From positions 1 through 51,501 of the IMG/VR virus record IMGVR_UViG_3300029258_001885: DNA of 51,501 bases. One strand, written 5' to 3'. Source of the DNA: a virus. The notes beneath the pieces are model-generated. The model saw only the letters and a list, made by a program, of their open reading frames with translations. It searched no databases and was not told the DNA's origin. The position numbers and the translations under genes were made by a program. This document shows, one piece after another, positions 1 through 51,501 of this stretch. Positions within the stretch are counted from its first letter, which is position 1. The number at the start of each line of letters is the position of its first letter.

Positions 1-1
1 T

Positions 2-199
2 TCGGTCGGGGCATATATCTCGTCGCTATTTCCGGGGATTGAAAAATGGAAATACCTCAAACATGAAAAGGGAGTCAATCCATTCCAACCCGCAATTGAC
101 CTGTGGCGCATGGGTCTTGTCCCATCCTTTGACGGAAAAATCTGGAGACTTCACACGGGACCAGATGGAAGGGTTGTTTTTGAAGGAAAAGGATTTTGA
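2..199 (+). CDS. C-terminal part of tetrapeptide-repeat protein (5' end lies at the other end of the window)
   Basis: An open frame enters from the window edge and ends at TGA 197-199. It reads SVGAYISSLFPG, then a tryptophan-rich tail with FQPAIDLWRMGLVPSFDGK and WRLHTG. The opening SV is the end of an xDSV/xASV tetrapeptide unit like those at 51442-51501. If the last and first seven bases (ttcggtc) are the same copy, the two parts join in frame as one protein of about 221 residues. From memory, this C-terminal block follows SV-repeat stretches in many uncharacterised phage and metagenomic proteins. Its function is unknown. Its TGA lies inside the start module of the next gene. Confidence 0.8.
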   Translation, partial: SVGAYISSLFPGIEKWKYLKHEKGVNPFQPAIDLWRMGLVPSFDGKIWRLHTGPDGRVVFEGKGF

Positions 200-202
200 A
201 CA

Positions 203-418
203 ATGTGGAAGTTAATACCGATATGGATGGACAATCTTATTTGTAGGATATTTGAAGCTGTAGGCTTTAATCCGGTGATTGTGCTTTGCAAACACACCGA
301 ACAAGACGTTCGGATTGCCTCTGTATGTTTTTCCGAAAAATCTGCCCAATGGGTGATCGACCACAACCAGGACGAACACAGAAAATACTGGATGACCGTA
401 CCCAGATTGACCATTTAA
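203..418 (+). CDS. small hypothetical protein (71 aa)
   Basis: The ATG at 203 follows AAGGA (189-193) and lies four bases after the stop of the previous gene. The start is embedded in TTGAACAATG, the junction motif of this arm. The product has a hydrophobic N-terminal third (MWKLIPIWMDNLICRIFEAV) and a polar C-terminal half ending in TVPRLTI. No known domain is recognised. It is probably co-transcribed with its neighbours. Confidence 0.6.
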   Translation: MWKLIPIWMDNLICRIFEAVGFNPVIVLCKHTEQDVRIASVCFSEKSAQWVIDHNQDEHRKYWMTVPRLTI

Positions 419-436
419 CAGAAGGAATATGAACAA

Positions 437-913
437 ATGAACAAAGGTTTTTCAAAACTTGATAACCCAAGCCATGAAGGAAATACCAATACGTGGCTTA
501 CTCCCAAAAGCATACTTGACCCATTAGGTTGGTTTGATCTTGACCCATGCGCGGAAAGAGGATGGGAAACGGCAAAAAATTATTACTACGATCAAGGATT
601 AGAAAAGCCCTGGTTTGGTCGCGTATGGCTGAATCCTCCATACGGCAAAAATACGGGCAAGTGGCTGTCAAGACTTCAGGAACATGGAAATGGAATTGCT
701 CTTGTATTTGCTAGAACAGACACAAAATGGTTTCAAGCAATAAAGCCACATGCAATTAGGTTTATAGCCGGAAGAATTGCTTTTCTAAAGCCTGATCATA
801 CTGCTTCAACAAACGCTGGCGCACCAAGTTGTCTGATTGCATATGGCCAGAAAAATGTTGCTTCTATAGAAAATATCAATGGCGTAACTTTTCAATTAGC
901 AGAAATTTGCTGA
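437..913 (+). CDS. dam: phage DNA N6-adenine methyltransferase (Dam family)
   Basis: The 158-residue protein has the layout of phage Dam-type methylases. An N-terminal TWLTPKSILDPL leads to FDLDPCAERGWETAKNYY, and the catalytic motif IV is LNPPYGK at about residues 66-72, a variant of DPPY. Near the end is GAPSCLIAYG. It should transfer a methyl group from S-adenosylmethionine to adenine in phage DNA, which often protects against host restriction. It is close to the usual length of about 160-180 residues. The ATG at 437 overlaps the stop of a three-codon frame, MNK-stop (429-440), whose own start follows GAAGGA, so translation may be by reinitiation. The family call is firm. The target sequence is unknown. 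Confidence 0.88.
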   Translation: MNKGFSKLDNPSHEGNTNTWLTPKSILDPLGWFDLDPCAERGWETAKNYYYDQGLEKPWFGRVWLNPPYGKNTGKWLSRLQEHGNGIALVFARTDTKWFQAIKPHAIRFIAGRIAFLKPDHTASTNAGAPSCLIAYGQKNVASIENINGVTFQLAEIC

Positions 914-926
914 ACGGAAGGACATA

Positions 927-1157
927 TTGAACGACACCATTAAAAACCCACATCTTGACAGGCTTTCTCAAATTGAGCGGTATTATCGTGAAGAACCCAC
1001 CCATCCCAAAGACATTCTTTGGATGTTGAACACAATAAGGTATCAGCAAAGCCAACTCAAGAAAGCGGCAAAATACATGAAAGAAGGTAAGCGGATTATG
1101 AAAAAGAACACAACAAACAGTGATGTCGATGTCTTTATTGCCAAATGGTCAAAATAG
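927..1157 (+). CDS. small helical hypothetical protein (76 aa, TTG start)
   Basis: A TTG codon at 927 follows GGAAGGA (916-922) at four bases and is itself part of the TTGAAC junction motif. The product reads MNDTIKNPHLDRLSQIERYY and continues as a charged, probably helical protein with many lysines (about residues 45-62). No family is recognised. It sits between the Dam methylase and a zinc-ribbon protein in what looks like one operon. Confidence 0.6.
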   Translation: MNDTIKNPHLDRLSQIERYYREEPTHPKDILWMLNTIRYQQSQLKKAAKYMKEGKRIMKKNTTNSDVDVFIAKWSK

Positions 1158-1189
1158 AGAAACTTTATGAACATACTAAGGAGGATACT

Positions 1190-1414
1190 ATGACCAAGGA
1201 ACATATTTATTATCTGGAGCATGAATGTGATTGTGGGCAGACAATCAAGAAAAGATGTCTTTTTGTCGGCCCAGAAGATGGTCCGGTGATATTCATGCAG
1301 GGACTTGGACAACAGGATTTCCAATGTCCTGATTGTAATACCGTATGGTCTTATGGAGATATTGAATACATCAACGCGACAGAAGAATTTGGAACAACTG
1401 AAGCATTCGATTAA
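1190..1414 (+). CDS. small zinc-ribbon protein
   Basis: The chosen ATG at 1190 is preceded by AAGGAGG (1178-1184). A longer frame from 1145 overlaps the previous gene and has no ribosome site. The 74-residue product has two cysteine pairs, CDCG at about residue 13 and CPDC near residue 46, typical of a small zinc ribbon. The start overlaps the stop of an eight-codon frame (1167-1193, product MNILRRIL) that contains the Shine-Dalgarno sequence inside it, so the mini-frame may couple or control initiation. Its partner is unknown. Confidence 0.65.
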   Translation: MTKEHIYYLEHECDCGQTIKKRCLFVGPEDGPVIFMQGLGQQDFQCPDCNTVWSYGDIEYINATEEFGTTEAFD

Positions 1415-1438
1415 CAGATGAAGGATGAACACGACTTT

Positions 1439-1681
1439 TTGAACGGGGATTCTATGAAACCAATAAGAGCCGATAAAAGATGGTTCCACCCAAAGAAGAC
1501 CGATGATCTCAGGAAGGAATGTCTACCCTGGATCGGTAGGGAAGTTACAGTCACAAGCTGGCACAACAATGTAGCAATGACCGACGATTACCCAAATGAT
1601 GATCTTGTGGGATTCGTCAAGGAATTTGCATGTGACGTGCCTCAAAGCGAATTGCGTCTTCAAAAACCAGAAATTAAATGA
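1439..1681 (+). CDS. small hypothetical protein (80 aa)
   Basis: The frame is open from ATG 1418, but TTG 1439 is preferred. It sits in a TTGAAC module and overlaps the TGA of a five-codon frame (1425-1442, MNTTF) that starts directly after GAAGGA. An internal ATG at 1454 is a third option. The product is basic and polar (MKPIRADKRWFHPKKTDDL) with a middle segment IGREVTVTSWHNNVAM that could form a small beta structure. No known family. It is followed by another TTG-started gene. Confidence 0.5.
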   Translation: MNGDSMKPIRADKRWFHPKKTDDLRKECLPWIGREVTVTSWHNNVAMTDDYPNDDLVGFVKEFACDVPQSELRLQKPEIK

Positions 1682-1694
1682 ACTGGAGGACTTT

Positions 1695-2093
1695 TTGAAC
1701 ACAAATAATGAAATGTTTTATATTCAATGCACCAGCCAATTAGCCGGTGATTTTATTCTGTGGTGGTGTCCCAAACGCCTGGGCTATACCTATAATCTAA
1801 AAGACGCTGGCTTATACCCCAAAGATGAGGCTGAAAGCATTTGCAAATTGAGGGGAGAAGAAAGAGCTTGGCCGAAAGAAGAAGTTGAAAAACGAATATC
1901 AACCGCAGTCAATATCGGCCATTTACATATGGATGGAATCAAGCCGGTCTTTGATGAAAAATCCTACAAAAAACCGAAAGTGAAAAAGCACCGGGCCAAA
2001 CCAAGAAACTGTAACAAGTGTGGGAGGTTTTTCAGCGATCCCGACCCATATCAGGAAACGTGCGAAGATTGTTATGATTATTCATTAAGGTGA
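1695..2093 (+). CDS. hypothetical protein with C-terminal zinc finger (132 aa)
   Basis: TTG at 1695 follows GGAGGA (1685-1690) at four bases. A longer frame from 1596 would run through the previous gene. The N-terminal part (MFYIQCTSQLAGDFILWWCP, then KRLGYTYNLKDAGLY) resembles small phage proteins that show or convert a text-like N-terminal beta region, but no function is known. The C-terminal end is lysine-rich and carries CNKCGRFF and CEDC, a probable zinc knuckle. The start again lies in the TTGAACA module. Confidence 0.65.
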   Translation: MNTNNEMFYIQCTSQLAGDFILWWCPKRLGYTYNLKDAGLYPKDEAESICKLRGEERAWPKEEVEKRISTAVNIGHLHMDGIKPVFDEKSYKKPKVKKHRAKPRNCNKCGRFFSDPDPYQETCEDCYDYSLR

Positions 2094-2099
2094 AGGATA

Positions 2100-2183
2100 A
2101 TGAACATGGACAGATGTATTAAAAAACTGGAAGTTGATCTCTTGGGTAGCATTTTATGCCAAAGATCAGATATTCCAATATAA
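2100..2183 (+). CDS. very small ORF, 27 aa
   Basis: An ATG at 2100 sits in ATGAACA two bases after GAAGGA (2092-2097) and opens a 27-codon frame, MNMDRCIKKLEVDLLGSILC to a TAA at 2181-2183. The ribosome site is as good as at neighbouring genes. The spacing fits the operon, with 6 bases after the previous stop and 30 before the next start. The coding potential is otherwise unproven. Confidence 0.4.
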   Translation: MNMDRCIKKLEVDLLGSILCQRSDIPI

Positions 2184-2213
2184 TGAGCCAAAAACAAGGA
2201 GGTTTTTTGAAAC

Positions 2214-2528
2214 ATGATTTTCCTTGCCGATGGATGTCTGAGGTTTGAGGATTGCGAACCATCTTTTAGGAGTTGCTGGGAATGCAACCCTGCACATAAG
2301 CATCTCAAAAAGGTAAATACCATCCACCACTGCATTGCCTGTGGAAGGGACTGGATATTTGACAAGTATCTTGATGAGATTGCAGACCCTGCGGCATGGG
2401 ACAGCTATTTTAAAGGTCTGGGTCTCAAGTATGGACAATCCACAACCACCATTGACAGAGGGTACAGGATTGCCGTGGTTACACCGTTTGATGCATCTTG
2501 TATTGACCCAAACAAAAAAAAGCCGTGA
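2214..2528 (+). CDS. cysteine-rich zinc-finger protein (104 aa)
   Basis: ATG 2214 follows AAGGAGG (2196-2202) and the variant junction TTGAAAC. The product has CWEC near residue 21 and CIAC near residue 40, with histidines between them (HKHLKKVNTIHHC), so a zinc-binding fold is likely. It ends in PNKKKP. The stop codon (2526-2528) lies inside the stem of the terminator that closes the opposing operon, so this is the last gene of the rightward unit. Confidence 0.65.
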   Translation: MIFLADGCLRFEDCEPSFRSCWECNPAHKHLKKVNTIHHCIACGRDWIFDKYLDEIADPAAWDSYFKGLGLKYGQSTTTIDRGYRIAVVTPFDASCIDPNKKKP

Positions 2529-2542
2529 CGTTCTGTCACGGC
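2514..2542 (-). terminator. intrinsic terminator ending the leftward operon
   Basis: An 8-bp perfect stem, GCCGTGAC / GTCACGGC (2522-2529 / 2535-2542) with a five-base loop, is followed on the minus strand by eight Ts (2514-2521). It lies 24 bases after the last leftward stop codon. The same hairpin lies at the end of the converging rightward operon and may stop both directions, though the rightward side lacks a U tract. Confidence 0.85.
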
Positions 2543-2566
2543 CTTAAGATCATTTAAATCAATGTT

Positions 2567-3307
2567 TTATCTTTTAAACATCGCTATGCCGTAGGCGTTT
2601 GAATCAGCCTGTCCTGACACGTACATGCCTGACAGGATGGCTTTGTTGCACTCCTCACACTTCCAGCATTGGCCTTTGCCCAGCCTCATGCCTGTTGACT
2701 GGACACTCACGGACCAGCCTATGAGCAGGTAGGTGGATGTGTTGACAGCGTCATTGCAGACCCAAAATCCCCTGAGGTTGGGCAGGATGTCTCCAGAGGA
2801 TATGGCAGCCTCAGCGCTTACACCGTCAGTAGTCTTTGAAATGTCTGTATGGCTGGTGTCGCCGTCTGCTATGTCGGTTGTTGCTCCATAGCCGACATTG
2901 GTGATTGTGAGCGTATCGGTCACCCTTGTGATGTCAAATGGAGTACCGCTGATGGCATCCATGGCCGTTTCGGTGTCGGTACAAACCTGCTCGCCGGTGT
3001 CATCGGCTGAGATATCAACCTCCACAAGGGTAGCGCCAGATACGGTGGGGGCACTGGATCCGTCATCAACGTCATACCACACACCGTACTTGACGGCGTC
3101 AAGGGCACTGTAGATGACAAAGTACTTGCCCCCAAGGTTGCCCGAGGCGTCAGCCCGACACTGTACACTACTGATCTCCTGTACCTCAAGGTTGGTGGAC
3201 CCACGTACAAAACCCGTCTGTTTTGCTGTCTGGTTTTTGTCGTAAATCTCTGCGAATGCAGAGGTTGCAAAAATAAGCGTTGTCAAAATAACTGCAAATG
3301 GTCTCAT
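2567..3307 (-). CDS. secreted or virion protein with C-terminal Cys domain (246 aa)
   Basis: A Sec signal peptide (MRPFAVILTTLIFATSAFA) starts the protein after AAAGGGGG. Residues about 60-165 (GKYFVIYSALDAVKYGVWYD through SKTTDGVS) match, from memory, a beta-rich module common in phage tail proteins. The last 65 residues (VCNDAVNTSTYL, then GKGQCWKCEECN) form a domain with a CxxC-type cluster that recurs in the neighbour at 3334-3717. It is the final gene of the leftward operon. A surface-exposed or receptor-interacting role is possible. No enzyme motif is seen. Confidence 0.7.
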   Translation of the reverse strand: MRPFAVILTTLIFATSAFAEIYDKNQTAKQTGFVRGSTNLEVQEISSVQCRADASGNLGGKYFVIYSALDAVKYGVWYDVDDGSSAPTVSGATLVEVDISADDTGEQVCTDTETAMDAISGTPFDITRVTDTLTITNVGYGATTDIADGDTSHTDISKTTDGVSAEAAISSGDILPNLRGFWVCNDAVNTSTYLLIGWSVSVQSTGMRLGKGQCWKCEECNKAILSGMYVSGQADSNAYGIAMFKR

Positions 3308-3333
3308 GGTAAAACCCCCTTTAAATTGTTTGT

Positions 3334-3717
3334 TTAATTTTTGTATTGAAAAATGGAATATCCGTTGTCCGCTGCCTGTCCCTCAACCTTCAAAAGCTTT
3401 AATATCGAGGGCTTGCAGTTTTCGCATACAAAGCATTGTCCGGGGGCGAGCCTTATGCCGTCATCTGATACGTCGGTATCCATACCCAAAGCGAGGTATG
3501 TTGAGGTGTTTACTGCATCATTGCATACATCAAAACGGTAGATACCACCAAGTACGCTTGCAGACGGTATGGCTGCTGCAGTGGTCGTACCAACAGTTGC
3601 GTGGTACGGGGTTACGGACTTGATTTTTGTATTTTCTGCAAACCATGCAGCATTGGCTGCAGGGGCAAGCAATACGGCAAGTCCAACGATCAGTGCGATT
3701 TTTGTCTTTTTAAACAT
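3334..3717 (-). CDS. small secreted protein sharing the Cys domain (127 aa)
   Basis: The start is MFKKTKIALIVGLAVLLAPA at 3717, which has GGGAG seven bases upstream; an ATG at 3732 lies on the Shine-Dalgarno itself. The N-terminus is a clear Sec signal ending near ANA. The remainder is essentially one copy of the Cys domain: VCNDAVNTSTYLALG, RLAPGQCFVCENCK, VEGQAADNGYSIF. It is a shortened paralogue of 2567-3307 without the central beta module. It probably acts outside the cytoplasm or on the virion. The exact role is unknown. Confidence 0.7.
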   Translation of the reverse strand: MFKKTKIALIVGLAVLLAPAANAAWFAENTKIKSVTPYHATVGTTTAAAIPSASVLGGIYRFDVCNDAVNTSTYLALGMDTDVSDDGIRLAPGQCFVCENCKPSILKLLKVEGQAADNGYSIFQYKN

Positions 3718-3790
3718 TTTTAAATCTCCCATGGTGCAAAAGGTTGTGAAAACAATAATATTTAAAAACCCTGTAGTTTACAACAGGTCA

Positions 3791-4135
3791 TTAAAGTGAT
3801 AGCAGCAGGCCTATCCATACCCCCAAACCTACTCCAACCACAGTACCACCCACTACAAGCACAGGGTCTTGATACCACTCCAAAGGCTTGCTCCTCAGTC
3901 TTTTTATGTAATCATGCGTGATATCAAGCTCTGCCTGACACTCCTGACATTCATACAGCCTGTTTGACAATATCCTGATTGATGCAGGGGCATAACAGCG
4001 GCAGTCAATCTGCAGGTCCAGACACTCTTTGGGTCTGATATCCCTGTACTCAAACTCAGCCGTCCCCATTGGTTTTGCGACTGCCGGCAGAGTCAAGGAC
4101 GTCATTAATATGGTCAACAGGATCCTTGTCAGCAT
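3791..4135 (-). CDS. membrane protein of lysis cassette, possible spanin partner
   Basis: The 114-residue product has an N-terminal Sec signal (MLTRILLTILMTSLTLPAVA), a middle part with five cysteines (CLDLQIDCRCY and CQEC), a short helical stretch, and a C-terminal hydrophobic segment (VLVVGGTVVGVGLGVWIGLL) fit to span a membrane. Its start lies 80 bases inside the upstream gene in another frame, as Rz1 starts inside Rz. There is no lipobox, so it is not a classical o-spanin. The signal plus C-terminal anchor suggest a protein facing the periplasm. The spanin role is inference from position. Confidence 0.6.
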   Translation of the reverse strand: MLTRILLTILMTSLTLPAVAKPMGTAEFEYRDIRPKECLDLQIDCRCYAPASIRILSNRLYECQECQAELDITHDYIKRLRSKPLEWYQDPVLVVGGTVVGVGLGVWIGLLLSL

Positions 4136-4334
4136 GTTTGTCTCTCATCTCCAGTTTTTTATGCGCGACCCTCTTTTCGTATTCCGCCAGTGCCACAGTT
4201 GCCTCAAGACTTTTGGTTTTGGCCTTGAGGTATGCCGTGTAGGTCACAAGGGCCGCAGGAAGTATGGTCTCCAGCAACCCTGCAATTTTCAAGCACAGAC
4301 GTGCCCAGACTACAGGCTCAGTAATTTTACCCAT
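4056..4334 (-). CDS. putative i-spanin-like protein (92 aa)
   Basis: The start at 4334 (MGKITEPVVWARL) has AAGGA upstream and overlaps the end of the holin-like gene by eight bases. A longer frame from 4379 lacks a ribosome site. Residues about 12-36 (LCLKIAGLLETILPAALVTY) form a membrane segment. The rest is a charged, probably coiled-coil helix (KAKTKSLEATVALAEYEKRV). One N-terminal anchor plus a coiled coil, with a second secreted gene starting inside it, is the Rz/Rz1 arrangement. Sequence similarity to named spanins is not evident. Confidence 0.55.
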   Translation of the reverse strand: MGKITEPVVWARLCLKIAGLLETILPAALVTYTAYLKAKTKSLEATVALAEYEKRVAHKKLEMRDKHADKDPVDHINDVLDSAGSRKTNGDG

Positions 4335-4692
4335 CAGATCCTTGCTTTTTGGACAGCTGTTTGGGCGATCCCAGTCCAAACCACCCTATGACTGCCGAAA
4401 TCCACAGCATGGCCCACCTCAAAAATGCCAGTGCCCTGTTGTCACCCTCCCAATCGGTACGAGGGGCAAGCCAAGCCAAAAACTCAGCTACAGCCCTGCA
4501 CAGACCCATAAACAGGCCCAGGACTGCAGCAAGCCACATGTTGACCTCTGGTATTGCTCCTACAAGCTTTCCAACAAGCAGGACCCAGAATGGGGCATCC
4601 TCTGGCGGTGGCGGCAGGGTGCCGGCGTCCTGTGCAAAAAGACTCCCAGCCATCACAATCGTCATCGTCAAAACCGTTAAAAGGTACTTCAT
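4327..4692 (-). CDS. putative holin-like membrane protein (121 aa)
   Basis: The N-terminus (MKYLLTVLTMTIVMAGSLFA) is a signal or first membrane segment, followed by PPPPEDAPFWVLLVGKLVGA and a further pair of hydrophobic helices (VNMWLAAVLGLFMGLCRAVA; RWAMLWISAVIGWFGLG). The C-terminus is polar and lysine-rich. Two to three membrane segments next to the M15 endolysin fit a holin. It could instead be a structural membrane protein. The assignment rests on topology and location. Confidence 0.55.
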   Translation of the reverse strand: MKYLLTVLTMTIVMAGSLFAQDAGTLPPPPEDAPFWVLLVGKLVGAIPEVNMWLAAVLGLFMGLCRAVAEFLAWLAPRTDWEGDNRALAFLRWAMLWISAVIGWFGLGSPKQLSKKQGSDG

Positions 4693-4693
4693 A

Positions 4694-5194
4694 TCATCCT
4701 CCCTGTTTTTTGTTTTGGTTCAGCATCAGCCAAACCCCTTCAATACCGTATTTTTTATACAGCTGCTGGATGACATACATGTCAGGCAGCCCCGCAAGCT
4801 GGTAATGGACCAGCTCTTTAAACCTTCTGTTCCGCCCGTACCACCTCAGCCCCACAGACTCCATTATCGGTCCCAGCTTTTTGTAAAGCTCAGTGGGCTC
4901 CCAGGTCCACCTGCCATCGACATACATGACAAGATCGGCAGCCAGCCCGTAATTGTGCATTGACTCACCGGGTTTGGCATTTGTTATGACATTGCCGCCC
5001 TTGGTCCTGCCCCTTTTCCACAGCTCCCCCTGCCTGGGCCTGGATCGATATGTTTCAAAAATCCTGACTGGTATTTCAGCCTCATGGGCAATTTTAATGC
5101 CCTCAAGCATTTTGGTCTTGAATGGCGGGTATAAAAGGTCCAGGGTGTCCGTTCGATCAAGAATAGCCTGCCAGTGTCCATTTACAATCTGCAT
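4694..5194 (-). CDS. M15-family peptidoglycan peptidase (endolysin)
   Basis: The start at 5194 (MQIVNGHWQAILDRTDTL) follows GAGG at seven bases. The 166-residue protein has the zinc motif SMHNYGLAAD (Ser-x-His-x-x-Gly-x-Ala-x-Asp) at about residues 80-89 and a second histidine in ELVHYQLAG near residue 130, as in VanY and L-alanyl-D-glutamate peptidases (M15). FETYRSRPRQGELW is the usual substrate-site segment. The enzyme should cut the peptide part of peptidoglycan at lysis. It lies between holin-like and coiled-coil membrane genes. No signal peptide is present, so release needs a holin. Confidence 0.85.
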   Translation of the reverse strand: MQIVNGHWQAILDRTDTLDLLYPPFKTKMLEGIKIAHEAEIPVRIFETYRSRPRQGELWKRGRTKGGNVITNAKPGESMHNYGLAADLVMYVDGRWTWEPTELYKKLGPIMESVGLRWYGRNRRFKELVHYQLAGLPDMYVIQQLYKKYGIEGVWLMLNQNKKQGG

Positions 5195-5201
5195 AAAAAC
5201 C

Positions 5202-5522
5202 TCATGAGTCAGACAGTCTGGCCGGGAGCTCTGACTGCTTTTGGACAACCTCCCACAGCCTGTCTATTGAGCCCTCATGTCTGCCAAGCTTTTGATTGGT
5301 CTCATTGACAGCAACCTGCAGTTGGCTGAGGGCTCCATTGGCCTGGGCCTTCTGACTTGCGAGTACTGCCGAGTTTATGCGTACATCCTCCATTTTGGAC
5401 TCCAGACCGTCCAGACGCCTGTCTGTACGTCTGGCCCAGTATCTCATCCAAAACATCGATCCAAACACTCCAGCAGCTCCAGAGACGGCGCTAATCACTG
5501 CCTGTATTGTGGTATCTGTCAT
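5202..5522 (-). CDS. membrane-anchored coiled-coil protein (106 aa)
   Basis: The start is MTDTTIQAVISAVSGAAGVF at 5522, just after AAAGGTCTAAGG. Upstream methionines have no such site. A membrane segment covers about residues 8-27, followed by a long coiled coil (RRLDGLESKMEDVRINSAVL; QLQVAVNETNQKLGRHEGSI). The shape resembles XhlA-type lysis accessories and i-spanins. It overlaps the lipoprotein gene by 32 bases and ends seven bases before the endolysin start. Confidence 0.55.
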   Translation of the reverse strand: MTDTTIQAVISAVSGAAGVFGSMFWMRYWARRTDRRLDGLESKMEDVRINSAVLASQKAQANGALSQLQVAVNETNQKLGRHEGSIDRLWEVVQKQSELPARLSDS

Positions 5523-6462
5523 CCTTAGACCTTTCCAGTACGCGTGAGGCAACAAAAAGCCATTCGGCCAGCACACATTCCTCCTGACTGGAGCATCTGA
5601 CATATGTGGCGTGCCTGTATGGGTGGTCAATCAGCATTTTGGTGACTGGGCCCATGTCCCCGTCACTGTAGAGATGATAAAGGTATGTGTACCATGGGCT
5701 TTCGGGCTCCCTGCTGTAATGCTCCTCCAGCCTGTCAAACATGGTGCCGGATATGCCTGTCAGCCTGGCCCCCTGTCTGGGCACCGCATCCATGTCTCCA
5801 ATTGTCGCGGCAGCTTCTCCCTGCAGCCATATCATCATGGATTGAATATGGGCTTCATAGTCATCCAGACCACCCGGCCAGTAAGAGGGCCATAGTCGGT
5901 TGGCTGAGTTTTGGCCACCAAGGGCATAAATCAGCTCATAGAGGAGCCCAATCACGTTGGGGGTATAAATCACCCTCCCATCACCAATGGGCTGTCCCAT
6001 GACCCAGTTGAGGGCCCTGCCGTAGTCTGCATGCAGCTGGAGGATGTCCAGCCTTTTGTTTACCCAGCAGTATGGCAGCAATCCAGCACTGCCCATGTCC
6101 CTTGACCACGTGGTGGAGCTGCCTGTGTCCCCCTCCTCAGACCAGCATCTGCCCTGGTACTCACCATCCTCATACAGTGGACGCCTGCCGAAGCGTCCAG
6201 GCTCGTCATCAAAGGAGGCAGCAAAAATATCAACACCATCTATACCCAATGCCGACCCGTACTTGCCTGCCCATATCATCCCGTCACAGTCATCCCCTGC
6301 CAGCCATCCGGTCTGTGAGTCCCTCAACTCAAGGGCTCTTTTGGTCTTTTGCTCATACATGTCCCAGAGCGTGTCAGTATCAGTGGGCTCTACAGACTCC
6401 TTTTGATCAATTACACCACATGATGCAATGATTAATGAAATCATCAGAAAAACAAGTCTCAT
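5491..6462 (-). CDS. putative lipoprotein of unknown function (323 aa)
   Basis: The N-terminus MRLVFLMISLIIASCGVID has a lipobox (IASC) with glycine at +2, so the mature protein should start at Cys15 with a lipid anchor. The rest is soluble and rich in Trp and Tyr, with acidic patches (GWLAGDDCDGMIWAGKYG; WPSYWPGGLDDYEAHIQSMM). No motif I know is visible. Phage lipoproteins of this kind can block superinfection or act in lysis. Here it lies in the lysis cassette and overlaps the next gene by 32 bases. Function is not assigned. Confidence 0.65.
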   Translation of the reverse strand: MRLVFLMISLIIASCGVIDQKESVEPTDTDTLWDMYEQKTKRALELRDSQTGWLAGDDCDGMIWAGKYGSALGIDGVDIFAASFDDEPGRFGRRPLYEDGEYQGRCWSEEGDTGSSTTWSRDMGSAGLLPYCWVNKRLDILQLHADYGRALNWVMGQPIGDGRVIYTPNVIGLLYELIYALGGQNSANRLWPSYWPGGLDDYEAHIQSMMIWLQGEAAATIGDMDAVPRQGARLTGISGTMFDRLEEHYSREPESPWYTYLYHLYSDGDMGPVTKMLIDHPYRHATYVRCSSQEECVLAEWLFVASRVLERSKDDRYHNTGSD

Positions 6463-6968
6463 GCCCCCTCCTCCCTCACATGACGGCTGGATGCAATCAT
6501 GTCTCCGAGTTGATCAGGTGTGATCTTGTCAAACCTATCCGGCCAGTCCACATCAGGCAGTATCATTAGTTTTTTTACCGCTTCGGCAAGCTCAACACAC
6601 ATCACGGCCTTACGTGATGCCCAAAGGTTTCGCTTGATGATTTTTTTAAAACGCCTGAAGGGATACGCCATCAGACCAAAGGCAAGCGCTCCCACATCGT
6701 ACCATCTGCCCAGATAGTGGTTTAGCGTCTGTCTGTAAATTTCCCTTTTTTGGTCATGCCCCATTGGGCCTATATACTCCAAACGCCTTACAATGACCTG
6801 ATCCTTTAGCCATTTTTGGTAATACTCAATCTTGACCCAGGGAAATGTGCCATGAATGACAATGTCATGCTCATCAAAATAAAGGGCAAAATGACTGGCA
6901 TCCTCTCCAATGACATACCTGATAAATCTTGCCATGGGTTTTGGCGTGGTTGTCAGTAAAAACTGCAT
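6459..6968 (-). CDS. NlpC/P60-like (YiiX-type) cysteine hydrolase, putative
   Basis: The start at 6968 (MQFLLTTTPKPMARFIRYVI) has GAGGTGG upstream; a longer frame begins inside the previous gene. The circularly permuted NlpC/P60 arrangement is suggested by an early histidine in SHFALYFDE (about residue 26), a middle YLGRWYDVGALAFG, and a late cysteine in RKAVMCVELAEAVK (about residue 125). Such enzymes cleave amide or peptide bonds in cell-wall peptides or lipids. It overlaps the lipoprotein start by four bases. It could serve entry or lysis. The order His then Cys supports the permuted family, at moderate certainty. Confidence 0.6.
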   Translation of the reverse strand: MQFLLTTTPKPMARFIRYVIGEDASHFALYFDEHDIVIHGTFPWVKIEYYQKWLKDQVIVRRLEYIGPMGHDQKREIYRQTLNHYLGRWYDVGALAFGLMAYPFRRFKKIIKRNLWASRKAVMCVELAEAVKKLMILPDVDWPDRFDKITPDQLGDMIASSRHVREEGA

Positions 6969-6976
6969 GGCCCACC

Positions 6977-7909
6977 TCAACAGTTTTTTTTCGCAAATGT
7001 AAGCATGTCTATGCCACACTTGACGCCAGTAGTATCGTCATTTAACTGAAACTTTATTTTCCAGGAATTGTATATCAGCTTGCCTACAACATCAGAGCAT
7101 TGACACACGGACTCCGCACCATCATACCCGCGCCCAAATATCATATTGCCAAATCTGAACAGAGTGACATCCACAGTGTAAAGGTCATAGCCTCCATCCT
7201 GATCCATGTTTCGGGTTAACACGTTGTCCCACTTGGCGTAGTCAAACCAGCCTTGGTTGCCTACACTGGGTACCGGTACACACTTGAGTATGTCCGTATT
7301 GGTCAATTTGGCCGTCAGGTCAAGACTATATGACCCGGTGTCCTCGGCTACAGGTATGATCTTGTAGTTTGTAATATTGTAGTCTCCAGTTTCCTCAACA
7401 TGCCCGGTAGTTGCAGGACAGATCAGCCAGGCATCAAGAGAGTCAGCCAGTTTTGCAGACTCCCATATCGCAGTGGCCCCAACAGCATACCAGTGTTGTA
7501 AAAGCTGGAAGTACTTGACATCATTTGTGGCATCAAGCTTGAGTATGTCCCCGTCTCCATATGTGCCATTGGTGATATTGTCGGCCCTGCCCGTTGGATA
7601 CTGGGTGTACCCTGCAGGTACACGGTTTACGGCCATGTACGGCAGGCTCTCAGCCGTCACCGGTATCGGTGTGTTTGTCAGCATTTTTAGATGGTTTATC
7701 TGGTCATCATAGTCAGTAAAGTACTGGGCACCGTCACCTATCTGGAGGTCATCGTCATAAATCTTTGCACCAACAACACTGTTGTTGGCCCATCTGAGCC
7801 TCTCATTGTCAGTGATTGTGTGCTCCTCAGCAATTGCAAGGTCCTTGCCCGTGCCCAGTCCTGTGATTGCAGCACCACTGATGTTTTTTACCAGACAGGT
7901 TGTGTACAT
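6977..7909 (-). CDS. tail or adsorption-associated structural protein (310 aa)
   Basis: There is no signal peptide; the N-terminus MYTTCLVKNISGAAITGLG is short and beta-like. The protein is rich in Asp, Asn, Gly and aromatic residues, with little helix and C-terminal cysteines (ESVCQCSDVVG; KKNC), typical of beta-structured tail-tip or fibre proteins. It follows the 550-residue fibre gene by two bases and precedes the cysteine hydrolase. No specific family is recognised. Confidence 0.6.
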   Translation of the reverse strand: MYTTCLVKNISGAAITGLGTGKDLAIAEEHTITDNERLRWANNSVVGAKIYDDDLQIGDGAQYFTDYDDQINHLKMLTNTPIPVTAESLPYMAVNRVPAGYTQYPTGRADNITNGTYGDGDILKLDATNDVKYFQLLQHWYAVGATAIWESAKLADSLDAWLICPATTGHVEETGDYNITNYKIIPVAEDTGSYSLDLTAKLTNTDILKCVPVPSVGNQGWFDYAKWDNVLTRNMDQDGGYDLYTVDVTLFRFGNMIFGRGYDGAESVCQCSDVVGKLIYNSWKIKFQLNDDTTGVKCGIDMLTFAKKNC

Positions 7910-7911
7910 GA

Positions 7912-9564
7912 CTAAACCCCTGTGTCTATGTTTGTTTGGTTTATGACTGTGAGCTGTGGCTTGTTAAAGCTGCCTGAGACCACCTTGCACACAATGAGGT
8001 CCCCCTTGTCCACAGCCTGAGTCTGCTCAAACTGATTAAAACTCTCATTGCTAAAGGAGATTGTAAAAAGCGGATTGACAAGGTCAGTGGACAGGTAAAA
8101 GCCCATCACACCTGTATTGAGGGCTGTGGTCTGCAGGCTGACGGTCCTTATAAAGCCGTCCTCAGGAATTGGGAATGGTGTAAGATCCATCGACTGGCCC
8201 TGTCTCTCCATGTATCTGTCTGTAGATGCCAGGGCTCCATATCCGCACTCCCAAAGGTATCTGTCCTGTGTCTCACCCAGGTACCTGAGGTCATCAAACA
8301 GGTAAAGCACTGCCTTGGGCTCATTGGTGTATGAGGTGTCAGTCCTAAAGATGAGCCTGTATAAAAAGACATACTCCTGAAAAGGGAACTCACCGGCGAC
8401 GTCTCTGGCCGTCTCTGACAAAACCAGTGCGGCATTGGTGGAGCCCACCCTGCCTGCAATTGCCACAATCGGCTCATCAATACTGTTTGTGGCAAACACA
8501 AACATGTTGCAGTACCCACCATTGGGTACGTTGTCCAAACTAAAAACTCCTGCATCAAGCTTGTTGTACTTTATGGTGTTTGTGCCGTCCCAGATGACTG
8601 CATAGTCTGTGGCGTCAATCCTCCTGATGTCGTCAGTGCCCGACACGTAATAGATGGGCACCTTTGCAATCGGGCTGAGTATCTGCTCAAAGGGGTTGGA
8701 TGGTGATGCTGCATCAGCAATGGAGTGCTTTAAATCCTCATCATGTATTGCTCCATTGCCCAGCCCAAAGGTGGCATGTGAGTCAAGGCTGCCGTCTCCT
8801 CCTGATATAAAATCACCAAGCAAAAAATCATTGTAGGGGTCATCGAGCTGGGTAAAAGTGGTCCTATGATGGTACCTGTGCTCACTCCATGACCACTGCA
8901 GCCCATGCCTCTCATCCTCCAGCCATATGTGCTTGTTGTTTGTGGCGTCCCAGTAGATAGCAGCCACAAAGGCATGGGTCTCAAAGTCCCAGATGGTCTG
9001 GCTGGCTGTGAGTACTCCTGCTGTTGTGTAGTAAAAAAACCAGACGCCCTCAGTGTCAGTGATGACCACGGACTCTGATGACGTTTTTGCAAACCTGTGA
9101 CCCCTCTGCCAGACATCAAAGCTGGCACCTGTTGGGGCAATTGTAAAGGTCAGTGTCCCATCATTAAAGCTTATGGTGGTATCTGTGTTGGTCTCAAAGC
9201 CTGTTGGGTCCTTTAAAAGCTGCCTAAAGTCGATCTCCTCAAGACCCTGCTGGAGTGTCAGGGCCTCATAGTCACTTGCAGACCTGACCGTCCTGTCCAG
9301 CATGGGCGTGCCGATACCGTAGTTGAAAAGCCTGTGCCAGCCCTCGTACTTGTCGGTGTAGTCGGCAGTGCCGTCATCGTCCTCTGCATAGTAGAGGCTC
9401 CCGGCGTCAAACCAGCCCCACAGCTGGGAGTCATTGAGCCTGTAAAGGATGTCCTTGTCTACAGCCTTGTACTCACCGGCTGGCCAGGTCTCACCCGTGT
9501 TGGTGTGCTCAAGGTCTCCACCCGTGGTGTTTTTCAGATACTTGTCAGGGTCAATCTGGCTCAA
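7912..9564 (-). CDS. large tail fibre-like protein (550 aa)
   Basis: The protein opens with MSQIDPDKYLKNTTGGDLEH and is beta-rich throughout, with many Asp, Gly, Thr and Trp residues. A segment at about 130-220 (FNDGTLTFTIAPTGASFDVW; WFFYYTTAGVL) looks like a fibre module. The C-terminal ~65 residues (QAVDKGDLIVCKVVSGSFNK) clearly match the end of the adjacent 177-residue protein (NAVDKGDELAVKVTSGSAKN). Its ATG overlaps the stop of that gene. A role in adsorption is inferred from composition and position. Confidence 0.65.
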   Translation of the reverse strand: MSQIDPDKYLKNTTGGDLEHTNTGETWPAGEYKAVDKDILYRLNDSQLWGWFDAGSLYYAEDDDGTADYTDKYEGWHRLFNYGIGTPMLDRTVRSASDYEALTLQQGLEEIDFRQLLKDPTGFETNTDTTISFNDGTLTFTIAPTGASFDVWQRGHRFAKTSSESVVITDTEGVWFFYYTTAGVLTASQTIWDFETHAFVAAIYWDATNNKHIWLEDERHGLQWSWSEHRYHHRTTFTQLDDPYNDFLLGDFISGGDGSLDSHATFGLGNGAIHDEDLKHSIADAASPSNPFEQILSPIAKVPIYYVSGTDDIRRIDATDYAVIWDGTNTIKYNKLDAGVFSLDNVPNGGYCNMFVFATNSIDEPIVAIAGRVGSTNAALVLSETARDVAGEFPFQEYVFLYRLIFRTDTSYTNEPKAVLYLFDDLRYLGETQDRYLWECGYGALASTDRYMERQGQSMDLTPFPIPEDGFIRTVSLQTTALNTGVMGFYLSTDLVNPLFTISFSNESFNQFEQTQAVDKGDLIVCKVVSGSFNKPQLTVINQTNIDTGV

Positions 9565-10094
9565 AACTCCCCCTTTATGACAAGGCCCACAACCGGGTTT
9601 TTGGCAGACCCGGAGGTGACCTTGACGGCAAGCTCGTCCCCCTTGTCCACAGCATTGCTGGTTGTGTAGCTCTGTATTTTTGTCCTCTGCGAGGTCAGTG
9701 ATATGGACAGTATCAGCACAAAGGATGCTCCCGACCTCTCGTACACGCTGACTGTAAAGGTGTTGGCATCCTCATTGGCCACAAAGACCTCAACTATCTC
9801 ACCATCAACGGGTACAATCCTGCCGGCAAGATTTGACGGTACCGAGTCGTTTAAAAGCCATGCACTTGATACGCTGCCGGACTTGCCCCAGGTAAAGCCG
9901 GGGCTGGCAGACTGGTCAATCCTCTCGTCCAGCTCCCTGAGTGCTGGACCCACCTGCTCACTGGTCAGACTGGAGCCCGTTGGGTCAAAGGGTATGCCCT
10001 CTGCCTCGGGCATGTGCCACCAGTCCTGCCCACCACCGTGGGCCGGGACTGAGACAAAAAGGAGCACCAGCAGCAGTATTAGTCTTTTAATCAC
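9561..10094 (-). CDS. signal-bearing fibre-like protein (177 aa)
   Basis: A Sec-type N-terminus (MIKRLILLLVLLFVSVPAHG) precedes FDPTGSSLTSEQVGPALREL, a short linker-helix motif often seen at the start of tail-fibre modules. It then continues as beta structure ending in AVDKGDELAVKVTSGS. The C-terminal domain is shared with 7912-9564. It overlaps genes on both sides by four bases, so translation is coupled. A secretion signal on a fibre protein is odd. Confidence 0.65.
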   Translation of the reverse strand: MIKRLILLLVLLFVSVPAHGGGQDWWHMPEAEGIPFDPTGSSLTSEQVGPALRELDERIDQSASPGFTWGKSGSVSSAWLLNDSVPSNLAGRIVPVDGEIVEVFVANEDANTFTVSVYERSGASFVLILSISLTSQRTKIQSYTTSNAVDKGDELAVKVTSGSAKNPVVGLVIKGEF

Positions 10095-10462
10095 TTGAGC
10101 TCCTGCACTATCACGTCATTGGATGCCGTCCCCGCTATCAGGTAAACCCCCACGTCACCCACCGGTATCACCACCACCTGCCTCTTGTAGATGGGCACAC
10201 CCTTTGTGGATCCGGAGGTTGTCACACCCGTGGGTCCATAGTAGACCACCACGCTGGAGTCATTGTACATGAGAAGCCTCTGGCGTTTGGCGTCCCGGGT
10301 ACCCCCAACCTTGGCCTCAACCTGTGTGGTACCCACCGACACCACGGCAGCCTGGTACCCGCGATCATGGGTGTCTGCACGGTCTGGATTGTATGCCATG
10401 CCTCCATGGATTGTGGGGGCCCAAAGCAGGCACAGCAGCAGTACTGGCCAAAGGTATCTCAT
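10091..10462 (-). CDS. small signal-bearing virion-like protein (123 aa)
   Basis: The start follows GGGAGGA. The N-terminus MRYLWPVLLLCLLWAPTIHG is a Sec signal. The remaining ~100 residues are a compact beta domain: RLLMYNDSSVVVYYGPTGV, then TSGSTKGVPIYKRQVVVIPV and DVGVYLIAGTASND. The same pattern ends the 289-residue protein at 10838-11707 (GSGVTATGATKGFELPGG). Such a domain may decorate a virion or bind the host surface. The function is not shown by the sequence. Confidence 0.65.
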   Translation of the reverse strand: MRYLWPVLLLCLLWAPTIHGGMAYNPDRADTHDRGYQAAVVSVGTTQVEAKVGGTRDAKRQRLLMYNDSSVVVYYGPTGVTTSGSTKGVPIYKRQVVVIPVGDVGVYLIAGTASNDVIVQELK

Positions 10463-10474
10463 GGGAGTCCTCCC

Positions 10475-10786
10475 TCAGCGTTTGTGGGCCTTTTTAAGGG
10501 CTTTTTTCATCTGTCTGGTGGTTTTGGCCCTCTTGACCGTCTTTGGGGCCTGAGGTGGCTTTTTGCCGCCCTGTGGGGCCGTCTTTGAGCGTGCGTGGCG
10601 TCTGGAGACCTCGGCACCGTCGATGGCTGACGCCATCCTGGTCTCAAGGCCCTCGGCCCATTTGAACATGGCAGCTGTAAAAAAAACCTCCTCACCCTCA
10701 AGCTCGCACTTTGAGCGTGCAAGGTACCTGTGCAAAACCTGCAGGTGCTGGTCATCGTGCTCCTGGACCTCTATGTACTTTGGCAT
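10475..10786 (-). CDS. small protein with highly basic C-terminus (103 aa)
   Basis: The start at 10786 (MPKYIEVQEHDDQHLQVLHR) has AAGGAGG upstream, better than the methionine at 10816. The first 60 residues look helical, and residues about 70-103 are dense in Lys and Arg (KKPPQAPKTVKRAKTTRQMK). It could bind nucleic acid or an acidic partner. It is placed among fibre genes. No known family. Confidence 0.55.
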   Translation of the reverse strand: MPKYIEVQEHDDQHLQVLHRYLARSKCELEGEEVFFTAAMFKWAEGLETRMASAIDGAEVSRRHARSKTAPQGGKKPPQAPKTVKRAKTTRQMKKALKKAHKR

Positions 10787-10837
10787 TTTTGCCTCCTTGG
10801 CAGTAGTGGGGGCCACATGGCCCCATGGTTTAAAGGT

Positions 10838-11707
10838 TTAGCCAACCTGTGTAATCTGGACGTTGGCTGTCTCACCAGATGCACAGATTGCGTACACGTC
10901 AACAAACTCACCCAGTGGCAGCTGCTCTGTGGCTCCACCAGGCAGCTCAAAGCCCTTGGTGGCACCCGTTGCAGTCACACCTGACCCACCGATAAATGCA
11001 GGGTCAGAGCTCTGGTTTTGGAGTATGACCCACAGCCTGCCTGACTGCTTTGTGCCGTCAAGCTGGTCCGGGCCTGTCTCGTCCACTGCAACCACTGCAC
11101 CACTGATGCCCACGTTGGGCGCGTTGTTGACCATCTGCCGTCTGTAGATGTCACTGATGCCGTCTGCACGGTCATTGGCAGCACTCAGCTCTGTGAGGGC
11201 AGCGTTTGTAGCCCTCCAGCCAATCTTTATCGGGTTGCCGGAGTCTGCAGTATCGTCAGCCACATCACCAACAATCGGGAATTCAGCCGAGCTGTTTACA
11301 TCGTCGATGTAGACATGCTTGGCTCCAGCCGTTGCATGAATGCGGTCCCAGTGGTCGGTGTCCCAGCCCATGTCAAAACCGTTGACGTCCATTGCCTGCA
11401 GGTTTGCAGGGTCCACGGAGTCGCTTGACGGGGCTGCACCGGTCCACCTGAGTGTCTGGTGGGTGTCACCGGGTGTGGCGTTGCGGACATGGCCTATGAG
11501 GCCCACGTTGTCCGGGTCTGCGTTGGTTGAGACGTTGTAGACACCGTCAAGGTCGCAGTTGAGGTCATTGAGTACGTTTACATCAAGGCCCTCGTCACCG
11601 TCCACGTCTGTGGATGTGATCCGGTTGTCGCCGAAAATGTAGGCGGCGACCTCGTCACCCTTTGACGGAGTTGTTGAGTTGAATACCAGTCTTCCCTTGC
11701 CAATCAT
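10838..11707 (-). CDS. tail or decoration protein with GVTxxGxTKG domain (289 aa)
   Basis: The start at 11707 (MIGKGRLVFNSTTPSKGDEV) has GGGAGGA upstream. An extension to 11818 would overlap the previous gene and lacks a site. The N-terminal ~200 residues are acidic and Asp-rich (ITSTDVDGDEGLDVNVLNDL), possibly calcium-binding loops. The C-terminal ~70 residues share a beta domain with 10091-10462. There is no signal peptide. A role on the virion is likely from context. Confidence 0.6.
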   Translation of the reverse strand: MIGKGRLVFNSTTPSKGDEVAAYIFGDNRITSTDVDGDEGLDVNVLNDLNCDLDGVYNVSTNADPDNVGLIGHVRNATPGDTHQTLRWTGAAPSSDSVDPANLQAMDVNGFDMGWDTDHWDRIHATAGAKHVYIDDVNSSAEFPIVGDVADDTADSGNPIKIGWRATNAALTELSAANDRADGISDIYRRQMVNNAPNVGISGAVVAVDETGPDQLDGTKQSGRLWVILQNQSSDPAFIGGSGVTATGATKGFELPGGATEQLPLGEFVDVYAICASGETANVQITQVG

Positions 11708-11802
11708 GTCAATCCTCCCATTGGTTTGCGTCAAAACAAGTACCAGTGGGAGTGCTCGGCAGATATGGCCAAGCACTTTAGAAATGACTGTGGGGCAAAG
11801 GG

Positions 11803-12171
11803 TCATGACCAGCTCCAAACCTTTGCGATGTCTGAGTTTTTGTCGGATGTAAATCTCAGTGTGTATGTCTTGGTTGGGTCCAGTCCCTTCTCACCGTACC
11901 CAGCCCCAGGAGGTATGTCCGTGCCCTCGGACGTGTCAGCCGTGTTGGCTGTCAGCACACAAAAGCCCTTGTCAAAGGCAATGTAAAACCTCTTGGTGCC
12001 TGCAGGCAGCGTGTAGGTGTACTCATTGCCTGCAGTGGCCATGGGCTCATGGTGGTGGTTGGGGGTGCCCACGGCAGCCTCTGAGGTCTCCACCGTACCA
12101 GTGACCTCAAGGGGCCCACCCGTTGGGCAGTTGGCCACGTACTGCAGAGGGAGGTCCTTTATTTCACCCAT
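11803..12171 (-). CDS. small beta-rich virion protein (122 aa)
   Basis: The protein carries YTYTLPAGTKRFYIAFDKGF, then IPPGAGYGEKGLDPTKTYTL and ends KVWSWS, a small beta-sandwich pattern that, from memory, is widespread next to phage tail genes. Histidines cluster at TPNHHHEPM. The ATG lies at the end of an eight-A run that also codes the last residues of the upstream gene, with eight bases of overlap. The function is unknown. Confidence 0.6.
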   Translation of the reverse strand: MGEIKDLPLQYVANCPTGGPLEVTGTVETSEAAVGTPNHHHEPMATAGNEYTYTLPAGTKRFYIAFDKGFCVLTANTADTSEGTDIPPGAGYGEKGLDPTKTYTLRFTSDKNSDIAKVWSWS

Positions 12172-12550
12172 TTTTTTTACCTACTGCAAAGGCAGTCAGG
12201 GTCCCTGCCGTGTTTGAGCCAGCATAGTACTTTAGCAGGATGTACCTAAAGCCAATGACACCAAGGTTGTCCAGGTGGGTCTTCTCGTCCCCTGCACCAC
12301 CCGTCTCCACCAGTGTGTGCTCTCCACAGTGGATTTTTGCAAACTTGTCCACCTCACGGACGTTGGACCCGTAGGCCACAAGCCTGCCGTCCAGCTTGTC
12401 ATTGCCGGACCAGAAGGCCTGCCATGAGCCCACGGTCATCTCTTTGAAGTCAATCATCTCACTGACTGCATCCTGAGACATGTCCAGGTCTGTAAAGAGG
12501 TACCCACGGGCTGCATTGCGTGCTGTTTTACACTGCTCGTTTTGGCTCAC
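12164..12550 (-). CDS. virion-associated hypothetical protein, copy A (128 aa, GTG start)
   Basis: GTG 12550 has AGGAG upstream. The core FKEMTVGSWQAFWSGNDKLDG is matched by FKEMVTGFIQANWDGNDTLE in the next gene upstream, so the two are tandem paralogues. The end (LKYYAGSNTAGTLTAFAVG) is beta-like. It ends in AVGKKNG over an A8 run. It is probably a small virion or fibre accessory protein. Confidence 0.6.
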   Translation of the reverse strand: MSQNEQCKTARNAARGYLFTDLDMSQDAVSEMIDFKEMTVGSWQAFWSGNDKLDGRLVAYGSNVREVDKFAKIHCGEHTLVETGGAGDEKTHLDNLGVIGFRYILLKYYAGSNTAGTLTAFAVGKKNG

Positions 12551-12559
12551 GTCAGGCTC

Positions 12560-12886
12560 CTAATACTTGACCAACTGTGTGATGGTAAACCTGCATTTCC
12601 AGGTGGTACAGGTAAAGCTGCTGTCAGTCTGCGCCCTCACGACATCCCCGCTTTCAAGCGGCATGGTTACACTGCAAACCGTGTGGTATGTACCGGCTAC
12701 ATCGGCAAGGCAGACTGTTTCCCCTTCAAGCGTATCATTGCCATCCCAGTTTGCCTGGATAAATCCTGTCACCATCTCCTTGAAATCACCAACGTCAGAC
12801 CACAAATCAGAGGCCATGTTGTTTGTTACAGGCTCAACAAGTATTGGCCTGTGGGTATTTCTCAGAGTGTGTATTTTTAATGACAA
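12560..12886 (-). CDS. virion-associated hypothetical protein, copy B (108 aa, TTG start)
   Basis: TTG 12886 follows GAGGTG; the first ATG in frame would remove the conserved N-terminal part. Residues about 32-58 match copy A (DFKEM, then a GND-x-LEG motif), and C-terminal strands (SFTCTTWKCRFTITQLVKY) differ. Four cysteines are present. It lies between copy A and the large mosaic fibre protein. Confidence 0.55.
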   Translation of the reverse strand: MSLKIHTLRNTHRPILVEPVTNNMASDLWSDVGDFKEMVTGFIQANWDGNDTLEGETVCLADVAGTYHTVCSVTMPLESGDVVRAQTDSSFTCTTWKCRFTITQLVKY

Positions 12887-12951
12887 TTTTTCACCTCACA
12901 ATGCAGACGTTGGCGTACACTGGTTGCATTCTAACAATACTCCTTACCATT

Positions 12952-15063
12952 TCAATCAGAGACAGTATAACTTATCGTTAAGCCACCACCGGACGTCTGA
13001 TTGGATAAATTGCCAGCGTGATCATAATGCGTGATAGCAATAGTCCCGTCTGTGTAAACCGTTGCCCTGGTTTGTATAGCGGTGCTTAAAGCATACGAAT
13101 TATAAGCATCAACATCCGGTCGTCCCCAGTCAGGAATTAAACCAGCCGAGCTTTCGACAAAGGAATCAGCCGCATGGGTCAAGGATGAAATAGACGAGAT
13201 TGTAACCATCCTTTCGACCTTGACAATTCTAATACTCCCTCCGGTAAACTCATTGTCCAGTGCAATTTCAGAAACTTTATCACCATAGACATACGCTTGC
13301 GGAAGGTTCTGGGTTACGGGATAGATAGACCAATAGATAGGGTTAACAGGAGCAGATCCTACGCCCTGACGTATTTGAACAGCTCCATTATCAGCCTTTC
13401 CTCTAATTCTTATTGTCTTTTGATTAAAATTAGATACCTCATACAACCCGCAAAGAGTAACGGAGTCTCTTCTATTTGTATTATCTGATTCTTGTCTGTG
13501 TCCTGATTCGGCAATTACAGTGGGGGTAAGATCGCTCAATTCATAAGCTTGCGAAGCGTCGGCAGTTCCGCCTGATCCAACCAAAACTGCGCACACATTA
13601 TAGACACCAGTTCTTCTGGGAGTCCATACAATCCCAGGTAATTCACTTCCGTATCCAGTAACAGTCCCGAAATTATAATTTATTGTTTCAACCAGGTTAC
13701 ACGTCGCATCTGCGGTAAAATCACCATATGCAGTATTAGTTCGGCTCCATATACAAGTATCGTCATGATATCCAGACCACGCAAGAGCAGACGTATCAAC
13801 GCTTACAGCCTTCTGGGAGTCAAGGGGATAACGGTAGACTGAAACAAGCATCTCATCCCATCTTACGTATACATATGCCGTCGAAGCGCCGTCTGCACGG
13901 TTTGCAAGAAGTGTAAAGGTGGTGGTGCCCTTTCCCGAAGTGTATTGAAATTCCGTTTCAATAATGTTTATTTGCGGCCTCTGCTGGTTTGCAAGGGTTG
14001 TGATTCTGGTAACATCCTTTCTTGTGGTTCCGTCCGTTATGCCCCAGTCTACGCTTGAGGTGCCTGCACCTTCATGTGTAAACTGGGCGCGAAATGTAAC
14101 CCGATAATTTCCAGGTTCAAGATTAGAAACCCTTATTCTTGGAATTTGCCCATCATTTGAAGCGTCTGCTATTGCTTTCCCGACAAATACCCTTGGGTTA
14201 TCATCACAATCAGCATCGGCTGAAAAATCATTCCAGTTGTTTGCCGCCTTGCTCCACTGACAATCTGTTGTAGCCACCCATTTTTTGCTGCCGTAAAGCT
14301 CGGTTTCCGAAAGCTCAAAACTGTTCAGATCAGAACCGGCCCACATGTTGTCCACAATTATATCAGCAGCCGAGCTGTTCAAACTCTCTAAACGAAGCTG
14401 CAGATTACCTGATGTTGGGCATGTAAATGCAACACGTGCCTTGAGGCTCTCACCACTTGAAGTGGGCACAAGCTCAAGGACCTCATGCAAAGCATTGGAC
14501 CCATCATAGGCGTATGCAGACATGTGACCTGCTGTGGCACCGTCCCAGCTGTAGTAAAAGGATATTTCGCAATCCTTGCCGTACAGTCCCTTGGGTATTG
14601 CAACAGCATCACTTGTCAGGTACTCACTGGCCGCACTTGGATTCCACTTGAGACTCTGGTCTCCAAACAATTCGGATGTAGTCTCAACAGACTTGACTGA
14701 GGAGCCTGATGCAGTCCAGTTATTGGTGTTTCGAGGCACTTCAAAGTCAGGGTTTTCAATAACGTTTACCTTGTTGCCCGCTCCACCAACACCACCCTCA
14801 CCAAGGGTGGCAATATTTGAATCAGTATCTATTGTCTTTATCTGTTTTGTGTCTACGAAGATTTTAAGATCATTTGCTCCACTGGGAGCACTGGGAGCAC
14901 CTGACTGGTGATACATCTCAATGGCACCATCACCAGCAGTACCGGATATCACCGCCCTGTTGGCGTCAAGCTCCCTGCCCACACTCACATCACCTTTAAA
15001 ATCCTTGCCGCTTGCTGTCATACAGACCATAAGGGCAATCACTGTTATAAATAGATATCTCAT
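12952..15063 (-). CDS. large mosaic fibre or receptor-binding protein (703 aa)
   Basis: A Sec-like N-terminus (MRYLFITVIALMVCMTASG) leads to GDVSVGRELDANRAVISGTA, IEMYHQSGAPSAPSGANDL and a Gly-rich hinge, as in tail fibres. NPDFEVPRNTNNWTASGSS at about residue 103 starts a carbohydrate-binding-like beta module. Two WS-x-N/S modules follow (DCQWSKAANNWNDFSADADC; CIWSRTNTAYGDFTADATC), which look like duplicated domains. From about 14340 down to 12952 the DNA is clearly AT-richer, so the C-terminal two thirds appears exchanged. This is the best candidate for host recognition. Confidence 0.7.
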   Translation of the reverse strand: MRYLFITVIALMVCMTASGKDFKGDVSVGRELDANRAVISGTAGDGAIEMYHQSGAPSAPSGANDLKIFVDTKQIKTIDTDSNIATLGEGGVGGAGNKVNVIENPDFEVPRNTNNWTASGSSVKSVETTSELFGDQSLKWNPSAASEYLTSDAVAIPKGLYGKDCEISFYYSWDGATAGHMSAYAYDGSNALHEVLELVPTSSGESLKARVAFTCPTSGNLQLRLESLNSSAADIIVDNMWAGSDLNSFELSETELYGSKKWVATTDCQWSKAANNWNDFSADADCDDNPRVFVGKAIADASNDGQIPRIRVSNLEPGNYRVTFRAQFTHEGAGTSSVDWGITDGTTRKDVTRITTLANQQRPQINIIETEFQYTSGKGTTTFTLLANRADGASTAYVYVRWDEMLVSVYRYPLDSQKAVSVDTSALAWSGYHDDTCIWSRTNTAYGDFTADATCNLVETINYNFGTVTGYGSELPGIVWTPRRTGVYNVCAVLVGSGGTADASQAYELSDLTPTVIAESGHRQESDNTNRRDSVTLCGLYEVSNFNQKTIRIRGKADNGAVQIRQGVGSAPVNPIYWSIYPVTQNLPQAYVYGDKVSEIALDNEFTGGSIRIVKVERMVTISSISSLTHAADSFVESSAGLIPDWGRPDVDAYNSYALSTAIQTRATVYTDGTIAITHYDHAGNLSNQTSGGGLTISYTVSD

Positions 15064-15089
15064 TGCAAAACTCCTTTAAAAAAGTTGGT

Positions 15090-15731
15090 CTACATCAATA
15101 CAAGCTTTCCCTCAAACCTGAGGTCAGGGCTTTCCGTTACACGTATGGATACGTCACCAGACGAGTTTACAAGTACCCTGTCGGGCTCCACCTTTATATA
15201 GTCCGTGCTGACCTTCTCGTACACCTGCACAATGGGACTAACCCCCTTGTGGTGGTCACTATCAGGACGTGTAATGGTGTAGTAACCACCAGCAGCACTT
15301 CCCCAGTCTGTGGTGGCGTTAAACGTCTTGACATCCCTTTCGTCACCCTGCTCAAGCACACACGCTATATCCTCCTGACCACCAGTGTTGTTGGTTACTC
15401 TGAGACTTGTCAGCGTTGAGCCAGGTGTGGCTGCAATCGTAAAGTCATCCAGTGAGGGGGTGGTTTGGGCTGTCAACCTTGTCAGCTCTCCAGTGCCCGT
15501 ATTGAGACTGTAGAGCTTGATTCGTATGTCAGACAAAGCCACGTTGTAGTTGTGGACAAAATCCACACTAGCAGCATTGTCAAGGTCCTCCTCCTCAAAG
15601 TACCTGCCACCCATCATGTCTGCCAGTTTGGTCCATGCAGACCTGACTGCTGCATGAAGGTCAACTCCTCCCGGCTCTCCCAAGTCTGGATGTGCAAGTG
15701 GTAATCTACCCACATTGGTTGTTGCTGTCAT
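15090..15731 (-). CDS. tail protein (213 aa), probable fibre accessory
   Basis: The protein starts MTATTNVGRLPLAHPDLGEP and has an N-terminal helix (LHAAVRSAWTKLADMMGGRY) followed by beta-rich sequence (FTIAATPGSTLTSLRVTNNT). It overlaps 15728-16207 by four bases. Composition and place suggest a structural tail protein linking the tail tip and fibres. No known family is recognised. Confidence 0.6.
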   Translation of the reverse strand: MTATTNVGRLPLAHPDLGEPGGVDLHAAVRSAWTKLADMMGGRYFEEEDLDNAASVDFVHNYNVALSDIRIKLYSLNTGTGELTRLTAQTTPSLDDFTIAATPGSTLTSLRVTNNTGGQEDIACVLEQGDERDVKTFNATTDWGSAAGGYYTITRPDSDHHKGVSPIVQVYEKVSTDYIKVEPDRVLVNSSGDVSIRVTESPDLRFEGKLVLM

Positions 15732-16207
15732 CGTCCTGCTCCTCTCGTATGCTCCTCAAGTTTGTGTAAAGTCTCATACTTGTCCAGTGGCCTGGTCTGT
15801 ATCTGACCATCCACAAAAACAGTGATTTTTGAATCTCTGGTAATTATTGACATGCCGATGACATCACCAGCACCTGTGTATGAGGCAATCTTTGACCTGC
15901 CCAAAAATGAGGGTGCAGTCAGTGCCACCCTCCACTCAAAGCTTGCAAAGTTGTGCCCATCGACAACCACAAGTGGCTTTATGGTCCACTGCCCAAACCT
16001 TTCACCCTCAATGACAGCCTTGGCCAAATGGTCCTTGTCCACAAAGGCAGCCATCTGCTTTGGGTCCTGACTGGCAGCATTCCAACCACCGTATCTGGTT
16101 TTTTTGCCATCACTGTATTCAAGCCTCCACCTTAGCCTGTAAAAGGGCTGGGTGCCCTTGCGTTTGGGCAGCTCTTTGGCCAAAAAATCGTCAGTGTATG
16201 GGCACAT
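15728..16207 (-). CDS. tail-module hypothetical protein (159 aa)
   Basis: ATG 16207 has GGGAG upstream. The protein contains FYRLRWRLEYSDGKKTRYGG and FASFEWRVALTAPSFLGRSK, beta strands rich in aromatic and basic residues, and a C-terminal helix (LDKYETLHKLEEHTRGAGR). It starts 17 bases inside the homing endonuclease gene, in another frame, so the endonuclease is inserted exactly upstream of it. The role is unknown. Confidence 0.55.
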   Translation of the reverse strand: MCPYTDDFLAKELPKRKGTQPFYRLRWRLEYSDGKKTRYGGWNAASQDPKQMAAFVDKDHLAKAVIEGERFGQWTIKPLVVVDGHNFASFEWRVALTAPSFLGRSKIASYTGAGDVIGMSIITRDSKITVFVDGQIQTRPLDKYETLHKLEEHTRGAGR

Positions 16208-16925
16208 TGCAATACTCCCACCTGGTACCTTTTACTGTCAGACGTTTGCCCTGACAGCACTCTGTTATTTTACCACCCTGGGATCCAATGGACTCACCAG
16301 CTTTTTTGGCACTGTCAAAGACCTCACCAGTACTGATGCACCTGACAGGTCTTTTTGCAGCTGCTGCACTCTGTCTGGCTCTGGTCTCAGCTGATGCTTT
16401 ACGTCCCCGCCTGGTCTCAGCCTGTTTGCGTCTGGCCTCCTTGGTCTGGCCAGCTCTGGTGAGTTTTGCCATGAGCTCTGGGTCTCTCTTTTTACCCAGC
16501 CAGGGTCTGGCAATGCTTTTGGCAGGATTGGCCTGCTTGGTGGCCTTGATTTTATCGCGTGTACTTTGTGGTCTGGGTTTGCCCCATGTCCAGTGTCTCT
16601 CCTTGGCTCTCATCTGACTCAGGATTTTTGATGCTCTTTTGTCCCAGCCCTTGCTGCTCATGCCACCTGCTGAGACATTGGCAAGGTCATTGCCTTGGGC
16701 CAAAAATGACCTCACCAGCTCAATCTCCTTTTTAAAAGCATCATGCTCAGTGAGGTCTTTTGCAAAAAACCTGACAGTTGGTTTTGTTTTGCCAAAGATC
16801 GAAGCCCAGCGTTTACTACGCTGTGCATGTACGTATGCCCGTCTACGTCTGCCCTTGCCTACGTACCTGCATGTCCCAGTACTGTCATAGTGTCCGTACA
16901 CGTAATAGTCCTTGTAATTGGTCAT
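16191..16925 (-). CDS. GIY-YIG homing endonuclease with NUMOD DNA-binding motifs
   Basis: Residues 7-33 hold the GIY-YIG core in the variant form YYVYGHYD and CRYVGKGRRRRAYVHA. A catalytic-type glutamate follows in FKKEIELVRSF. The middle has repeated NUMOD3-like segments (HWTWGKPRPQSTRDKI; ARPWLGKKRDPELMAKL; RRGRKASAETRARQ). The end is NUMOD1-like (CISTGEVFDSAKKAGESIG, then WEYC). Such free-standing enzymes cut DNA lacking the gene and spread it by repair. Its presence in the tail module marks a selfish insertion. AAGGA precedes the ATG. Length is normal. Confidence 0.85.
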   Translation of the reverse strand: MTNYKDYYVYGHYDSTGTCRYVGKGRRRRAYVHAQRSKRWASIFGKTKPTVRFFAKDLTEHDAFKKEIELVRSFLAQGNDLANVSAGGMSSKGWDKRASKILSQMRAKERHWTWGKPRPQSTRDKIKATKQANPAKSIARPWLGKKRDPELMAKLTRAGQTKEARRKQAETRRGRKASAETRARQSAAAAKRPVRCISTGEVFDSAKKAGESIGSQGGKITECCQGKRLTVKGTRWEYCNVPIH

Positions 16926-16950
16926 GGTATCCTTCTTTTGGAGGATGACA

Positions 16951-17697
16951 CTAGACCATGATTTTTAGCACGTCAAGACTCTGCATAAAGCTGCCAAAAC
17001 ATGCTGATATGCCACCAATTACCAGAGCAGTGAACGAATATGCCCATACCCAATCCCACTGAATGATGCCACCGTCTGGTGCCGAGTCCTCAAGGTAGAA
17101 CCTTACGCCCACCCATGCAGTGTCTCCCAAAACGGTGTCACCAGATTTGCCAATCTGTCCAGTCACTGGAGTGGTTGCATCCACCGGAGTGCCTGCATTG
17201 TTCCAGATCATGGCATCCACATGGAGGTCAAAACCAGAGGCAAGGCTGATACCATCAGTGCCGTTGTTGCCGTAAATATTTACTTGAGCACGTGATGGCA
17301 AAAAAGCGCTTGCACCAAGGCTGGCTATGTTTTGTCCAGCATGCTCAATTCTGTACCCACTGGCCAGACCGTCACTGTTGTTTGCTGTAGCCTCATTGTC
17401 TGCCTGACCCTTTGCAATCATGGTGGCTATGTCTGCAGCACTTGATGCCGCACCTCCATAGGCCTGAGAGTACTCATCGATGAAGGTCTTGGTATCAGTT
17501 ATTGGATCCACTGTGGCGTTTGTTGATACATAGACATCCTGGTGACCCGTGTTCGAGGGCTTGGATATGATGGGTGTGTACTCGGAATTTACCACTTGGC
17601 CCAAGTCCAAACCGGTACCACCACCAGCCAAAGCATCAGCAACCTGGCTGGGTGGATTCAATACTTTTGAGATTGTCAAGTTAACTGCCATTGTCAT
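16951..17697 (-). CDS. tail-associated protein with C-terminal hydrophobic segment (248 aa)
   Basis: The protein starts MTMAVNLTISKVLNPPSQVA and is low in charge, with many Ala, Gly, Asn and Thr residues. The C-terminus (DWVWAYSFTALVIGGISACF) is a probable membrane or membrane-insertion helix, unusual for a soluble tail protein. Its ATG overlaps the stop of the hub gene. A role in tail tip or DNA entry through the membrane is possible. No family is recognised. Confidence 0.6.
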   Translation of the reverse strand: MTMAVNLTISKVLNPPSQVADALAGGGTGLDLGQVVNSEYTPIISKPSNTGHQDVYVSTNATVDPITDTKTFIDEYSQAYGGAASSAADIATMIAKGQADNEATANNSDGLASGYRIEHAGQNIASLGASAFLPSRAQVNIYGNNGTDGISLASGFDLHVDAMIWNNAGTPVDATTPVTGQIGKSGDTVLGDTAWVGVRFYLEDSAPDGGIIQWDWVWAYSFTALVIGGISACFGSFMQSLDVLKIMV

Positions 17698-19397
17698 GTC
17701 TCCTGTGTAATGGTTGCTGTAGACCCACCAGTGATGCCACTGTATCCCGGACTCCAGCCGCCAAAGGGCACCATCTGGAAACTCCAGAACCTGACGGGTA
17801 TTGCAAGTCCCTGTGGGTCATATCCTAAAGTACGTATCATTGCAGGGGTCTTGTCAAGCTGGACAGACCCAATATTTACATTGACGCTCACAAAGTCCCC
17901 TACATCCAAAAGAAGGGCCCTTGGTGTGAGTGTCACGTCAATCCTCTCGGAGTAGGCACTGGCAAGCTTTAAAATCTCCTTTAGGTTGCGTGTCACATCC
18001 CCAATTTCATAGAGGTTTGGAAAAACAACCAGCTTTGATATCTCCCTGCCAGCCTGTGTGATTGCAGCGTTGTTTCGATAAAATGGCGTAGACAGCCTGG
18101 CCTCGCCCTTGGAAGGGTCAAAATCAAAGTCTCCCTTGGCCCTGTTAAAGTTGTTTAGGTCATCAGTCATGGGTTTGAACGTCCCACGTACAGCATCCCA
18201 GTTTCGCACCTCATAGGATGGGCTGGCCTCAAAGTCATCCAGATGCAGGGAGTTTATCTTTAGCTTTTGGTCCCTTGATATAAAGGCCTCAAGCCTGACC
18301 TGCTCAAGCATGGACAGGGCATAGGCCAAAACCTCCTGAGACTCCTGTATCCATACCCTGCTCAAAACCCCTGCAATATCAGATTCTGTTGGTGTGGACT
18401 TGTCCCTGTAGGTTGCCCAATTGGCATCAAAGTCTCCAGATGCCAATCCTCCAAACCTGATGAGGATATCTCTGGCTTGCCAGACAATATTGTCATCGTA
18501 TCCGCTGAGGTCCACGCCTACGCATTTGAGATAAAACTCATCACCTGCTCCATATTGCCAGGGACTGCCGTCAATCATGAGGTTTCCCTGCTGGATATCT
18601 ATGACCTGGTTGTTTGTACCGCCCACAATGCTGATGTCCGAGGATGCAAAGGTATAATAGTCCTCCCCCCTTCTGAGGGTCACACTGGAGGTATCCACAC
18701 TCTTTAGGGGGACCGAGCTGATGACACACCTGACATCCGTGGTGCCGGCAAGGACTCCAGCATTGGTGCCGTTTACCGGGAAGGCAGGTACTGCAGGTGC
18801 CTCAGGTCTCAAATATGCTGTCCAGTCTCCATATATGACCGGAACACCAAGTCCCACAAAAGAGTCCTCAATATCAGGCCAATCATCATCAATAAGGACT
18901 TGGTTGGGCAGAATGTTGGTGTTTATATCATCAAAATCATTTCGACAGGTCAGTATGAAGGTGGAGGTATTACGCTCAAACCCACCCACATCTGTCACCT
19001 TGCCCCTAAAAATCTCTGTATATGAGCTGGCAAGCTCTGCCAGCCCCACCTTGACCACCACGTTCCTGCCGATAAAACCGTCATAGTCAGCCCCACCAGG
19101 CAGCCATCTTGAATATTCACCATCTACGTTGGACACCTCAAGCTTCAGCTCACTAAACTGGAGCTCTCCACTCAGCCATTCACCTACTGTTTTTTGTATG
19201 ATTGGAAAGGTCACACGGGGAGGATAAAACACACCACCCACATACTTGGCCCTGTCACTGGCCAGTATGGTATTTGACGGCACCTCAATCTCTGCAATCA
19301 TTTCAATGCGATTGGCAAGATTGTCCTGGCACTCGTCCAGCAAAGCCTGATTCAAGGCTGTAGCTGTTTCATAAGGCCGTCTGTCACTTGTCCCCAT
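17694..19397 (-). CDS. putative tail hub or baseplate protein (567 aa)
   Basis: The protein lies two genes after the tape measure, where siphophages keep their central hub. It has SELKLEVSNVDGEYSRWLPG, then EIFRGKVTDVGGFERNTSTF and LTCRNDFDDINTNILPNQVL, and a later VLAYALSMLEQVRLEAFISR. From memory these segments resemble hub-like tail proteins with an FRGKV motif. It overlaps neighbours by a few bases at both ends. The assignment depends partly on gene order. Confidence 0.65.
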   Translation of the reverse strand: MGTSDRRPYETATALNQALLDECQDNLANRIEMIAEIEVPSNTILASDRAKYVGGVFYPPRVTFPIIQKTVGEWLSGELQFSELKLEVSNVDGEYSRWLPGGADYDGFIGRNVVVKVGLAELASSYTEIFRGKVTDVGGFERNTSTFILTCRNDFDDINTNILPNQVLIDDDWPDIEDSFVGLGVPVIYGDWTAYLRPEAPAVPAFPVNGTNAGVLAGTTDVRCVISSVPLKSVDTSSVTLRRGEDYYTFASSDISIVGGTNNQVIDIQQGNLMIDGSPWQYGAGDEFYLKCVGVDLSGYDDNIVWQARDILIRFGGLASGDFDANWATYRDKSTPTESDIAGVLSRVWIQESQEVLAYALSMLEQVRLEAFISRDQKLKINSLHLDDFEASPSYEVRNWDAVRGTFKPMTDDLNNFNRAKGDFDFDPSKGEARLSTPFYRNNAAITQAGREISKLVVFPNLYEIGDVTRNLKEILKLASAYSERIDVTLTPRALLLDVGDFVSVNVNIGSVQLDKTPAMIRTLGYDPQGLAIPVRFWSFQMVPFGGWSPGYSGITGGSTATITQET

Positions 19398-20692
19398 TAC
19401 AAACTCTCGTCCCAGTCAAGGCTAAACCCGACACGGTGGTTGTTATCACTGAGCGCCTGGTGATTCTCCACAGGCAGCTCCACAAGCTTGGCAAACACAG
19501 CCAGACTGGACGGCTGTGTGGGTCTTGGTATGATCAGACACTTGAGGTCAGTCTTGGCATCGGCAAAATAATCCTGCATCAGTCTCCAGTTGCCGCCATC
19601 ATAAAGCCACTGGCTGAAATTGAGGCCCAGCACCTTGCGCGTTGCCCTGTCATTGGAGACATTGGTAAAGCCCTCAGTCTCAAGCGTATCCTTGAAATGC
19701 TTGTTTCCATATCTGACTGGATTGTCAAAACACTCCCTCAGGCTGACGATACTGGCAGACCCAAAAACAACAGCACCAATTTTTATATGGTTGTCTGGGT
19801 TGGTTGGGTCTTCTATGACCAGCTGCCAGTACCTGAATGCATCGGTGGGCAGTGTCGGACTGATGTAATACATGTTTTCCAGTTCTGTGACCAAAACCTC
19901 ACTAAAGCCTATGGTTGCAAAGTTTGGAACAGTAGATCCCTGAAGGGTTACACGGGCACTGGTAGTTAAATTGTGGTCAAGAATACCAAGGGTGTCCACA
20001 AACGCTCCCTGTGGTATTCCCGTGTCACATCTAAGCCTGACAAGGGCAATATCCCCATTATCTGACTGGTACCTCTGCTCAAGGATATCCGTGTTGAGGT
20101 TGTTTTGAGAGTAGTCTGCCACAGACACTGAGGGTATTGCTGTCCAGTTGGTCCCACCAAGGGATGATGTACCACGAGAGGCAAAATTACAGAGTATTCT
20201 AAGCTGTTGGATATTGTACAAGACCATGGTGGCCTGAGTGCCAAGGTCCACCTTTTTTATCATGTTTGCCTGCATGCCCAGAGGCGTCTCGGTATCCACC
20301 CTCATTTTGGCCTGCACACCCAAAGCCTTAAGTACATCCTTGATTTTAAGGTCCACCTGCATGCCCTGCAGCTTGTCATCAGCCTCTGAAACAATCCTCA
20401 TCTCAGCCTGTACGCCCTGCTTTGCCCTGATACAGCCAGACAAATAGGGGTCTGTGAGGTATGGCTCAGAGTTTAGATATTTGGGACACCACCAGTGTGC
20501 AAGGTCTCCAGCTTTTACCTGAATACCCAAAAGCTTTTGGTCACCAATCTGCATTTCTGTTTGGGTGCCGAGTGGTTTGGTCTTTTTGGTAAACATTTCC
20601 ACCTGCATGCCCAGCTGCTCAAGTATCCTGCCAGCCAGATAGGGCAGATCAGATAGGTAGGGTGTTTCAAGATATCCGATTTCGGTTGTCAT
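19397..20692 (-). CDS. tail-tip protein with LGxQxxM repeats (431 aa)
   Basis: The first ~160 residues carry eight copies of a short motif L/Q-G-x-Q-x-x-M/L (LGMQVEM, LGTQTEM, LGIQVKA, QGVQAEM, QGMQVDL, LGVQAKM, LGMQANM, LGTQATM), mostly 12-17 residues apart. A second unit, PYLSDLPYLAG and PYLTDPYLSG, precedes repeats one and four. The remainder (about 160-431) is beta-rich, with QLRILCNFASRGTSSLGGTN and YWQLVIEDPTNPDNHIKIG, like distal-tail or fibre-attachment proteins. It lies directly after the tape measure, with four bases of overlap. Confidence 0.65.
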   Translation of the reverse strand: MTTEIGYLETPYLSDLPYLAGRILEQLGMQVEMFTKKTKPLGTQTEMQIGDQKLLGIQVKAGDLAHWWCPKYLNSEPYLTDPYLSGCIRAKQGVQAEMRIVSEADDKLQGMQVDLKIKDVLKALGVQAKMRVDTETPLGMQANMIKKVDLGTQATMVLYNIQQLRILCNFASRGTSSLGGTNWTAIPSVSVADYSQNNLNTDILEQRYQSDNGDIALVRLRCDTGIPQGAFVDTLGILDHNLTTSARVTLQGSTVPNFATIGFSEVLVTELENMYYISPTLPTDAFRYWQLVIEDPTNPDNHIKIGAVVFGSASIVSLRECFDNPVRYGNKHFKDTLETEGFTNVSNDRATRKVLGLNFSQWLYDGGNWRLMQDYFADAKTDLKCLIIPRPTQPSSLAVFAKLVELPVENHQALSDNNHRVGFSLDWDESL

Positions 20693-23600
20693 GCCCTGCT
20701 CCTAACCCCCCTGTCAGAGAGTACAAACTCACCCCTCTGTGATTTTTGTTTCAGCTGCCTTTCAATTTCCGGTACAACCTCGCGTCTGACCTGGTCAACA
20801 GTGAGGTTGGTTTTGGCATTGACCACTATGTTTATATTTGTGGGACCACCCGTGGCAGGTACAAAAGGCTCACGTGAAGCATTTATGGCTGCAAGCAATC
20901 CAATATTGGCTCTTGCAGACTCTCTGTTGACCACAAATTCACCTGGCGTGAGCATCGCCGGTACAGAGTCCGTGCCCCTGGGTACAAGCGCACCCGCCTG
21001 GGCATATATGGGCCCGCCGTTGGCCCTATAGATATTTTCGGCATTACGAACGGCATTATCAATACTGTTTGCCGTGACAATACCACCTGTGGATCCAAAT
21101 ATACCTCCCACATCGGGAGCCCAGCTGAAAAGGTCATTGACAAAGTTTTGTAAATCCTCCACCCATTGGGGTTTTGACAAAAGCGGGGTAACCACATACT
21201 CGTCTATCCATTTCCATACGGCAAAAACACCATCAGTCACAGGCCCAACTATATGCTCCGAAACCCAGCCCCAAACAGCATTCAAACCTTCAATCATGGG
21301 TGTCACAACGTTTTGCACCACCCAGTCCCATACCGCCCAGAGCCCGTCAACAAGAGGCATGACAATCCGCTCCCATACAAAGGTCCAGACAGCCGTCAAA
21401 CCCTCTATTATCGGATTTAGAATGTTGTCCCAAACCCACTGCCAGACGGCTCTTAAAGCTTCAAAAACCGGCATCAATATCTTGTCGCGTATCCACTCCC
21501 AGGTCCTCACAAGAGCATCCCACAGCCTCTGCAGGATGTTTGCAGACCTGTTTGTGCTTGATCCTATTGCGTTGCGTATCCTGTCTGAGACATCCATACC
21601 CCTGGTTGCAGCTGCAATATCTACAACCTCAAACATCTCCGAGGTGCTCCTTGATATGTCATCACCAAGCTTTTTGAGCTGCTCCTCTGTCTCGCTAAAA
21701 TCCACACCAAGATCAAAGATATCCTCCTGCCCAAGCACGTTTGCCAGGGTATTGACAATCTCCTTTAGACCGTCCAAAAGCCCCATGACGATGGCTTCTC
21801 CAATTTCCGGAGCCAGTCTGATCATGGTTTCGACAAATATGACTGCCAGCCTTGGCACCATGGCAACCAATCCAACCTGCAGGGCAATAATGAGACGTGG
21901 GACGGCAGATACCAGCCCAAAAACAAGCTTCTCAACAAATTCAGGCAACCTGTCCAACAAGTACTGAAAAGCATCCGGTATTCCTGTGGCGATCAACTCC
22001 ACCAGGGCATTGGGCAGGTCAATTAGCAGACCCTCCACCAAAGCGAATGCAAGATCACCAATACTGGATATGATGTTGGGTATAAATTCGCTTATAAACC
22101 TTCCGATGGAGCCAATCAGATTTTTTACACCATCCACAATGGCAACCGGCAAATCCGTAATTGAATCAATGAGATTTGCAGCTTTGGATAAAAGCTGAGG
22201 TATTGCATCAACAAGCTGCTGAGCGGCATCAAGCATCATGTTTGCAGCTCCCAGCACAGCAAGAGGTCCTGTCATTGCCGTGCTTACTGCACCAGCAATA
22301 GACGCTGAGCCCTGTCCAAAAACATCCCCAATAAGTTTAAGGTCTTTTTCCTTGAAAAGCTCAAAGTCCTTTAGAGTACCTTCAATCTGAGGTATTGCGG
22401 GTCCAGCCTCCTCTGCACCCTTGACAAGTCCCCCACCTGCCTGGATTGCCTTGTCCTCCACCTCATCCAGCCCGTTTATGAGCGTGTCAATAAACTTGCC
22501 AGCTTCTCCTGCAAGCCCAAGGTCCACACGTTTGGCGGTATCTGTCAGCTGCTTGTCAGTATCCTCAATCTGCCTGTTTATCTCATCAGCCTCTCCTGCA
22601 AGGCTTGACATCGCCTCACGTACACCGTTTAATGCACCCTCACCAACCACCCCAAAGGTATCCATTGCCTCAAGCATGATCTCAATACCCACCAGAACAC
22701 CTGTTGCAATGGCGTTGAAACCACGCTGTACCCTGAGCCACATGGATTTAAATGCATTGCCTATGGTGTCGGCAAGATCCTCAAGGTGATCCATATTGCT
22801 TATAAATATGTCCACGGCAGCAACCGCTGCAGCCACACCAGCGGCAATCAGCAAAAACTTGCCGGCCACAATGGCAGCTGGTGCAGCAACAGCCCAGATG
22901 GCAGGAGCAAGGGCCGCCAGGCCTGCAATTATTTTAGGCCCTGTGAGCAGTAAAAACGCCCCTGCAAGCCCCTTTATGGAGACAGCAACAGATTCCCAAT
23001 TTACCTGCCTGACAGCGTCAGACAGCCGTTTTACCACGTCTATTGTCATTTCCATTGCATCTATGAGTACCTCTATTGCAGGTACTGCAAATTCAAGCAG
23101 GACACTGCCAATCCTGGTCATGGCGGACTCAAAGCGTCCCCTCAGCACGCCCAGTCTGAAGTCTGCCGTTTGGGCAATCTTTGCAAAGGCATCCTCTGTA
23201 ACCTGACCCATATTTTCAGCGCTGGCACCCATGTCCTCCATGATGTCATTAAACTTGTTGCCTATGCTCCCGCTTGTCAGTGCAAGCACGGCATTGACTG
23301 CCTCAATCCTGCCAAAAAGCTTGGTGAGGCTCTCAGTAGTCCCGTCAGTCTGGCCAATAATACGCCTCAGGGTTGTGACCATGCCGTCCTGTGATATGGC
23401 GTTTTGTATTGAGCTGATATTCAGCCTGTCAAGGACTTCACGCAAGTCTCCAGTCTGCTTGGACAGGCCTACCATGGCACTCCTCACCTGGGTCACTGCC
23501 ATGGCTGTCTCAACACCTCCAGTGGTAATGGCTGATACACTGGCCACAAGCTCCTCCATGGACACCCCTGTGGCAGCTGCCAGAGGAGCAGCCATACCCA

Positions 23601-24186
23601 AAGACGCACTGAGTGCGTCCACAGTAGTCTTGCCAGCCCTCATACCGATAAACAGGGCATCAGTGACCCTTGCAGACTGCTCAGCCGATATGCCGTAGGA
23701 ATTTAACAGAGTGGTCAGACCATCGGTGGCAACGGCAAGATCTGTCACACCACCCACGGCAAGCTTTTGGGCAAAAGTGAGAAGGTCTGTGGACGTGGCA
23801 GCATCTACGGCACCAGATGACAGAGCCTGATAATATGCCTTGGCCAGCTCGGTCTGGTCTGTGCCAAACTGCTCTTGCTGCTCAAGTATCTCATCAGTAA
23901 AAAAGCCCATGGACTGGCTGCCATCGTCCAGTAATGTAGTGATCTCAGCCACTGACTTTTGGAGGTTTACAGCAGAGCCCACGGTGGCATCAATCGCTTG
24001 ACTGGCGCGTCTTGATACCGTCCCAAAAATCTGCATTGACTGGTTTATGCCTGTCATGGCAATGGCAAAGGACTGAAAGCCCTTGGTTGCCTGCTGGGCC
24101 TTGGCTCTGACTGAATCCAAAAACTTGACGTTTTTGGCGTCAAACTTCATTGGCACCACAAAAGTGTCACCAGTCACCACTGCCAT
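20689..24186 (-). CDS. tail tape measure protein
   Basis: The start at 24186 (MAVVTGDTFVVPMKFDAKNV) has GAGG upstream. The 1165-residue protein has the TP901-type core at about residues 90-350 (TSTDLLTFAQKLAVGGVTDL; AATGVSMEELVASVSAITTG), hydrophobic segments from about 400 (IWAVAAPAAIVAGKFLLIAA), and long coiled regions. Residues about 883-996 are six tandem 19-residue repeats with a P-x-x-x-G-L-x-A-V-W pattern. The protein sets tail length and probably forms a channel for DNA entry. It follows the G/T chaperone pair, as usual. Confidence 0.92.
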   Translation of the reverse strand: MAVVTGDTFVVPMKFDAKNVKFLDSVRAKAQQATKGFQSFAIAMTGINQSMQIFGTVSRRASQAIDATVGSAVNLQKSVAEITTLLDDGSQSMGFFTDEILEQQEQFGTDQTELAKAYYQALSSGAVDAATSTDLLTFAQKLAVGGVTDLAVATDGLTTLLNSYGISAEQSARVTDALFIGMRAGKTTVDALSASLGMAAPLAAATGVSMEELVASVSAITTGGVETAMAVTQVRSAMVGLSKQTGDLREVLDRLNISSIQNAISQDGMVTTLRRIIGQTDGTTESLTKLFGRIEAVNAVLALTSGSIGNKFNDIMEDMGASAENMGQVTEDAFAKIAQTADFRLGVLRGRFESAMTRIGSVLLEFAVPAIEVLIDAMEMTIDVVKRLSDAVRQVNWESVAVSIKGLAGAFLLLTGPKIIAGLAALAPAIWAVAAPAAIVAGKFLLIAAGVAAAVAAVDIFISNMDHLEDLADTIGNAFKSMWLRVQRGFNAIATGVLVGIEIMLEAMDTFGVVGEGALNGVREAMSSLAGEADEINRQIEDTDKQLTDTAKRVDLGLAGEAGKFIDTLINGLDEVEDKAIQAGGGLVKGAEEAGPAIPQIEGTLKDFELFKEKDLKLIGDVFGQGSASIAGAVSTAMTGPLAVLGAANMMLDAAQQLVDAIPQLLSKAANLIDSITDLPVAIVDGVKNLIGSIGRFISEFIPNIISSIGDLAFALVEGLLIDLPNALVELIATGIPDAFQYLLDRLPEFVEKLVFGLVSAVPRLIIALQVGLVAMVPRLAVIFVETMIRLAPEIGEAIVMGLLDGLKEIVNTLANVLGQEDIFDLGVDFSETEEQLKKLGDDISRSTSEMFEVVDIAAATRGMDVSDRIRNAIGSSTNRSANILQRLWDALVRTWEWIRDKILMPVFEALRAVWQWVWDNILNPIIEGLTAVWTFVWERIVMPLVDGLWAVWDWVVQNVVTPMIEGLNAVWGWVSEHIVGPVTDGVFAVWKWIDEYVVTPLLSKPQWVEDLQNFVNDLFSWAPDVGGIFGSTGGIVTANSIDNAVRNAENIYRANGGPIYAQAGALVPRGTDSVPAMLTPGEFVVNRESARANIGLLAAINASREPFVPATGGPTNINIVVNAKTNLTVDQVRREVVPEIERQLKQKSQRGEFVLSDRGVRSRA

Positions 24187-24193
24187 AAAAACC

Positions 24194-24619
24194 TCATTTC
24201 TTGCCAAACATTCTGGCAATCATTTTACCAATTGCCTCCAGTACCCTGGGCGTAAACTCTCCCACCTGCTCCCAGGTCCTGCAGTACATCCTGTGTCTGT
24301 ACCTCTGGACAAATACCGGAAATACTTCGCAAAAATATTGGTCCTGATGCTCAAGACCGCCTTCGCGTGGAAGGATGCCCGTCTCTGTGGCCACCACACA
24401 CTGGTTATACAGCTCCAATAACCACCTGTGGCGTGTAGCCTTGCCTGGACAAAAGGTGTACTTGAGGCTGTAGCTGTCCACGGGTTTGGGCTTTTTGTAG
24501 TTGTTGTAACCAGGCTCCTCACAGCGTCTGGCCTCCCTTGTCATTTTGGTACATCTTGAGCATCTGTACACTCCACTTGTCTTTGCACTGGCAAACCTCA
24601 AATCTACCAGTGCCTGCAT
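24194..24619 (-). CDS. tail assembly chaperone T domain (frameshift partner)
   Basis: The frame lies between the G-like gene and the tape measure. Its ATG overlaps the upstream TGA in the sequence TGATG. It is best read as the second half of a G-T fusion made by -1 slippage at 24622-24628, and separate translation is also possible. The 141 residues include CSRCTKMTREARRC, a possible zinc pair, and a region rich in Tyr and Arg. G and GT proteins coat the tape measure during tail assembly. Confidence 0.7.
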   Translation of the reverse strand: MQALVDLRFASAKTSGVYRCSRCTKMTREARRCEEPGYNNYKKPKPVDSYSLKYTFCPGKATRHRWLLELYNQCVVATETGILPREGGLEHQDQYFCEVFPVFVQRYRHRMYCRTWEQVGEFTPRVLEAIGKMIARMFGKK

Positions 24620-25131
24620 CAGTTTTTTGCATTTGCCTTGTGCTCATCCTTTGTGAGCATGGTGTAATGACTGAATATCTCTGGTACAAGTCCAGCTCTC
24701 TCCAAAAGCGACATGGTCCTGTTGTCCACATATCCACGCGAATCCTTTTTAAGGACAATTACATTTTCCACATTGGGCGGGTTTTCGATCTCCTTTAACA
24801 CCATCCTGACAACCGTGTATGCCCATGACCCAAACTGGACAACCGGGTCTTTGGTGTCCTTGTCAATACTCTTGATCATGGAGTTTTTGATGGCTGCGGC
24901 TTCCTTGCCGTCCAGTTCGAAATTGCAGACAAAAACTGTTGGGCTCATGTCCTGCTTGTATTTGATAGCATCCTCATTGCGTACCGGATCCTCACGGTAT
25001 CTCTCCCAATCCTCCTCAGTGGTTCCAGTGGGCTCCTGGTCTGTCTCTTTGGCCCAGTCTATTGCCGTATCCTGTTTGGAGATGACCCTCACACAATTGA
25101 GCCGTTTTTGGTTGTTTAAAACAATTGCCAT
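24619..25131 (-). CDS. tail assembly chaperone G-like protein (170 aa)
   Basis: The start MAIVLNNQKRLNCVRVISKQ at 25131 has AGGAGG upstream. Upstream methionines lie across a terminator. The product is a small alpha/beta protein directly upstream of the T frame and tape measure, the fixed place of gpG in long-tailed phages. The final codons GCA AAA AAC TGA hold a perfect A_AAA_AAC heptamer in frame. Most ribosomes should stop and yield G, while a minority should shift and yield a fusion of about 310 residues. Confidence 0.75.
   Translation of the reverse strand: MAIVLNNQKRLNCVRVISKQDTAIDWAKETDQEPTGTTEEDWERYREDPVRNEDAIKYKQDMSPTVFVCNFELDGKEAAAIKNSMIKSIDKDTKDPVVQFGSWAYTVVRMVLKEIENPPNVENVIVLKKDSRGYVDNRTMSLLERAGLVPEIFSHYTMLTKDEHKANAKN
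24622..24628 (-). promoter_or_regulatory. -1 programmed frameshift site A_AAA_AAC
   Basis: On the minus strand the heptamer AAAAAAC lies in the zero frame as A_AAA_AAC immediately before the TGA of the G gene. A -1 shift makes the next codons CTG ATG CAG GCA, exactly the frame of the following ORF. This is the canonical form and position for G/GT tail chaperones. Confidence 0.8.
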
Positions 25132-25150
25132 ACCTGCCTCCTGTAGGTTT

Positions 25151-25190
25151 AAAAAAAGGGGGACGGTTGCACATGTATGTGGCCGTCCCC
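25151..25190 (-). terminator. intrinsic terminator after the major tail protein gene
   Basis: On the minus strand a perfect 8-bp stem GGGGACGG / CCGTCCCC (25183-25190 / 25159-25166) is followed by C and seven Ts (25151-25157). It separates the highly expressed tail-tube gene from the chaperone and tape-measure genes. The latter start 20 bases later without an evident promoter, so it may act as a partial terminator. Confidence 0.85.
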
Positions 25191-25254
25191 GCATAAGCTG
25201 CTGCCATAAAAACAATATGTATGATACGTGGGGACTCCCAGTACCCAACGGGTA

Positions 25255-26859
25255 TTAAAGGAATGCCGCCCGTATCGGGTCTTTTGCATTCGGAGCGCTC
25301 TGGTACAAAAAGCCCTCAAGAGTTACAGGAGTTGTCCCCTCCTCAGGGTTGTCAATCCTTGGTACTGTCGGTTTCCAGTTGGGTGCCGTAATGAGCAGAT
25401 ACCTTCCGGTACCGTCTCCAATTTTCAGTTCAATGCTGTATCCGTTAAAATCTCTGGCCTGTACCAGCCACTCAAGCGCCTTGGTGGACAAGTCAAGGGT
25501 CACAGACAGATTCCAGTTGGCACGTCCACCAGCTGCAAAGCCCTGGTTTGCATCAGAACCAAAGCAGTTGTTTATGTCCGTGTGGTTGTTGACCAGTCCA
25601 AGGGTCAGGTTGGTAACACAATACTCATCACCAAGGGCATCAAACTTGAATGTGCCCTCAAGGTCTGTGTAAATATTGTCTCTTGCAGTCTGCTGGATTG
25701 CACCCGGATGCCATGGCACGACATAGCTGTCATCGTCAGCATCAACGGATGTGCTGAGTACAAGCTTGTGTGTGGCATTATCCACACTTGATACAAACAG
25801 GCTGCCATCAGCGCCAGCAGTTATTGTCCTGCCATCAGCCTTGACCAGCATGACATATGCATTGGCAGTATAACGCTTGCTCTCATTGTCATTGACTATG
25901 ACATCAGTGCTGGAGGAGACAATACCATTGACCTGGCTGATGCCTGCAATGCTTGCTTTTTCTCCGTTACCAACAAATTTCATGGTGCCCGGAGCATCAC
26001 CAGGTACCGTGAGCGTCCAGTCCCTGCCGTACATGCCTGTGTAATACTCACCGTAGATGGTGCCAACACGTACCATGGAATATGTAAAGTTGGGCAATCC
26101 CTGCTCATATACGATGGATGTACCGGCATTTACAGTTTCTTTTCCAAACACGGACTCAAGGAGAAGTCTGATTGCCGTGTCAATACTGTCACCGGCAGAT
26201 CCTGACATGTTGATCATGGTATCAATATCATGATCTGCCACCTTCTTTTGCTTTACAACATCCACATGATACCTGCCTGACCTGTGGGCGTTTGACTCGG
26301 CAGGTTGCTCATATCCAGGACCACCTGTAGTGTTGAGCAAAAAGTCCTGATCATTGGTACCTGCCGCCTCTGTGCCTCCGTTGGCCGTACCAAGTTTGAG
26401 GTCATCTGCCACGTTATCACTGATGGCGTCCGTTATGACTACAGCACTTGTGGTGCCTGTCTTCTGGCTCTTGACCTCGTAATGGTCATCAGCGTTGTCA
26501 TAAAACACCCATACACGCCCATCCTGAGAGGCAGCGGCAAGAGCTGCATTTATCTGGGTCTCCAGTTCTGCCTCAATGGCCGAACCAGTTGACAGCCCTG
26601 CAAGAGTCAGTGTAACTGCCACTACAGCACCACCGTCCACAGCCACGTTCAGGCTGTCATCAGATCCGGCAGAAATGTCTGTAGATGCTGCAGTGTCTCC
26701 AATGGAGGAGCCCTGTGTGCCTATTCTTGGGGCACTAAACGTCCTCTCTATTGCCTCCTTGCGGGCAAAAATAGCGCCGTCAATACCAAGGTTGAAGCCT
26801 TGACGGTTGCCACCGTAAATTTGTGCATAGTCTACGCTTGAGCGGTACTGTAGTCCCAT
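25255..26859 (-). CDS. major tail tube protein with Ig/flagellin-hook-like insertion (534 aa)
   Basis: The start MGLQYRSSVDYAQIYGGNRQ has AAAGGAG upstream. Residues about 45-170 (SDDSLNVAVDGGAVVAVTLT; HYEVKSQKTGTTSAVVITDA; LKLGTANGG) resemble the flagellin-hook or DUF3383-like module found in phage tail sheath and tube proteins. The C-terminal half (NLSVTLDLSTKALEWLVQAR; PEEGTTPVTLEGFLYQ) fits a tube fold. Position between tail terminator and chaperones, large size, and a strong terminator behind it all support an abundant structural protein. Confidence 0.75.
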   Translation of the reverse strand: MGLQYRSSVDYAQIYGGNRQGFNLGIDGAIFARKEAIERTFSAPRIGTQGSSIGDTAASTDISAGSDDSLNVAVDGGAVVAVTLTLAGLSTGSAIEAELETQINAALAAASQDGRVWVFYDNADDHYEVKSQKTGTTSAVVITDAISDNVADDLKLGTANGGTEAAGTNDQDFLLNTTGGPGYEQPAESNAHRSGRYHVDVVKQKKVADHDIDTMINMSGSAGDSIDTAIRLLLESVFGKETVNAGTSIVYEQGLPNFTYSMVRVGTIYGEYYTGMYGRDWTLTVPGDAPGTMKFVGNGEKASIAGISQVNGIVSSSTDVIVNDNESKRYTANAYVMLVKADGRTITAGADGSLFVSSVDNATHKLVLSTSVDADDDSYVVPWHPGAIQQTARDNIYTDLEGTFKFDALGDEYCVTNLTLGLVNNHTDINNCFGSDANQGFAAGGRANWNLSVTLDLSTKALEWLVQARDFNGYSIELKIGDGTGRYLLITAPNWKPTVPRIDNPEEGTTPVTLEGFLYQSAPNAKDPIRAAFL

Positions 26860-26871
26860 TGGTTGTCTCCT

Positions 26872-27351
26872 TTAAAAATTCCAAAGTTTAGTTTCGTATC
26901 TAATACCAAGGACAACCCCATACATCCGGTTGGCCTCAATCATGTTTAAATCTGTCCAAAGATCCTTGAGATTTACATCATAGACTGAGGCATGTATGCC
27001 GTTGGGAGGAGGTCCCCTAAACGCCGTGTTTACCTGTGCCGTAGGACTGTTGGCATAAACCGCCTTTAAAACAGCCCTCACGAAATCATCCATTACACTG
27101 TCAGGCTGATCGCCATGGATTAACTGCAATTCAAATGACCAGTTGCCCCTCATGCATCCGTGACTCTGCTCGGGCTTGTCCTGGCCGGCAATGCAAAGAA
27201 TTGCAGGCAGCTCAAAATCGGCAAGGTCCATGCCCATGGGTATCTGGTCAAAATAGACCTTCTCAACAGTCAGATCATACCCGTTTACATTCTGGATTGT
27301 CTTCAGCCTGTCAACCAGTCCCTGCTGTATCTGTGTCTTTAATGCGGTCAT
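26872..27351 (-). CDS. putative tail terminator protein (159 aa)
   Basis: The protein starts MTALKTQIQQGLVDRLKTIQ, a helix typical of gpU-like tail terminators, followed by FDQIPMGMDLADFELPAILC and NWSFELQLIHGDQ, then DDFVRAVLKAVYA and a late strand YGVVLGIRYETKLWNF. Length and place directly before the tail tube gene fit. Its ATG overlaps the upstream stop by four bases. Confidence 0.7.
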   Translation of the reverse strand: MTALKTQIQQGLVDRLKTIQNVNGYDLTVEKVYFDQIPMGMDLADFELPAILCIAGQDKPEQSHGCMRGNWSFELQLIHGDQPDSVMDDFVRAVLKAVYANSPTAQVNTAFRGPPPNGIHASVYDVNLKDLWTDLNMIEANRMYGVVLGIRYETKLWNF

Positions 27352-27983
27352 TTTCTACCCAAAAGCTCCCTCAGCCGTTTTGTATAGGAGGCCTTTTGTA
27401 TATTCTGTGCCTCAATCGCTGCCGGCATCAAGTATGGTCTTGCTGGCATTTTAACCTTTTTGGCCAAAAAGAATAATACCCAGGAACGTGCTGACCCAAT
27501 GGAAGCCCCTGCACGCCTTGTCCCCCAATAAACAGCCACTGCATTACCACGGTCTGTGGGCTGTATCGTAAAGTTGTTTGGGTTTTGCCTTTTGGCCGTT
27601 ATAAACTCTGTGGGAGTCATCCTCTTGAATCTTGCCGGGACGTCCCACTGCTTGAGCCAGAGGTTTTTGGCTCTCTTTGGCTTTATGGTCCCACCCATCT
27701 CATGGATACGGCCGTATGGTATGCCTCTGGTGCCGATAAACCCCTCAGGCAGGTCAATACCCCTGCCTGTCTGTTTGGCTCCACCAAAGATGCTGTTTAA
27801 AAGTCTGCCTGACAGTCTCCGCTTTGACTCTGTTTTGCCAAAGCTGTCACGGGCGTTTTGCTTGGCCAGCTCCTCAGCCTTTGTAACCATGTCAAGCATG
27901 GACAGGCCGTGGGCCTTCAGGAGTACGTTGTTGACTCCCTTGATATAGGCTGCCAGCTCCCTTATGTCCCTATGCTTAGCCAA
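27348..27983 (-). CDS. HK97 gp10-like head-tail connector or tail completion protein
   Basis: The TTG at 27983 has AGGA seven bases upstream and is preferred over TTG 28016, which has no ribosome site. The 211-residue protein has the gp10-like order: an N-terminal helix (VNNVLLKAHGLSMLDMVTKA), then RRLSGRLLNSIFGG, GRIHEMGGTIKPK, and near the end MPARPYLMPAAIEAQ. It helps complete the connector that joins the capsid to the tail. It is basic overall. Confidence 0.75.
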   Translation of the reverse strand: MAKHRDIRELAAYIKGVNNVLLKAHGLSMLDMVTKAEELAKQNARDSFGKTESKRRLSGRLLNSIFGGAKQTGRGIDLPEGFIGTRGIPYGRIHEMGGTIKPKRAKNLWLKQWDVPARFKRMTPTEFITAKRQNPNNFTIQPTDRGNAVAVYWGTRRAGASIGSARSWVLFFLAKKVKMPARPYLMPAAIEAQNIQKASYTKRLRELLGRK

Positions 27984-28028
27984 AGCAGACTCCTGTCTAA
28001 TTGTAAATATAATCAAACCCGGATGGGT

Positions 28029-28640
28029 TTATACATTGCGTTGGGCCATGGGCAGACCACCAAACTCAGGCCCAGACTTGTATGGACCCAGTTTGTAAAC
28101 CACCTCCTTGGGTAGGCCTGTCTTTTTGTCCCAGGCTGCGAGGCTGTTGGTGTATCCCTCTGACTCATCCTTTTTGGCACGTGAGGCAAGCCCAATGGAT
28201 TTACGCCCTTTTCGTCTAAACTCAGCCTCAACTGCCTGCAGGACTGCAAGGTGTACGTCACCCGGAACACCATCGTATCCATAGGTATAGTCAACACGTA
28301 CAACAGACCTTCTAAAGGGCTGCTTGTAAAAGGCCAGCTTGATGGCACCGTCCTCCACCTGATACTCATCAGAGTCCACAAGTGACCCACCAGAGCCATC
28401 CGGGTCACAGTGCAGGTAAAGGGCCTGTACACTGGCCACCGGCCTCTTGTCTGGAACAATGATATCTGATTTGTTGCCGTCAATGACCTCATTGGTAATG
28501 GGCGTCAGCTCAAAGGCAGTTTCACAATAGTTGAGTATGGACTGCTCCACAGACTCCTGTATCACTGTGAGTATGGCATCATGGGTGCTGCTGGTGATAC
28601 CGAGCCACTCTTTTATCTCATCAAGGGTGACAAGTGACAT
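28029..28640 (-). CDS. gp6-like head-tail connector (adaptor) protein
   Basis: The N-terminus MSLVTLDEIKEWLGITSSTH and SVEQSILNYCETAFEL, then a beta stretch (FRRSVVRVDYTYGYDGVP) and helix (GDVHLAVLQAVEAEFRRK) match the pattern of phage DNA-packaging adaptor proteins (Phage_connect family). It should dock below the portal ring. The start codon has only a weak ribosome site. It sits six bases from the next gene upstream. Confidence 0.8.
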   Translation of the reverse strand: MSLVTLDEIKEWLGITSSTHDAILTVIQESVEQSILNYCETAFELTPITNEVIDGNKSDIIVPDKRPVASVQALYLHCDPDGSGGSLVDSDEYQVEDGAIKLAFYKQPFRRSVVRVDYTYGYDGVPGDVHLAVLQAVEAEFRRKGRKSIGLASRAKKDESEGYTNSLAAWDKKTGLPKEVVYKLGPYKSGPEFGGLPMAQRNV

Positions 28641-28646
28641 GTGGAT

Positions 28647-28967
28647 TTACGCCTTCTTTTTGCTGACTTTCTTTTTGCTGACCTTCTTTTTGCCAAACAT
28701 GGACTTGTCAGACTTTTTGGGCATGTCTTTGGTTTTTGTCTCCACCTTCTGGTGACCTAAAAGCTGGTAATGTCCACCTTTTAACTTGTCCAGCTCAAGA
28801 TTCTTGACCTCAACAAGCCGGTTGGGATATTGCTTGAGCATCCTTTGGACAATTGACTCAAGGACAATTATACACTGTCCATCCTTGAGCATCACACCAC
28901 CACACTCGAATATGGTCAGTGAGGAGCCTCTCAGGTTACATGCCTTCAATTCCGTGCATTTTTTCAT
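28647..28967 (-). CDS. small head-region protein with lysine repeat tail (106 aa)
   Basis: AAGGGG precedes the ATG. The first 70 residues are mixed (MKKCTELKACNLRGSSLTIF), and the C-terminus is MFGKKKVSKKKVSKKKA, with a 15-bp direct repeat in the DNA. It lies between capsid and connector genes, where small head-completion or cement proteins are found. The lysine tail may contact DNA. Not identified. Confidence 0.6.
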   Translation of the reverse strand: MKKCTELKACNLRGSSLTIFECGGVMLKDGQCIIVLESIVQRMLKQYPNRLVEVKNLELDKLKGGHYQLLGHQKVETKTKDMPKKSDKSMFGKKKVSKKKVSKKKA

Positions 28968-28976
28968 GTCAGACCC

Positions 28977-29016
28977 CTTTTAAAGAGCCCCACCTCCCAC
29001 ATGGAGAGGAGGGGCT
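28977..29016 (-). terminator. terminator-like hairpin after capsid gene
   Basis: Minus-strand AGCCCC and GGGGCT (29011-29016 / 28986-28991) flank an inner CCTC/GAGG stem and are followed by CTTTAAAAG. The stem is strong, but the U tract is short. It lies 17 bases after the capsid stop, so it may lower expression of downstream genes or protect the capsid mRNA end. Confidence 0.6.
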
Positions 29017-29032
29017 TTCAAACATTTAGAGT

Positions 29033-30385
29033 TTAGCTCTTGGCAATATTGCGGGCGTAAATGACACTACGCTCATCAGATGACTGAGGAACACCAGCAA
29101 AGCTGTGGCGTGCCTTGGCACTCATCAACATGGTGTCTGAACTAGGCAGACTGGGAGCAGCCCAAATTTTGGTTGCCTGACGGGTCCACCTTTGAAACCT
29201 GGATTTTTTGACAATCAACATGCCCATGAGATTTTTCGTAATATTGTCATAAACACCATCGGCGTTGAGGTCTTCCCTCATGTAACTGGACTCAATGCCC
29301 TTGACTCCAAATACCGGAGGTATTTGGCCTGTTACATTGGATGCAAGAGCACCAAAAGCAAAAGCAGTGAACAATTCAGGGATAGCTCCTGTGACCAGCT
29401 CATGACCAATGTGGCAGGGCATGATCCAAATGAGGTCAGACTTGTCATCACCCATGCACTTGGTACGCTTGAGCATCTCTGCAAAAAGGTCTTTGTCTGC
29501 AGTAGAGCCACCGTGGTTGTAAACAATCTCACCACCACCGACAACAGCCTCGTTTGCAATGGCAAGCTTGCGGAAGCCTTTGAATGCCTTGCGGAAATCC
29601 TTGGCATTGGTTACATCGGAATCCTGGTGTGGTGCAGTAGTGTCGCCATTTATGATTGAGCGCTCATATGAGCGTCCAACACCACGCTGTACCTCATATC
29701 TGATTTTGTCAATGATCGGAGGTGCAGAGTCATCAAGCAGGTCCTGGGTAACAACCGTGTGTACCACGTTGTTTTTGGACTCAACAAGGTATGATGCCTT
29801 TGTGTTTGTTTGTGCAGTAAAGGTTGCGTCATCAGCCTCAAGCTCACCAAACATGAGACCAAGAGCGCCTGGTACCCTTACCGTAGAGTTTGCCATCGGG
29901 AGCTGGTCAAACTCGTCTGCCAAAAGGAGGGCTATCTCATATTCTTCAAAATAAAAACGTGCCTGGACTGTCGGCAGCCAGCTGTCAAAGTCCGTGACAT
30001 TAAAAGCCTTGAGCATGGGCTCAAGTGCATTTTTGTACTCAGGTACGTTTTTCATCTGTTCAACCGTTGGACGTGCTGTACTATATTTGATGCCAGCCTG
30101 TATTTCACAGTTGTTGAAAACCTTTTTGAAATACAGGAGCCTGAGGCGGACGTCATCAGGCATGAAACCTGTTTGCTTGCGGCTTCCAAAGTTGAGGGGA
30201 CATGCGATTGTCTTCTCGTCATTGTCCGAAACCCTCTGACCAATAAGCTGGCTCATGTGACGTGCTCCAGCCATTTCCGCCCACTTGAGGTCTTCTTTGT
30301 AAATAGGCTTGCCTGTGATAGCAGGTGCCTGCTTGCCGTTTATGACTCCATAAATTCCATCGAGTCCCTGGTTTTGCTCTGTCAT
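29033..30385 (-). CDS. major capsid protein (450 aa)
   Basis: The start MTEQNQGLDGIYGVINGKQA at 30385 has GGGAG upstream; a GTG nine bases earlier overlaps that site. Gene order (protease-scaffold upstream, connectors downstream) fixes the identity. Segments such as VVTQDLLDDSAPPIIDKIRY, VGRSYERSIINGD, DLIWIMPCHIGHELV and the C-terminal IVKKSRFQRWTRQATKIWAA follow the HK97-type capsid layout. Terminator-like hairpins lie on both sides of the gene, fitting high expression. Confidence 0.85.
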   Translation of the reverse strand: MTEQNQGLDGIYGVINGKQAPAITGKPIYKEDLKWAEMAGARHMSQLIGQRVSDNDEKTIACPLNFGSRKQTGFMPDDVRLRLLYFKKVFNNCEIQAGIKYSTARPTVEQMKNVPEYKNALEPMLKAFNVTDFDSWLPTVQARFYFEEYEIALLLADEFDQLPMANSTVRVPGALGLMFGELEADDATFTAQTNTKASYLVESKNNVVHTVVTQDLLDDSAPPIIDKIRYEVQRGVGRSYERSIINGDTTAPHQDSDVTNAKDFRKAFKGFRKLAIANEAVVGGGEIVYNHGGSTADKDLFAEMLKRTKCMGDDKSDLIWIMPCHIGHELVTGAIPELFTAFAFGALASNVTGQIPPVFGVKGIESSYMREDLNADGVYDNITKNLMGMLIVKKSRFQRWTRQATKIWAAPSLPSSDTMLMSAKARHSFAGVPQSSDERSVIYARNIAKS

Positions 30386-30416
30386 GTCAATCACTCCCTA
30401 AAGTACGTTAAAAGAA

Positions 30417-30444
30417 TAAAAAAGGGTGGGCACCTGCTCCACCT
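30417..30444 (-). terminator. weak terminator or attenuator before capsid gene
   Basis: On the minus strand GGTGG and CCACC (30439-30443 / 30425-30429) form a 5-bp stem with a nine-base loop, followed by C and six Ts. It lies just after the protease-scaffold stop. The stem is short, so termination is probably partial. Confidence 0.45.
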
Positions 30445-30453
30445 CTAAACTAT

Positions 30454-32016
30454 TTATCCATTGATCTGGTTGTAAATGTGCTCCACAACCTTGCTGATTT
30501 TTTTGAGCTCCTCGCCATGAGCCTTGACCTGGTCTGTAAGCTCTGCCAAAGCCTTGCCGTCGCCAGCATCTGCTCCAGCGTCATCTCCCTCAGGCTCTGT
30601 AGCTGCATCACCCTCTGGAGTTGCCTCAGAGTCTCCATCAGACTCCTCAGGCTTGGGATCAGCTGATGCATCCCCCTCACCCTCAGGCTTGGGATCATCA
30701 TCAGCAGTTTTGGCATCCAGCTTGCCCAATACCGACTCCTGCAGCTCAACAGAGCGCTGCAGCTTGACTGTGTTGTCCTGGGTTACTGTCACCAATTCCT
30801 TGACTGATTTTACCAGGTCTTGTGCAGTCTTCTCATCCATGGCGTCCTCATCGTTTGGATTGTTTTGATTGTTATTGTCTTTATTGTTTGCCCCATCAGC
30901 ATCATTTGTCAAGCCCTGGACATCATTAGTAATACTTGTGTTTAACAAAACCTGCCTTATCTCAAAAGTTGACAGCGGATTGGCCGGTACGGCGACTATG
31001 GACAATTCCAAAAGCTCCCAGGCCAGGACAACGGCAGGCTCAACAATCCTGCCCTCATCGTCATAAACAGGAGCCTGTATCTTGGTGGGTATGAAGCCCA
31101 CTGAGACGGTCTTTAGTATGCCTTGAGCTACAAGGCTTCTGACGTCCCTTTGGAGCTGGGTCAGGGGTGCCTTGGTGGGATCTCCGATGTACGCCACAAA
31201 GTGTACACCATCATCCTCGGTCCTGAGCTCCTCCACCTCACCTACGGCAAACCCTGTCATATAGAAATGATCAGCCAAAAGGATTGGATTGAGCATGAAG
31301 TTTTGTATGTCTATACCCCTTGGGTCCATTCTCTCATCCACCCTGTCAACAATATTGGCATTGGCAATGCCTTCAATCCTGAGTTTCGACTCCTCGTCAA
31401 AGCCTGGCTGTCCCAGCTCCTTGCCAGACTCATCCATTACCTTGGTGATGGTCATGGTGGTCTGACGGTACTCCGGATGCAGCATGTTTGGATTGTACTG
31501 GCCTAGTGCGGACTTGCCGCCATCCTGACCAAACTTTTTAAGTCCTCCGTAAACAACATGTCGTCCTGTTTGGGGGTCTATGCCGTCAGAGCCTACACCA
31601 CGTTCTTTTTTGTATCTCTCAACATCATCTGGCCGTCCGACAATCTCAATTGTTCCCTTCATGCTGTCCTCCATCTCATCAAGCATCTCCATGAGAGTGC
31701 CTGCTGCTTTAAAAACATCATCATGATTGTTTTGCGCTGCCCTTGAACGTATGGCTCTTACGGCAGACCTGTATATTTTGGTAGTATCACCATCCTTTTT
31801 GGCAAACGGGTATTTCCATGCCTCCTTTGTCTCCTCGTCGGCATCAGAATCCCGTCCCAAAAAATGCTTCAGATATCTGTCCCAGCTTGGGGGATCACCA
31901 AGCAGCTCATTGCCATCATCAGCGCTAAAACTCCAGGAATCATCACTATTTACATCGCCACGGTCTATGAGAGTTTTGGCAAAGGTAAATCCCCTGCGGT
32001 TTAGCTTGACTGCCAT
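30454..32016 (-). CDS. HK97-type prohead protease fused to scaffold domain (520 aa)
   Basis: The start MAVKLNRRGFTFAKTLIDRG at 32016 has GGAGGA upstream. An N-terminal extension (to about residue 150) precedes the protease, which reads RIEGIANANIVDRVDERMD, has the catalytic histidine in LLADHFY and serine in LKTVSVGFIP, and ends with LLELSIVAVPANP (U35/S78 family). From about residue 380 the chain is acidic, Glu/Asp/Pro-rich and then coiled (VKAHGEELKKISKVVEHIY), a scaffold or delta domain. It cleaves itself and the capsid precursor during maturation. Confidence 0.85.
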   Translation of the reverse strand: MAVKLNRRGFTFAKTLIDRGDVNSDDSWSFSADDGNELLGDPPSWDRYLKHFLGRDSDADEETKEAWKYPFAKKDGDTTKIYRSAVRAIRSRAAQNNHDDVFKAAGTLMEMLDEMEDSMKGTIEIVGRPDDVERYKKERGVGSDGIDPQTGRHVVYGGLKKFGQDGGKSALGQYNPNMLHPEYRQTTMTITKVMDESGKELGQPGFDEESKLRIEGIANANIVDRVDERMDPRGIDIQNFMLNPILLADHFYMTGFAVGEVEELRTEDDGVHFVAYIGDPTKAPLTQLQRDVRSLVAQGILKTVSVGFIPTKIQAPVYDDEGRIVEPAVVLAWELLELSIVAVPANPLSTFEIRQVLLNTSITNDVQGLTNDADGANNKDNNNQNNPNDEDAMDEKTAQDLVKSVKELVTVTQDNTVKLQRSVELQESVLGKLDAKTADDDPKPEGEGDASADPKPEESDGDSEATPEGDAATEPEGDDAGADAGDGKALAELTDQVKAHGEELKKISKVVEHIYNQING

Positions 32017-32077
32017 TACATCCTCCGGTTGGTCCTGACTTAAGTTTGTACCCAACAGGAGGGTTTTGTCAATCAGC

Positions 32078-34447
32078 CTATATGGTCTCCAGGATTGCGC
32101 TGGCATTGGACGTGGCAGTGGGTGGTATCACGGATGTAAGCGTACATCTACAATTTATAATCGAAGCTGCTCCACCCATCGGGTCTCTTGGATATTTGAG
32201 TTTGCCGCCAGTCTCATTATCTGTATAGATATGATCCGATGGCACTACACCATCACCTTCGGGCCCCTCCTTTTCAAAAAGGGCATGACTATTGCGTGCA
32301 TCAGGATTGGAGCCTCCAAGGGCAGGGGCGTCGCCGACATGCAGCCATTTCTTGTAGACCTGGCTAAAAACCTCTTTTAGAGTTTCGTGTTGCCACCACA
32401 AGCCCTCAGAGACTGCCGTCAGGGTCTCAGTCCTCGCTATTGTGAAGGCCTGGTCTCCATAACGTTCACCATATTCCTCACGTATCTTTGTAGAGGTCTG
32501 CTCCGTTGTGAGCCCCTCAGTCTGACCCTCCTCAATAAGCCTCATTATCTGCTCTGTCTGCACCTCATCTGTGCCCACAAACCGCTCAATGCCACGGTTG
32601 GCCAGCAATGTACGCCTGTTATCCTGCTCGCGTTGTCTGAGAGCCTCAATGGCCTGCTCATCCTCTGCCGTAAACCTTGAGCGTTTGGTTGGGTACCTGC
32701 CGGAAAGGTCTCTGGTTGTAATGAATTGGCTCAGTGACTTGGTTGTGGTGTTGGCAAGGGTAAACCCACGGTCCATTGCATCATTGAGTACAGGTAGCAT
32801 TGAGGCAGTCCAGTAGTCTGTCCTCTCAGAGCGTGTGGACTCAAGCCTTTTGGCCACATCAGAATTGTCTGTCAGCGCCTCTGCCGCAGTCTCTACAAGC
32901 TTTTCACGGTATTTGTCGAATACTGTACCGTATTTACTCATCATGATCTTTTCAACGTTTGCCTGTGCCTCCTGTGCGGTCTGCTTTATCTGCTTGTAGG
33001 CAATTGTCTTGTCATCATCGGTAGAGTCTGTATTGTCTTCTCCCTGATCAGTATCAGGATCCTCAGGTCCGAAATCATCTCCATCAGCATCATTAAGTGG
33101 TGTTATCTGACTTATAAACAGATTGCCTCTTGGATCGGACGCCTTGAGAGGCTCATAACCAAAGATGTCCTGACGTATCTCATTGATTGTGAGTACATCC
33201 TTGCCTGCATCTACATCCTCCTTTTTGGATGCAATCGACCCCTCAACTGGCGTACCAATAAAGTTGGGCCTTATTTCCACCTCTCCATTATAAATGGTCT
33301 TTACCAGATATGAGTTGTTCCACCCAGATGCCTCAAGCATTGAAAAAGGCACGATTGTGTTTTGCCAAAAGACCTTCTCCTGAGCCTCAGAGGTGGACCT
33401 GTTGACATCCTGCACAATACCCACCTGAGACGGGGGTATCCTGAGCCTTGCAAGCAGTGTTAGCCTGTTTTCTTTTAGTCCCTCAAGGTGCTGCATCTCC
33501 TTCATGTTGAGCTGGGCGTTTACCCACTTGGCACCCTTGGGTAAAAAGAGAGTCCTCCACCAGTTGCGTTTGCCAGTGTAGGCGTTTTCATAGGTTTGCA
33601 TGAGTCTCCTCATACGCTCCTTGGTCATGTCCTCAGCAGTTTCAATGACTCCTGTATTGGTGGCTCCCCTAAGGTAAAAGGCCAGTTCAAACTCATTCTT
33701 GTGCCTGTCCAAAAGGATTGGTCTGGAGGCTGCTGTCAGCAAACTCATGCCGTAATATGGATTGTAGGGGTTTGGTAGCTTGTGATGGACCACCCTCTCC
33801 CATGGGACAAAGAGAGGCTTGTAATTGCCTGAGCCCGTTTTGCGTATCTCAATACCCTCAACTGGTCCCAGCCTCTCAACAAGTGCGCGCTCCTCCTCTG
33901 TGGAAGCCTTGCGAAGTCTCAGCTGGACGGTCTCCACCGGGCACTGGGTCTGAACCTTGTACTGCTCATCAAAAACTCTAAAAAAATTTCCGGCAGCGGT
34001 CAGGTCAATACCGCCATTCCACTCAATCAACATCTTGTCCTGCAGTTGGTTGCCTGCATTTATCTGGGCGTTTAACGGGTGGGTATCATCCACCTCGTCG
34101 GCTGCCTTGTTGTAAACATCCCACTTGAGACTGGACATGGTCCCGCCTATGAGGTCTGCACCGATTGCAACCCACGGCTCCCTCAGGTACAGGGACTTGA
34201 GCCTGCCCACCGTTGATCTTAGATTAAACTCCAGACCAAAATGACCTGTCTCGTCAAGGAGGTTATCCACAGCCCCCTGAAAATCCAAAAGGGAGTATGT
34301 CTTTGTGACAAAATCCTTGCCATACTGGGCCTCAAGGTTTTGGAGCATGTCATTGAGCTCATACATGCCCAAAAGCTGCTCAGTGGATGCTGCAAGATCT
34401 ATAGGCTCATCTGTATTGTCCTGTCCACCCCAAGGCCAAAGTCTCAT
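32078..34447 (-). CDS. portal protein fused to MuF-like head protein (789 aa)
   Basis: Residues about 1-440 are a phage portal: REPWVAIGADLIGG, VPWERVVHHKLPNPYNPYYG, LLARLRIPPSQVGIVQDVN, then VFWQNTIVPFSMLEA. An acidic linker follows (DDFGPEDPDTDQGEDNTDST). From about residue 650 it reads as a MuF-like domain: AFTIARTETLTAVSEG, then WLHVGDAPA, NSHALFEKEG, and INCRCTLTSVIPP. The portal ring is the DNA gate, and MuF proteins join prohead assembly. The fusion is unusual but seen in some phages. AAGGAG precedes the ATG. Confidence 0.88.
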   Translation of the reverse strand: MRLWPWGGQDNTDEPIDLAASTEQLLGMYELNDMLQNLEAQYGKDFVTKTYSLLDFQGAVDNLLDETGHFGLEFNLRSTVGRLKSLYLREPWVAIGADLIGGTMSSLKWDVYNKAADEVDDTHPLNAQINAGNQLQDKMLIEWNGGIDLTAAGNFFRVFDEQYKVQTQCPVETVQLRLRKASTEEERALVERLGPVEGIEIRKTGSGNYKPLFVPWERVVHHKLPNPYNPYYGMSLLTAASRPILLDRHKNEFELAFYLRGATNTGVIETAEDMTKERMRRLMQTYENAYTGKRNWWRTLFLPKGAKWVNAQLNMKEMQHLEGLKENRLTLLARLRIPPSQVGIVQDVNRSTSEAQEKVFWQNTIVPFSMLEASGWNNSYLVKTIYNGEVEIRPNFIGTPVEGSIASKKEDVDAGKDVLTINEIRQDIFGYEPLKASDPRGNLFISQITPLNDADGDDFGPEDPDTDQGEDNTDSTDDDKTIAYKQIKQTAQEAQANVEKIMMSKYGTVFDKYREKLVETAAEALTDNSDVAKRLESTRSERTDYWTASMLPVLNDAMDRGFTLANTTTKSLSQFITTRDLSGRYPTKRSRFTAEDEQAIEALRQREQDNRRTLLANRGIERFVGTDEVQTEQIMRLIEEGQTEGLTTEQTSTKIREEYGERYGDQAFTIARTETLTAVSEGLWWQHETLKEVFSQVYKKWLHVGDAPALGGSNPDARNSHALFEKEGPEGDGVVPSDHIYTDNETGGKLKYPRDPMGGAASIINCRCTLTSVIPPTATSNASAILETI

Positions 34448-34458
34448 TGGTCTACTCC

Positions 34459-35901
34459 TTAATTATTGTCCTGGTCAAAGTCTAGCTCCTCAACTGTCTC
34501 ATTGTCAAAGAATCCATCCTCATCCTCAGAGCCACCTGCCACACGGGCATACTCGGCCACCGGGTCCTCTGTGACCTCTGTGATGTCCTTTCCCTGCATG
34601 GCTGCCTCCAAAAGCTTTTCGGCCTCCTCAGCCTTGGCTGACTGGTATGCCGTGGACAGGGCCAGCATCAGGGCTGTCACACAGTCATCATGCTCGCCTT
34701 CGGGAGCGCTGTAGGTATGGTTGCCCGTCTTTGTGACGCTCAGCTCATACGATGCCAGCTCATGCTCCAGCACCTCAATTCTGGGAGCCCTGTGCCAACC
34801 ATCCTCCAATGCCATGGTGGCCCTTGTCACCATCTCACCCTTAAGCTTGTTGGTAAAGGTGATGGGTGTGATTGCCACATCAAGGTCAAAGTCTGCCAGA
34901 TACTCCCCAAAGGCCTCGCCCACACCAGTGGCGTCATACCTGAGGATATGGTCCCCATCGAAATACGTTTTTAGATACCTCTCAAGTCTGAATGCCTGCA
35001 GCTGATACTTGACATGTCTAAACCGGCAAAAGCCCACACACATGCCGTTGGTGGCCACAGAGTAAAAGACTGTGTAGTCCTGTTTTTTGGCCACATCCAC
35101 CCCATGTATGATTGATCCCGACCGGAGGGACTCATTGGGATGGATCCAAAAGCGCACATTGCCCTCAGGCACCTGCAAGGACTCATCCCAAACCCCCGAG
35201 AGGTCTCCAAAGGTTGACCCGTATGAGGTAAAGATTGCTTTATAGTACTGGTCAAACAGGTGTTTTGGCAGGAGTCTTTTGGCGTTGGCTATGGCCTCGG
35301 GTCTGACAAAGGGGCTGCAGTCTGTCTGCAGCTGGGCCCAACAGAAAAAAGGATCACCAGACTTGGCCAGCCTGAAGACGTCATAGTACCAGTTAAACCC
35401 ACGGGGGGTGCCTGTAATGATGCCAAGACCCATGGTCTGTGTGATGGTGGTAAAAAGGGAGTGCCAGACCTGTCTCACGATTTTACCGGCCTCGTCCAGT
35501 ACAAACCGGTCAATGGCCTCACCCTCAACGGTGACCTCGGCGTCACGTCCGTGCATAAACTTGATAAAGGAGCCGTTGGCCAGGCGTATCTCAAGCTTGC
35601 CGTCCACACATCTGGCCAGACCGTCGATGTTGACCATGGCCTTTATGTATCTGTAGGCTATCTGGCATTTTTGATAGGTTGGTGCAACCCAAGCACAATA
35701 CAAGCCCTTGTAGGTCAAAGCCTCTGTGGTGAGCCACAGGGAGGCTCCCATGGTCTTGCCGGACTTTGTGCCTGCAGGCCCCACAAGTACCTGGGCCTCT
35801 GGATACATCTCAGGCCAGTCTGTAAAGACACGCTGGTGCTCATGGGCTCCAGGCAGCCTGATGCGTACCTTTGAGGGCATGGTGCCTGAGTCCACGTACA
35901 T
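34459..35901 (-). CDS. terL: terminase large subunit
   Basis: ATPase motifs: VGPAGTKSGKTMGAS (Walker A, about residues 37-51), DRFVLDEAGK (Walker B with catalytic Glu), and IITGTPRGF (motif III). Nuclease motifs: HGVDVAKKQDYTVF, LRYDATGVGEAF and GEHDDCVTALMLA. It packages DNA into the prohead and cuts the concatemer. The start at 35901 has GAGGA six bases upstream; MPSKVRIR at 35880 is an alternative without a site. The acidic C-terminus ends EELDFDQDNN. It lies directly upstream of the portal. Confidence 0.93.
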   Translation of the reverse strand: MYVDSGTMPSKVRIRLPGAHEHQRVFTDWPEMYPEAQVLVGPAGTKSGKTMGASLWLTTEALTYKGLYCAWVAPTYQKCQIAYRYIKAMVNIDGLARCVDGKLEIRLANGSFIKFMHGRDAEVTVEGEAIDRFVLDEAGKIVRQVWHSLFTTITQTMGLGIITGTPRGFNWYYDVFRLAKSGDPFFCWAQLQTDCSPFVRPEAIANAKRLLPKHLFDQYYKAIFTSYGSTFGDLSGVWDESLQVPEGNVRFWIHPNESLRSGSIIHGVDVAKKQDYTVFYSVATNGMCVGFCRFRHVKYQLQAFRLERYLKTYFDGDHILRYDATGVGEAFGEYLADFDLDVAITPITFTNKLKGEMVTRATMALEDGWHRAPRIEVLEHELASYELSVTKTGNHTYSAPEGEHDDCVTALMLALSTAYQSAKAEEAEKLLEAAMQGKDITEVTEDPVAEYARVAGGSEDEDGFFDNETVEELDFDQDNN

Positions 35902-35915
35902 GTCAGTCCTCTTTT

Positions 35916-36668
35916 TTACGTCTCTTTGGTCTGGGTCTTGTCAAGTCGTACCTTTTGGAGACCCGTGAGTCTTTTAAAAGCCTCTCTTGCCTGCTGAGGT
36001 ACAACTGCATTGCCGAGGGCGTTAATTTGGTCCACTGGGATGGGTAGCTCATTACAGTCTCGTAAAAGACCACCTTTGGCAGTAAACCAGTCTTTTGGTA
36101 AACAAATGTTGGTATCTCCAGGCTGTCCCTGTTGCGTCTCTTTTTGAAATTCCAAACCTTCCAGTCCCGGGCCATGGGCGTGGGCAAGGCAAAACCATCT
36201 GTCTCTCTTGTGAGGGGCTCCCACCTCAAAAGCGGATACAACACCCCATCGACAATCATACCCTGCATTGGCCAATTGATACCCAACGGTGTGCAGCCCA
36301 CGTGTCCTGATTGCTGGGACATTTTCAAAGAATATGAATCTGGGTTTGATTTTTTTGGCCAACCTGATGACATCAAAAAATAATCCGCTTCGCTCGCCAT
36401 CCAAGCCATCACCAACCTTGACAATACTAAGGTCCTGACATGGCCACCCAGCCGTAATGATGTCCACCAGGCCCTCAAGGGGTTTGCCTGTAAAGGTTGT
36501 GACATCGTCCCAGATGGGAGCGTGTGGGAGGTCTCCTGTCTGCATCCTCTCCTTGAGCACCTCCTGGCAGTAGGGGTCAAGCTCAACGTATGTGATTGGT
36601 CTGACCCATGGGGACAGGGCAACTGCAAGTCCTCCAATGCCGGTAAATAGATCCAGCCCATTTAGCAC
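35916..36668 (-). CDS. dcm: C5 cytosine-specific DNA methyltransferase
   Basis: GTG 36668 has GAGGAGG six bases upstream. The 250-residue protein has motif I (LDLFTGIGGLAVAL), motif IV with catalytic cysteine (TAGWPCQDLS), motif VI (FIFFENVPAIR), motif VIII (VGAPHKRDRWFCLAH) and motif X (QINALGNAVVPQQAREAF). It should methylate cytosine at C5 in phage DNA. The target-recognition region is short. It lies between small genes and terL, as in many phages. A second full-length frame (35903-36661) overlaps it; see findings. Confidence 0.9.
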   Translation of the reverse strand: MLNGLDLFTGIGGLAVALSPWVRPITYVELDPYCQEVLKERMQTGDLPHAPIWDDVTTFTGKPLEGLVDIITAGWPCQDLSIVKVGDGLDGERSGLFFDVIRLAKKIKPRFIFFENVPAIRTRGLHTVGYQLANAGYDCRWGVVSAFEVGAPHKRDRWFCLAHAHGPGLEGLEFQKETQQGQPGDTNICLPKDWFTAKGGLLRDCNELPIPVDQINALGNAVVPQQAREAFKRLTGLQKVRLDKTQTKET

Positions 36669-36678
36669 CTCATCCTCC

Positions 36679-37002
36679 TCAGTGCTCCTGATGGTCCTGC
36701 TGCTCCCTGTTGGATATGTCCACCACCCTGTCAGGCTTGTCTGATGCCCTCAGGACGCCCACCTTGATATCATGGGGGACAAACCAGCAGGTCACGTCCT
36801 TTATGCCCCTGCTTGCCAGTATCTGGTCCAGCATCTCCCTGAGCCTTGCAAAGCGTTTAAACTTGAGCTTGTACTCCGGCTGTACAATGAGGATGTCGCC
36901 CGGCTGTACGTCCAGCACCCCAAGGGTCTTTAGTGTGACCATCTCCTCCTGGTCCTCTGTCTGCACCTCATCAGTACGGTCTGCACCTTGTGTAGTCTCC
37001 AA
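36679..37002 (-). CDS. hypothetical protein (107 aa, TTG start)
   Basis: TTG 37002 has GAGGAGG upstream. An acidic N-terminus (ADRTDEVQTEDQEEMVTLKT) leads to VQPGDILIVQPEYKLKFKRF and a helix (LREMLDQILASRGIKDVTCW), then a beta segment with VPHDIKVGVLR. It resembles the small proteins often placed beside phage terminases, but no family is certain. It ends 10 bases before the methylase start. Confidence 0.6.
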   Translation of the reverse strand: METTQGADRTDEVQTEDQEEMVTLKTLGVLDVQPGDILIVQPEYKLKFKRFARLREMLDQILASRGIKDVTCWFVPHDIKVGVLRASDKPDRVVDISNREQQDHQEH

Positions 37003-37126
37003 TGTTTGCCTCCTCTATGATTTTAGACGCCTTTATGGCAGCCCTCTTGTACCTGAGCCCTGCAAGGCCCACGATGACGTCTGCAAGCAGGGTGACTAGT
37101 ATGGCCCATTTAAAAATGGGGCCCAT
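36971..37126 (-). CDS. small membrane protein (51 aa)
   Basis: The product reads MGPIFKWAILVTLLADVIVG, one clear membrane helix, then a basic helix (RYKRAAIKASKIIEE). AGGTGG lies close upstream of the ATG, and the stop lies 32 bases inside the next gene. The frame is short, but the hydropathy pattern and overlaps fit a real gene. Confidence 0.5.
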   Translation of the reverse strand: MGPIFKWAILVTLLADVIVGLAGLRYKRAAIKASKIIEEANIGDYTRCRPY

Positions 37127-37220
37127 ATCCACCTATATGCCAAAAAGCACTCCATGCCTGACCGTAATTGTACTCAGGGTCATGGTCCCAGCATATCTCA
37201 TTGGCTGTGATGTACTCCAT
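37110..37220 (-). CDS. very small protein (36 aa), MEY family copy 1
   Basis: ATG 37220 follows GGAGG at six bases. The product MEYITANEICWDHDPEYNYG ends with GGYGPHF. Its first 14 residues match the N-terminus of the gene just upstream (MEYVTVDEICMDYD), so the two are tandem paralogues. It overlaps genes on both sides. Confidence 0.45.
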   Translation of the reverse strand: MEYITANEICWDHDPEYNYGQAWSAFWHIGGYGPHF

Positions 37221-37374
37221 TACCCGCCTCCAGTTGTCTTGCAAAAACAGCAACAGCCTCACCAAACTTCACAAATGGCTGGGTCAGGTTGTGCATCAAA
37301 AGAGCCCACCTGTGCCATAAAAGAGCGCCCCTGTCATAGTCCATACATATCTCGTCCACGGTCACATATTCCAT
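37198..37374 (-). CDS. small protein (58 aa), MEY family copy 2
   Basis: ATG 37374 has AGGAG upstream. The product MEYVTVDEICMDYDRGALLW continues as a helical protein with FVKFGEAVAVFARQLEAGNG. Its end overlaps the start of copy 1. The shared opening suggests duplication followed by truncation. The function is unknown. Confidence 0.5.
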   Translation of the reverse strand: MEYVTVDEICMDYDRGALLWHRWALLMHNLTQPFVKFGEAVAVFARQLEAGNGVHHSQ

Positions 37375-37383
37375 TGGGCTCTC

Positions 37384-38052
37384 CTATGATATCTGTCTTG
37401 GCTTGACTGTCTTGAATTTCCCACTCGAAGAAATTTGCACCTCGAAAGTGGGCACGCCATCGTCCTCAGGCTTGTCAGTGGGCACCTCATCCTTGACCGG
37501 TGGCTCCACCCCAATATTCTCGGTACTCATGCCCAGTGCCAGCCTCTGTATCCTCTGGATGCTCTCAAGGGCCTTGGCCAGCATCCTTATCTGGGTTGGG
37601 CTCAGTTTGGACCCAAGCCTCTGCTCTCCGCTCTCACTGTCCACAATCATGTAACTTGAGTTGTTGAGGATGAGGGCCACATGATCCCTCAGGACGTTGG
37701 CCGTGTCATAGTCCTTTTTGGCCTGGGCCCTCCTCCACTGCTGCACCATCTGCCACAGGTCAGCCTTTTGGTCTGACGGTTTGGGCCTGTCCACCATCGT
37801 CTGGCCTGACATGTTTGCATGGGCCTGCCTGACCTGTGCCGTCCACTGCTGGGTCTGCTTTTTGACATGCTGGGCTGTTGGATCCAGCCCCCTCTCCCTC
37901 AAAAACACAGCCCTCGGCTGGTCTGACTTCAGCCATTCTGCAAAGAGCACGTCGAAATTTATGCCCGGTCTGCCACCCGAGTACCTCTTGTACTTGTCCG
38001 CCAAGGTACCGTTAATCCTGGGTTTTCTTTTTGCCTTGCGTTTGGTTGCCAT
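37384..38052 (-). CDS. putative terminase small subunit (222 aa)
   Basis: The N-terminus is basic (MATKRKAKRKPRINGTLADK), followed by a helix-turn-helix-like segment INFDVLFAEWLKSDQPRAVF and LRERGLDPTAQHVKKQTQQW, and a long helical region with RMLAKALESIQRIQRLALG. DNA-binding N-terminus, oligomerising middle and place upstream of terL suggest the small terminase that selects packaging DNA. Direct sequence evidence is modest. AGGG precedes the ATG, and an operator-like site lies 43 bases upstream. Confidence 0.55.
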   Translation of the reverse strand: MATKRKAKRKPRINGTLADKYKRYSGGRPGINFDVLFAEWLKSDQPRAVFLRERGLDPTAQHVKKQTQQWTAQVRQAHANMSGQTMVDRPKPSDQKADLWQMVQQWRRAQAKKDYDTANVLRDHVALILNNSSYMIVDSESGEQRLGSKLSPTQIRMLAKALESIQRIQRLALGMSTENIGVEPPVKDEVPTDKPEDDGVPTFEVQISSSGKFKTVKPRQIS

Positions 38053-38094
38053 AATACCCTGATTGTACTACATTTTTAGGCAATCTGCCCTTTG

Positions 38095-38126
38095 TGTTAT
38101 ACAATACCCATTTTTTGCAAATACAA
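38095..38126 (-). promoter_or_regulatory. promoter with operator-like TATTGTATAACA
   Basis: The minus strand reads TTGTAT (38126-38121), then GGGTATTGTATAACACAA. The element TATTGTATAACA at 38095-38106 is a variant of the dyad found at four other promoter regions. It is the only gap between ParB-like and terminase genes, 43 bases before the start codon. Confidence 0.5.
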
Positions 38127-38136
38127 CCATGTGTAA

Positions 38137-38733
38137 TTAAAGCCTTAATTTAGCCTCAGCCTGAGCATAGTCTATGCTGGATTTTTGCACCCCAAAGAAT
38201 TCCCTGAGTCTTGTCATCTCGGAGCCTGACTGGCACCTAACGAAAAACGTATACGATGGGCTCTTAAGGTATGGCTCTGTCTCCTCTGTGGTGTGGGTGT
38301 CAAGGTGTATATGGGTCTGCAGGGTGTCATGGTCGTACCCAAGCAGCTCAAGGTTTACATCCAGTTTTTGCAACTCTACAAGCTCCTGGGAGAGGACCTT
38401 TGGATCCGTCTCGGCGTTTCGGGCTATCTGGTTGTCTGCAAGGATGTAGGCCCTCAGCTGCCCGGCCGTGAGGTTGTCAAGGGTCATGCAGGGGACCTCC
38501 TCCAGACCTATCTCATGGGCTGCCAGTACCCTGCCGTGTCCGGCAATGATTGTCCCTTCGGTGTCTATCAGTACCGGGTTGGTAAAGCCAAACTCCTGTA
38601 TTGAGTTGACAATCTGTCTTATCTGCCACTGGGGGTGTACGTTGGCGTTGTGGGCGTATGGCATCAGCTCATGGACTGATACGGGTTTTACCCTTGCCTT
38701 TTTGATGTTTTGGGCGATTGTCCTTGGGTCCAT
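38137..38733 (-). CDS. ParB/Srx-like nuclease-domain protein (198 aa)
   Basis: The ParB N-terminal fold is plain: VSVHELMPYAHNANVHPQWQ, then IVNSIQEFGFTNPVLID, the motif TIIAGHGRVLAAHEIG, and LTAGQLRAYILADNQIARNA. These proteins are common beside phage terminases and methylases, where they may act as CTP-linked clamps or small nucleases. The C-terminal 50 residues (PYLKSPSYTFFVRCQSGSEM) are less conserved. The gene is at its usual length. Confidence 0.85.
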   Translation of the reverse strand: MDPRTIAQNIKKARVKPVSVHELMPYAHNANVHPQWQIRQIVNSIQEFGFTNPVLIDTEGTIIAGHGRVLAAHEIGLEEVPCMTLDNLTAGQLRAYILADNQIARNAETDPKVLSQELVELQKLDVNLELLGYDHDTLQTHIHLDTHTTEETEPYLKSPSYTFFVRCQSGSEMTRLREFFGVQKSSIDYAQAEAKLRL

Positions 38734-38740
38734 TGTGTCC

Positions 38741-38965
38741 TCACTTCAGCAAGCTGGTTTTTGGGTTGATCCTGCTCTTGAGCCTCTCGACGTCCAGATG
38801 CAGCCTGAGTATGTCCGTGATTTTGTCCGCACAGTTGCACGCAGCGTTTACGGTCTCCGGCGTGCAGTCCTTGCTTGTAACCTTCTGCATCAGCCCCTCA
38901 AGGGTTGTGACCACCCTTCTGGTGTCAAACTGTCCGGCTCTTGCCGGGGTGTTGTTGCCTGCCAT
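38741..38965 (-). CDS. small helical hypothetical protein (74 aa)
   Basis: GGAGG precedes the ATG. The product has FDTRRVVTTLEGLMQKVTSK, then ETVNAACNCADKITDILRLH and a C-terminal KSRINPKTSLLK. From memory, similar short proteins with a VNAAC-type centre occur next to phage ParB and DNA-binding genes. It lies tightly between the ParB-like and HTH genes. Confidence 0.6.
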   Translation of the reverse strand: MAGNNTPARAGQFDTRRVVTTLEGLMQKVTSKDCTPETVNAACNCADKITDILRLHLDVERLKSRINPKTSLLK

Positions 38966-38966
38966 T

Positions 38967-39734
38967 TCAAACCTCCAGTATTCTTTCTATTTTTTCGAGT
39001 GTGGCATCCATTGACCTGGTGCCGTGTATCCATTTTTGAAACCTTGACAATGCCCCAAGGGCCAGTACCAGATGATCAGGTACGTTGGATTGTCTGGCCC
39101 ACGGATAAAGACAGACCCATGGGACGATCCTGTAACAAAAGTCGCCGTTGCGCATGCCACCTGTTGGCCCGGCTTTGGTCTTCATGCCCTCCACGGGATA
39201 TCCCAGCAGTATTTCTGCAAGCCTCTGTGGCAGTCCGTTTACGTACCTGCTCTTGATGTCCAGCCTGCTTGTCATCTCCTTGACCGAGTGCATGGTGCCG
39301 CGGTTCAGCTTTTTTGCGATCCATTCCCTTGGCTTCAGGCCGGCGTGCCTGAGAAGAAAAAGCGTCTCGTCCAGAGACCAGCTGTCATTGCGGCGTGTGT
39401 CCTTTCTCAAGTGGTCGTATTTGGGGTCTCGGTACGATACTGTCTGAATGGACCTAAGCTCGGACCTTGTCAACCCAAACCTCTCCATTGTCTCCTCAAA
39501 GGTGTGCGTCACAAAATATTTCATTGCAGGCATCCTGAGATGCTTGTGCTTGACTATCCTCTGCTTGCGGTAACAGGTGTTTTTCAGACCCAGCCTTGTC
39601 GCCTCGCATGCGACCTGGTTTCGGCCCAGACCCATGATTTTGGCAATCTCCGGGTTTGTGTGGTCTCCTGACTCCACAAGGACTGTGAGCAACAGCCTTT
39701 CACTGTCGGTCCATTTTTTATGTTTTCTTCTCAA
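38967..39734 (-). CDS. helix-turn-helix (Myb/SANT-like) DNA-binding protein (255 aa)
   Basis: The N-terminus KWTDSERLLLTVLVES then NPEIAKIMGLGRNQVACEAT is a Myb or SANT-type HTH. A second copy is at SWSLDETLFLLRHAGL with AKKLNRGTMHSVKEMTSRLD. The C-terminal part (RNGDFCYRIVPWVCLYPW) is unrelated. The TTG start at 39734 overlaps the TGA of the sigma-like gene in TTTTGA, so translation is coupled. It probably regulates transcription or binds the genome near packaging sites. Confidence 0.65.
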   Translation of the reverse strand: MRRKHKKWTDSERLLLTVLVESGDHTNPEIAKIMGLGRNQVACEATRLGLKNTCYRKQRIVKHKHLRMPAMKYFVTHTFEETMERFGLTRSELRSIQTVSYRDPKYDHLRKDTRRNDSWSLDETLFLLRHAGLKPREWIAKKLNRGTMHSVKEMTSRLDIKSRYVNGLPQRLAEILLGYPVEGMKTKAGPTGGMRNGDFCYRIVPWVCLYPWARQSNVPDHLVLALGALSRFQKWIHGTRSMDATLEKIERILEV

Positions 39735-40306
39735 AAAACCACCCAGTCCACGTCAAGGATTGAGAATTCCCTGTCATAATGATATCTGTCCCATGCCTCA
39801 TCCATGACCATCGCGTCACGTATTTCCTTTTTCATGTCCCTTTTCAATTGTGAGATACGGGTTTCGGTAAATCCAGTGTACTGAGCCACTTCGGCCTGCG
39901 TGGCCTCGTTGATGATTTGCTGGAGGATTTCCTCATGGATGCCTTTTCCAAATCGGACACGAGCTGTCCAGTCCGGTAGTTCTGGTTCCAGACCAGCTCG
40001 GTCAGGTGCGACAGGTTCATGCTCAATGACTCCACCATCGCCATGTCCGGCACCTGATCCTCCGAGAGCCACTGGGCGATGTCTTGAGCCTGACTTGAGG
40101 CGACCGACAGGAGTCCTTGTATTTCCATAGAATTCCCGTAGAAAATCGACAAATAGAAGTCTAAGAGAGAAAGTTCCTCTTATGACATGTCCGATATACG
40201 CTTCATGTGCGAAGTCTTCAGCGTCTTGTCCATACCCCTTGTAGATTGCATATCTTTTTGCCTTATCAAGAAATTTTTTGAGATCATCGCCGTCAAGAGC
40301 ATTCAT
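39731..40306 (-). CDS. sigma-70-like transcription factor (191 aa)
   Basis: Region 2-like sequence is at about 10-60: FLDKAKRYAIYKGYGQDAED, FAHEAYIGHVIRG, then FVDFLREFYGNTRTPVGRL. Region 4-like HTH is at about 120-160: EILQQIINEATQAEVAQYTG, FTETRISQLKRDMKKEIRDA. The linker between them is Gly, Pro and Arg-rich. Such factors redirect host polymerase to phage promoters. GAGGAG precedes the ATG, which overlaps the preceding stop in TAATG. Another frame is open through the linker; see findings. Confidence 0.7.
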   Translation of the reverse strand: MNALDGDDLKKFLDKAKRYAIYKGYGQDAEDFAHEAYIGHVIRGTFSLRLLFVDFLREFYGNTRTPVGRLKSGSRHRPVALGGSGAGHGDGGVIEHEPVAPDRAGLEPELPDWTARVRFGKGIHEEILQQIINEATQAEVAQYTGFTETRISQLKRDMKKEIRDAMVMDEAWDRYHYDREFSILDVDWVVF

Positions 40307-40515
40307 TACATGCTCCTCACACGCTCCCAGCGTTTTTGGTGTTTTACAAATGACAGTCCGTGCATGTCTGCCAGCCTCATCAGTCCCTTGTCATCTTGAG
40401 ACCTCTCAAGATAAAGCAGGTAATAGTACATCCACAGCTCAAACTGTATGCCCATGGCTTTGTACAGCCTTTTGACGAGTCTCCTTTTACGTATCCAGCC
40501 CCTGATACACCTCAT
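40306..40515 (-). CDS. small basic helical protein 1 (69 aa)
   Basis: The start MRCIRGWIRKRRLVKRLYKA at 40515 has AGGAGG upstream; the longer frame overlaps the gene before it. It is Lys/Arg-rich and helical, ending KHQKRWERVRSM. Two further proteins upstream end in the same kind of motif (DRLRRVRAL, KRIKRVEAMR), so the three look like a tandem family. The function is unknown. Confidence 0.55.
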   Translation of the reverse strand: MRCIRGWIRKRRLVKRLYKAMGIQFELWMYYYLLYLERSQDDKGLMRLADMHGLSFVKHQKRWERVRSM

Positions 40516-40715
40516 AAGGCTCTGACCCTCCTTAGCCTGTCCCCAAGGTTTATACATCTTTGGGCATGCCACAGGGCTGTCTCACGGACCTTGTCACTCC
40601 TGTCCTCCATGGTGATGTACCTGTTGGCCAGTGTGACCCAAAGCTTTTTGTGGGCCCCTTGGAGTGTCTCAAGCCTTTTGACCAGTCTCTTTTTGTGTCT
40701 GCACTTGTATCTCAC
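40512..40715 (-). CDS. small basic helical protein 2 (67 aa)
   Basis: The product MRYKCRHKKRLVKRLETLQG continues to ALWHAQRCINLGDRLRRVRA. It shares KKRLVKRL with protein 1 (RKRRLVKRL) and the C-terminal R/KRV motif with its neighbours. It overlaps both adjacent genes by four bases. Likely a coiled coil. Confidence 0.55.
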   Translation of the reverse strand: MRYKCRHKKRLVKRLETLQGAHKKLWVTLANRYITMEDRSDKVRETALWHAQRCINLGDRLRRVRAL

Positions 40716-40945
40716 CTCATTGCCTCCACCCTTTTGATGCGCTTGTCCAGATTGTCCACCCTGTCACGATACCTGCAAAAGTCATCCAAAGCCTGCTGGT
40801 CCTTAAACCCTGAGTCTGTATACCTTTTATTGCACTCTCTCCAGCGTCTGGCTGACATGTTGAGCTGATACCTCAGTGCTCTCAGTATCCTCTGCTTTTT
40901 GTCAAACAACCCCACACACACCTCCAGACAGGTTTTGTTATACAT
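40712..40945 (-). CDS. small basic helical protein 3 (77 aa)
   Basis: The chosen ATG at 40945 (MYNKTCLEVCVGLFDKKQRI) lies behind AAAAAAAGGG. A TTG at 40969 directly after the preceding stop is the alternative. The chain is a charged helix (LRALRYQLNMSARRWRECNK; FCRYRDRVDNLDKRIKRVEA), the longest of three tandem relatives. The function is unknown. Confidence 0.5.
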   Translation of the reverse strand: MYNKTCLEVCVGLFDKKQRILRALRYQLNMSARRWRECNKRYTDSGFKDQQALDDFCRYRDRVDNLDKRIKRVEAMR

Positions 40946-40969
40946 TACCCTTTTTTTAATCTCAGTCAA

Positions 40970-41275
40970 TCAGTTTGGTATGGGTGTGGCGGTTTTGATG
41001 TACTTGTCCAGTTGGCCTGGCTGGGCAAAGGCGGGAGGGGCAACCCTCCATTCGGACATGTGGCAGCCCAGTGATTCAAACCACGCCCTCAGGTCCTCCA
41101 TTACCCTCCTGTCTCCTGTGAGCGTGTAGTTGGGCACCATATAGTAGATACCGTCAGCTGTAGACTCATATATCTGGTTGGTTGTGTCGTAAACGAGATA
41201 AAGACGGGTAAGTGCAGCCTCATCCATGTAAATGGGCTTTACTACGTATTTGTGTTTGAAACCTTGCTCAACCAT
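40970..41275 (-). CDS. hypothetical protein (101 aa)
   Basis: ATG 41275 opens MVEQGFKHKYVVKPIYMDEA. A beta-rich first half (LYLVYDTTNQIYESTADGIY) is followed by a helix (RRVMEDLRAWFESLGCHMSE) and an end rich in Pro. No strong ribosome site is seen, and an operator-like element lies 13 bases upstream, so the mRNA may be nearly leaderless. No family is recognised. Confidence 0.55.
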   Translation of the reverse strand: MVEQGFKHKYVVKPIYMDEAALTRLYLVYDTTNQIYESTADGIYYMVPNYTLTGDRRVMEDLRAWFESLGCHMSEWRVAPPAFAQPGQLDKYIKTATPIPN

Positions 41276-41445
41276 GATGTCATACTGTTTTGTTTAACAA
41301 TCAATGACTTGATCATGGAGTAGTATAGCAAACTAAAGCCAAGACATGCCAACCAATACCATCCACTGTGTCCATTAAAGAATATTGCCCATCCAAAGAT
41401 GGTATATAGACATACCTGTCCCAGCATGTTTGCAAGTAGTCCCAC
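41242..41445 (-). CDS. small two-helix membrane protein (67 aa)
   Basis: GTG 41445 has AGGAGG at six bases; a longer frame from 41490 lacks a good site. Two hydrophobic segments are visible (QVCLYTIFGWAIFF and WYWLACLGFSLLYYSMI), then a short basic tail. The end overlaps the next gene by 34 bases and contains an operator-like element. A small inner-membrane protein is likely. Confidence 0.5.
   Translation of the reverse strand: MGLLANMLGQVCLYTIFGWAIFFNGHSGWYWLACLGFSLLYYSMIKSLIVKQNSMTSWLSKVSNTNT
41288..41302 (-). promoter_or_regulatory. operator-like dyad (TTTTGTTTAACAATC)
   Basis: The plus-strand core TTGTTTAACAAT (41290-41301) matches the TATTGTTTAACAATA family. It lies just upstream of the 40970-41275 gene. 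A TATACT box lies about 34 bases further upstream on the minus strand (41334-41329). The -35 is uncertain. Confidence 0.5.
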
Positions 41446-41510
41446 GGTCTCCCTCCTAAAGTATTCTGCTGTCGTGCCGAGTAATATCACAGACTCATTT
41501 AACTCCTCTT

Positions 41511-41720
41511 TTATGTCCTGCCTGCATGCCCTTTATTGTGGGCAGGATACGTCCCATCATCCCTTGCCATCAGCCTTCTCAGACAATTTCGACATGTAAC
41601 CTTTTTGCGTATGTTTGTGGCAGGTTTTGTAACAGGCCTGTAGGGCATGCAGAGTATCTGTGCCGTGCCCATCGGATACTCAAGGTAATGTATTGGTTTG
41701 TGTTTTTTTGTTTTATTCAC
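41511..41720 (-). CDS. small zinc-finger-like protein (69 aa, GTG start)
   Basis: GTG 41720 has AGGAGC upstream. The product has a basic N-terminus (MNKTKKHKPIHYLEYPMG) and KKVTCRNCLRRLMARDDG, a single CxxC knuckle as seen in small phage proteins with TCxxCxRRL. It ends with a His/Arg-rich tail. The function is unknown. Confidence 0.5.
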   Translation of the reverse strand: MNKTKKHKPIHYLEYPMGTAQILCMPYRPVTKPATNIRKKVTCRNCLRRLMARDDGTYPAHNKGHAGRT

Positions 41721-41755
41721 TGCTCCTGCTCCCGCTCCTGCTCCTTAAATATCCC

Positions 41756-42097
41756 TCATTTGTTATTTTTGCCCTCCACCGTTGTCCCGCACACTGTACA
41801 TACCCATGTATTGGTATCCTCCTGATAAACGGTGTATTTTTTGGCACATCTGCACGGCATGTCTACGGGAGGGCTTCCCGCTCTTGGCTTGTATCTTTTT
41901 CTTGTTGGATCCTCGATGTAACCCTTGAGAGTCCTTCTTAAACTCATCTTGTCTCTAGGAGACAGCCTCTCCCACGTCTTCGCGAAAACCTTTTCAAAAC
42001 GCATGACTGCCTCATTGTATCCATTGACATATGAGGCTCTTGGATCATGTGAAAGCACTGCAGGTATGATTAATTGAGGTGCCTTTAGTCTGGGCAT
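41756..42097 (-). CDS. hypothetical protein with C-terminal zinc ribbon (113 aa)
   Basis: The start MPRLKAPQLIIPAVLSHDPR at 42097 has GGAGGA upstream. A helical centre (YNEAVMRFEKVFAKTWERLS) precedes a zinc ribbon with CRC and CTVC (residues about 83-108). It ends GKNNK. The gene starts two bases before the stop of the upstream Ref-like gene's end region. A nucleic-acid-binding role is likely. Confidence 0.6.
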   Translation of the reverse strand: MPRLKAPQLIIPAVLSHDPRASYVNGYNEAVMRFEKVFAKTWERLSPRDKMSLRRTLKGYIEDPTRKRYKPRAGSPPVDMPCRCAKKYTVYQEDTNTWVCTVCGTTVEGKNNK

Positions 42098-42098
42098 G

Positions 42099-42437
42099 TC
42101 AGTCCTCCTTGTCCAGTTTGTGGGCGATGTCCTCAAGTGCCCTGATTGCCTCCCTGACCATTCCCCTGCCAGTGATGTAGCCCAGCAGACACCTGCCTAT
42201 GTCTTCATGTGGTTCATAGCCCTGCTCCTGCCAATACGCCTTCTCGCCCATGTGATGGAGTTTGTGGTGCTCATCTGTTGATAGCGGCAGTGTCCAATAG
42301 TCGCTTGGCTTCTGGCCCATGCCGGCACCAGCCCCCATACGTACATGGTGGGCAATACTGCTGCCCCAACCCTTGATGAGACAGTTTCTCTGCCGTATCC
42401 ACTCAAGGTATTTTTTGCTTCTGTAGGGCTTGGCCAT
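42099..42437 (-). CDS. HNH/Ref-like (DUF968-type) nuclease-fold protein (112 aa)
   Basis: From ATG 42437 the product reads MAKPYRSKKYLEWIRQRNCL. It has the histidine pair AHHVRMGAGAGMGQKPSDYW and PLSTDEHHKLHHMGEKAYW, the layout of phage Ref/DUF968 HNH-type proteins. Such proteins bind or nick DNA with RecA-dependent partners. Only one cysteine of the usual zinc site is seen. GGAG lies 12 bases upstream. A clear promoter-operator precedes the gene. Confidence 0.65.
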   Translation of the reverse strand: MAKPYRSKKYLEWIRQRNCLIKGWGSSIAHHVRMGAGAGMGQKPSDYWTLPLSTDEHHKLHHMGEKAYWQEQGYEPHEDIGRCLLGYITGRGMVREAIRALEDIAHKLDKED

Positions 42438-42469
42438 TTTGTAATCAATCTCCAATCAAGTCATGTCAG

Positions 42470-42499
42470 TTTATATGGTATTGTTTAACAATAGGTCAA
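42470..42499 (-). promoter_or_regulatory. promoter with operator in spacer
   Basis: On the minus strand TTGACC (42499-42494) and TATAAA (42475-42470) are spaced 18 bases. The spacer is mostly the perfect 15-bp dyad TATTGTTAAACAATA (42479-42493). A regulator bound here would block or change polymerase binding. It is the best of five related sites and drives the 42099-42437 gene. Confidence 0.75.
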
Positions 42500-42679
42500 G
42501 CAGGATGTTTTAAAGGACTGGTTTTATTGTCATTCTTTTCCAGCCTCCTCAGATGTTTCACGTGCAACAGGCCTGCCGTGTATTGACAGGCTCACTGTCA
42601 CGTCAAGGTTGCACACCTCCAGCTGTCTCTGGGTCCAAAATACAGTTTTAGAGCCTCTGAAGGCTTTTAAACAGCCCTG

Positions 42680-42985
42680 TCAGCACCCTCCCTGCATTTT
42701 ACCCAGCCAGTCTGAGTCTGCCTCATACAGCTCCAGCTCATCAACATCATGCCAGAAGTCCTGGTCCACAATCCTGACAATCCTGCCCTCATCCACAAGG
42801 CAGGTGTAGTAGTTGGTCACAGCCCATTTAAACATGTTGCCCTTTTTGTAGGATATGCCCATGGCATGGCACCTGTCCTCCACCTCAGTCATGCCCTCTG
42901 GCTCAACAGACAACACCGTGATGCTGTCATACCCAAGCAGACCCTCCTCCTTGCTGTCCTTTTTTAGTCTCAGTTTAAATAGCAT
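42680..42985 (-). CDS. hypothetical protein (101 aa)
   Basis: The start MLFKLRLKKDSKEEGLLGYD at 42985 has GGAGGA upstream. It is beta-rich (SITVLSVEPEGMTEVEDRCH; FKWAVTNYYTCLVDEGRIVR), with an acidic C-terminal half (DVDELELYEADSDW), ending QGGC. The frame continues open for 49 codons beyond its TGA. No known family. Confidence 0.6.
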   Translation of the reverse strand: MLFKLRLKKDSKEEGLLGYDSITVLSVEPEGMTEVEDRCHAMGISYKKGNMFKWAVTNYYTCLVDEGRIVRIVDQDFWHDVDELELYEADSDWLGKMQGGC

Positions 42986-42986
42986 C

Positions 42987-43202
42987 TCAGTCCTCCTGTT
43001 TGAGTATTGCTTCAAAACCGCACATCAAAGCAAATATCCTTGCAAGCCTCTCGCTCTTTCCGCTGACAAGCTCTTTTTCTGCTATGTCCAAAGCCAGCAG
43101 ATTGAGACCGTCCACAAGATCACGGACATCATCCTGTGACAGTCTGGGTCTGTATTGCCTGACAGGCTTTTTCAAGTTGTCTACACATGATAAAATCATC
43201 AT
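42987..43202 (-). CDS. small helical protein (71 aa)
   Basis: AAAGGAGG precedes two adjacent ATGs (43202, 43199). The product has RQYRPRLSQDDVRDLVDGLN then LLALDIAEKELVSGKSERLA and a hydrophobic end (IFALMCGFEAIL). It looks like a small helical bundle. A dyad (43241-43267) lies in its leader. The function is unknown. Confidence 0.6.
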   Translation of the reverse strand: MMILSCVDNLKKPVRQYRPRLSQDDVRDLVDGLNLLALDIAEKELVSGKSERLARIFALMCGFEAILKQED

Positions 43203-43240
43203 GTACCTCCTTTCAGATGAGGGACAGCCCTACCAAGTTA

Positions 43241-43267
43241 ATACCCTGGTACAACATACCGGGGTAT
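43241..43267. promoter_or_regulatory. two-step dyad ATACCC-GGTA / TACC-GGGTAT
   Basis: ATACCC, T, GGTA, five bases, TACC, G, GGGTAT make an almost perfect 27-bp inverted repeat between two small leftward genes. It may be an operator or an mRNA hairpin. A related CATACCC/GGGTATG dyad lies at 50142-50160. Confidence 0.5.
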
Positions 43268-43269
43268 TT

Positions 43270-43410
43270 TTATGACCATACGACATAATAACCACTGTTT
43301 TTGGATACATGATATTTGGCCCAGTCTCTTGCCTCCCTGTAGGTTGCAAAAGGACCCACGGTATCCATCGATACTGGAGTAACTACAATTGCCCAAAATG
43401 CAGTGCCCAT
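43270..43410 (-). CDS. very small protein (46 aa)
   Basis: ATG 43410 follows AAGGAGG and lies three bases after the stop of the upstream gene. The product MGTAFWAIVVTPVSMDTVGP continues FATYREARDWAKYHVSKNSG and ends YYVVWS. The beta-helix-beta pattern is typical of a short compact protein. The function is unknown. Confidence 0.55.
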   Translation of the reverse strand: MGTAFWAIVVTPVSMDTVGPFATYREARDWAKYHVSKNSGYYVVWS

Positions 43411-43413
43411 GAC

Positions 43414-43581
43414 TTAATCCTCCTTTGACGGTTTCGTGTTGAGCTGCAAACAACCGTTGTTGTCTGATATCGAAAAAACCCGGTCAACATCAGGCCCCTC
43501 TCCGCAATAGACAATCACTTCGGCATCATCCTCGAATATCTCCATTACCTTTTTTAAAATCCCGACTGTGACAATAGCCAT
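43414..43581 (-). CDS. small hypothetical protein (55 aa)
   Basis: The start MAIVTVGILKKVMEIFEDDA at 43581 has GAGGAG upstream; the longer frame has none. The remainder is beta-like and acidic (EVIVYCGEGPDVDRVFSISD), ending NTKPSKED. It probably forms a small alpha/beta protein and is coupled to the next small gene. Confidence 0.55.
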   Translation of the reverse strand: MAIVTVGILKKVMEIFEDDAEVIVYCGEGPDVDRVFSISDNNGCLQLNTKPSKED

Positions 43582-43682
43582 AAAAACTCCTCTGGTGTGG
43601 GTTGCCGCAACATCCCCCAATGAATGCAAAGTCGGTACCAGTTTGGACTACCAATGATTGCAACAGATTGAAGGAGACACAG

Positions 43683-43853
43683 GTGTCCATGGTTTGTACT
43701 GTAAAAGATGTGTGTTTTAGCGGGTTTAAAGGTGGGTTATTGATATTTTTGGAGGGCCAAACCCAATTACATCAATGGTTTGATGTTGAAGTTTATGACG
43801 GGTGTAAAAACTCTGGACACTATGCGGCCCCCTTTTTAACCGTTTTAAGATAA
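43683..43853 (+). CDS. isolated rightward small ORF (56 aa)
   Basis: GTG 43683 follows AAGGAG (43671-43676); ATG 43689 is the alternative. The product contains VCTVKDVCFSGFKGGLLIFL and LHQWFDVEVYDGCKNSGHYA. No leftward frame is open here, and the ORF is the only rightward candidate in this leftward region. It overlaps the 3' end of the ribbon-helix-helix gene by 34 bases. Expression would produce antisense RNA. It may equally be chance. Confidence 0.4.
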   Translation: MSMVCTVKDVCFSGFKGGLLIFLEGQTQLHQWFDVEVYDGCKNSGHYAAPFLTVLR

Positions 43854-44008
43854 GAATCCAGCAGACTCCTCACCAGATCAGAAGGTCTCAAACCCAGCGC
43901 TCTTGCCGACTCCTCAAGCCTTGACTTTACCGACAGCGGTACCTTTATGCCTATCAGTTTTGTTGGCTCTTGACCCAGTCTTGGCCGTCCTCCCTTTGGG
44001 TTTGTCAT
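43820..44008 (-). CDS. ribbon-helix-helix DNA-binding protein (62 aa)
   Basis: The product has GRPRLGQEPTKLIGIKVPLS then VKSRLEESARALGLRPSDLV, RSLLDSYLKT: a basic N-terminal arm, a beta strand (KLIGIKVP) and two helices, the Arc/CopG fold. Such dimers bind palindromic operators. It is the clearest candidate for the protein that recognises the TATTGTTTAACAATA sites, one of which lies upstream of its operon. Its first 95 bases overlap the end of the upstream gene in another frame. Confidence 0.75.
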   Translation of the reverse strand: MTNPKGGRPRLGQEPTKLIGIKVPLSVKSRLEESARALGLRPSDLVRSLLDSYLKTVKKGAA

Positions 44009-44312
44009 TTGAAAGATCCCCCTTGCACAGTCTGCTCAAAAAATTGTAGGTCAGCTCATGGACAAGCCTTTGCTGTGTACCCCTGCACTGTCTAAACCTC
44101 ATGTGGTTGAGTGTCCACCAGAAGTTGAAGTTGGCTGGTGTGGGCCTTGCAATCTCACCCAGTCCGGTATTGACAACCTCAAGGCCATGCTCATCAAGCT
44201 TTTTGTACAAAGGCTTGTATTTTTTGTCCTTTAGTCCCCAGCGCTTGAAACTCTCCCTGAGGGCACTGGCCTGCAACTCATGTGTTGGCATCTTTACAGC
44301 TGGTTGTCCCAT
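43914..44312 (-). CDS. hypothetical DNA-binding-like protein (132 aa)
   Basis: AGGAGGAG precedes the ATG. The core has ASALRESFKRWGLKDKKYKP, TGLGEIARPTPANFNFWWTL and LVHELTYNFLSRL, a helical protein of unknown family. The C-terminus is Lys-rich (KGRTAKTGSRANKTDRHKGT) and overlaps the ribbon-helix-helix gene. It starts downstream of an operator site at 44487-44500. Confidence 0.6.
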   Translation of the reverse strand: MGQPAVKMPTHELQASALRESFKRWGLKDKKYKPLYKKLDEHGLEVVNTGLGEIARPTPANFNFWWTLNHMRFRQCRGTQQRLVHELTYNFLSRLCKGDLSNDKPKGRTAKTGSRANKTDRHKGTAVGKVKA

Positions 44313-44486
44313 AAACTCCTCCTGTTTGGTACTCCGGACTGGACCCCAACCTCATCCAGCACCTGTCCCTCACATTTATGGGGACCATGCACCTGCTGTC
44401 CATCAAGGCCAGCGTCCAACCGTCATTGGATGTGCACTATCCAGGTGTCAGCCTGGCCTCCCTGGGTCCTGACATACCCACCGGAG

Positions 44487-44525
44487 TATTGTTTAACAAT
44501 CTACATTTTATCTAAGGCGTGTCAA
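44487..44525 (-). promoter_or_regulatory. promoter with operator over the -10 region
   Basis: The minus strand has TTGACA (44525-44520), a 16-base spacer and TAGATT (44503-44498), directly joined to TATTGTTTAACAAT on the plus strand (44487-44500). It lies at the 3' end of the primase-helicase gene and would drive 43914-44312 and the ribbon-helix-helix gene. The 195 bases between 44313 and 44507 hold no confident gene, only a few very short frames. Confidence 0.65.
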
Positions 44526-46271
44526 GTCCAAGACATTGCCGCTGTTGTCCCCGCTGATGATTTTTACATCCCTGACACATTCGGCAAAACATCTGGTCTT
44601 TTTGTCGTAAACCATCCAAAGCTTGTTGTTTATCCTGTCCACACCAGACTCACGGGTCTTTTCCATGTGCAGCTGGATAAAGTCCTCGACAGGGTTGAGG
44701 TTTAAATAATTGTCGGCATCCTGATATGTCTGGCTGTAACCCTTCTGGTTGCCCGAGTTTACCCGCTGGCTGGAATCCACCTTGTGGGGCTGCCAGACCA
44801 CTATGACATGGACCATGTAATGAGTGGCAATCCTTATGAGCTCGCCATAGGCTGCAAGTTTGTCGCTGTTGCAGTCTCCTGTAATATGGTCAAGATTGTC
44901 CAGTATCAGGAGCCTGGCCCCCTTTGCAATCATTGACTCAAACTCAGACACGCACTCGGATGGTTTGACCCTTTTGCCCTCAAGCCTGGATATCATAAGC
45001 CGGGAAACCGTTTCCTTGTACTGCTCAGGCTTGCAGATGCCACGTACCACGTCTTTTATCTTCGGTTTCAGTGCCTTGCGGGTACCCTCCACGCTTATGA
45101 GACCCACACCGGTACCTGTCATTGCTGCATAAACTGCAATCTGGTTGCAAAAGCTGGTTTTGCCGGTACCGCTCTTCGCCAAAAGCCCTGTAGTCTCCCC
45201 ACCCCTGAGCCCTCCATTGAGCATGTGGTTTAGACTGTCAAAAGGCGTCTTGCATACAAGCACCACATTCTCTGGCTCATCCTCCCTGTCCATGTCCATG
45301 TCCATGTAATTGCCGGACTGGATACTGCAACCTCCAGTCAGCCGTGTGAGGCCCGTACAGGCATCCTCAACGTCTCCAAGGCAAAGCGAGGGGTTTTGTA
45401 CCAGCCACTCATTGAGGTCCTTGTAGGGCATTTTGAGCGTCCCTACACGATCCGGTCCCAGCTGGGCAAAAAACCGCTCCACAGCCCTCTGGCCTGCCTC
45501 ATCCTCATCCATTGCCAGCCACACCTCCCAGTCATCGGGTATGTACCTCAGCATGGAGTCCACGTGTATGGAGCCGGCACCGTTGGGCAGACTAAAGGAA
45601 TTTTCAAGGCCCAGCTGCCAGCCCACCATGGCATCCCATTGTCCCTCAAAAATAACTGCACGCTTTTTTGGATCTTGCAAATTCAGCAGATGGTTGCCTA
45701 TCAGCAGACCTGTGGGAGCCCCTTTTTGGTCAAACCAGTCAGTGCAGTTTTTGGAGTCCCGGTCAAGACATACACGTATCCTTGCATTGACAATGCCCCA
45801 CGTTCGGCCAGTCCAGGCATATATTGGCCATCTCAGAGCCTCCGGTCCCTTGGTGGACACCCTCCAGGCATCAAGGGTACGGTCTTCGATACCCCTGAAA
45901 CGGCAATACTCCAAAAGGTCCGGGTGATGCCCACAGGTCACAGGTCTCCTCTGTATGCCAAAAAACCTCTCAAAGTCCACAGGCCTGATGGGGTTGGCAT
46001 CGTCCTTGTACCTGTCGTTTAAAGGCAAGGGTGCACCAAAATCCCTTGTCAGGGTAAAGAAGTTGCCAACAGCCCCACATCCGAAACACCTCCACAAACC
46101 CGTCTCCATGTTTATCTGGCTGGAAGGGTTTGAGGCAGAGTCACCCATGCACTTTGGGCACGGTCTGAATCTCAACTCCTTGCCGTAGGCCTTGACCCAT
46201 TTGGCATGCCTTGACAAAAAAGCTGCAACCTCACCCTCTCTGGGCGATCTGTACTCACGCCTGGACTGCAT
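44508..46271 (-). CDS. primase-helicase (T7 gp4-like)
   Basis: The second ATG (46271) has GGGAG at six bases. The N-terminal zinc finger is RFRPCPKCMGD and LWRCFGCGAVGNFF. The TOPRIM primase part includes RAVIFEGQWDAMVGW and EVWLAMDEDEAGQRAVERFF. The RecA-like helicase has Walker A LLAKSGTGKTSF at about 360, Walker B ARLLILDNLDH, and VHVIVVWQPHK. One protein thus primes and unwinds DNA at the fork. It is 587 residues, as expected. The ATG lies inside the preceding gene's end. Confidence 0.9.
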   Translation of the reverse strand: MQSRREYRSPREGEVAAFLSRHAKWVKAYGKELRFRPCPKCMGDSASNPSSQINMETGLWRCFGCGAVGNFFTLTRDFGAPLPLNDRYKDDANPIRPVDFERFFGIQRRPVTCGHHPDLLEYCRFRGIEDRTLDAWRVSTKGPEALRWPIYAWTGRTWGIVNARIRVCLDRDSKNCTDWFDQKGAPTGLLIGNHLLNLQDPKKRAVIFEGQWDAMVGWQLGLENSFSLPNGAGSIHVDSMLRYIPDDWEVWLAMDEDEAGQRAVERFFAQLGPDRVGTLKMPYKDLNEWLVQNPSLCLGDVEDACTGLTRLTGGCSIQSGNYMDMDMDREDEPENVVLVCKTPFDSLNHMLNGGLRGGETTGLLAKSGTGKTSFCNQIAVYAAMTGTGVGLISVEGTRKALKPKIKDVVRGICKPEQYKETVSRLMISRLEGKRVKPSECVSEFESMIAKGARLLILDNLDHITGDCNSDKLAAYGELIRIATHYMVHVIVVWQPHKVDSSQRVNSGNQKGYSQTYQDADNYLNLNPVEDFIQLHMEKTRESGVDRINNKLWMVYDKKTRCFAECVRDVKIISGDNSGNVLDLTRLR

Positions 46272-47358
46272 TGACATCTCCCAGCTCTACATCGTTTGAG
46301 CCAATTGTAAACCCAATCTTGTCCTTCTCCGCCTCACCATCCTCAGGGCCCACGTCAATTATATCTCCATAAATTTCATGGAGTTTGGACCCAATGGTTT
46401 GCCAGCCCTTTTTGGCAATCTGTATGAAATATGCATCCTTGAGTATGGCGTTGAAGTGCTTGGTAAACTGGGAGGGCTTGCGGTCGATTGTGGCAAACTG
46501 CCTGTGTGGCACCGTCAGGTCAAACTGTGGCTTGCCTGTCTTCTCGTCCATTGCAGGCACTCCACACGCAAAGATGTACCAGGCCAGTGACGCTGTCCTG
46601 CAACCATACTGCCTGAAGGTTTTGGTCAGCTCCCTGCGCTCCCTCATTGCCTGAGAAGGCATGTTTTTGATGTCTCCTGCCCAGTTGGGCCTTGCCGTAC
46701 CCCTGCCCATCTCGGACTGTCCGAAAACCCATATCCTGGCACACCCACTGACAAAATCCTTGTCCCGGTCTCTCCAAAGCATCTGGTCCCTCACCTTTTG
46801 GGCCTTGTCGGCACTCTCTGCAGCCACAAGGGCGTCAAGGCGGGCATCGTCGTTTATGTACTCCATGCCGTCCTCTCTTGGTGGCTCGGGCTCTCCATAC
46901 AAACAATCAGTCTCAAAACCCTGTACGTCCTCCTCATACTCCAGACGGGCAAGCCCAATGCCCACCAGATGCTTTGAAACAGTAGTAAAAACAGATGGTT
47001 TGGTTCCTGGTTCCATTAGCTGTCCAACAACAGGATTGATTGAAATTAACTGGGTCTTTTTTTTGCGGGTTCCATCATTACGCCATGCGGTCTCAATCCT
47101 GACAAGGCCAAACCTGCAAAGCTTTTTTAATCGGCACCTTATACGGTTGCGGGTTGATCTCAGGATTTTGGCCATGGTGTATGATGACAGTCTGGCCTGC
47201 AGACCTCCCTCCTTTTGGGCCTCTGATACCACCAGCCACATGATTGACTCGCCTATTGGGTCAAAAGCCGTTGGACTCAAATGACCCTGCCTTGCGGCTT
47301 CCCTGTACATCTTTTCCATTAACCTGCCTACTGCTGCCGGTACCTGCCTTTTTGTCAT
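46255..47358 (-). CDS. winged-helix replication-associated protein (367 aa)
   Basis: GAGAGGAG precedes the ATG. Residues about 35-115 form a winged helix (SIMWLVVSEAQKEGGLQARL; YTMAKILRSTRNRIRCRLKK; LCRFGLVRIETAWRNDGTRK). The middle contains ARIWVFGQSEMGRGTARPNW, and the C-terminal region (DRKPSQFTKHFNAILKDAYF) looks like a second HTH. Place between a candidate origin and the primase-helicase suggests a replication initiator or loader. The function is inferred. Confidence 0.55.
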   Translation of the reverse strand: MTKRQVPAAVGRLMEKMYREAARQGHLSPTAFDPIGESIMWLVVSEAQKEGGLQARLSSYTMAKILRSTRNRIRCRLKKLCRFGLVRIETAWRNDGTRKKKTQLISINPVVGQLMEPGTKPSVFTTVSKHLVGIGLARLEYEEDVQGFETDCLYGEPEPPREDGMEYINDDARLDALVAAESADKAQKVRDQMLWRDRDKDFVSGCARIWVFGQSEMGRGTARPNWAGDIKNMPSQAMRERRELTKTFRQYGCRTASLAWYIFACGVPAMDEKTGKPQFDLTVPHRQFATIDRKPSQFTKHFNAILKDAYFIQIAKKGWQTIGSKLHEIYGDIIDVGPEDGEAEKDKIGFTIGSNDVELGDVNAVQA

Positions 47359-47382
47359 TTTTTTCTACTCCTCTCTTATTGT

Positions 47383-47423
47383 GTCTACTACGTAGTAGTA
47401 GACTATTTATTACGAAGTAATAA
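47383..47423. promoter_or_regulatory. paired palindromes upstream of replication operon
   Basis: GTCTACTA-CGTAG-TAGTAGAC (47383-47403) has perfect 8-bp arms. TTATTAC-GAA-GTAATAA (47407-47423) has perfect 7-bp arms. Both share TAyTACG..GTArTA. They lie 25-65 bases upstream of the start of 46255-47358, where a repressor or initiator would bind. Confidence 0.6.
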
Positions 47424-47455
47424 CTGGTGGAAAAGCACCTAATGTTTGGGTGACC

Positions 47456-47475
47456 CCGACCACCTGGTCGGTTTT
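47456..47475 (+). terminator. rightward hairpin followed by TTTT
   Basis: CCGACC-ACCT-GGTCGG (47456-47471) is a perfect 6-bp stem, followed by TTTT. No rightward gene precedes it, so it may instead be structural DNA of the candidate origin. Confidence 0.35.
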
Positions 47476-47525
47476 AATAGAATCCTTTAAAATCGATAAA
47501 ATATTTAGAATCTGTGAGGTGGTAA

Positions 47526-47547
47526 TTTTGTGGTTGTTTTGTGGTTG
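47526..47547. repeat. tandem 11-bp repeat TTTTGTGGTTG x2
   Basis: Two exact adjacent copies (47526-47536 and 47537-47547) lie in the gene-free region. A partial copy precedes them (GAGGTGGTAA). Iteron-like arrays of this sort are typical of initiator binding sites. With only two copies the call is tentative. Confidence 0.5.
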
Positions 47548-47720
47548 CTTTTTGGAGTTTGTGTGGGACAATGTGGCCATCTCCTTTTGTTGGGGGATTT
47601 GTTTTTTTCTCGCTTTACTCGTGTGGGGTCTCCCAGGGCCCCCACAAAACTCTCCTGCATATTTCCAGTTTGTGAATTAACGTAATCATTATTTAACCCC
47701 TGCACACAGGACTCTCAAGC

Positions 47721-47755
47721 AAAAAAAGAGGCAGAGCCCAAAGGCCCTGCCCCTC
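47721..47755 (-). terminator. intrinsic terminator after the SSB-like gene
   Basis: On the minus strand GAGGGGCAGGGCC pairs with GGCTCTGCCTC (two-base bulge, four-base loop), followed by seven Ts (47721-47727). It ends the leftward recombination operon 21 bases after its last stop, so the replication genes need their own promoter. Confidence 0.85.
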
Positions 47756-47776
47756 AACACAGTGGCGACTATCTCC

Positions 47777-48349
47777 CTAAAAAGGTATCTCATCAAGGTT
47801 GGGCACGTTGCCCACCGCGGGTGCCGTCACAGGAGGCTGCTGGAGCGTGTCCTGTGGCTGGGTTGCCGCGGCCTGAGCCGTCTGTGTGGTGACGTCTGGA
47901 GCACCAGGATTGGGTGCATTTATGAAGGTCACAAACTTGCCCGGCTGATACTTGTTGGGCTGTACCACCACGGTGCAGGCCCTGCCCTTGAGCTGACCCA
48001 TCATGCCCAGTACAGACTGGTCTCCGGTGGACCATGCCTGTGGTTCTGGCAAACCAAGATCAACATAAATGGCTTTTGTGCGGGTTATTGACTTCAGTAT
48101 TTTTTCCCTCTTGTCCTGATTGACTTCTGCCTGTGCAATGTCGGACTGGTTAAATCCCCATATGGTATATTGTGCCAGTCCTTCAGTGGTCCTTACCGAG
48201 ACATTCCATATTGGCCTGCCTCCAATTTCCTTTTGCTTGATCTCCTCTACCTTGCCGTCAAAAGACCCACATGGGTGCTGTTTGTAACCGCTGTCTGCCG
48301 ACGCACCCTTGACCATGTTGTCCAGTATTGCAGTCATGTCCTGTACCAT
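47777..48349 (-). CDS. ssb: single-stranded DNA-binding-like protein (190 aa)
   Basis: AAAGGAG precedes the ATG. An OB-fold-like core (CGSFDGKVEEIKQKEIGGRP; WNVSVRTTEGLAQYTIWGF; ACTVVVQPNKYQPGKFVTFI) is followed by a Gln, Pro and Thr-rich linker and the acidic tip NLDEIPF, as in bacterial and phage SSBs that recruit partners with a DxxIPF end. The neighbours are a RecA-fold ATPase and a nuclease. SSB function fits well, though the OB fold is only inferred. Confidence 0.7.
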   Translation of the reverse strand: MVQDMTAILDNMVKGASADSGYKQHPCGSFDGKVEEIKQKEIGGRPIWNVSVRTTEGLAQYTIWGFNQSDIAQAEVNQDKREKILKSITRTKAIYVDLGLPEPQAWSTGDQSVLGMMGQLKGRACTVVVQPNKYQPGKFVTFINAPNPGAPDVTTQTAQAAATQPQDTLQQPPVTAPAVGNVPNLDEIPF

Positions 48350-48384
48350 TTTAATCTCCTTTGTTTTTAATTGGTTGTAGGTTT

Positions 48385-49155
48385 TTATCTTTTGGATCTG
48401 ATTTTAAATCCAAGCTCCTCGGCCTTTTTTGCATAGGCATCACGTACCGTGGCCCAGTCCAGAGGCAGCTCACCCAGCTGTGCCAAAATGTCTGTCCTGT
48501 CCTTGGCTGCAATTGCAGGCTCCTGTTTAAATGTGATGACATGGGCACCGTCAAGCTTTTTGTGGATGTACCCAACACAGTTGACAATTCCGTCCAGATA
48601 CTGGGCAGCCTTGTTGTTGCTAAACGTGGGCACATGGCAGCTGACCTCCTGCTTGATACCGTTGTCCATTGGTACCTCAATATCCACCATGTTGCAGTGG
48701 GTCACAAACCGCACGTTTATGATGTCCATGAGCACCCTCAGCCACTGGGTCCACTCACGGTTGCACTCTGCCCACGTTTTGCCAAAGTCCTTGTCAGACG
48801 GGTATGTCACACCCTTGGCCTTGCACACCGAGTCCCTGCACATGACATTGAGGTTGTCCACAATGTCAATGACACAGGCACTGTACGGCAGCTTGCCATC
48901 CTTTTTTAGATGCCCAAGCTCAAACACCAGCTTTTTAAATGTGGGCCACTCCCTGACCGGTACCACGGTGGACTTGATAAACTCCTGACCGGGCTCCGTG
49001 GCTGCAAAGATGGCCTTGTCATCCCCTCCACAAAACCGGGTCTTGCCTGAGCCCGGTCTGCCAAAAACCATGAGTGTCAGGTCTTCAAACGGTGGTACCG
49101 TGTAGGTGTCCTGTCTGGGAGGTATTACGCTGTTTGGTTGCTGCTGGTCACTCAT
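48385..49155 (-). CDS. RecA-fold ATPase, Sak4-like (256 aa)
   Basis: Walker A is VFGRPGSGKTRFC at about residues 30-42. A Walker B-like strand is SACVIDIVDNLN. Later come VRFVTHCNMVDIEVP and AAQYLDGIVNCVGYI, as in AAA_24/Sak4-type phage ATPases that pair with SSB for single-strand annealing. The 256-residue length is normal. It lies between SSB and the Cas4-like nuclease, forming a compact recombination cassette. The start overlaps the nuclease stop by eight bases. Confidence 0.8.
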   Translation of the reverse strand: MSDQQQPNSVIPPRQDTYTVPPFEDLTLMVFGRPGSGKTRFCGGDDKAIFAATEPGQEFIKSTVVPVREWPTFKKLVFELGHLKKDGKLPYSACVIDIVDNLNVMCRDSVCKAKGVTYPSDKDFGKTWAECNREWTQWLRVLMDIINVRFVTHCNMVDIEVPMDNGIKQEVSCHVPTFSNNKAAQYLDGIVNCVGYIHKKLDGAHVITFKQEPAIAAKDRTDILAQLGELPLDWATVRDAYAKKAEELGFKIRSKR

Positions 49156-50098
49156 CCTTGTCTCCTCTGTGTATTGGGTTTAGGTACTTGTTTATAAATG
49201 ATCCAGAATCAAGTGGCTCCTTGCCGTTGGGTATGTACTGGCCACCAAGCTGGTCAGTGCCGTTGGCACACAGCGGAAGCCATTCACACGGTCCCCACTT
49301 GCCCATGCACTCACCAGGATTGCAGTCCCAGCCCGTCAGGGTGTGGGTCTTAAACATCTGTCTGATACGCCTGTCAAGCCTGTCCTTTTGTAGACTGTAG
49401 GCTGTCAGCTGGGCTGGCCCAAAAGCCACTGGTATCTCACGGTAAAAATCGGCGTTACGCTCACCACAGTACAGATCAAGCACCCTATGGGCATAGTCTG
49501 TGCCCGTCTCCTTTTTGGTCCTTTTGGTGGAAGTCTTCAGGGTCTGGCGGTACTTGATGCCTTTGGGCAGGATACCCTCAGAATTCAACAGGACATTGTA
49601 GTTTAAAAGCTGCTCATCCAGCCTGAGGGCCATTTCAAGATTGGGATCCAGCCGTGAGGTTGTCTTGTCCTCAATCACCCACTTGCAACCATCAATTTCC
49701 TGGATACAGTCAATATAAGCCACCTCAGTGTCCGTACGTATCTCATACTCACAGGCCGCAGTCTGTTTTGGGTCATCCTTGTAAAAAATCCCATATCCTA
49801 AAATGTAGGCATTGAGTCTGGACTGCTCATCCTCAATTGCATCAAGTCCCAGGTCAAACTCCTGCAGGTCTTGAATCAATTCCTTGTTGGCCTCATTTAT
49901 TGCCACAGGCACCTTGTGGCCCTGTCTGATCAGATATAGTGCCTTGTGGTATGCCCTGCCTATCGCCTGAGCCTTTGAGCCACCTGTCTTGGGCTGAATG
50001 CCGGCTACATACCTGTAAAAAACTTTGCGTGGACAGGACTTGTAAGCTGCCCTCATGCTTGCACTAATTAAAGGAGTGCCACCTGTTGGGTCTGTCAT
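49148..50098 (-). CDS. PD-(D/E)XK nuclease, Cas4/RecB-like (316 aa)
   Basis: GGAGG precedes the ATG. The nuclease core has AIGRAYHKALYLIRQG (motif with catalytic His), a conserved Asp in YIDCIQEIDG and the ExK-type VIEDKTTSRL. A cysteine early (KSCPRK) and the C-terminal group CNPGECMGKWGPCEWLPLC fit the four-cysteine iron-sulphur site of Cas4/AddB-type enzymes. It should resect or trim DNA ends for the adjacent recombination proteins. It is the first gene of the leftward unit from the divergent promoter. Confidence 0.85.
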   Translation of the reverse strand: MTDPTGGTPLISASMRAAYKSCPRKVFYRYVAGIQPKTGGSKAQAIGRAYHKALYLIRQGHKVPVAINEANKELIQDLQEFDLGLDAIEDEQSRLNAYILGYGIFYKDDPKQTAACEYEIRTDTEVAYIDCIQEIDGCKWVIEDKTTSRLDPNLEMALRLDEQLLNYNVLLNSEGILPKGIKYRQTLKTSTKRTKKETGTDYAHRVLDLYCGERNADFYREIPVAFGPAQLTAYSLQKDRLDRRIRQMFKTHTLTGWDCNPGECMGKWGPCEWLPLCANGTDQLGGQYIPNGKEPLDSGSFINKYLNPIHRGDKDE

Positions 50099-50120
50099 GC
50101 TTGTACCTCCATCTGGGTTG

Positions 50121-50168
50121 TGTTAAACAATACTCGACACTCATACCCCATACGGGTATGATTGGCAA
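50121..50168 (-). promoter_or_regulatory. divergent control region with leftward promoter and two operators
   Basis: On the minus strand TTGCCA (50168-50163) and TATGAG (50145-50140) are spaced 17 bases. The spacer is occupied by the dyad CATACCC-CATAC-GGGTATG (50142-50160). Just beyond the expected start lies TATTGTTTAACA (50132-50121). Two distinct proteins could thus control leftward transcription. A rightward promoter for 50189 must lie in the same 90 bases but is not clear. Confidence 0.65.
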
Positions 50169-50188
50169 TACACAAGGAGACCCAAAGG

Positions 50189-50713
50189 ATGAGGATTGCA
50201 GGCATTGACCCTGGCAAAAAGGGTGTTGTTGTTGCCCTTGACTCTGATGGTGGAGGCATGAGGATACACAAGCTCGGCTTTGACTCGGCTGGCACCCTTG
50301 TCTGGGACTGGTTTTACAAGTTTACAAAGGATGCAGACATAAACCTTTTTATTGTGGAGAGACCCAGAGGCAGGGGAGGATTTACAGCAACCAGCACCTT
50401 TGCCCTTGGTGAGGTCTGTGGACAGGTCAGGCAGGTGGTTGCCCAGACCCAGATACCATGGAGACACGTGGACCCCAAGGTCTGGCAGGAAGTCATCCAC
50501 AAGGGCATACCAGCCAACAGGTCCCCAAAGATAAAGTCACAGGCTGCCTATGAGCAGCTTTACCCACATAAACCACTGCCTCTGACACCCAGGTCCAAAA
50601 AGACAGATGACAACCTCATTGACGCCCTGCTGATTGCTACATATGGAGTGCTCAAGTATGGAGGAGGCAAACTGCAGAGGTGGGACCTCTGCAAGGAGGA
50701 TGAGGATGCTTGA
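50189..50713 (+). CDS. RuvC-like Holliday junction resolvase (174 aa)
   Basis: The start MRIAGIDPGKKGVVVALDSD at 50189 has AAGGAG ten bases upstream; the frame opens at 50162 without a site. Acidic residues of the RNase H/RuvC fold are in GIDPGKKG, FIVERPRGRGG and KTDDNLIDALLIATYG. PNRSPKIKS-like sequence and VWQEVIHKGIPANRSPKIKS follow the RuvC order. It cuts branched DNA made during recombination or packaging. First gene of the rightward unit. Confidence 0.8.
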   Translation: MRIAGIDPGKKGVVVALDSDGGGMRIHKLGFDSAGTLVWDWFYKFTKDADINLFIVERPRGRGGFTATSTFALGEVCGQVRQVVAQTQIPWRHVDPKVWQEVIHKGIPANRSPKIKSQAAYEQLYPHKPLPLTPRSKKTDDNLIDALLIATYGVLKYGGGKLQRWDLCKEDEDA

Positions 50714-50915
50714 GGATATACCGGCATGGAGGATTAGTGTAATTATTTTGGGTCTGTTTTTTATGAGCATTGTCCTGTGGGTACTCTGGTTGAGATGGAT
50801 GACGCAAAAAAGACCTATTGGGTACCGCGAGTCCAAAATGCTCAAAAAACGGCTCATGTGCTCTGTTTATGATCCTGAGAGGTTATTGGTGGAAGATGAC
50901 GAGCAAACGATGTAA
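50706..50915 (+). CDS. small membrane protein (69 aa)
   Basis: ATG 50706 has AGGAGG (50694-50699) at six bases and overlaps the resolvase end by eight bases. The product has one membrane segment (ISVIILGLFFMSIVLWVLWL) followed by a basic-acidic cytoplasmic tail (KRPIGYRESKMLKKRL, then DEQTM). The function is unknown. Confidence 0.6.
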   Translation: MLEDIPAWRISVIILGLFFMSIVLWVLWLRWMTQKRPIGYRESKMLKKRLMCSVYDPERLLVEDDEQTM

Positions 50916-50916
50916 A

Positions 50917-50952
50917 TAGCCGGAGGCCCACGAGATTGTGGGCACATCCGGC
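50917..50952 (+). terminator. strong hairpin, terminator-like
   Basis: Two nested stems, AGCCGGA/TCCGGCT and GCCCAC/GTGGGC, make a long hairpin right after the membrane-protein gene. Only a short TTTT follows nine bases... later, so it may stop transcription partially or protect an mRNA end. It separates the normal-GC part of this arm from the AT-rich part. Confidence 0.5.
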
Positions 50953-51027
50953 TCCGATTTTGGCAGGTATTTATATTGTACATGATTTTGGAACAAGCGA
51001 CTAAATGAACACTGGCAAGGGGATTTT

Positions 51028-51501
51028 ATGCAAACATACAAGGTACTGAAATCAGACATGACAAGCCCATTCAAGAGCTTCCAGTTTGAAAAGGGAAGGG
51101 AATACACCTGCACGGACTTCTGTGAAGACAAATCCAAAGACTGTGCCGAGGGTTTTTATGCTACGCCTACAATTGAGGGATGCCTGTATACGAATCTGTC
51201 TGGCGGAAAGCAGGTTTTTGAATGCAAGGCTAGCGGCAGGTGTGTTGAATTCGACAGGTTTAAGATCCGGTGGGAGAAGCTAAATATTGTCCGAAGGGTT
51301 GAAGAACAAGAAATTAGACAAATTGCAAGGTCAGAAAGTGAAAAACGGGGATACAACATCGAAGATGCACTGTACCCGGTCAATCCGCTTTTGATTGACC
51401 CCCCTGAAATCACCGACAGGCACAAGCACCTGTTGAGACAGTGGGCTTCGGTCTGGGATTCGGTCGGGGATTCGGTCAGAGCTTCGGTCGGGGATTCGGT
51501 C
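51028..51501 (+). CDS. tetrapeptide-repeat protein, N-terminal part (continues at position 2)
   Basis: AAGGGGA precedes ATG 51028. An upstream ATGAACA frame (51005) overlaps it. The first 85 residues (MQTYKVLKSDMTSPFKSFQF; DCAEGFYATPTIEGCLYTNL) match, from memory, a DUF7666-like N-terminal domain. A helical part follows (VEEQEIRQIARSESEKRGYN), and the chain enters WASV, WDSV, GDSV, RASV, GDSV at 51442-51501. The frame runs off the window and resumes at position 2. Cytoplasmic location is likely, as no signal is seen. Confidence 0.8.
   Translation, partial: MQTYKVLKSDMTSPFKSFQFEKGREYTCTDFCEDKSKDCAEGFYATPTIEGCLYTNLSGGKQVFECKASGRCVEFDRFKIRWEKLNIVRRVEEQEIRQIARSESEKRGYNIEDALYPVNPLLIDPPEITDRHKHLLRQWASVWDSVGDSVRASVGDSV
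51442..51501 (+). repeat. 12-bp tandem repeat coding x-D/A-S-V units
   Basis: Five units, each ending in the invariant TCGGTC, lie end to end: tgggct, tgggat, ggggat, agagct, ggggat before it. A sixth partial unit opens the window (positions 2-7). The assembly probably broke here because the repeat could not be resolved. Confidence 0.85.

What the first reader, a model, noticed from the sequence alone, without database searches (positions are those of the whole stretch)
38095..50132. Family of TATTGTTTAACAATA operators at five promoter regions
A 12-15 bp dyad occurs at 42479-42493 (perfect), 44487-44500, 41288-41302, 50121-50132 and, as TATTGTATAACA, 38095-38106. All are at gene borders, and three overlap or adjoin plausible -35/-10 pairs; at 42470-42499 the dyad fills the spacer. 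This points to one phage regulator controlling a set of early leftward operons. The ribbon-helix-helix protein (43820-44008), itself downstream of one site, is the best candidate.
Basis: partly seen in the sequence, partly recalled or inferred. Interest (0 to 1): 0.75.

Follow-up and report, generated by a model that had tools for sequence, protein, structure and literature searches.

The report
Phage repressor operators, probable RHH regulon
This uncultivated virus carries at least four, probably five, copies of a 15-base mirror-image DNA switch in front of its recombination, terminase and regulator genes; distant relatives carry their own version of the switch at the same places, and the most likely protein that flips it is a small ribbon-helix-helix repressor encoded behind one of the copies.

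Summary
TATTGTTTAACAATA-like dyads lie at 42479-42493, 44487-44501, 41288-41302 and 50118-50132, with a weaker copy at 38092-38106. The window has 12 strand-wise matches at up to 3 mismatches against 1.4 expected, and 0 of 100 shuffles reach that. The four strong sites are all intergenic.

Relatives settle the meaning. About a dozen divergent uncultivated phages carry the same 15-bp dyad, WWYYGTTNAACRRWW, upstream of orthologous genes: a conserved two-gene operon, X plus a ribbon-helix-helix (RHH) protein; the divergent RuvC/RecB-Sak4 promoter; and TerS. One relative (DnaB 41% identical) has five intergenic copies of TATCGTTWAACGATA, with both arms changed symmetrically. Another has five copies of the TTTTGTTGAACA type.

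Sites sit in the promoter spacer, at the -10/+1, or just downstream, as repressor operators do. The RHH gene is next to X in every relative where X was found. AlphaFold2 gives it an RHH fold closest to PutA and CopG. The best reading is an autoregulated RHH repressor and its regulon. Binding was not tested, and the RHH assignment is inference. The mechanism is known (Arc/Mnt-like); this is a new member in an unstudied phage lineage.

The parts
42479..42493 (.). Operator O3, TATTGTTTAACAATA, perfect dyad, inside the spacer of a minus-strand promoter TTGACC-18-TATAAA, upstream of the HNH (DUF968) gene
44487..44501 (.). Operator O2, TATTGTTTAACAATC, overlaps the 3' end of the -10 of a minus-strand promoter TTGACA-16-TAGATT; directly after the DnaB stop, upstream of the X-RHH operon (autoregulatory site)
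   Evidence: homologous site in G1, G2, G3, G4, G6, G10, G11
41288..41302 (.). Operator O4, TTTTGTTTAACAATC, 12 bp upstream of the ATG of gene 40970-41275; overlaps the 3' end of a possible small membrane ORF 41242-41490; no clear promoter found
50118..50132 (.). Operator O1, TATTGTTTAACACAA (minus strand), about +1 to +15 of a leftward promoter for the RecB-like exonuclease/Sak4/SSB-like genes and upstream of the rightward RuvC promoter TCGACA-17-TATGAT
   Evidence: homologous site in G2, G6, G9, G13
38092..38106 (.). Operator O5 (weak), TATTGTATAACACAA (minus strand), upstream of TerS
   Evidence: homologous stronger sites in G1, G2, G4
43820..44008 (-). Ribbon-helix-helix protein, 62 aa, GRPRL basic N-terminal arm, candidate repressor
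43914..44312 (-). Protein X, 132 aa, helical, overlaps the RHH gene; conserved partner of unknown function
42099..42455 (-). HNH endonuclease (DUF968), downstream of O3
40970..41275 (-). Small protein of unknown function downstream of O4; relative in G1
49148..50098 (-). RecB-like exonuclease, first gene left of O1
48385..49155 (-). Sak4-like recombinase
47777..48349 (-). Probable ssDNA-binding protein by position and C-terminal DEIPF tail (inference)
50162..50713 (+). RuvC-like Holliday junction resolvase, right of O1
37384..38052 (-). TerS (by position before TerL and conservation), downstream of O5

Best explanation
The dyads are operators of one phage-encoded transcriptional repressor, most likely the 62-aa RHH protein at 43820-44008. 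Shown by sequence: a 15-bp dyad WWYYGTTNAACRRWW recurs at promoters of the X-RHH operon, the RecB/Sak4 and RuvC divergent promoter, the HNH gene, gene 41275 and (weakly) TerS, and orthologous promoters in relatives carry it with genome-specific but symmetric base changes. Inferred: an RHH dimer inserts its two-stranded sheet into the major groove over GTT-N-AAC, the G/A-x-K/R residues of the strand reading the core. Its basic GRPRL-type N-terminal arm may reach the A/T-only flanks. Bound in the spacer, at the -10/+1 or just downstream, it blocks RNA polymerase. Because one operator lies in front of its own operon, the protein limits its own level, so the recombination, resolvase and terminase-small-subunit operons are first expressed and then shut down together as repressor builds up.
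For: Enrichment and intergenic placement in the window. Relative G2 has five intergenic copies of TATCGTTWAACGATA at X-RHH, TerS, Sak4/RuvC, Rep and another gene. G3 has five copies of TTTGTTGAACA against 0 for the reversed control pattern, plus one variant at X. Conservation upstream of X in 7 of 10 relatives against a background of 8.4% (binomial 2.8e-6; 7 of 12 if the later G12 and G13 are added); RuvC 3 of 3; TerS 3 of 8; controls TerL 0 of 10, TMP 0 of 6. Information content falls to background outside +-7 bp. Operator centre relative to the predicted start varies from about -23 to +8 at the better-scoring promoters, as for a repressor rather than a promoter element. X and RHH are adjacent in all relatives with X. 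The RHH profile matches Mnt, CopG and ORF56; the AlphaFold2 model (pLDDT 85) matches PutA and CopG DNA-binding domains at probability about 1 but with Foldseek E of 0.02 or worse. No other classified regulator among 23 non-structural G2 proteins except a weak FmdB-like hit.
Against: No binding data. X is as conserved as RHH and could be the binder or a partner. Three relatives with X-RHH (G5, G12, G13) lack an exact core upstream of X, and G8 and G9 have only one-mismatch cores there. The window's TerS site is degenerate and its 41288 site lacks a clear promoter. One good match (30943) lies inside a structural gene. Predicted promoters are simple consensus matches and as a class not enriched in the region. 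The PWM training sites were chosen by the core, so the hold-out is not fully independent.
Confidence: 0.8

Rival explanations
1. The operators are bound by X, or by an X-RHH complex acting like a toxin-antitoxin or co-repressor pair, with the RHH protein alone insufficient.
For: X and RHH are always adjacent and often overlap; the operator precedes their common operon; antitoxin RHH proteins commonly autoregulate with their partner (RelB/RelE, PMC2812701, start of abstract seen).
Against: X has no Pfam match above chance and a helical model without any fold match. The RHH protein has almost no C-terminal extension for binding a toxin, and the same operators lie in front of unlinked operons, which is a regulon rather than a self-contained toxin-antitoxin module.
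Confidence: 0.1
2. A host regulator, for example a LexA-type or other repair regulator, reads these sites, because several target genes are recombination and repair genes.
For: Targets include a RecB-like exonuclease, a Sak4 recombinase and RuvC. Each genome has its own coherent variant, which could follow its host's factor.
Against: The most consistently conserved site is in front of the phage's own RHH operon, and TerS and other non-repair genes carry it. G7, which lacks both X and RHH, has no site at TerS or RuvC/Sak4. Hosts are unknown, so this is not excluded.
Confidence: 0.07
3. The motif is a phage-specific promoter element, for example read by the sigma-like protein 39731-40306, not an operator.
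For: Sites lie at promoters; a sigma-like gene exists in the window and in G1.
Against: Spacing to -35/-10 and to start codons varies widely. The motif is a true dyad, while promoter elements are directional. No detectable sigma-like gene in G2, which has the clearest motif family.
Confidence: 0.02
4. Chance recurrence of an A/T-rich palindrome.
For: The 11-bp core with 2 mismatches is not enriched by itself, and a good match lies inside a coding sequence (30943).
Against: 0 of 100 shuffles reach the 15-bp count, and conservation at orthologous promoters exceeds background by far.
Confidence: 0.01

Closest known systems
Arc and Mnt repressors of phage P22 (RHH family)
   Same: Small phage-encoded RHH repressors; Mnt is among the sequence-profile matches. 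That Arc and Mnt act at several P22 promoters, and that the Mnt operator is about 17 bp with an odd centre, is from memory.
   Different: No direct sequence relationship beyond the fold; different operator sequence; this protein has a GRxRL-type basic arm and is coupled to gene X; no immunity locus or temperate functions identified here.
PutA DNA-binding domain (RHH)
   Same: Best structural match of the model (2gpe, 2rbf with operator DNA; TM-score 0.91 by target). A role of Lys9 in PutA DNA recognition is stated in the title of Larson et al. 2006 (seen in the reference list of PMC3325190). From memory, the PutA strand is also G-x-K and its site GTTGCA shares GTT.
   Different: PutA is a bacterial proline-metabolism enzyme; its site is not the GTTNAAC dyad; the resemblance of recognition is a lead, not a test.
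CopG / ORF56 plasmid copy-control repressors
   Same: RHH fold, small DNA-binding repressors.
   Different: Plasmid regulators; no X partner; different operators (from memory).
Type II toxin-antitoxin antitoxins with RHH domain (RelB, CcdA, ParD)
   Same: RHH protein in a two-gene operon with an autoregulatory operator.
   Different: No toxin fold recognised in X; no antitoxin tail; operators at several unlinked operons.

Membership tests
Ribbon-helix-helix transcriptional regulators | Short N-terminal strand followed by two helices | tested here: met
   AlphaFold2 model helices 25-38 and 42-61 after an extended N-terminus, pLDDT 85, top Foldseek hits all RHH although E is 0.02 or worse; Pfam RHH_1 only weakly (best member 0.0013; the window protein is below the curated cut-off)
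Ribbon-helix-helix transcriptional regulators | Dimer that binds a symmetric operator through a two-stranded sheet | not testable with these tools
   No complex prediction or binding assay available; the symmetric 15-bp site is consistent
Autoregulated phage repressor regulon (Arc/Mnt-like in function) | Operator in the promoter of the repressor's own operon | tested here: met
   44487-44501 in the window and 7 of 10 relatives
Autoregulated phage repressor regulon (Arc/Mnt-like in function) | Same operator at other phage promoters, placed to block RNA polymerase | tested here: met
   promoters are predictions
Autoregulated phage repressor regulon (Arc/Mnt-like in function) | The named protein binds the operator and represses | not testable with these tools
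   needs gel shift and reporter assays
Type II toxin-antitoxin module | Partner is a recognisable toxin | tested here: inconclusive
   X matches no family or fold; unknown toxins cannot be excluded
Type II toxin-antitoxin module | Antitoxin has a toxin-binding tail after the RHH domain | tested here: not met
   helix 2 runs to residue 61 of 62
LexA-type host SOS box | Match to a known LexA box of the host | not testable with these tools
   host unknown; no relative found in genome collections

The most novel reading that the evidence does not exclude
A lineage-wide regulatory circuit of phages in which one RHH repressor with an AT-hook-like arm reads a 15-bp site with a single dimer, together with a new partner protein X, and switches recombination and DNA packaging (TerS) as one unit. 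Operator and repressor co-evolve base by base between phages.
Probability: 0.25. Interest if true: 0.6.

Novelty: new member of a known kind. Interest (0 to 1): 0.42.

Why it matters
It gives a testable regulon, with sites, targets and a candidate regulator, for a phage lineage with no close cultured relative. It also offers a natural series of RHH proteins with their own operator variants (TTG, TCG and W- or S-centred forms) for studying how RHH specificity changes. The link of recombination genes and TerS to one operator hints at how such phages time the step from replication to packaging.

Tried and rejected
Cultured relatives: none at DNA level, none for X; DnaB at most about 31% and TerL about 35% identical in partial matches. 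Prophage relatives in bacterial genomes: none. The loose 11-bp core as evidence by count: rejected, not enriched. 40933-40947 and 30936-30950 as further operators: not accepted, the first inside the start of a gene with a degenerate core, the second deep in a structural gene. Overall enrichment of predicted promoters in the region: none (15 against 13.8), so promoters were judged only next to sites. A TCATACCC-N5-GGGTATGA dyad at 50141-50161 as a second regulon: single copy. X as a DNA-binding protein: no family or fold support. A profile scan with the 11-member X alignment could not be run and was replaced by a 3-member one. Searching for a changed operator in relatives whose RHH strand has N instead of G/A (G12, G13): no clear shared motif. 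Literature on the PutA GTTGCA contacts in the open library: not found.
Full report
What was checked. The window is a whole IMG/VR virus record of 51,501 bases. Its two ends fall inside the same GATTCGGTC-type repeat and one reading frame appears to continue across them, so it is probably a circularly permuted genome opened at that repeat (inference). Matches to TATTGTTTAACAATA with up to 3 mismatches number 12 over both strands against 1.36 in shuffles, with no shuffle reaching 12. The count alone is not the strongest argument: the shorter core is not enriched, and one good match lies inside a structural gene (30936-30950).

Relatives. DnaB and TerL searches found a family of uncultivated phages. 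The useful ones are G1 (53.8 kb, DnaB 57%), G2 (25.8 kb, DnaB 41%), G3, G4, G5, G6, G8, G9, G10 and fragment G11; later came G7, G12 and G13. Nothing close exists among cultured phages or bacterial genomes.

The decisive finding. In G2 the spot directly after the DnaB stop, homologous to window 44487-44501, reads AATCGTTTAACGATA, and the spot before TerS, homologous to window 38092-38106, reads TATCGTTAAACGATA. G2 has five intergenic copies of this dyad, at X-RHH, TerS, Sak4/RuvC, Rep and one other gene. Both arms differ from the window's by the same symmetric change (TTG to TCG, CAA to CGA), which is what a dimeric DNA-binding protein imposes. G3 has five copies of TTTGTTGAACA, most within TTTTGTTGAACAWAA-like dyads, plus a variant at X, with zero matches of the reversed control pattern; one of the five lies inside a gene body.

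Test at orthologous promoters. Two genes, X (window 43914-44312) and the RHH protein (43820-44008), stay adjacent in all relatives where X is found. GTTNAAC occurs within 220 bp upstream of X in 7 of 10 relatives, against 8.4% of random windows of that size (binomial 2.8e-6). Adding G12 and G13, found later and without an exact site, gives 7 of 12. Upstream of RuvC it is 3 of 3; adding G13 (present), and G1, G7 and G12 (absent), 4 of 7. Upstream of TerS it is 3 of 8. Controls are 0 of 10 (TerL), 0 of 6 (TMP) and 7.1% for all other genes. The window itself is not counted in these numbers.

The site. From 25 sites in nine genomes the symmetrised pattern is WWYYGTTNAACRRWW. Information drops to background beyond seven bases from the centre; positions +-6 are A or T in every site, and the centre is nearly free. 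Scoring each genome with a matrix trained on the others puts intergenic sites upstream of X, RuvC/RecB/Sak4 or TerS at or near the top of most lists; in the window four of the five best hits are the reported sites. Training sites were picked by the core, so this supports placement more than existence.

Promoter placement. The two best sigma-70-like promoters of the 36-51.5 kb region (10 of 12 matches each) are the ones beside 44487 and 50118. The dyad is in the spacer at 42479 (TTGACC-18-TATAAA), over the end of the -10 at 44487 (TTGACA-16-TAGATT) and just after the predicted start at 50118 (TTGCCA-17-TATGAG). In relatives it is again in spacers (G1 TerS, G4 X) or at the -10/+1 (G1 X, G6 X). 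Variable position within the polymerase footprint fits repression and argues against a fixed promoter element.

Which protein. The RHH protein is the best candidate. It is encoded behind the most conserved site. Its family profile matches Mnt, CopG and ORF56, and its model is an RHH fold closest to PutA and CopG DNA-binding domains, with Foldseek E-values no better than 0.02 for about 45 aligned residues. In G2 no other DNA-binding regulator was recognised apart from a weak FmdB-like match. G7, which lacks X and RHH, has no site at TerS or RuvC/Sak4. The strand carries G or A, then one residue, then K or R in all eleven aligned proteins, and most have a G-R/K-x-x-L basic arm in front. I infer that the small residue sits over the free centre base and K/R reads the core, with the arm over the A/T flanks; this comes from the general geometry of RHH dimers and is untested. 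G5 (no arm) and G12 and G13 (N instead of G/A) lack the exact core upstream of X, which is consistent but too few cases to prove anything.

What it most likely does. No integrase or cI-like gene was noticed among the genes scanned, so a lysogeny switch is not indicated, though tail-side genes were not all scanned. The simplest model is a timed shut-off: the operons for the RecB-like exonuclease, Sak4 and ssDNA-binding-like protein, the resolvase, the HNH nuclease and TerS start free, and the autoregulated RHH repressor then closes them to a set level. The direction of regulation (repression) is inferred from position.

Known or new. Functionally this is an Arc/Mnt-like autoregulated phage repressor with several operators, a known kind. 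New are the lineage, the operator, the X partner and the target set. Membership in the RHH fold class is met by model and weak profile matches; binding, the defining function, was not testable here.

Noticed in passing
window 39731-40306 (-) and L008 8266-8901 (-): Sigma-factor-like proteins (N-terminal region-2-like segment, C-terminal region-4-like helix-turn-helix) in the window and in G1, 32% identical; candidate late-gene sigma. Pfam Sigma70_r4 only at 0.013.
   Followed up: partly
window 38967-39734 (-): Protein matching phage T5 D5-like transcription regulators (PHROG 323, 1.2e-9).
   Followed up: no
window 47360-47760: About 400 bp without a good gene, upstream of the replication-protein-like gene 46255-47358, with several strong dyads (GTCTACTAC-3-GTAGTAGAC; 47402-47413 with 47417-47428) and a strong terminator-like hairpin at 47726-47755; possible replication origin.
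   Followed up: partly
window 50141-50161: Second perfect dyad TCATACCC-N5-GGGTATGA over the spacer and -10 of the RuvC promoter; single copy in the window.
   Followed up: partly
L004 10001-12544: The DnaB-like helicase of G1 appears to be interrupted by an intein with a homing-endonuclease-like insert (reading frame continues through).
   Followed up: no
window 51440-51501 and 1-12: The contig ends inside a GATTCGGTC repeat of a gene with VGDSV-type peptide repeats; the frame appears to continue across the ends, so the genome is probably circular or circularly permuted.
   Followed up: partly
window 43914-44008: The X and RHH genes overlap by 95 bases in different frames; also overlapping in G1 and several relatives, but only 4 bases in G2.
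   Followed up: partly
window 30936-30950: TTGTGTTTAACAAAA, a good operator match deep inside a structural gene (30454-32106).
   Followed up: no
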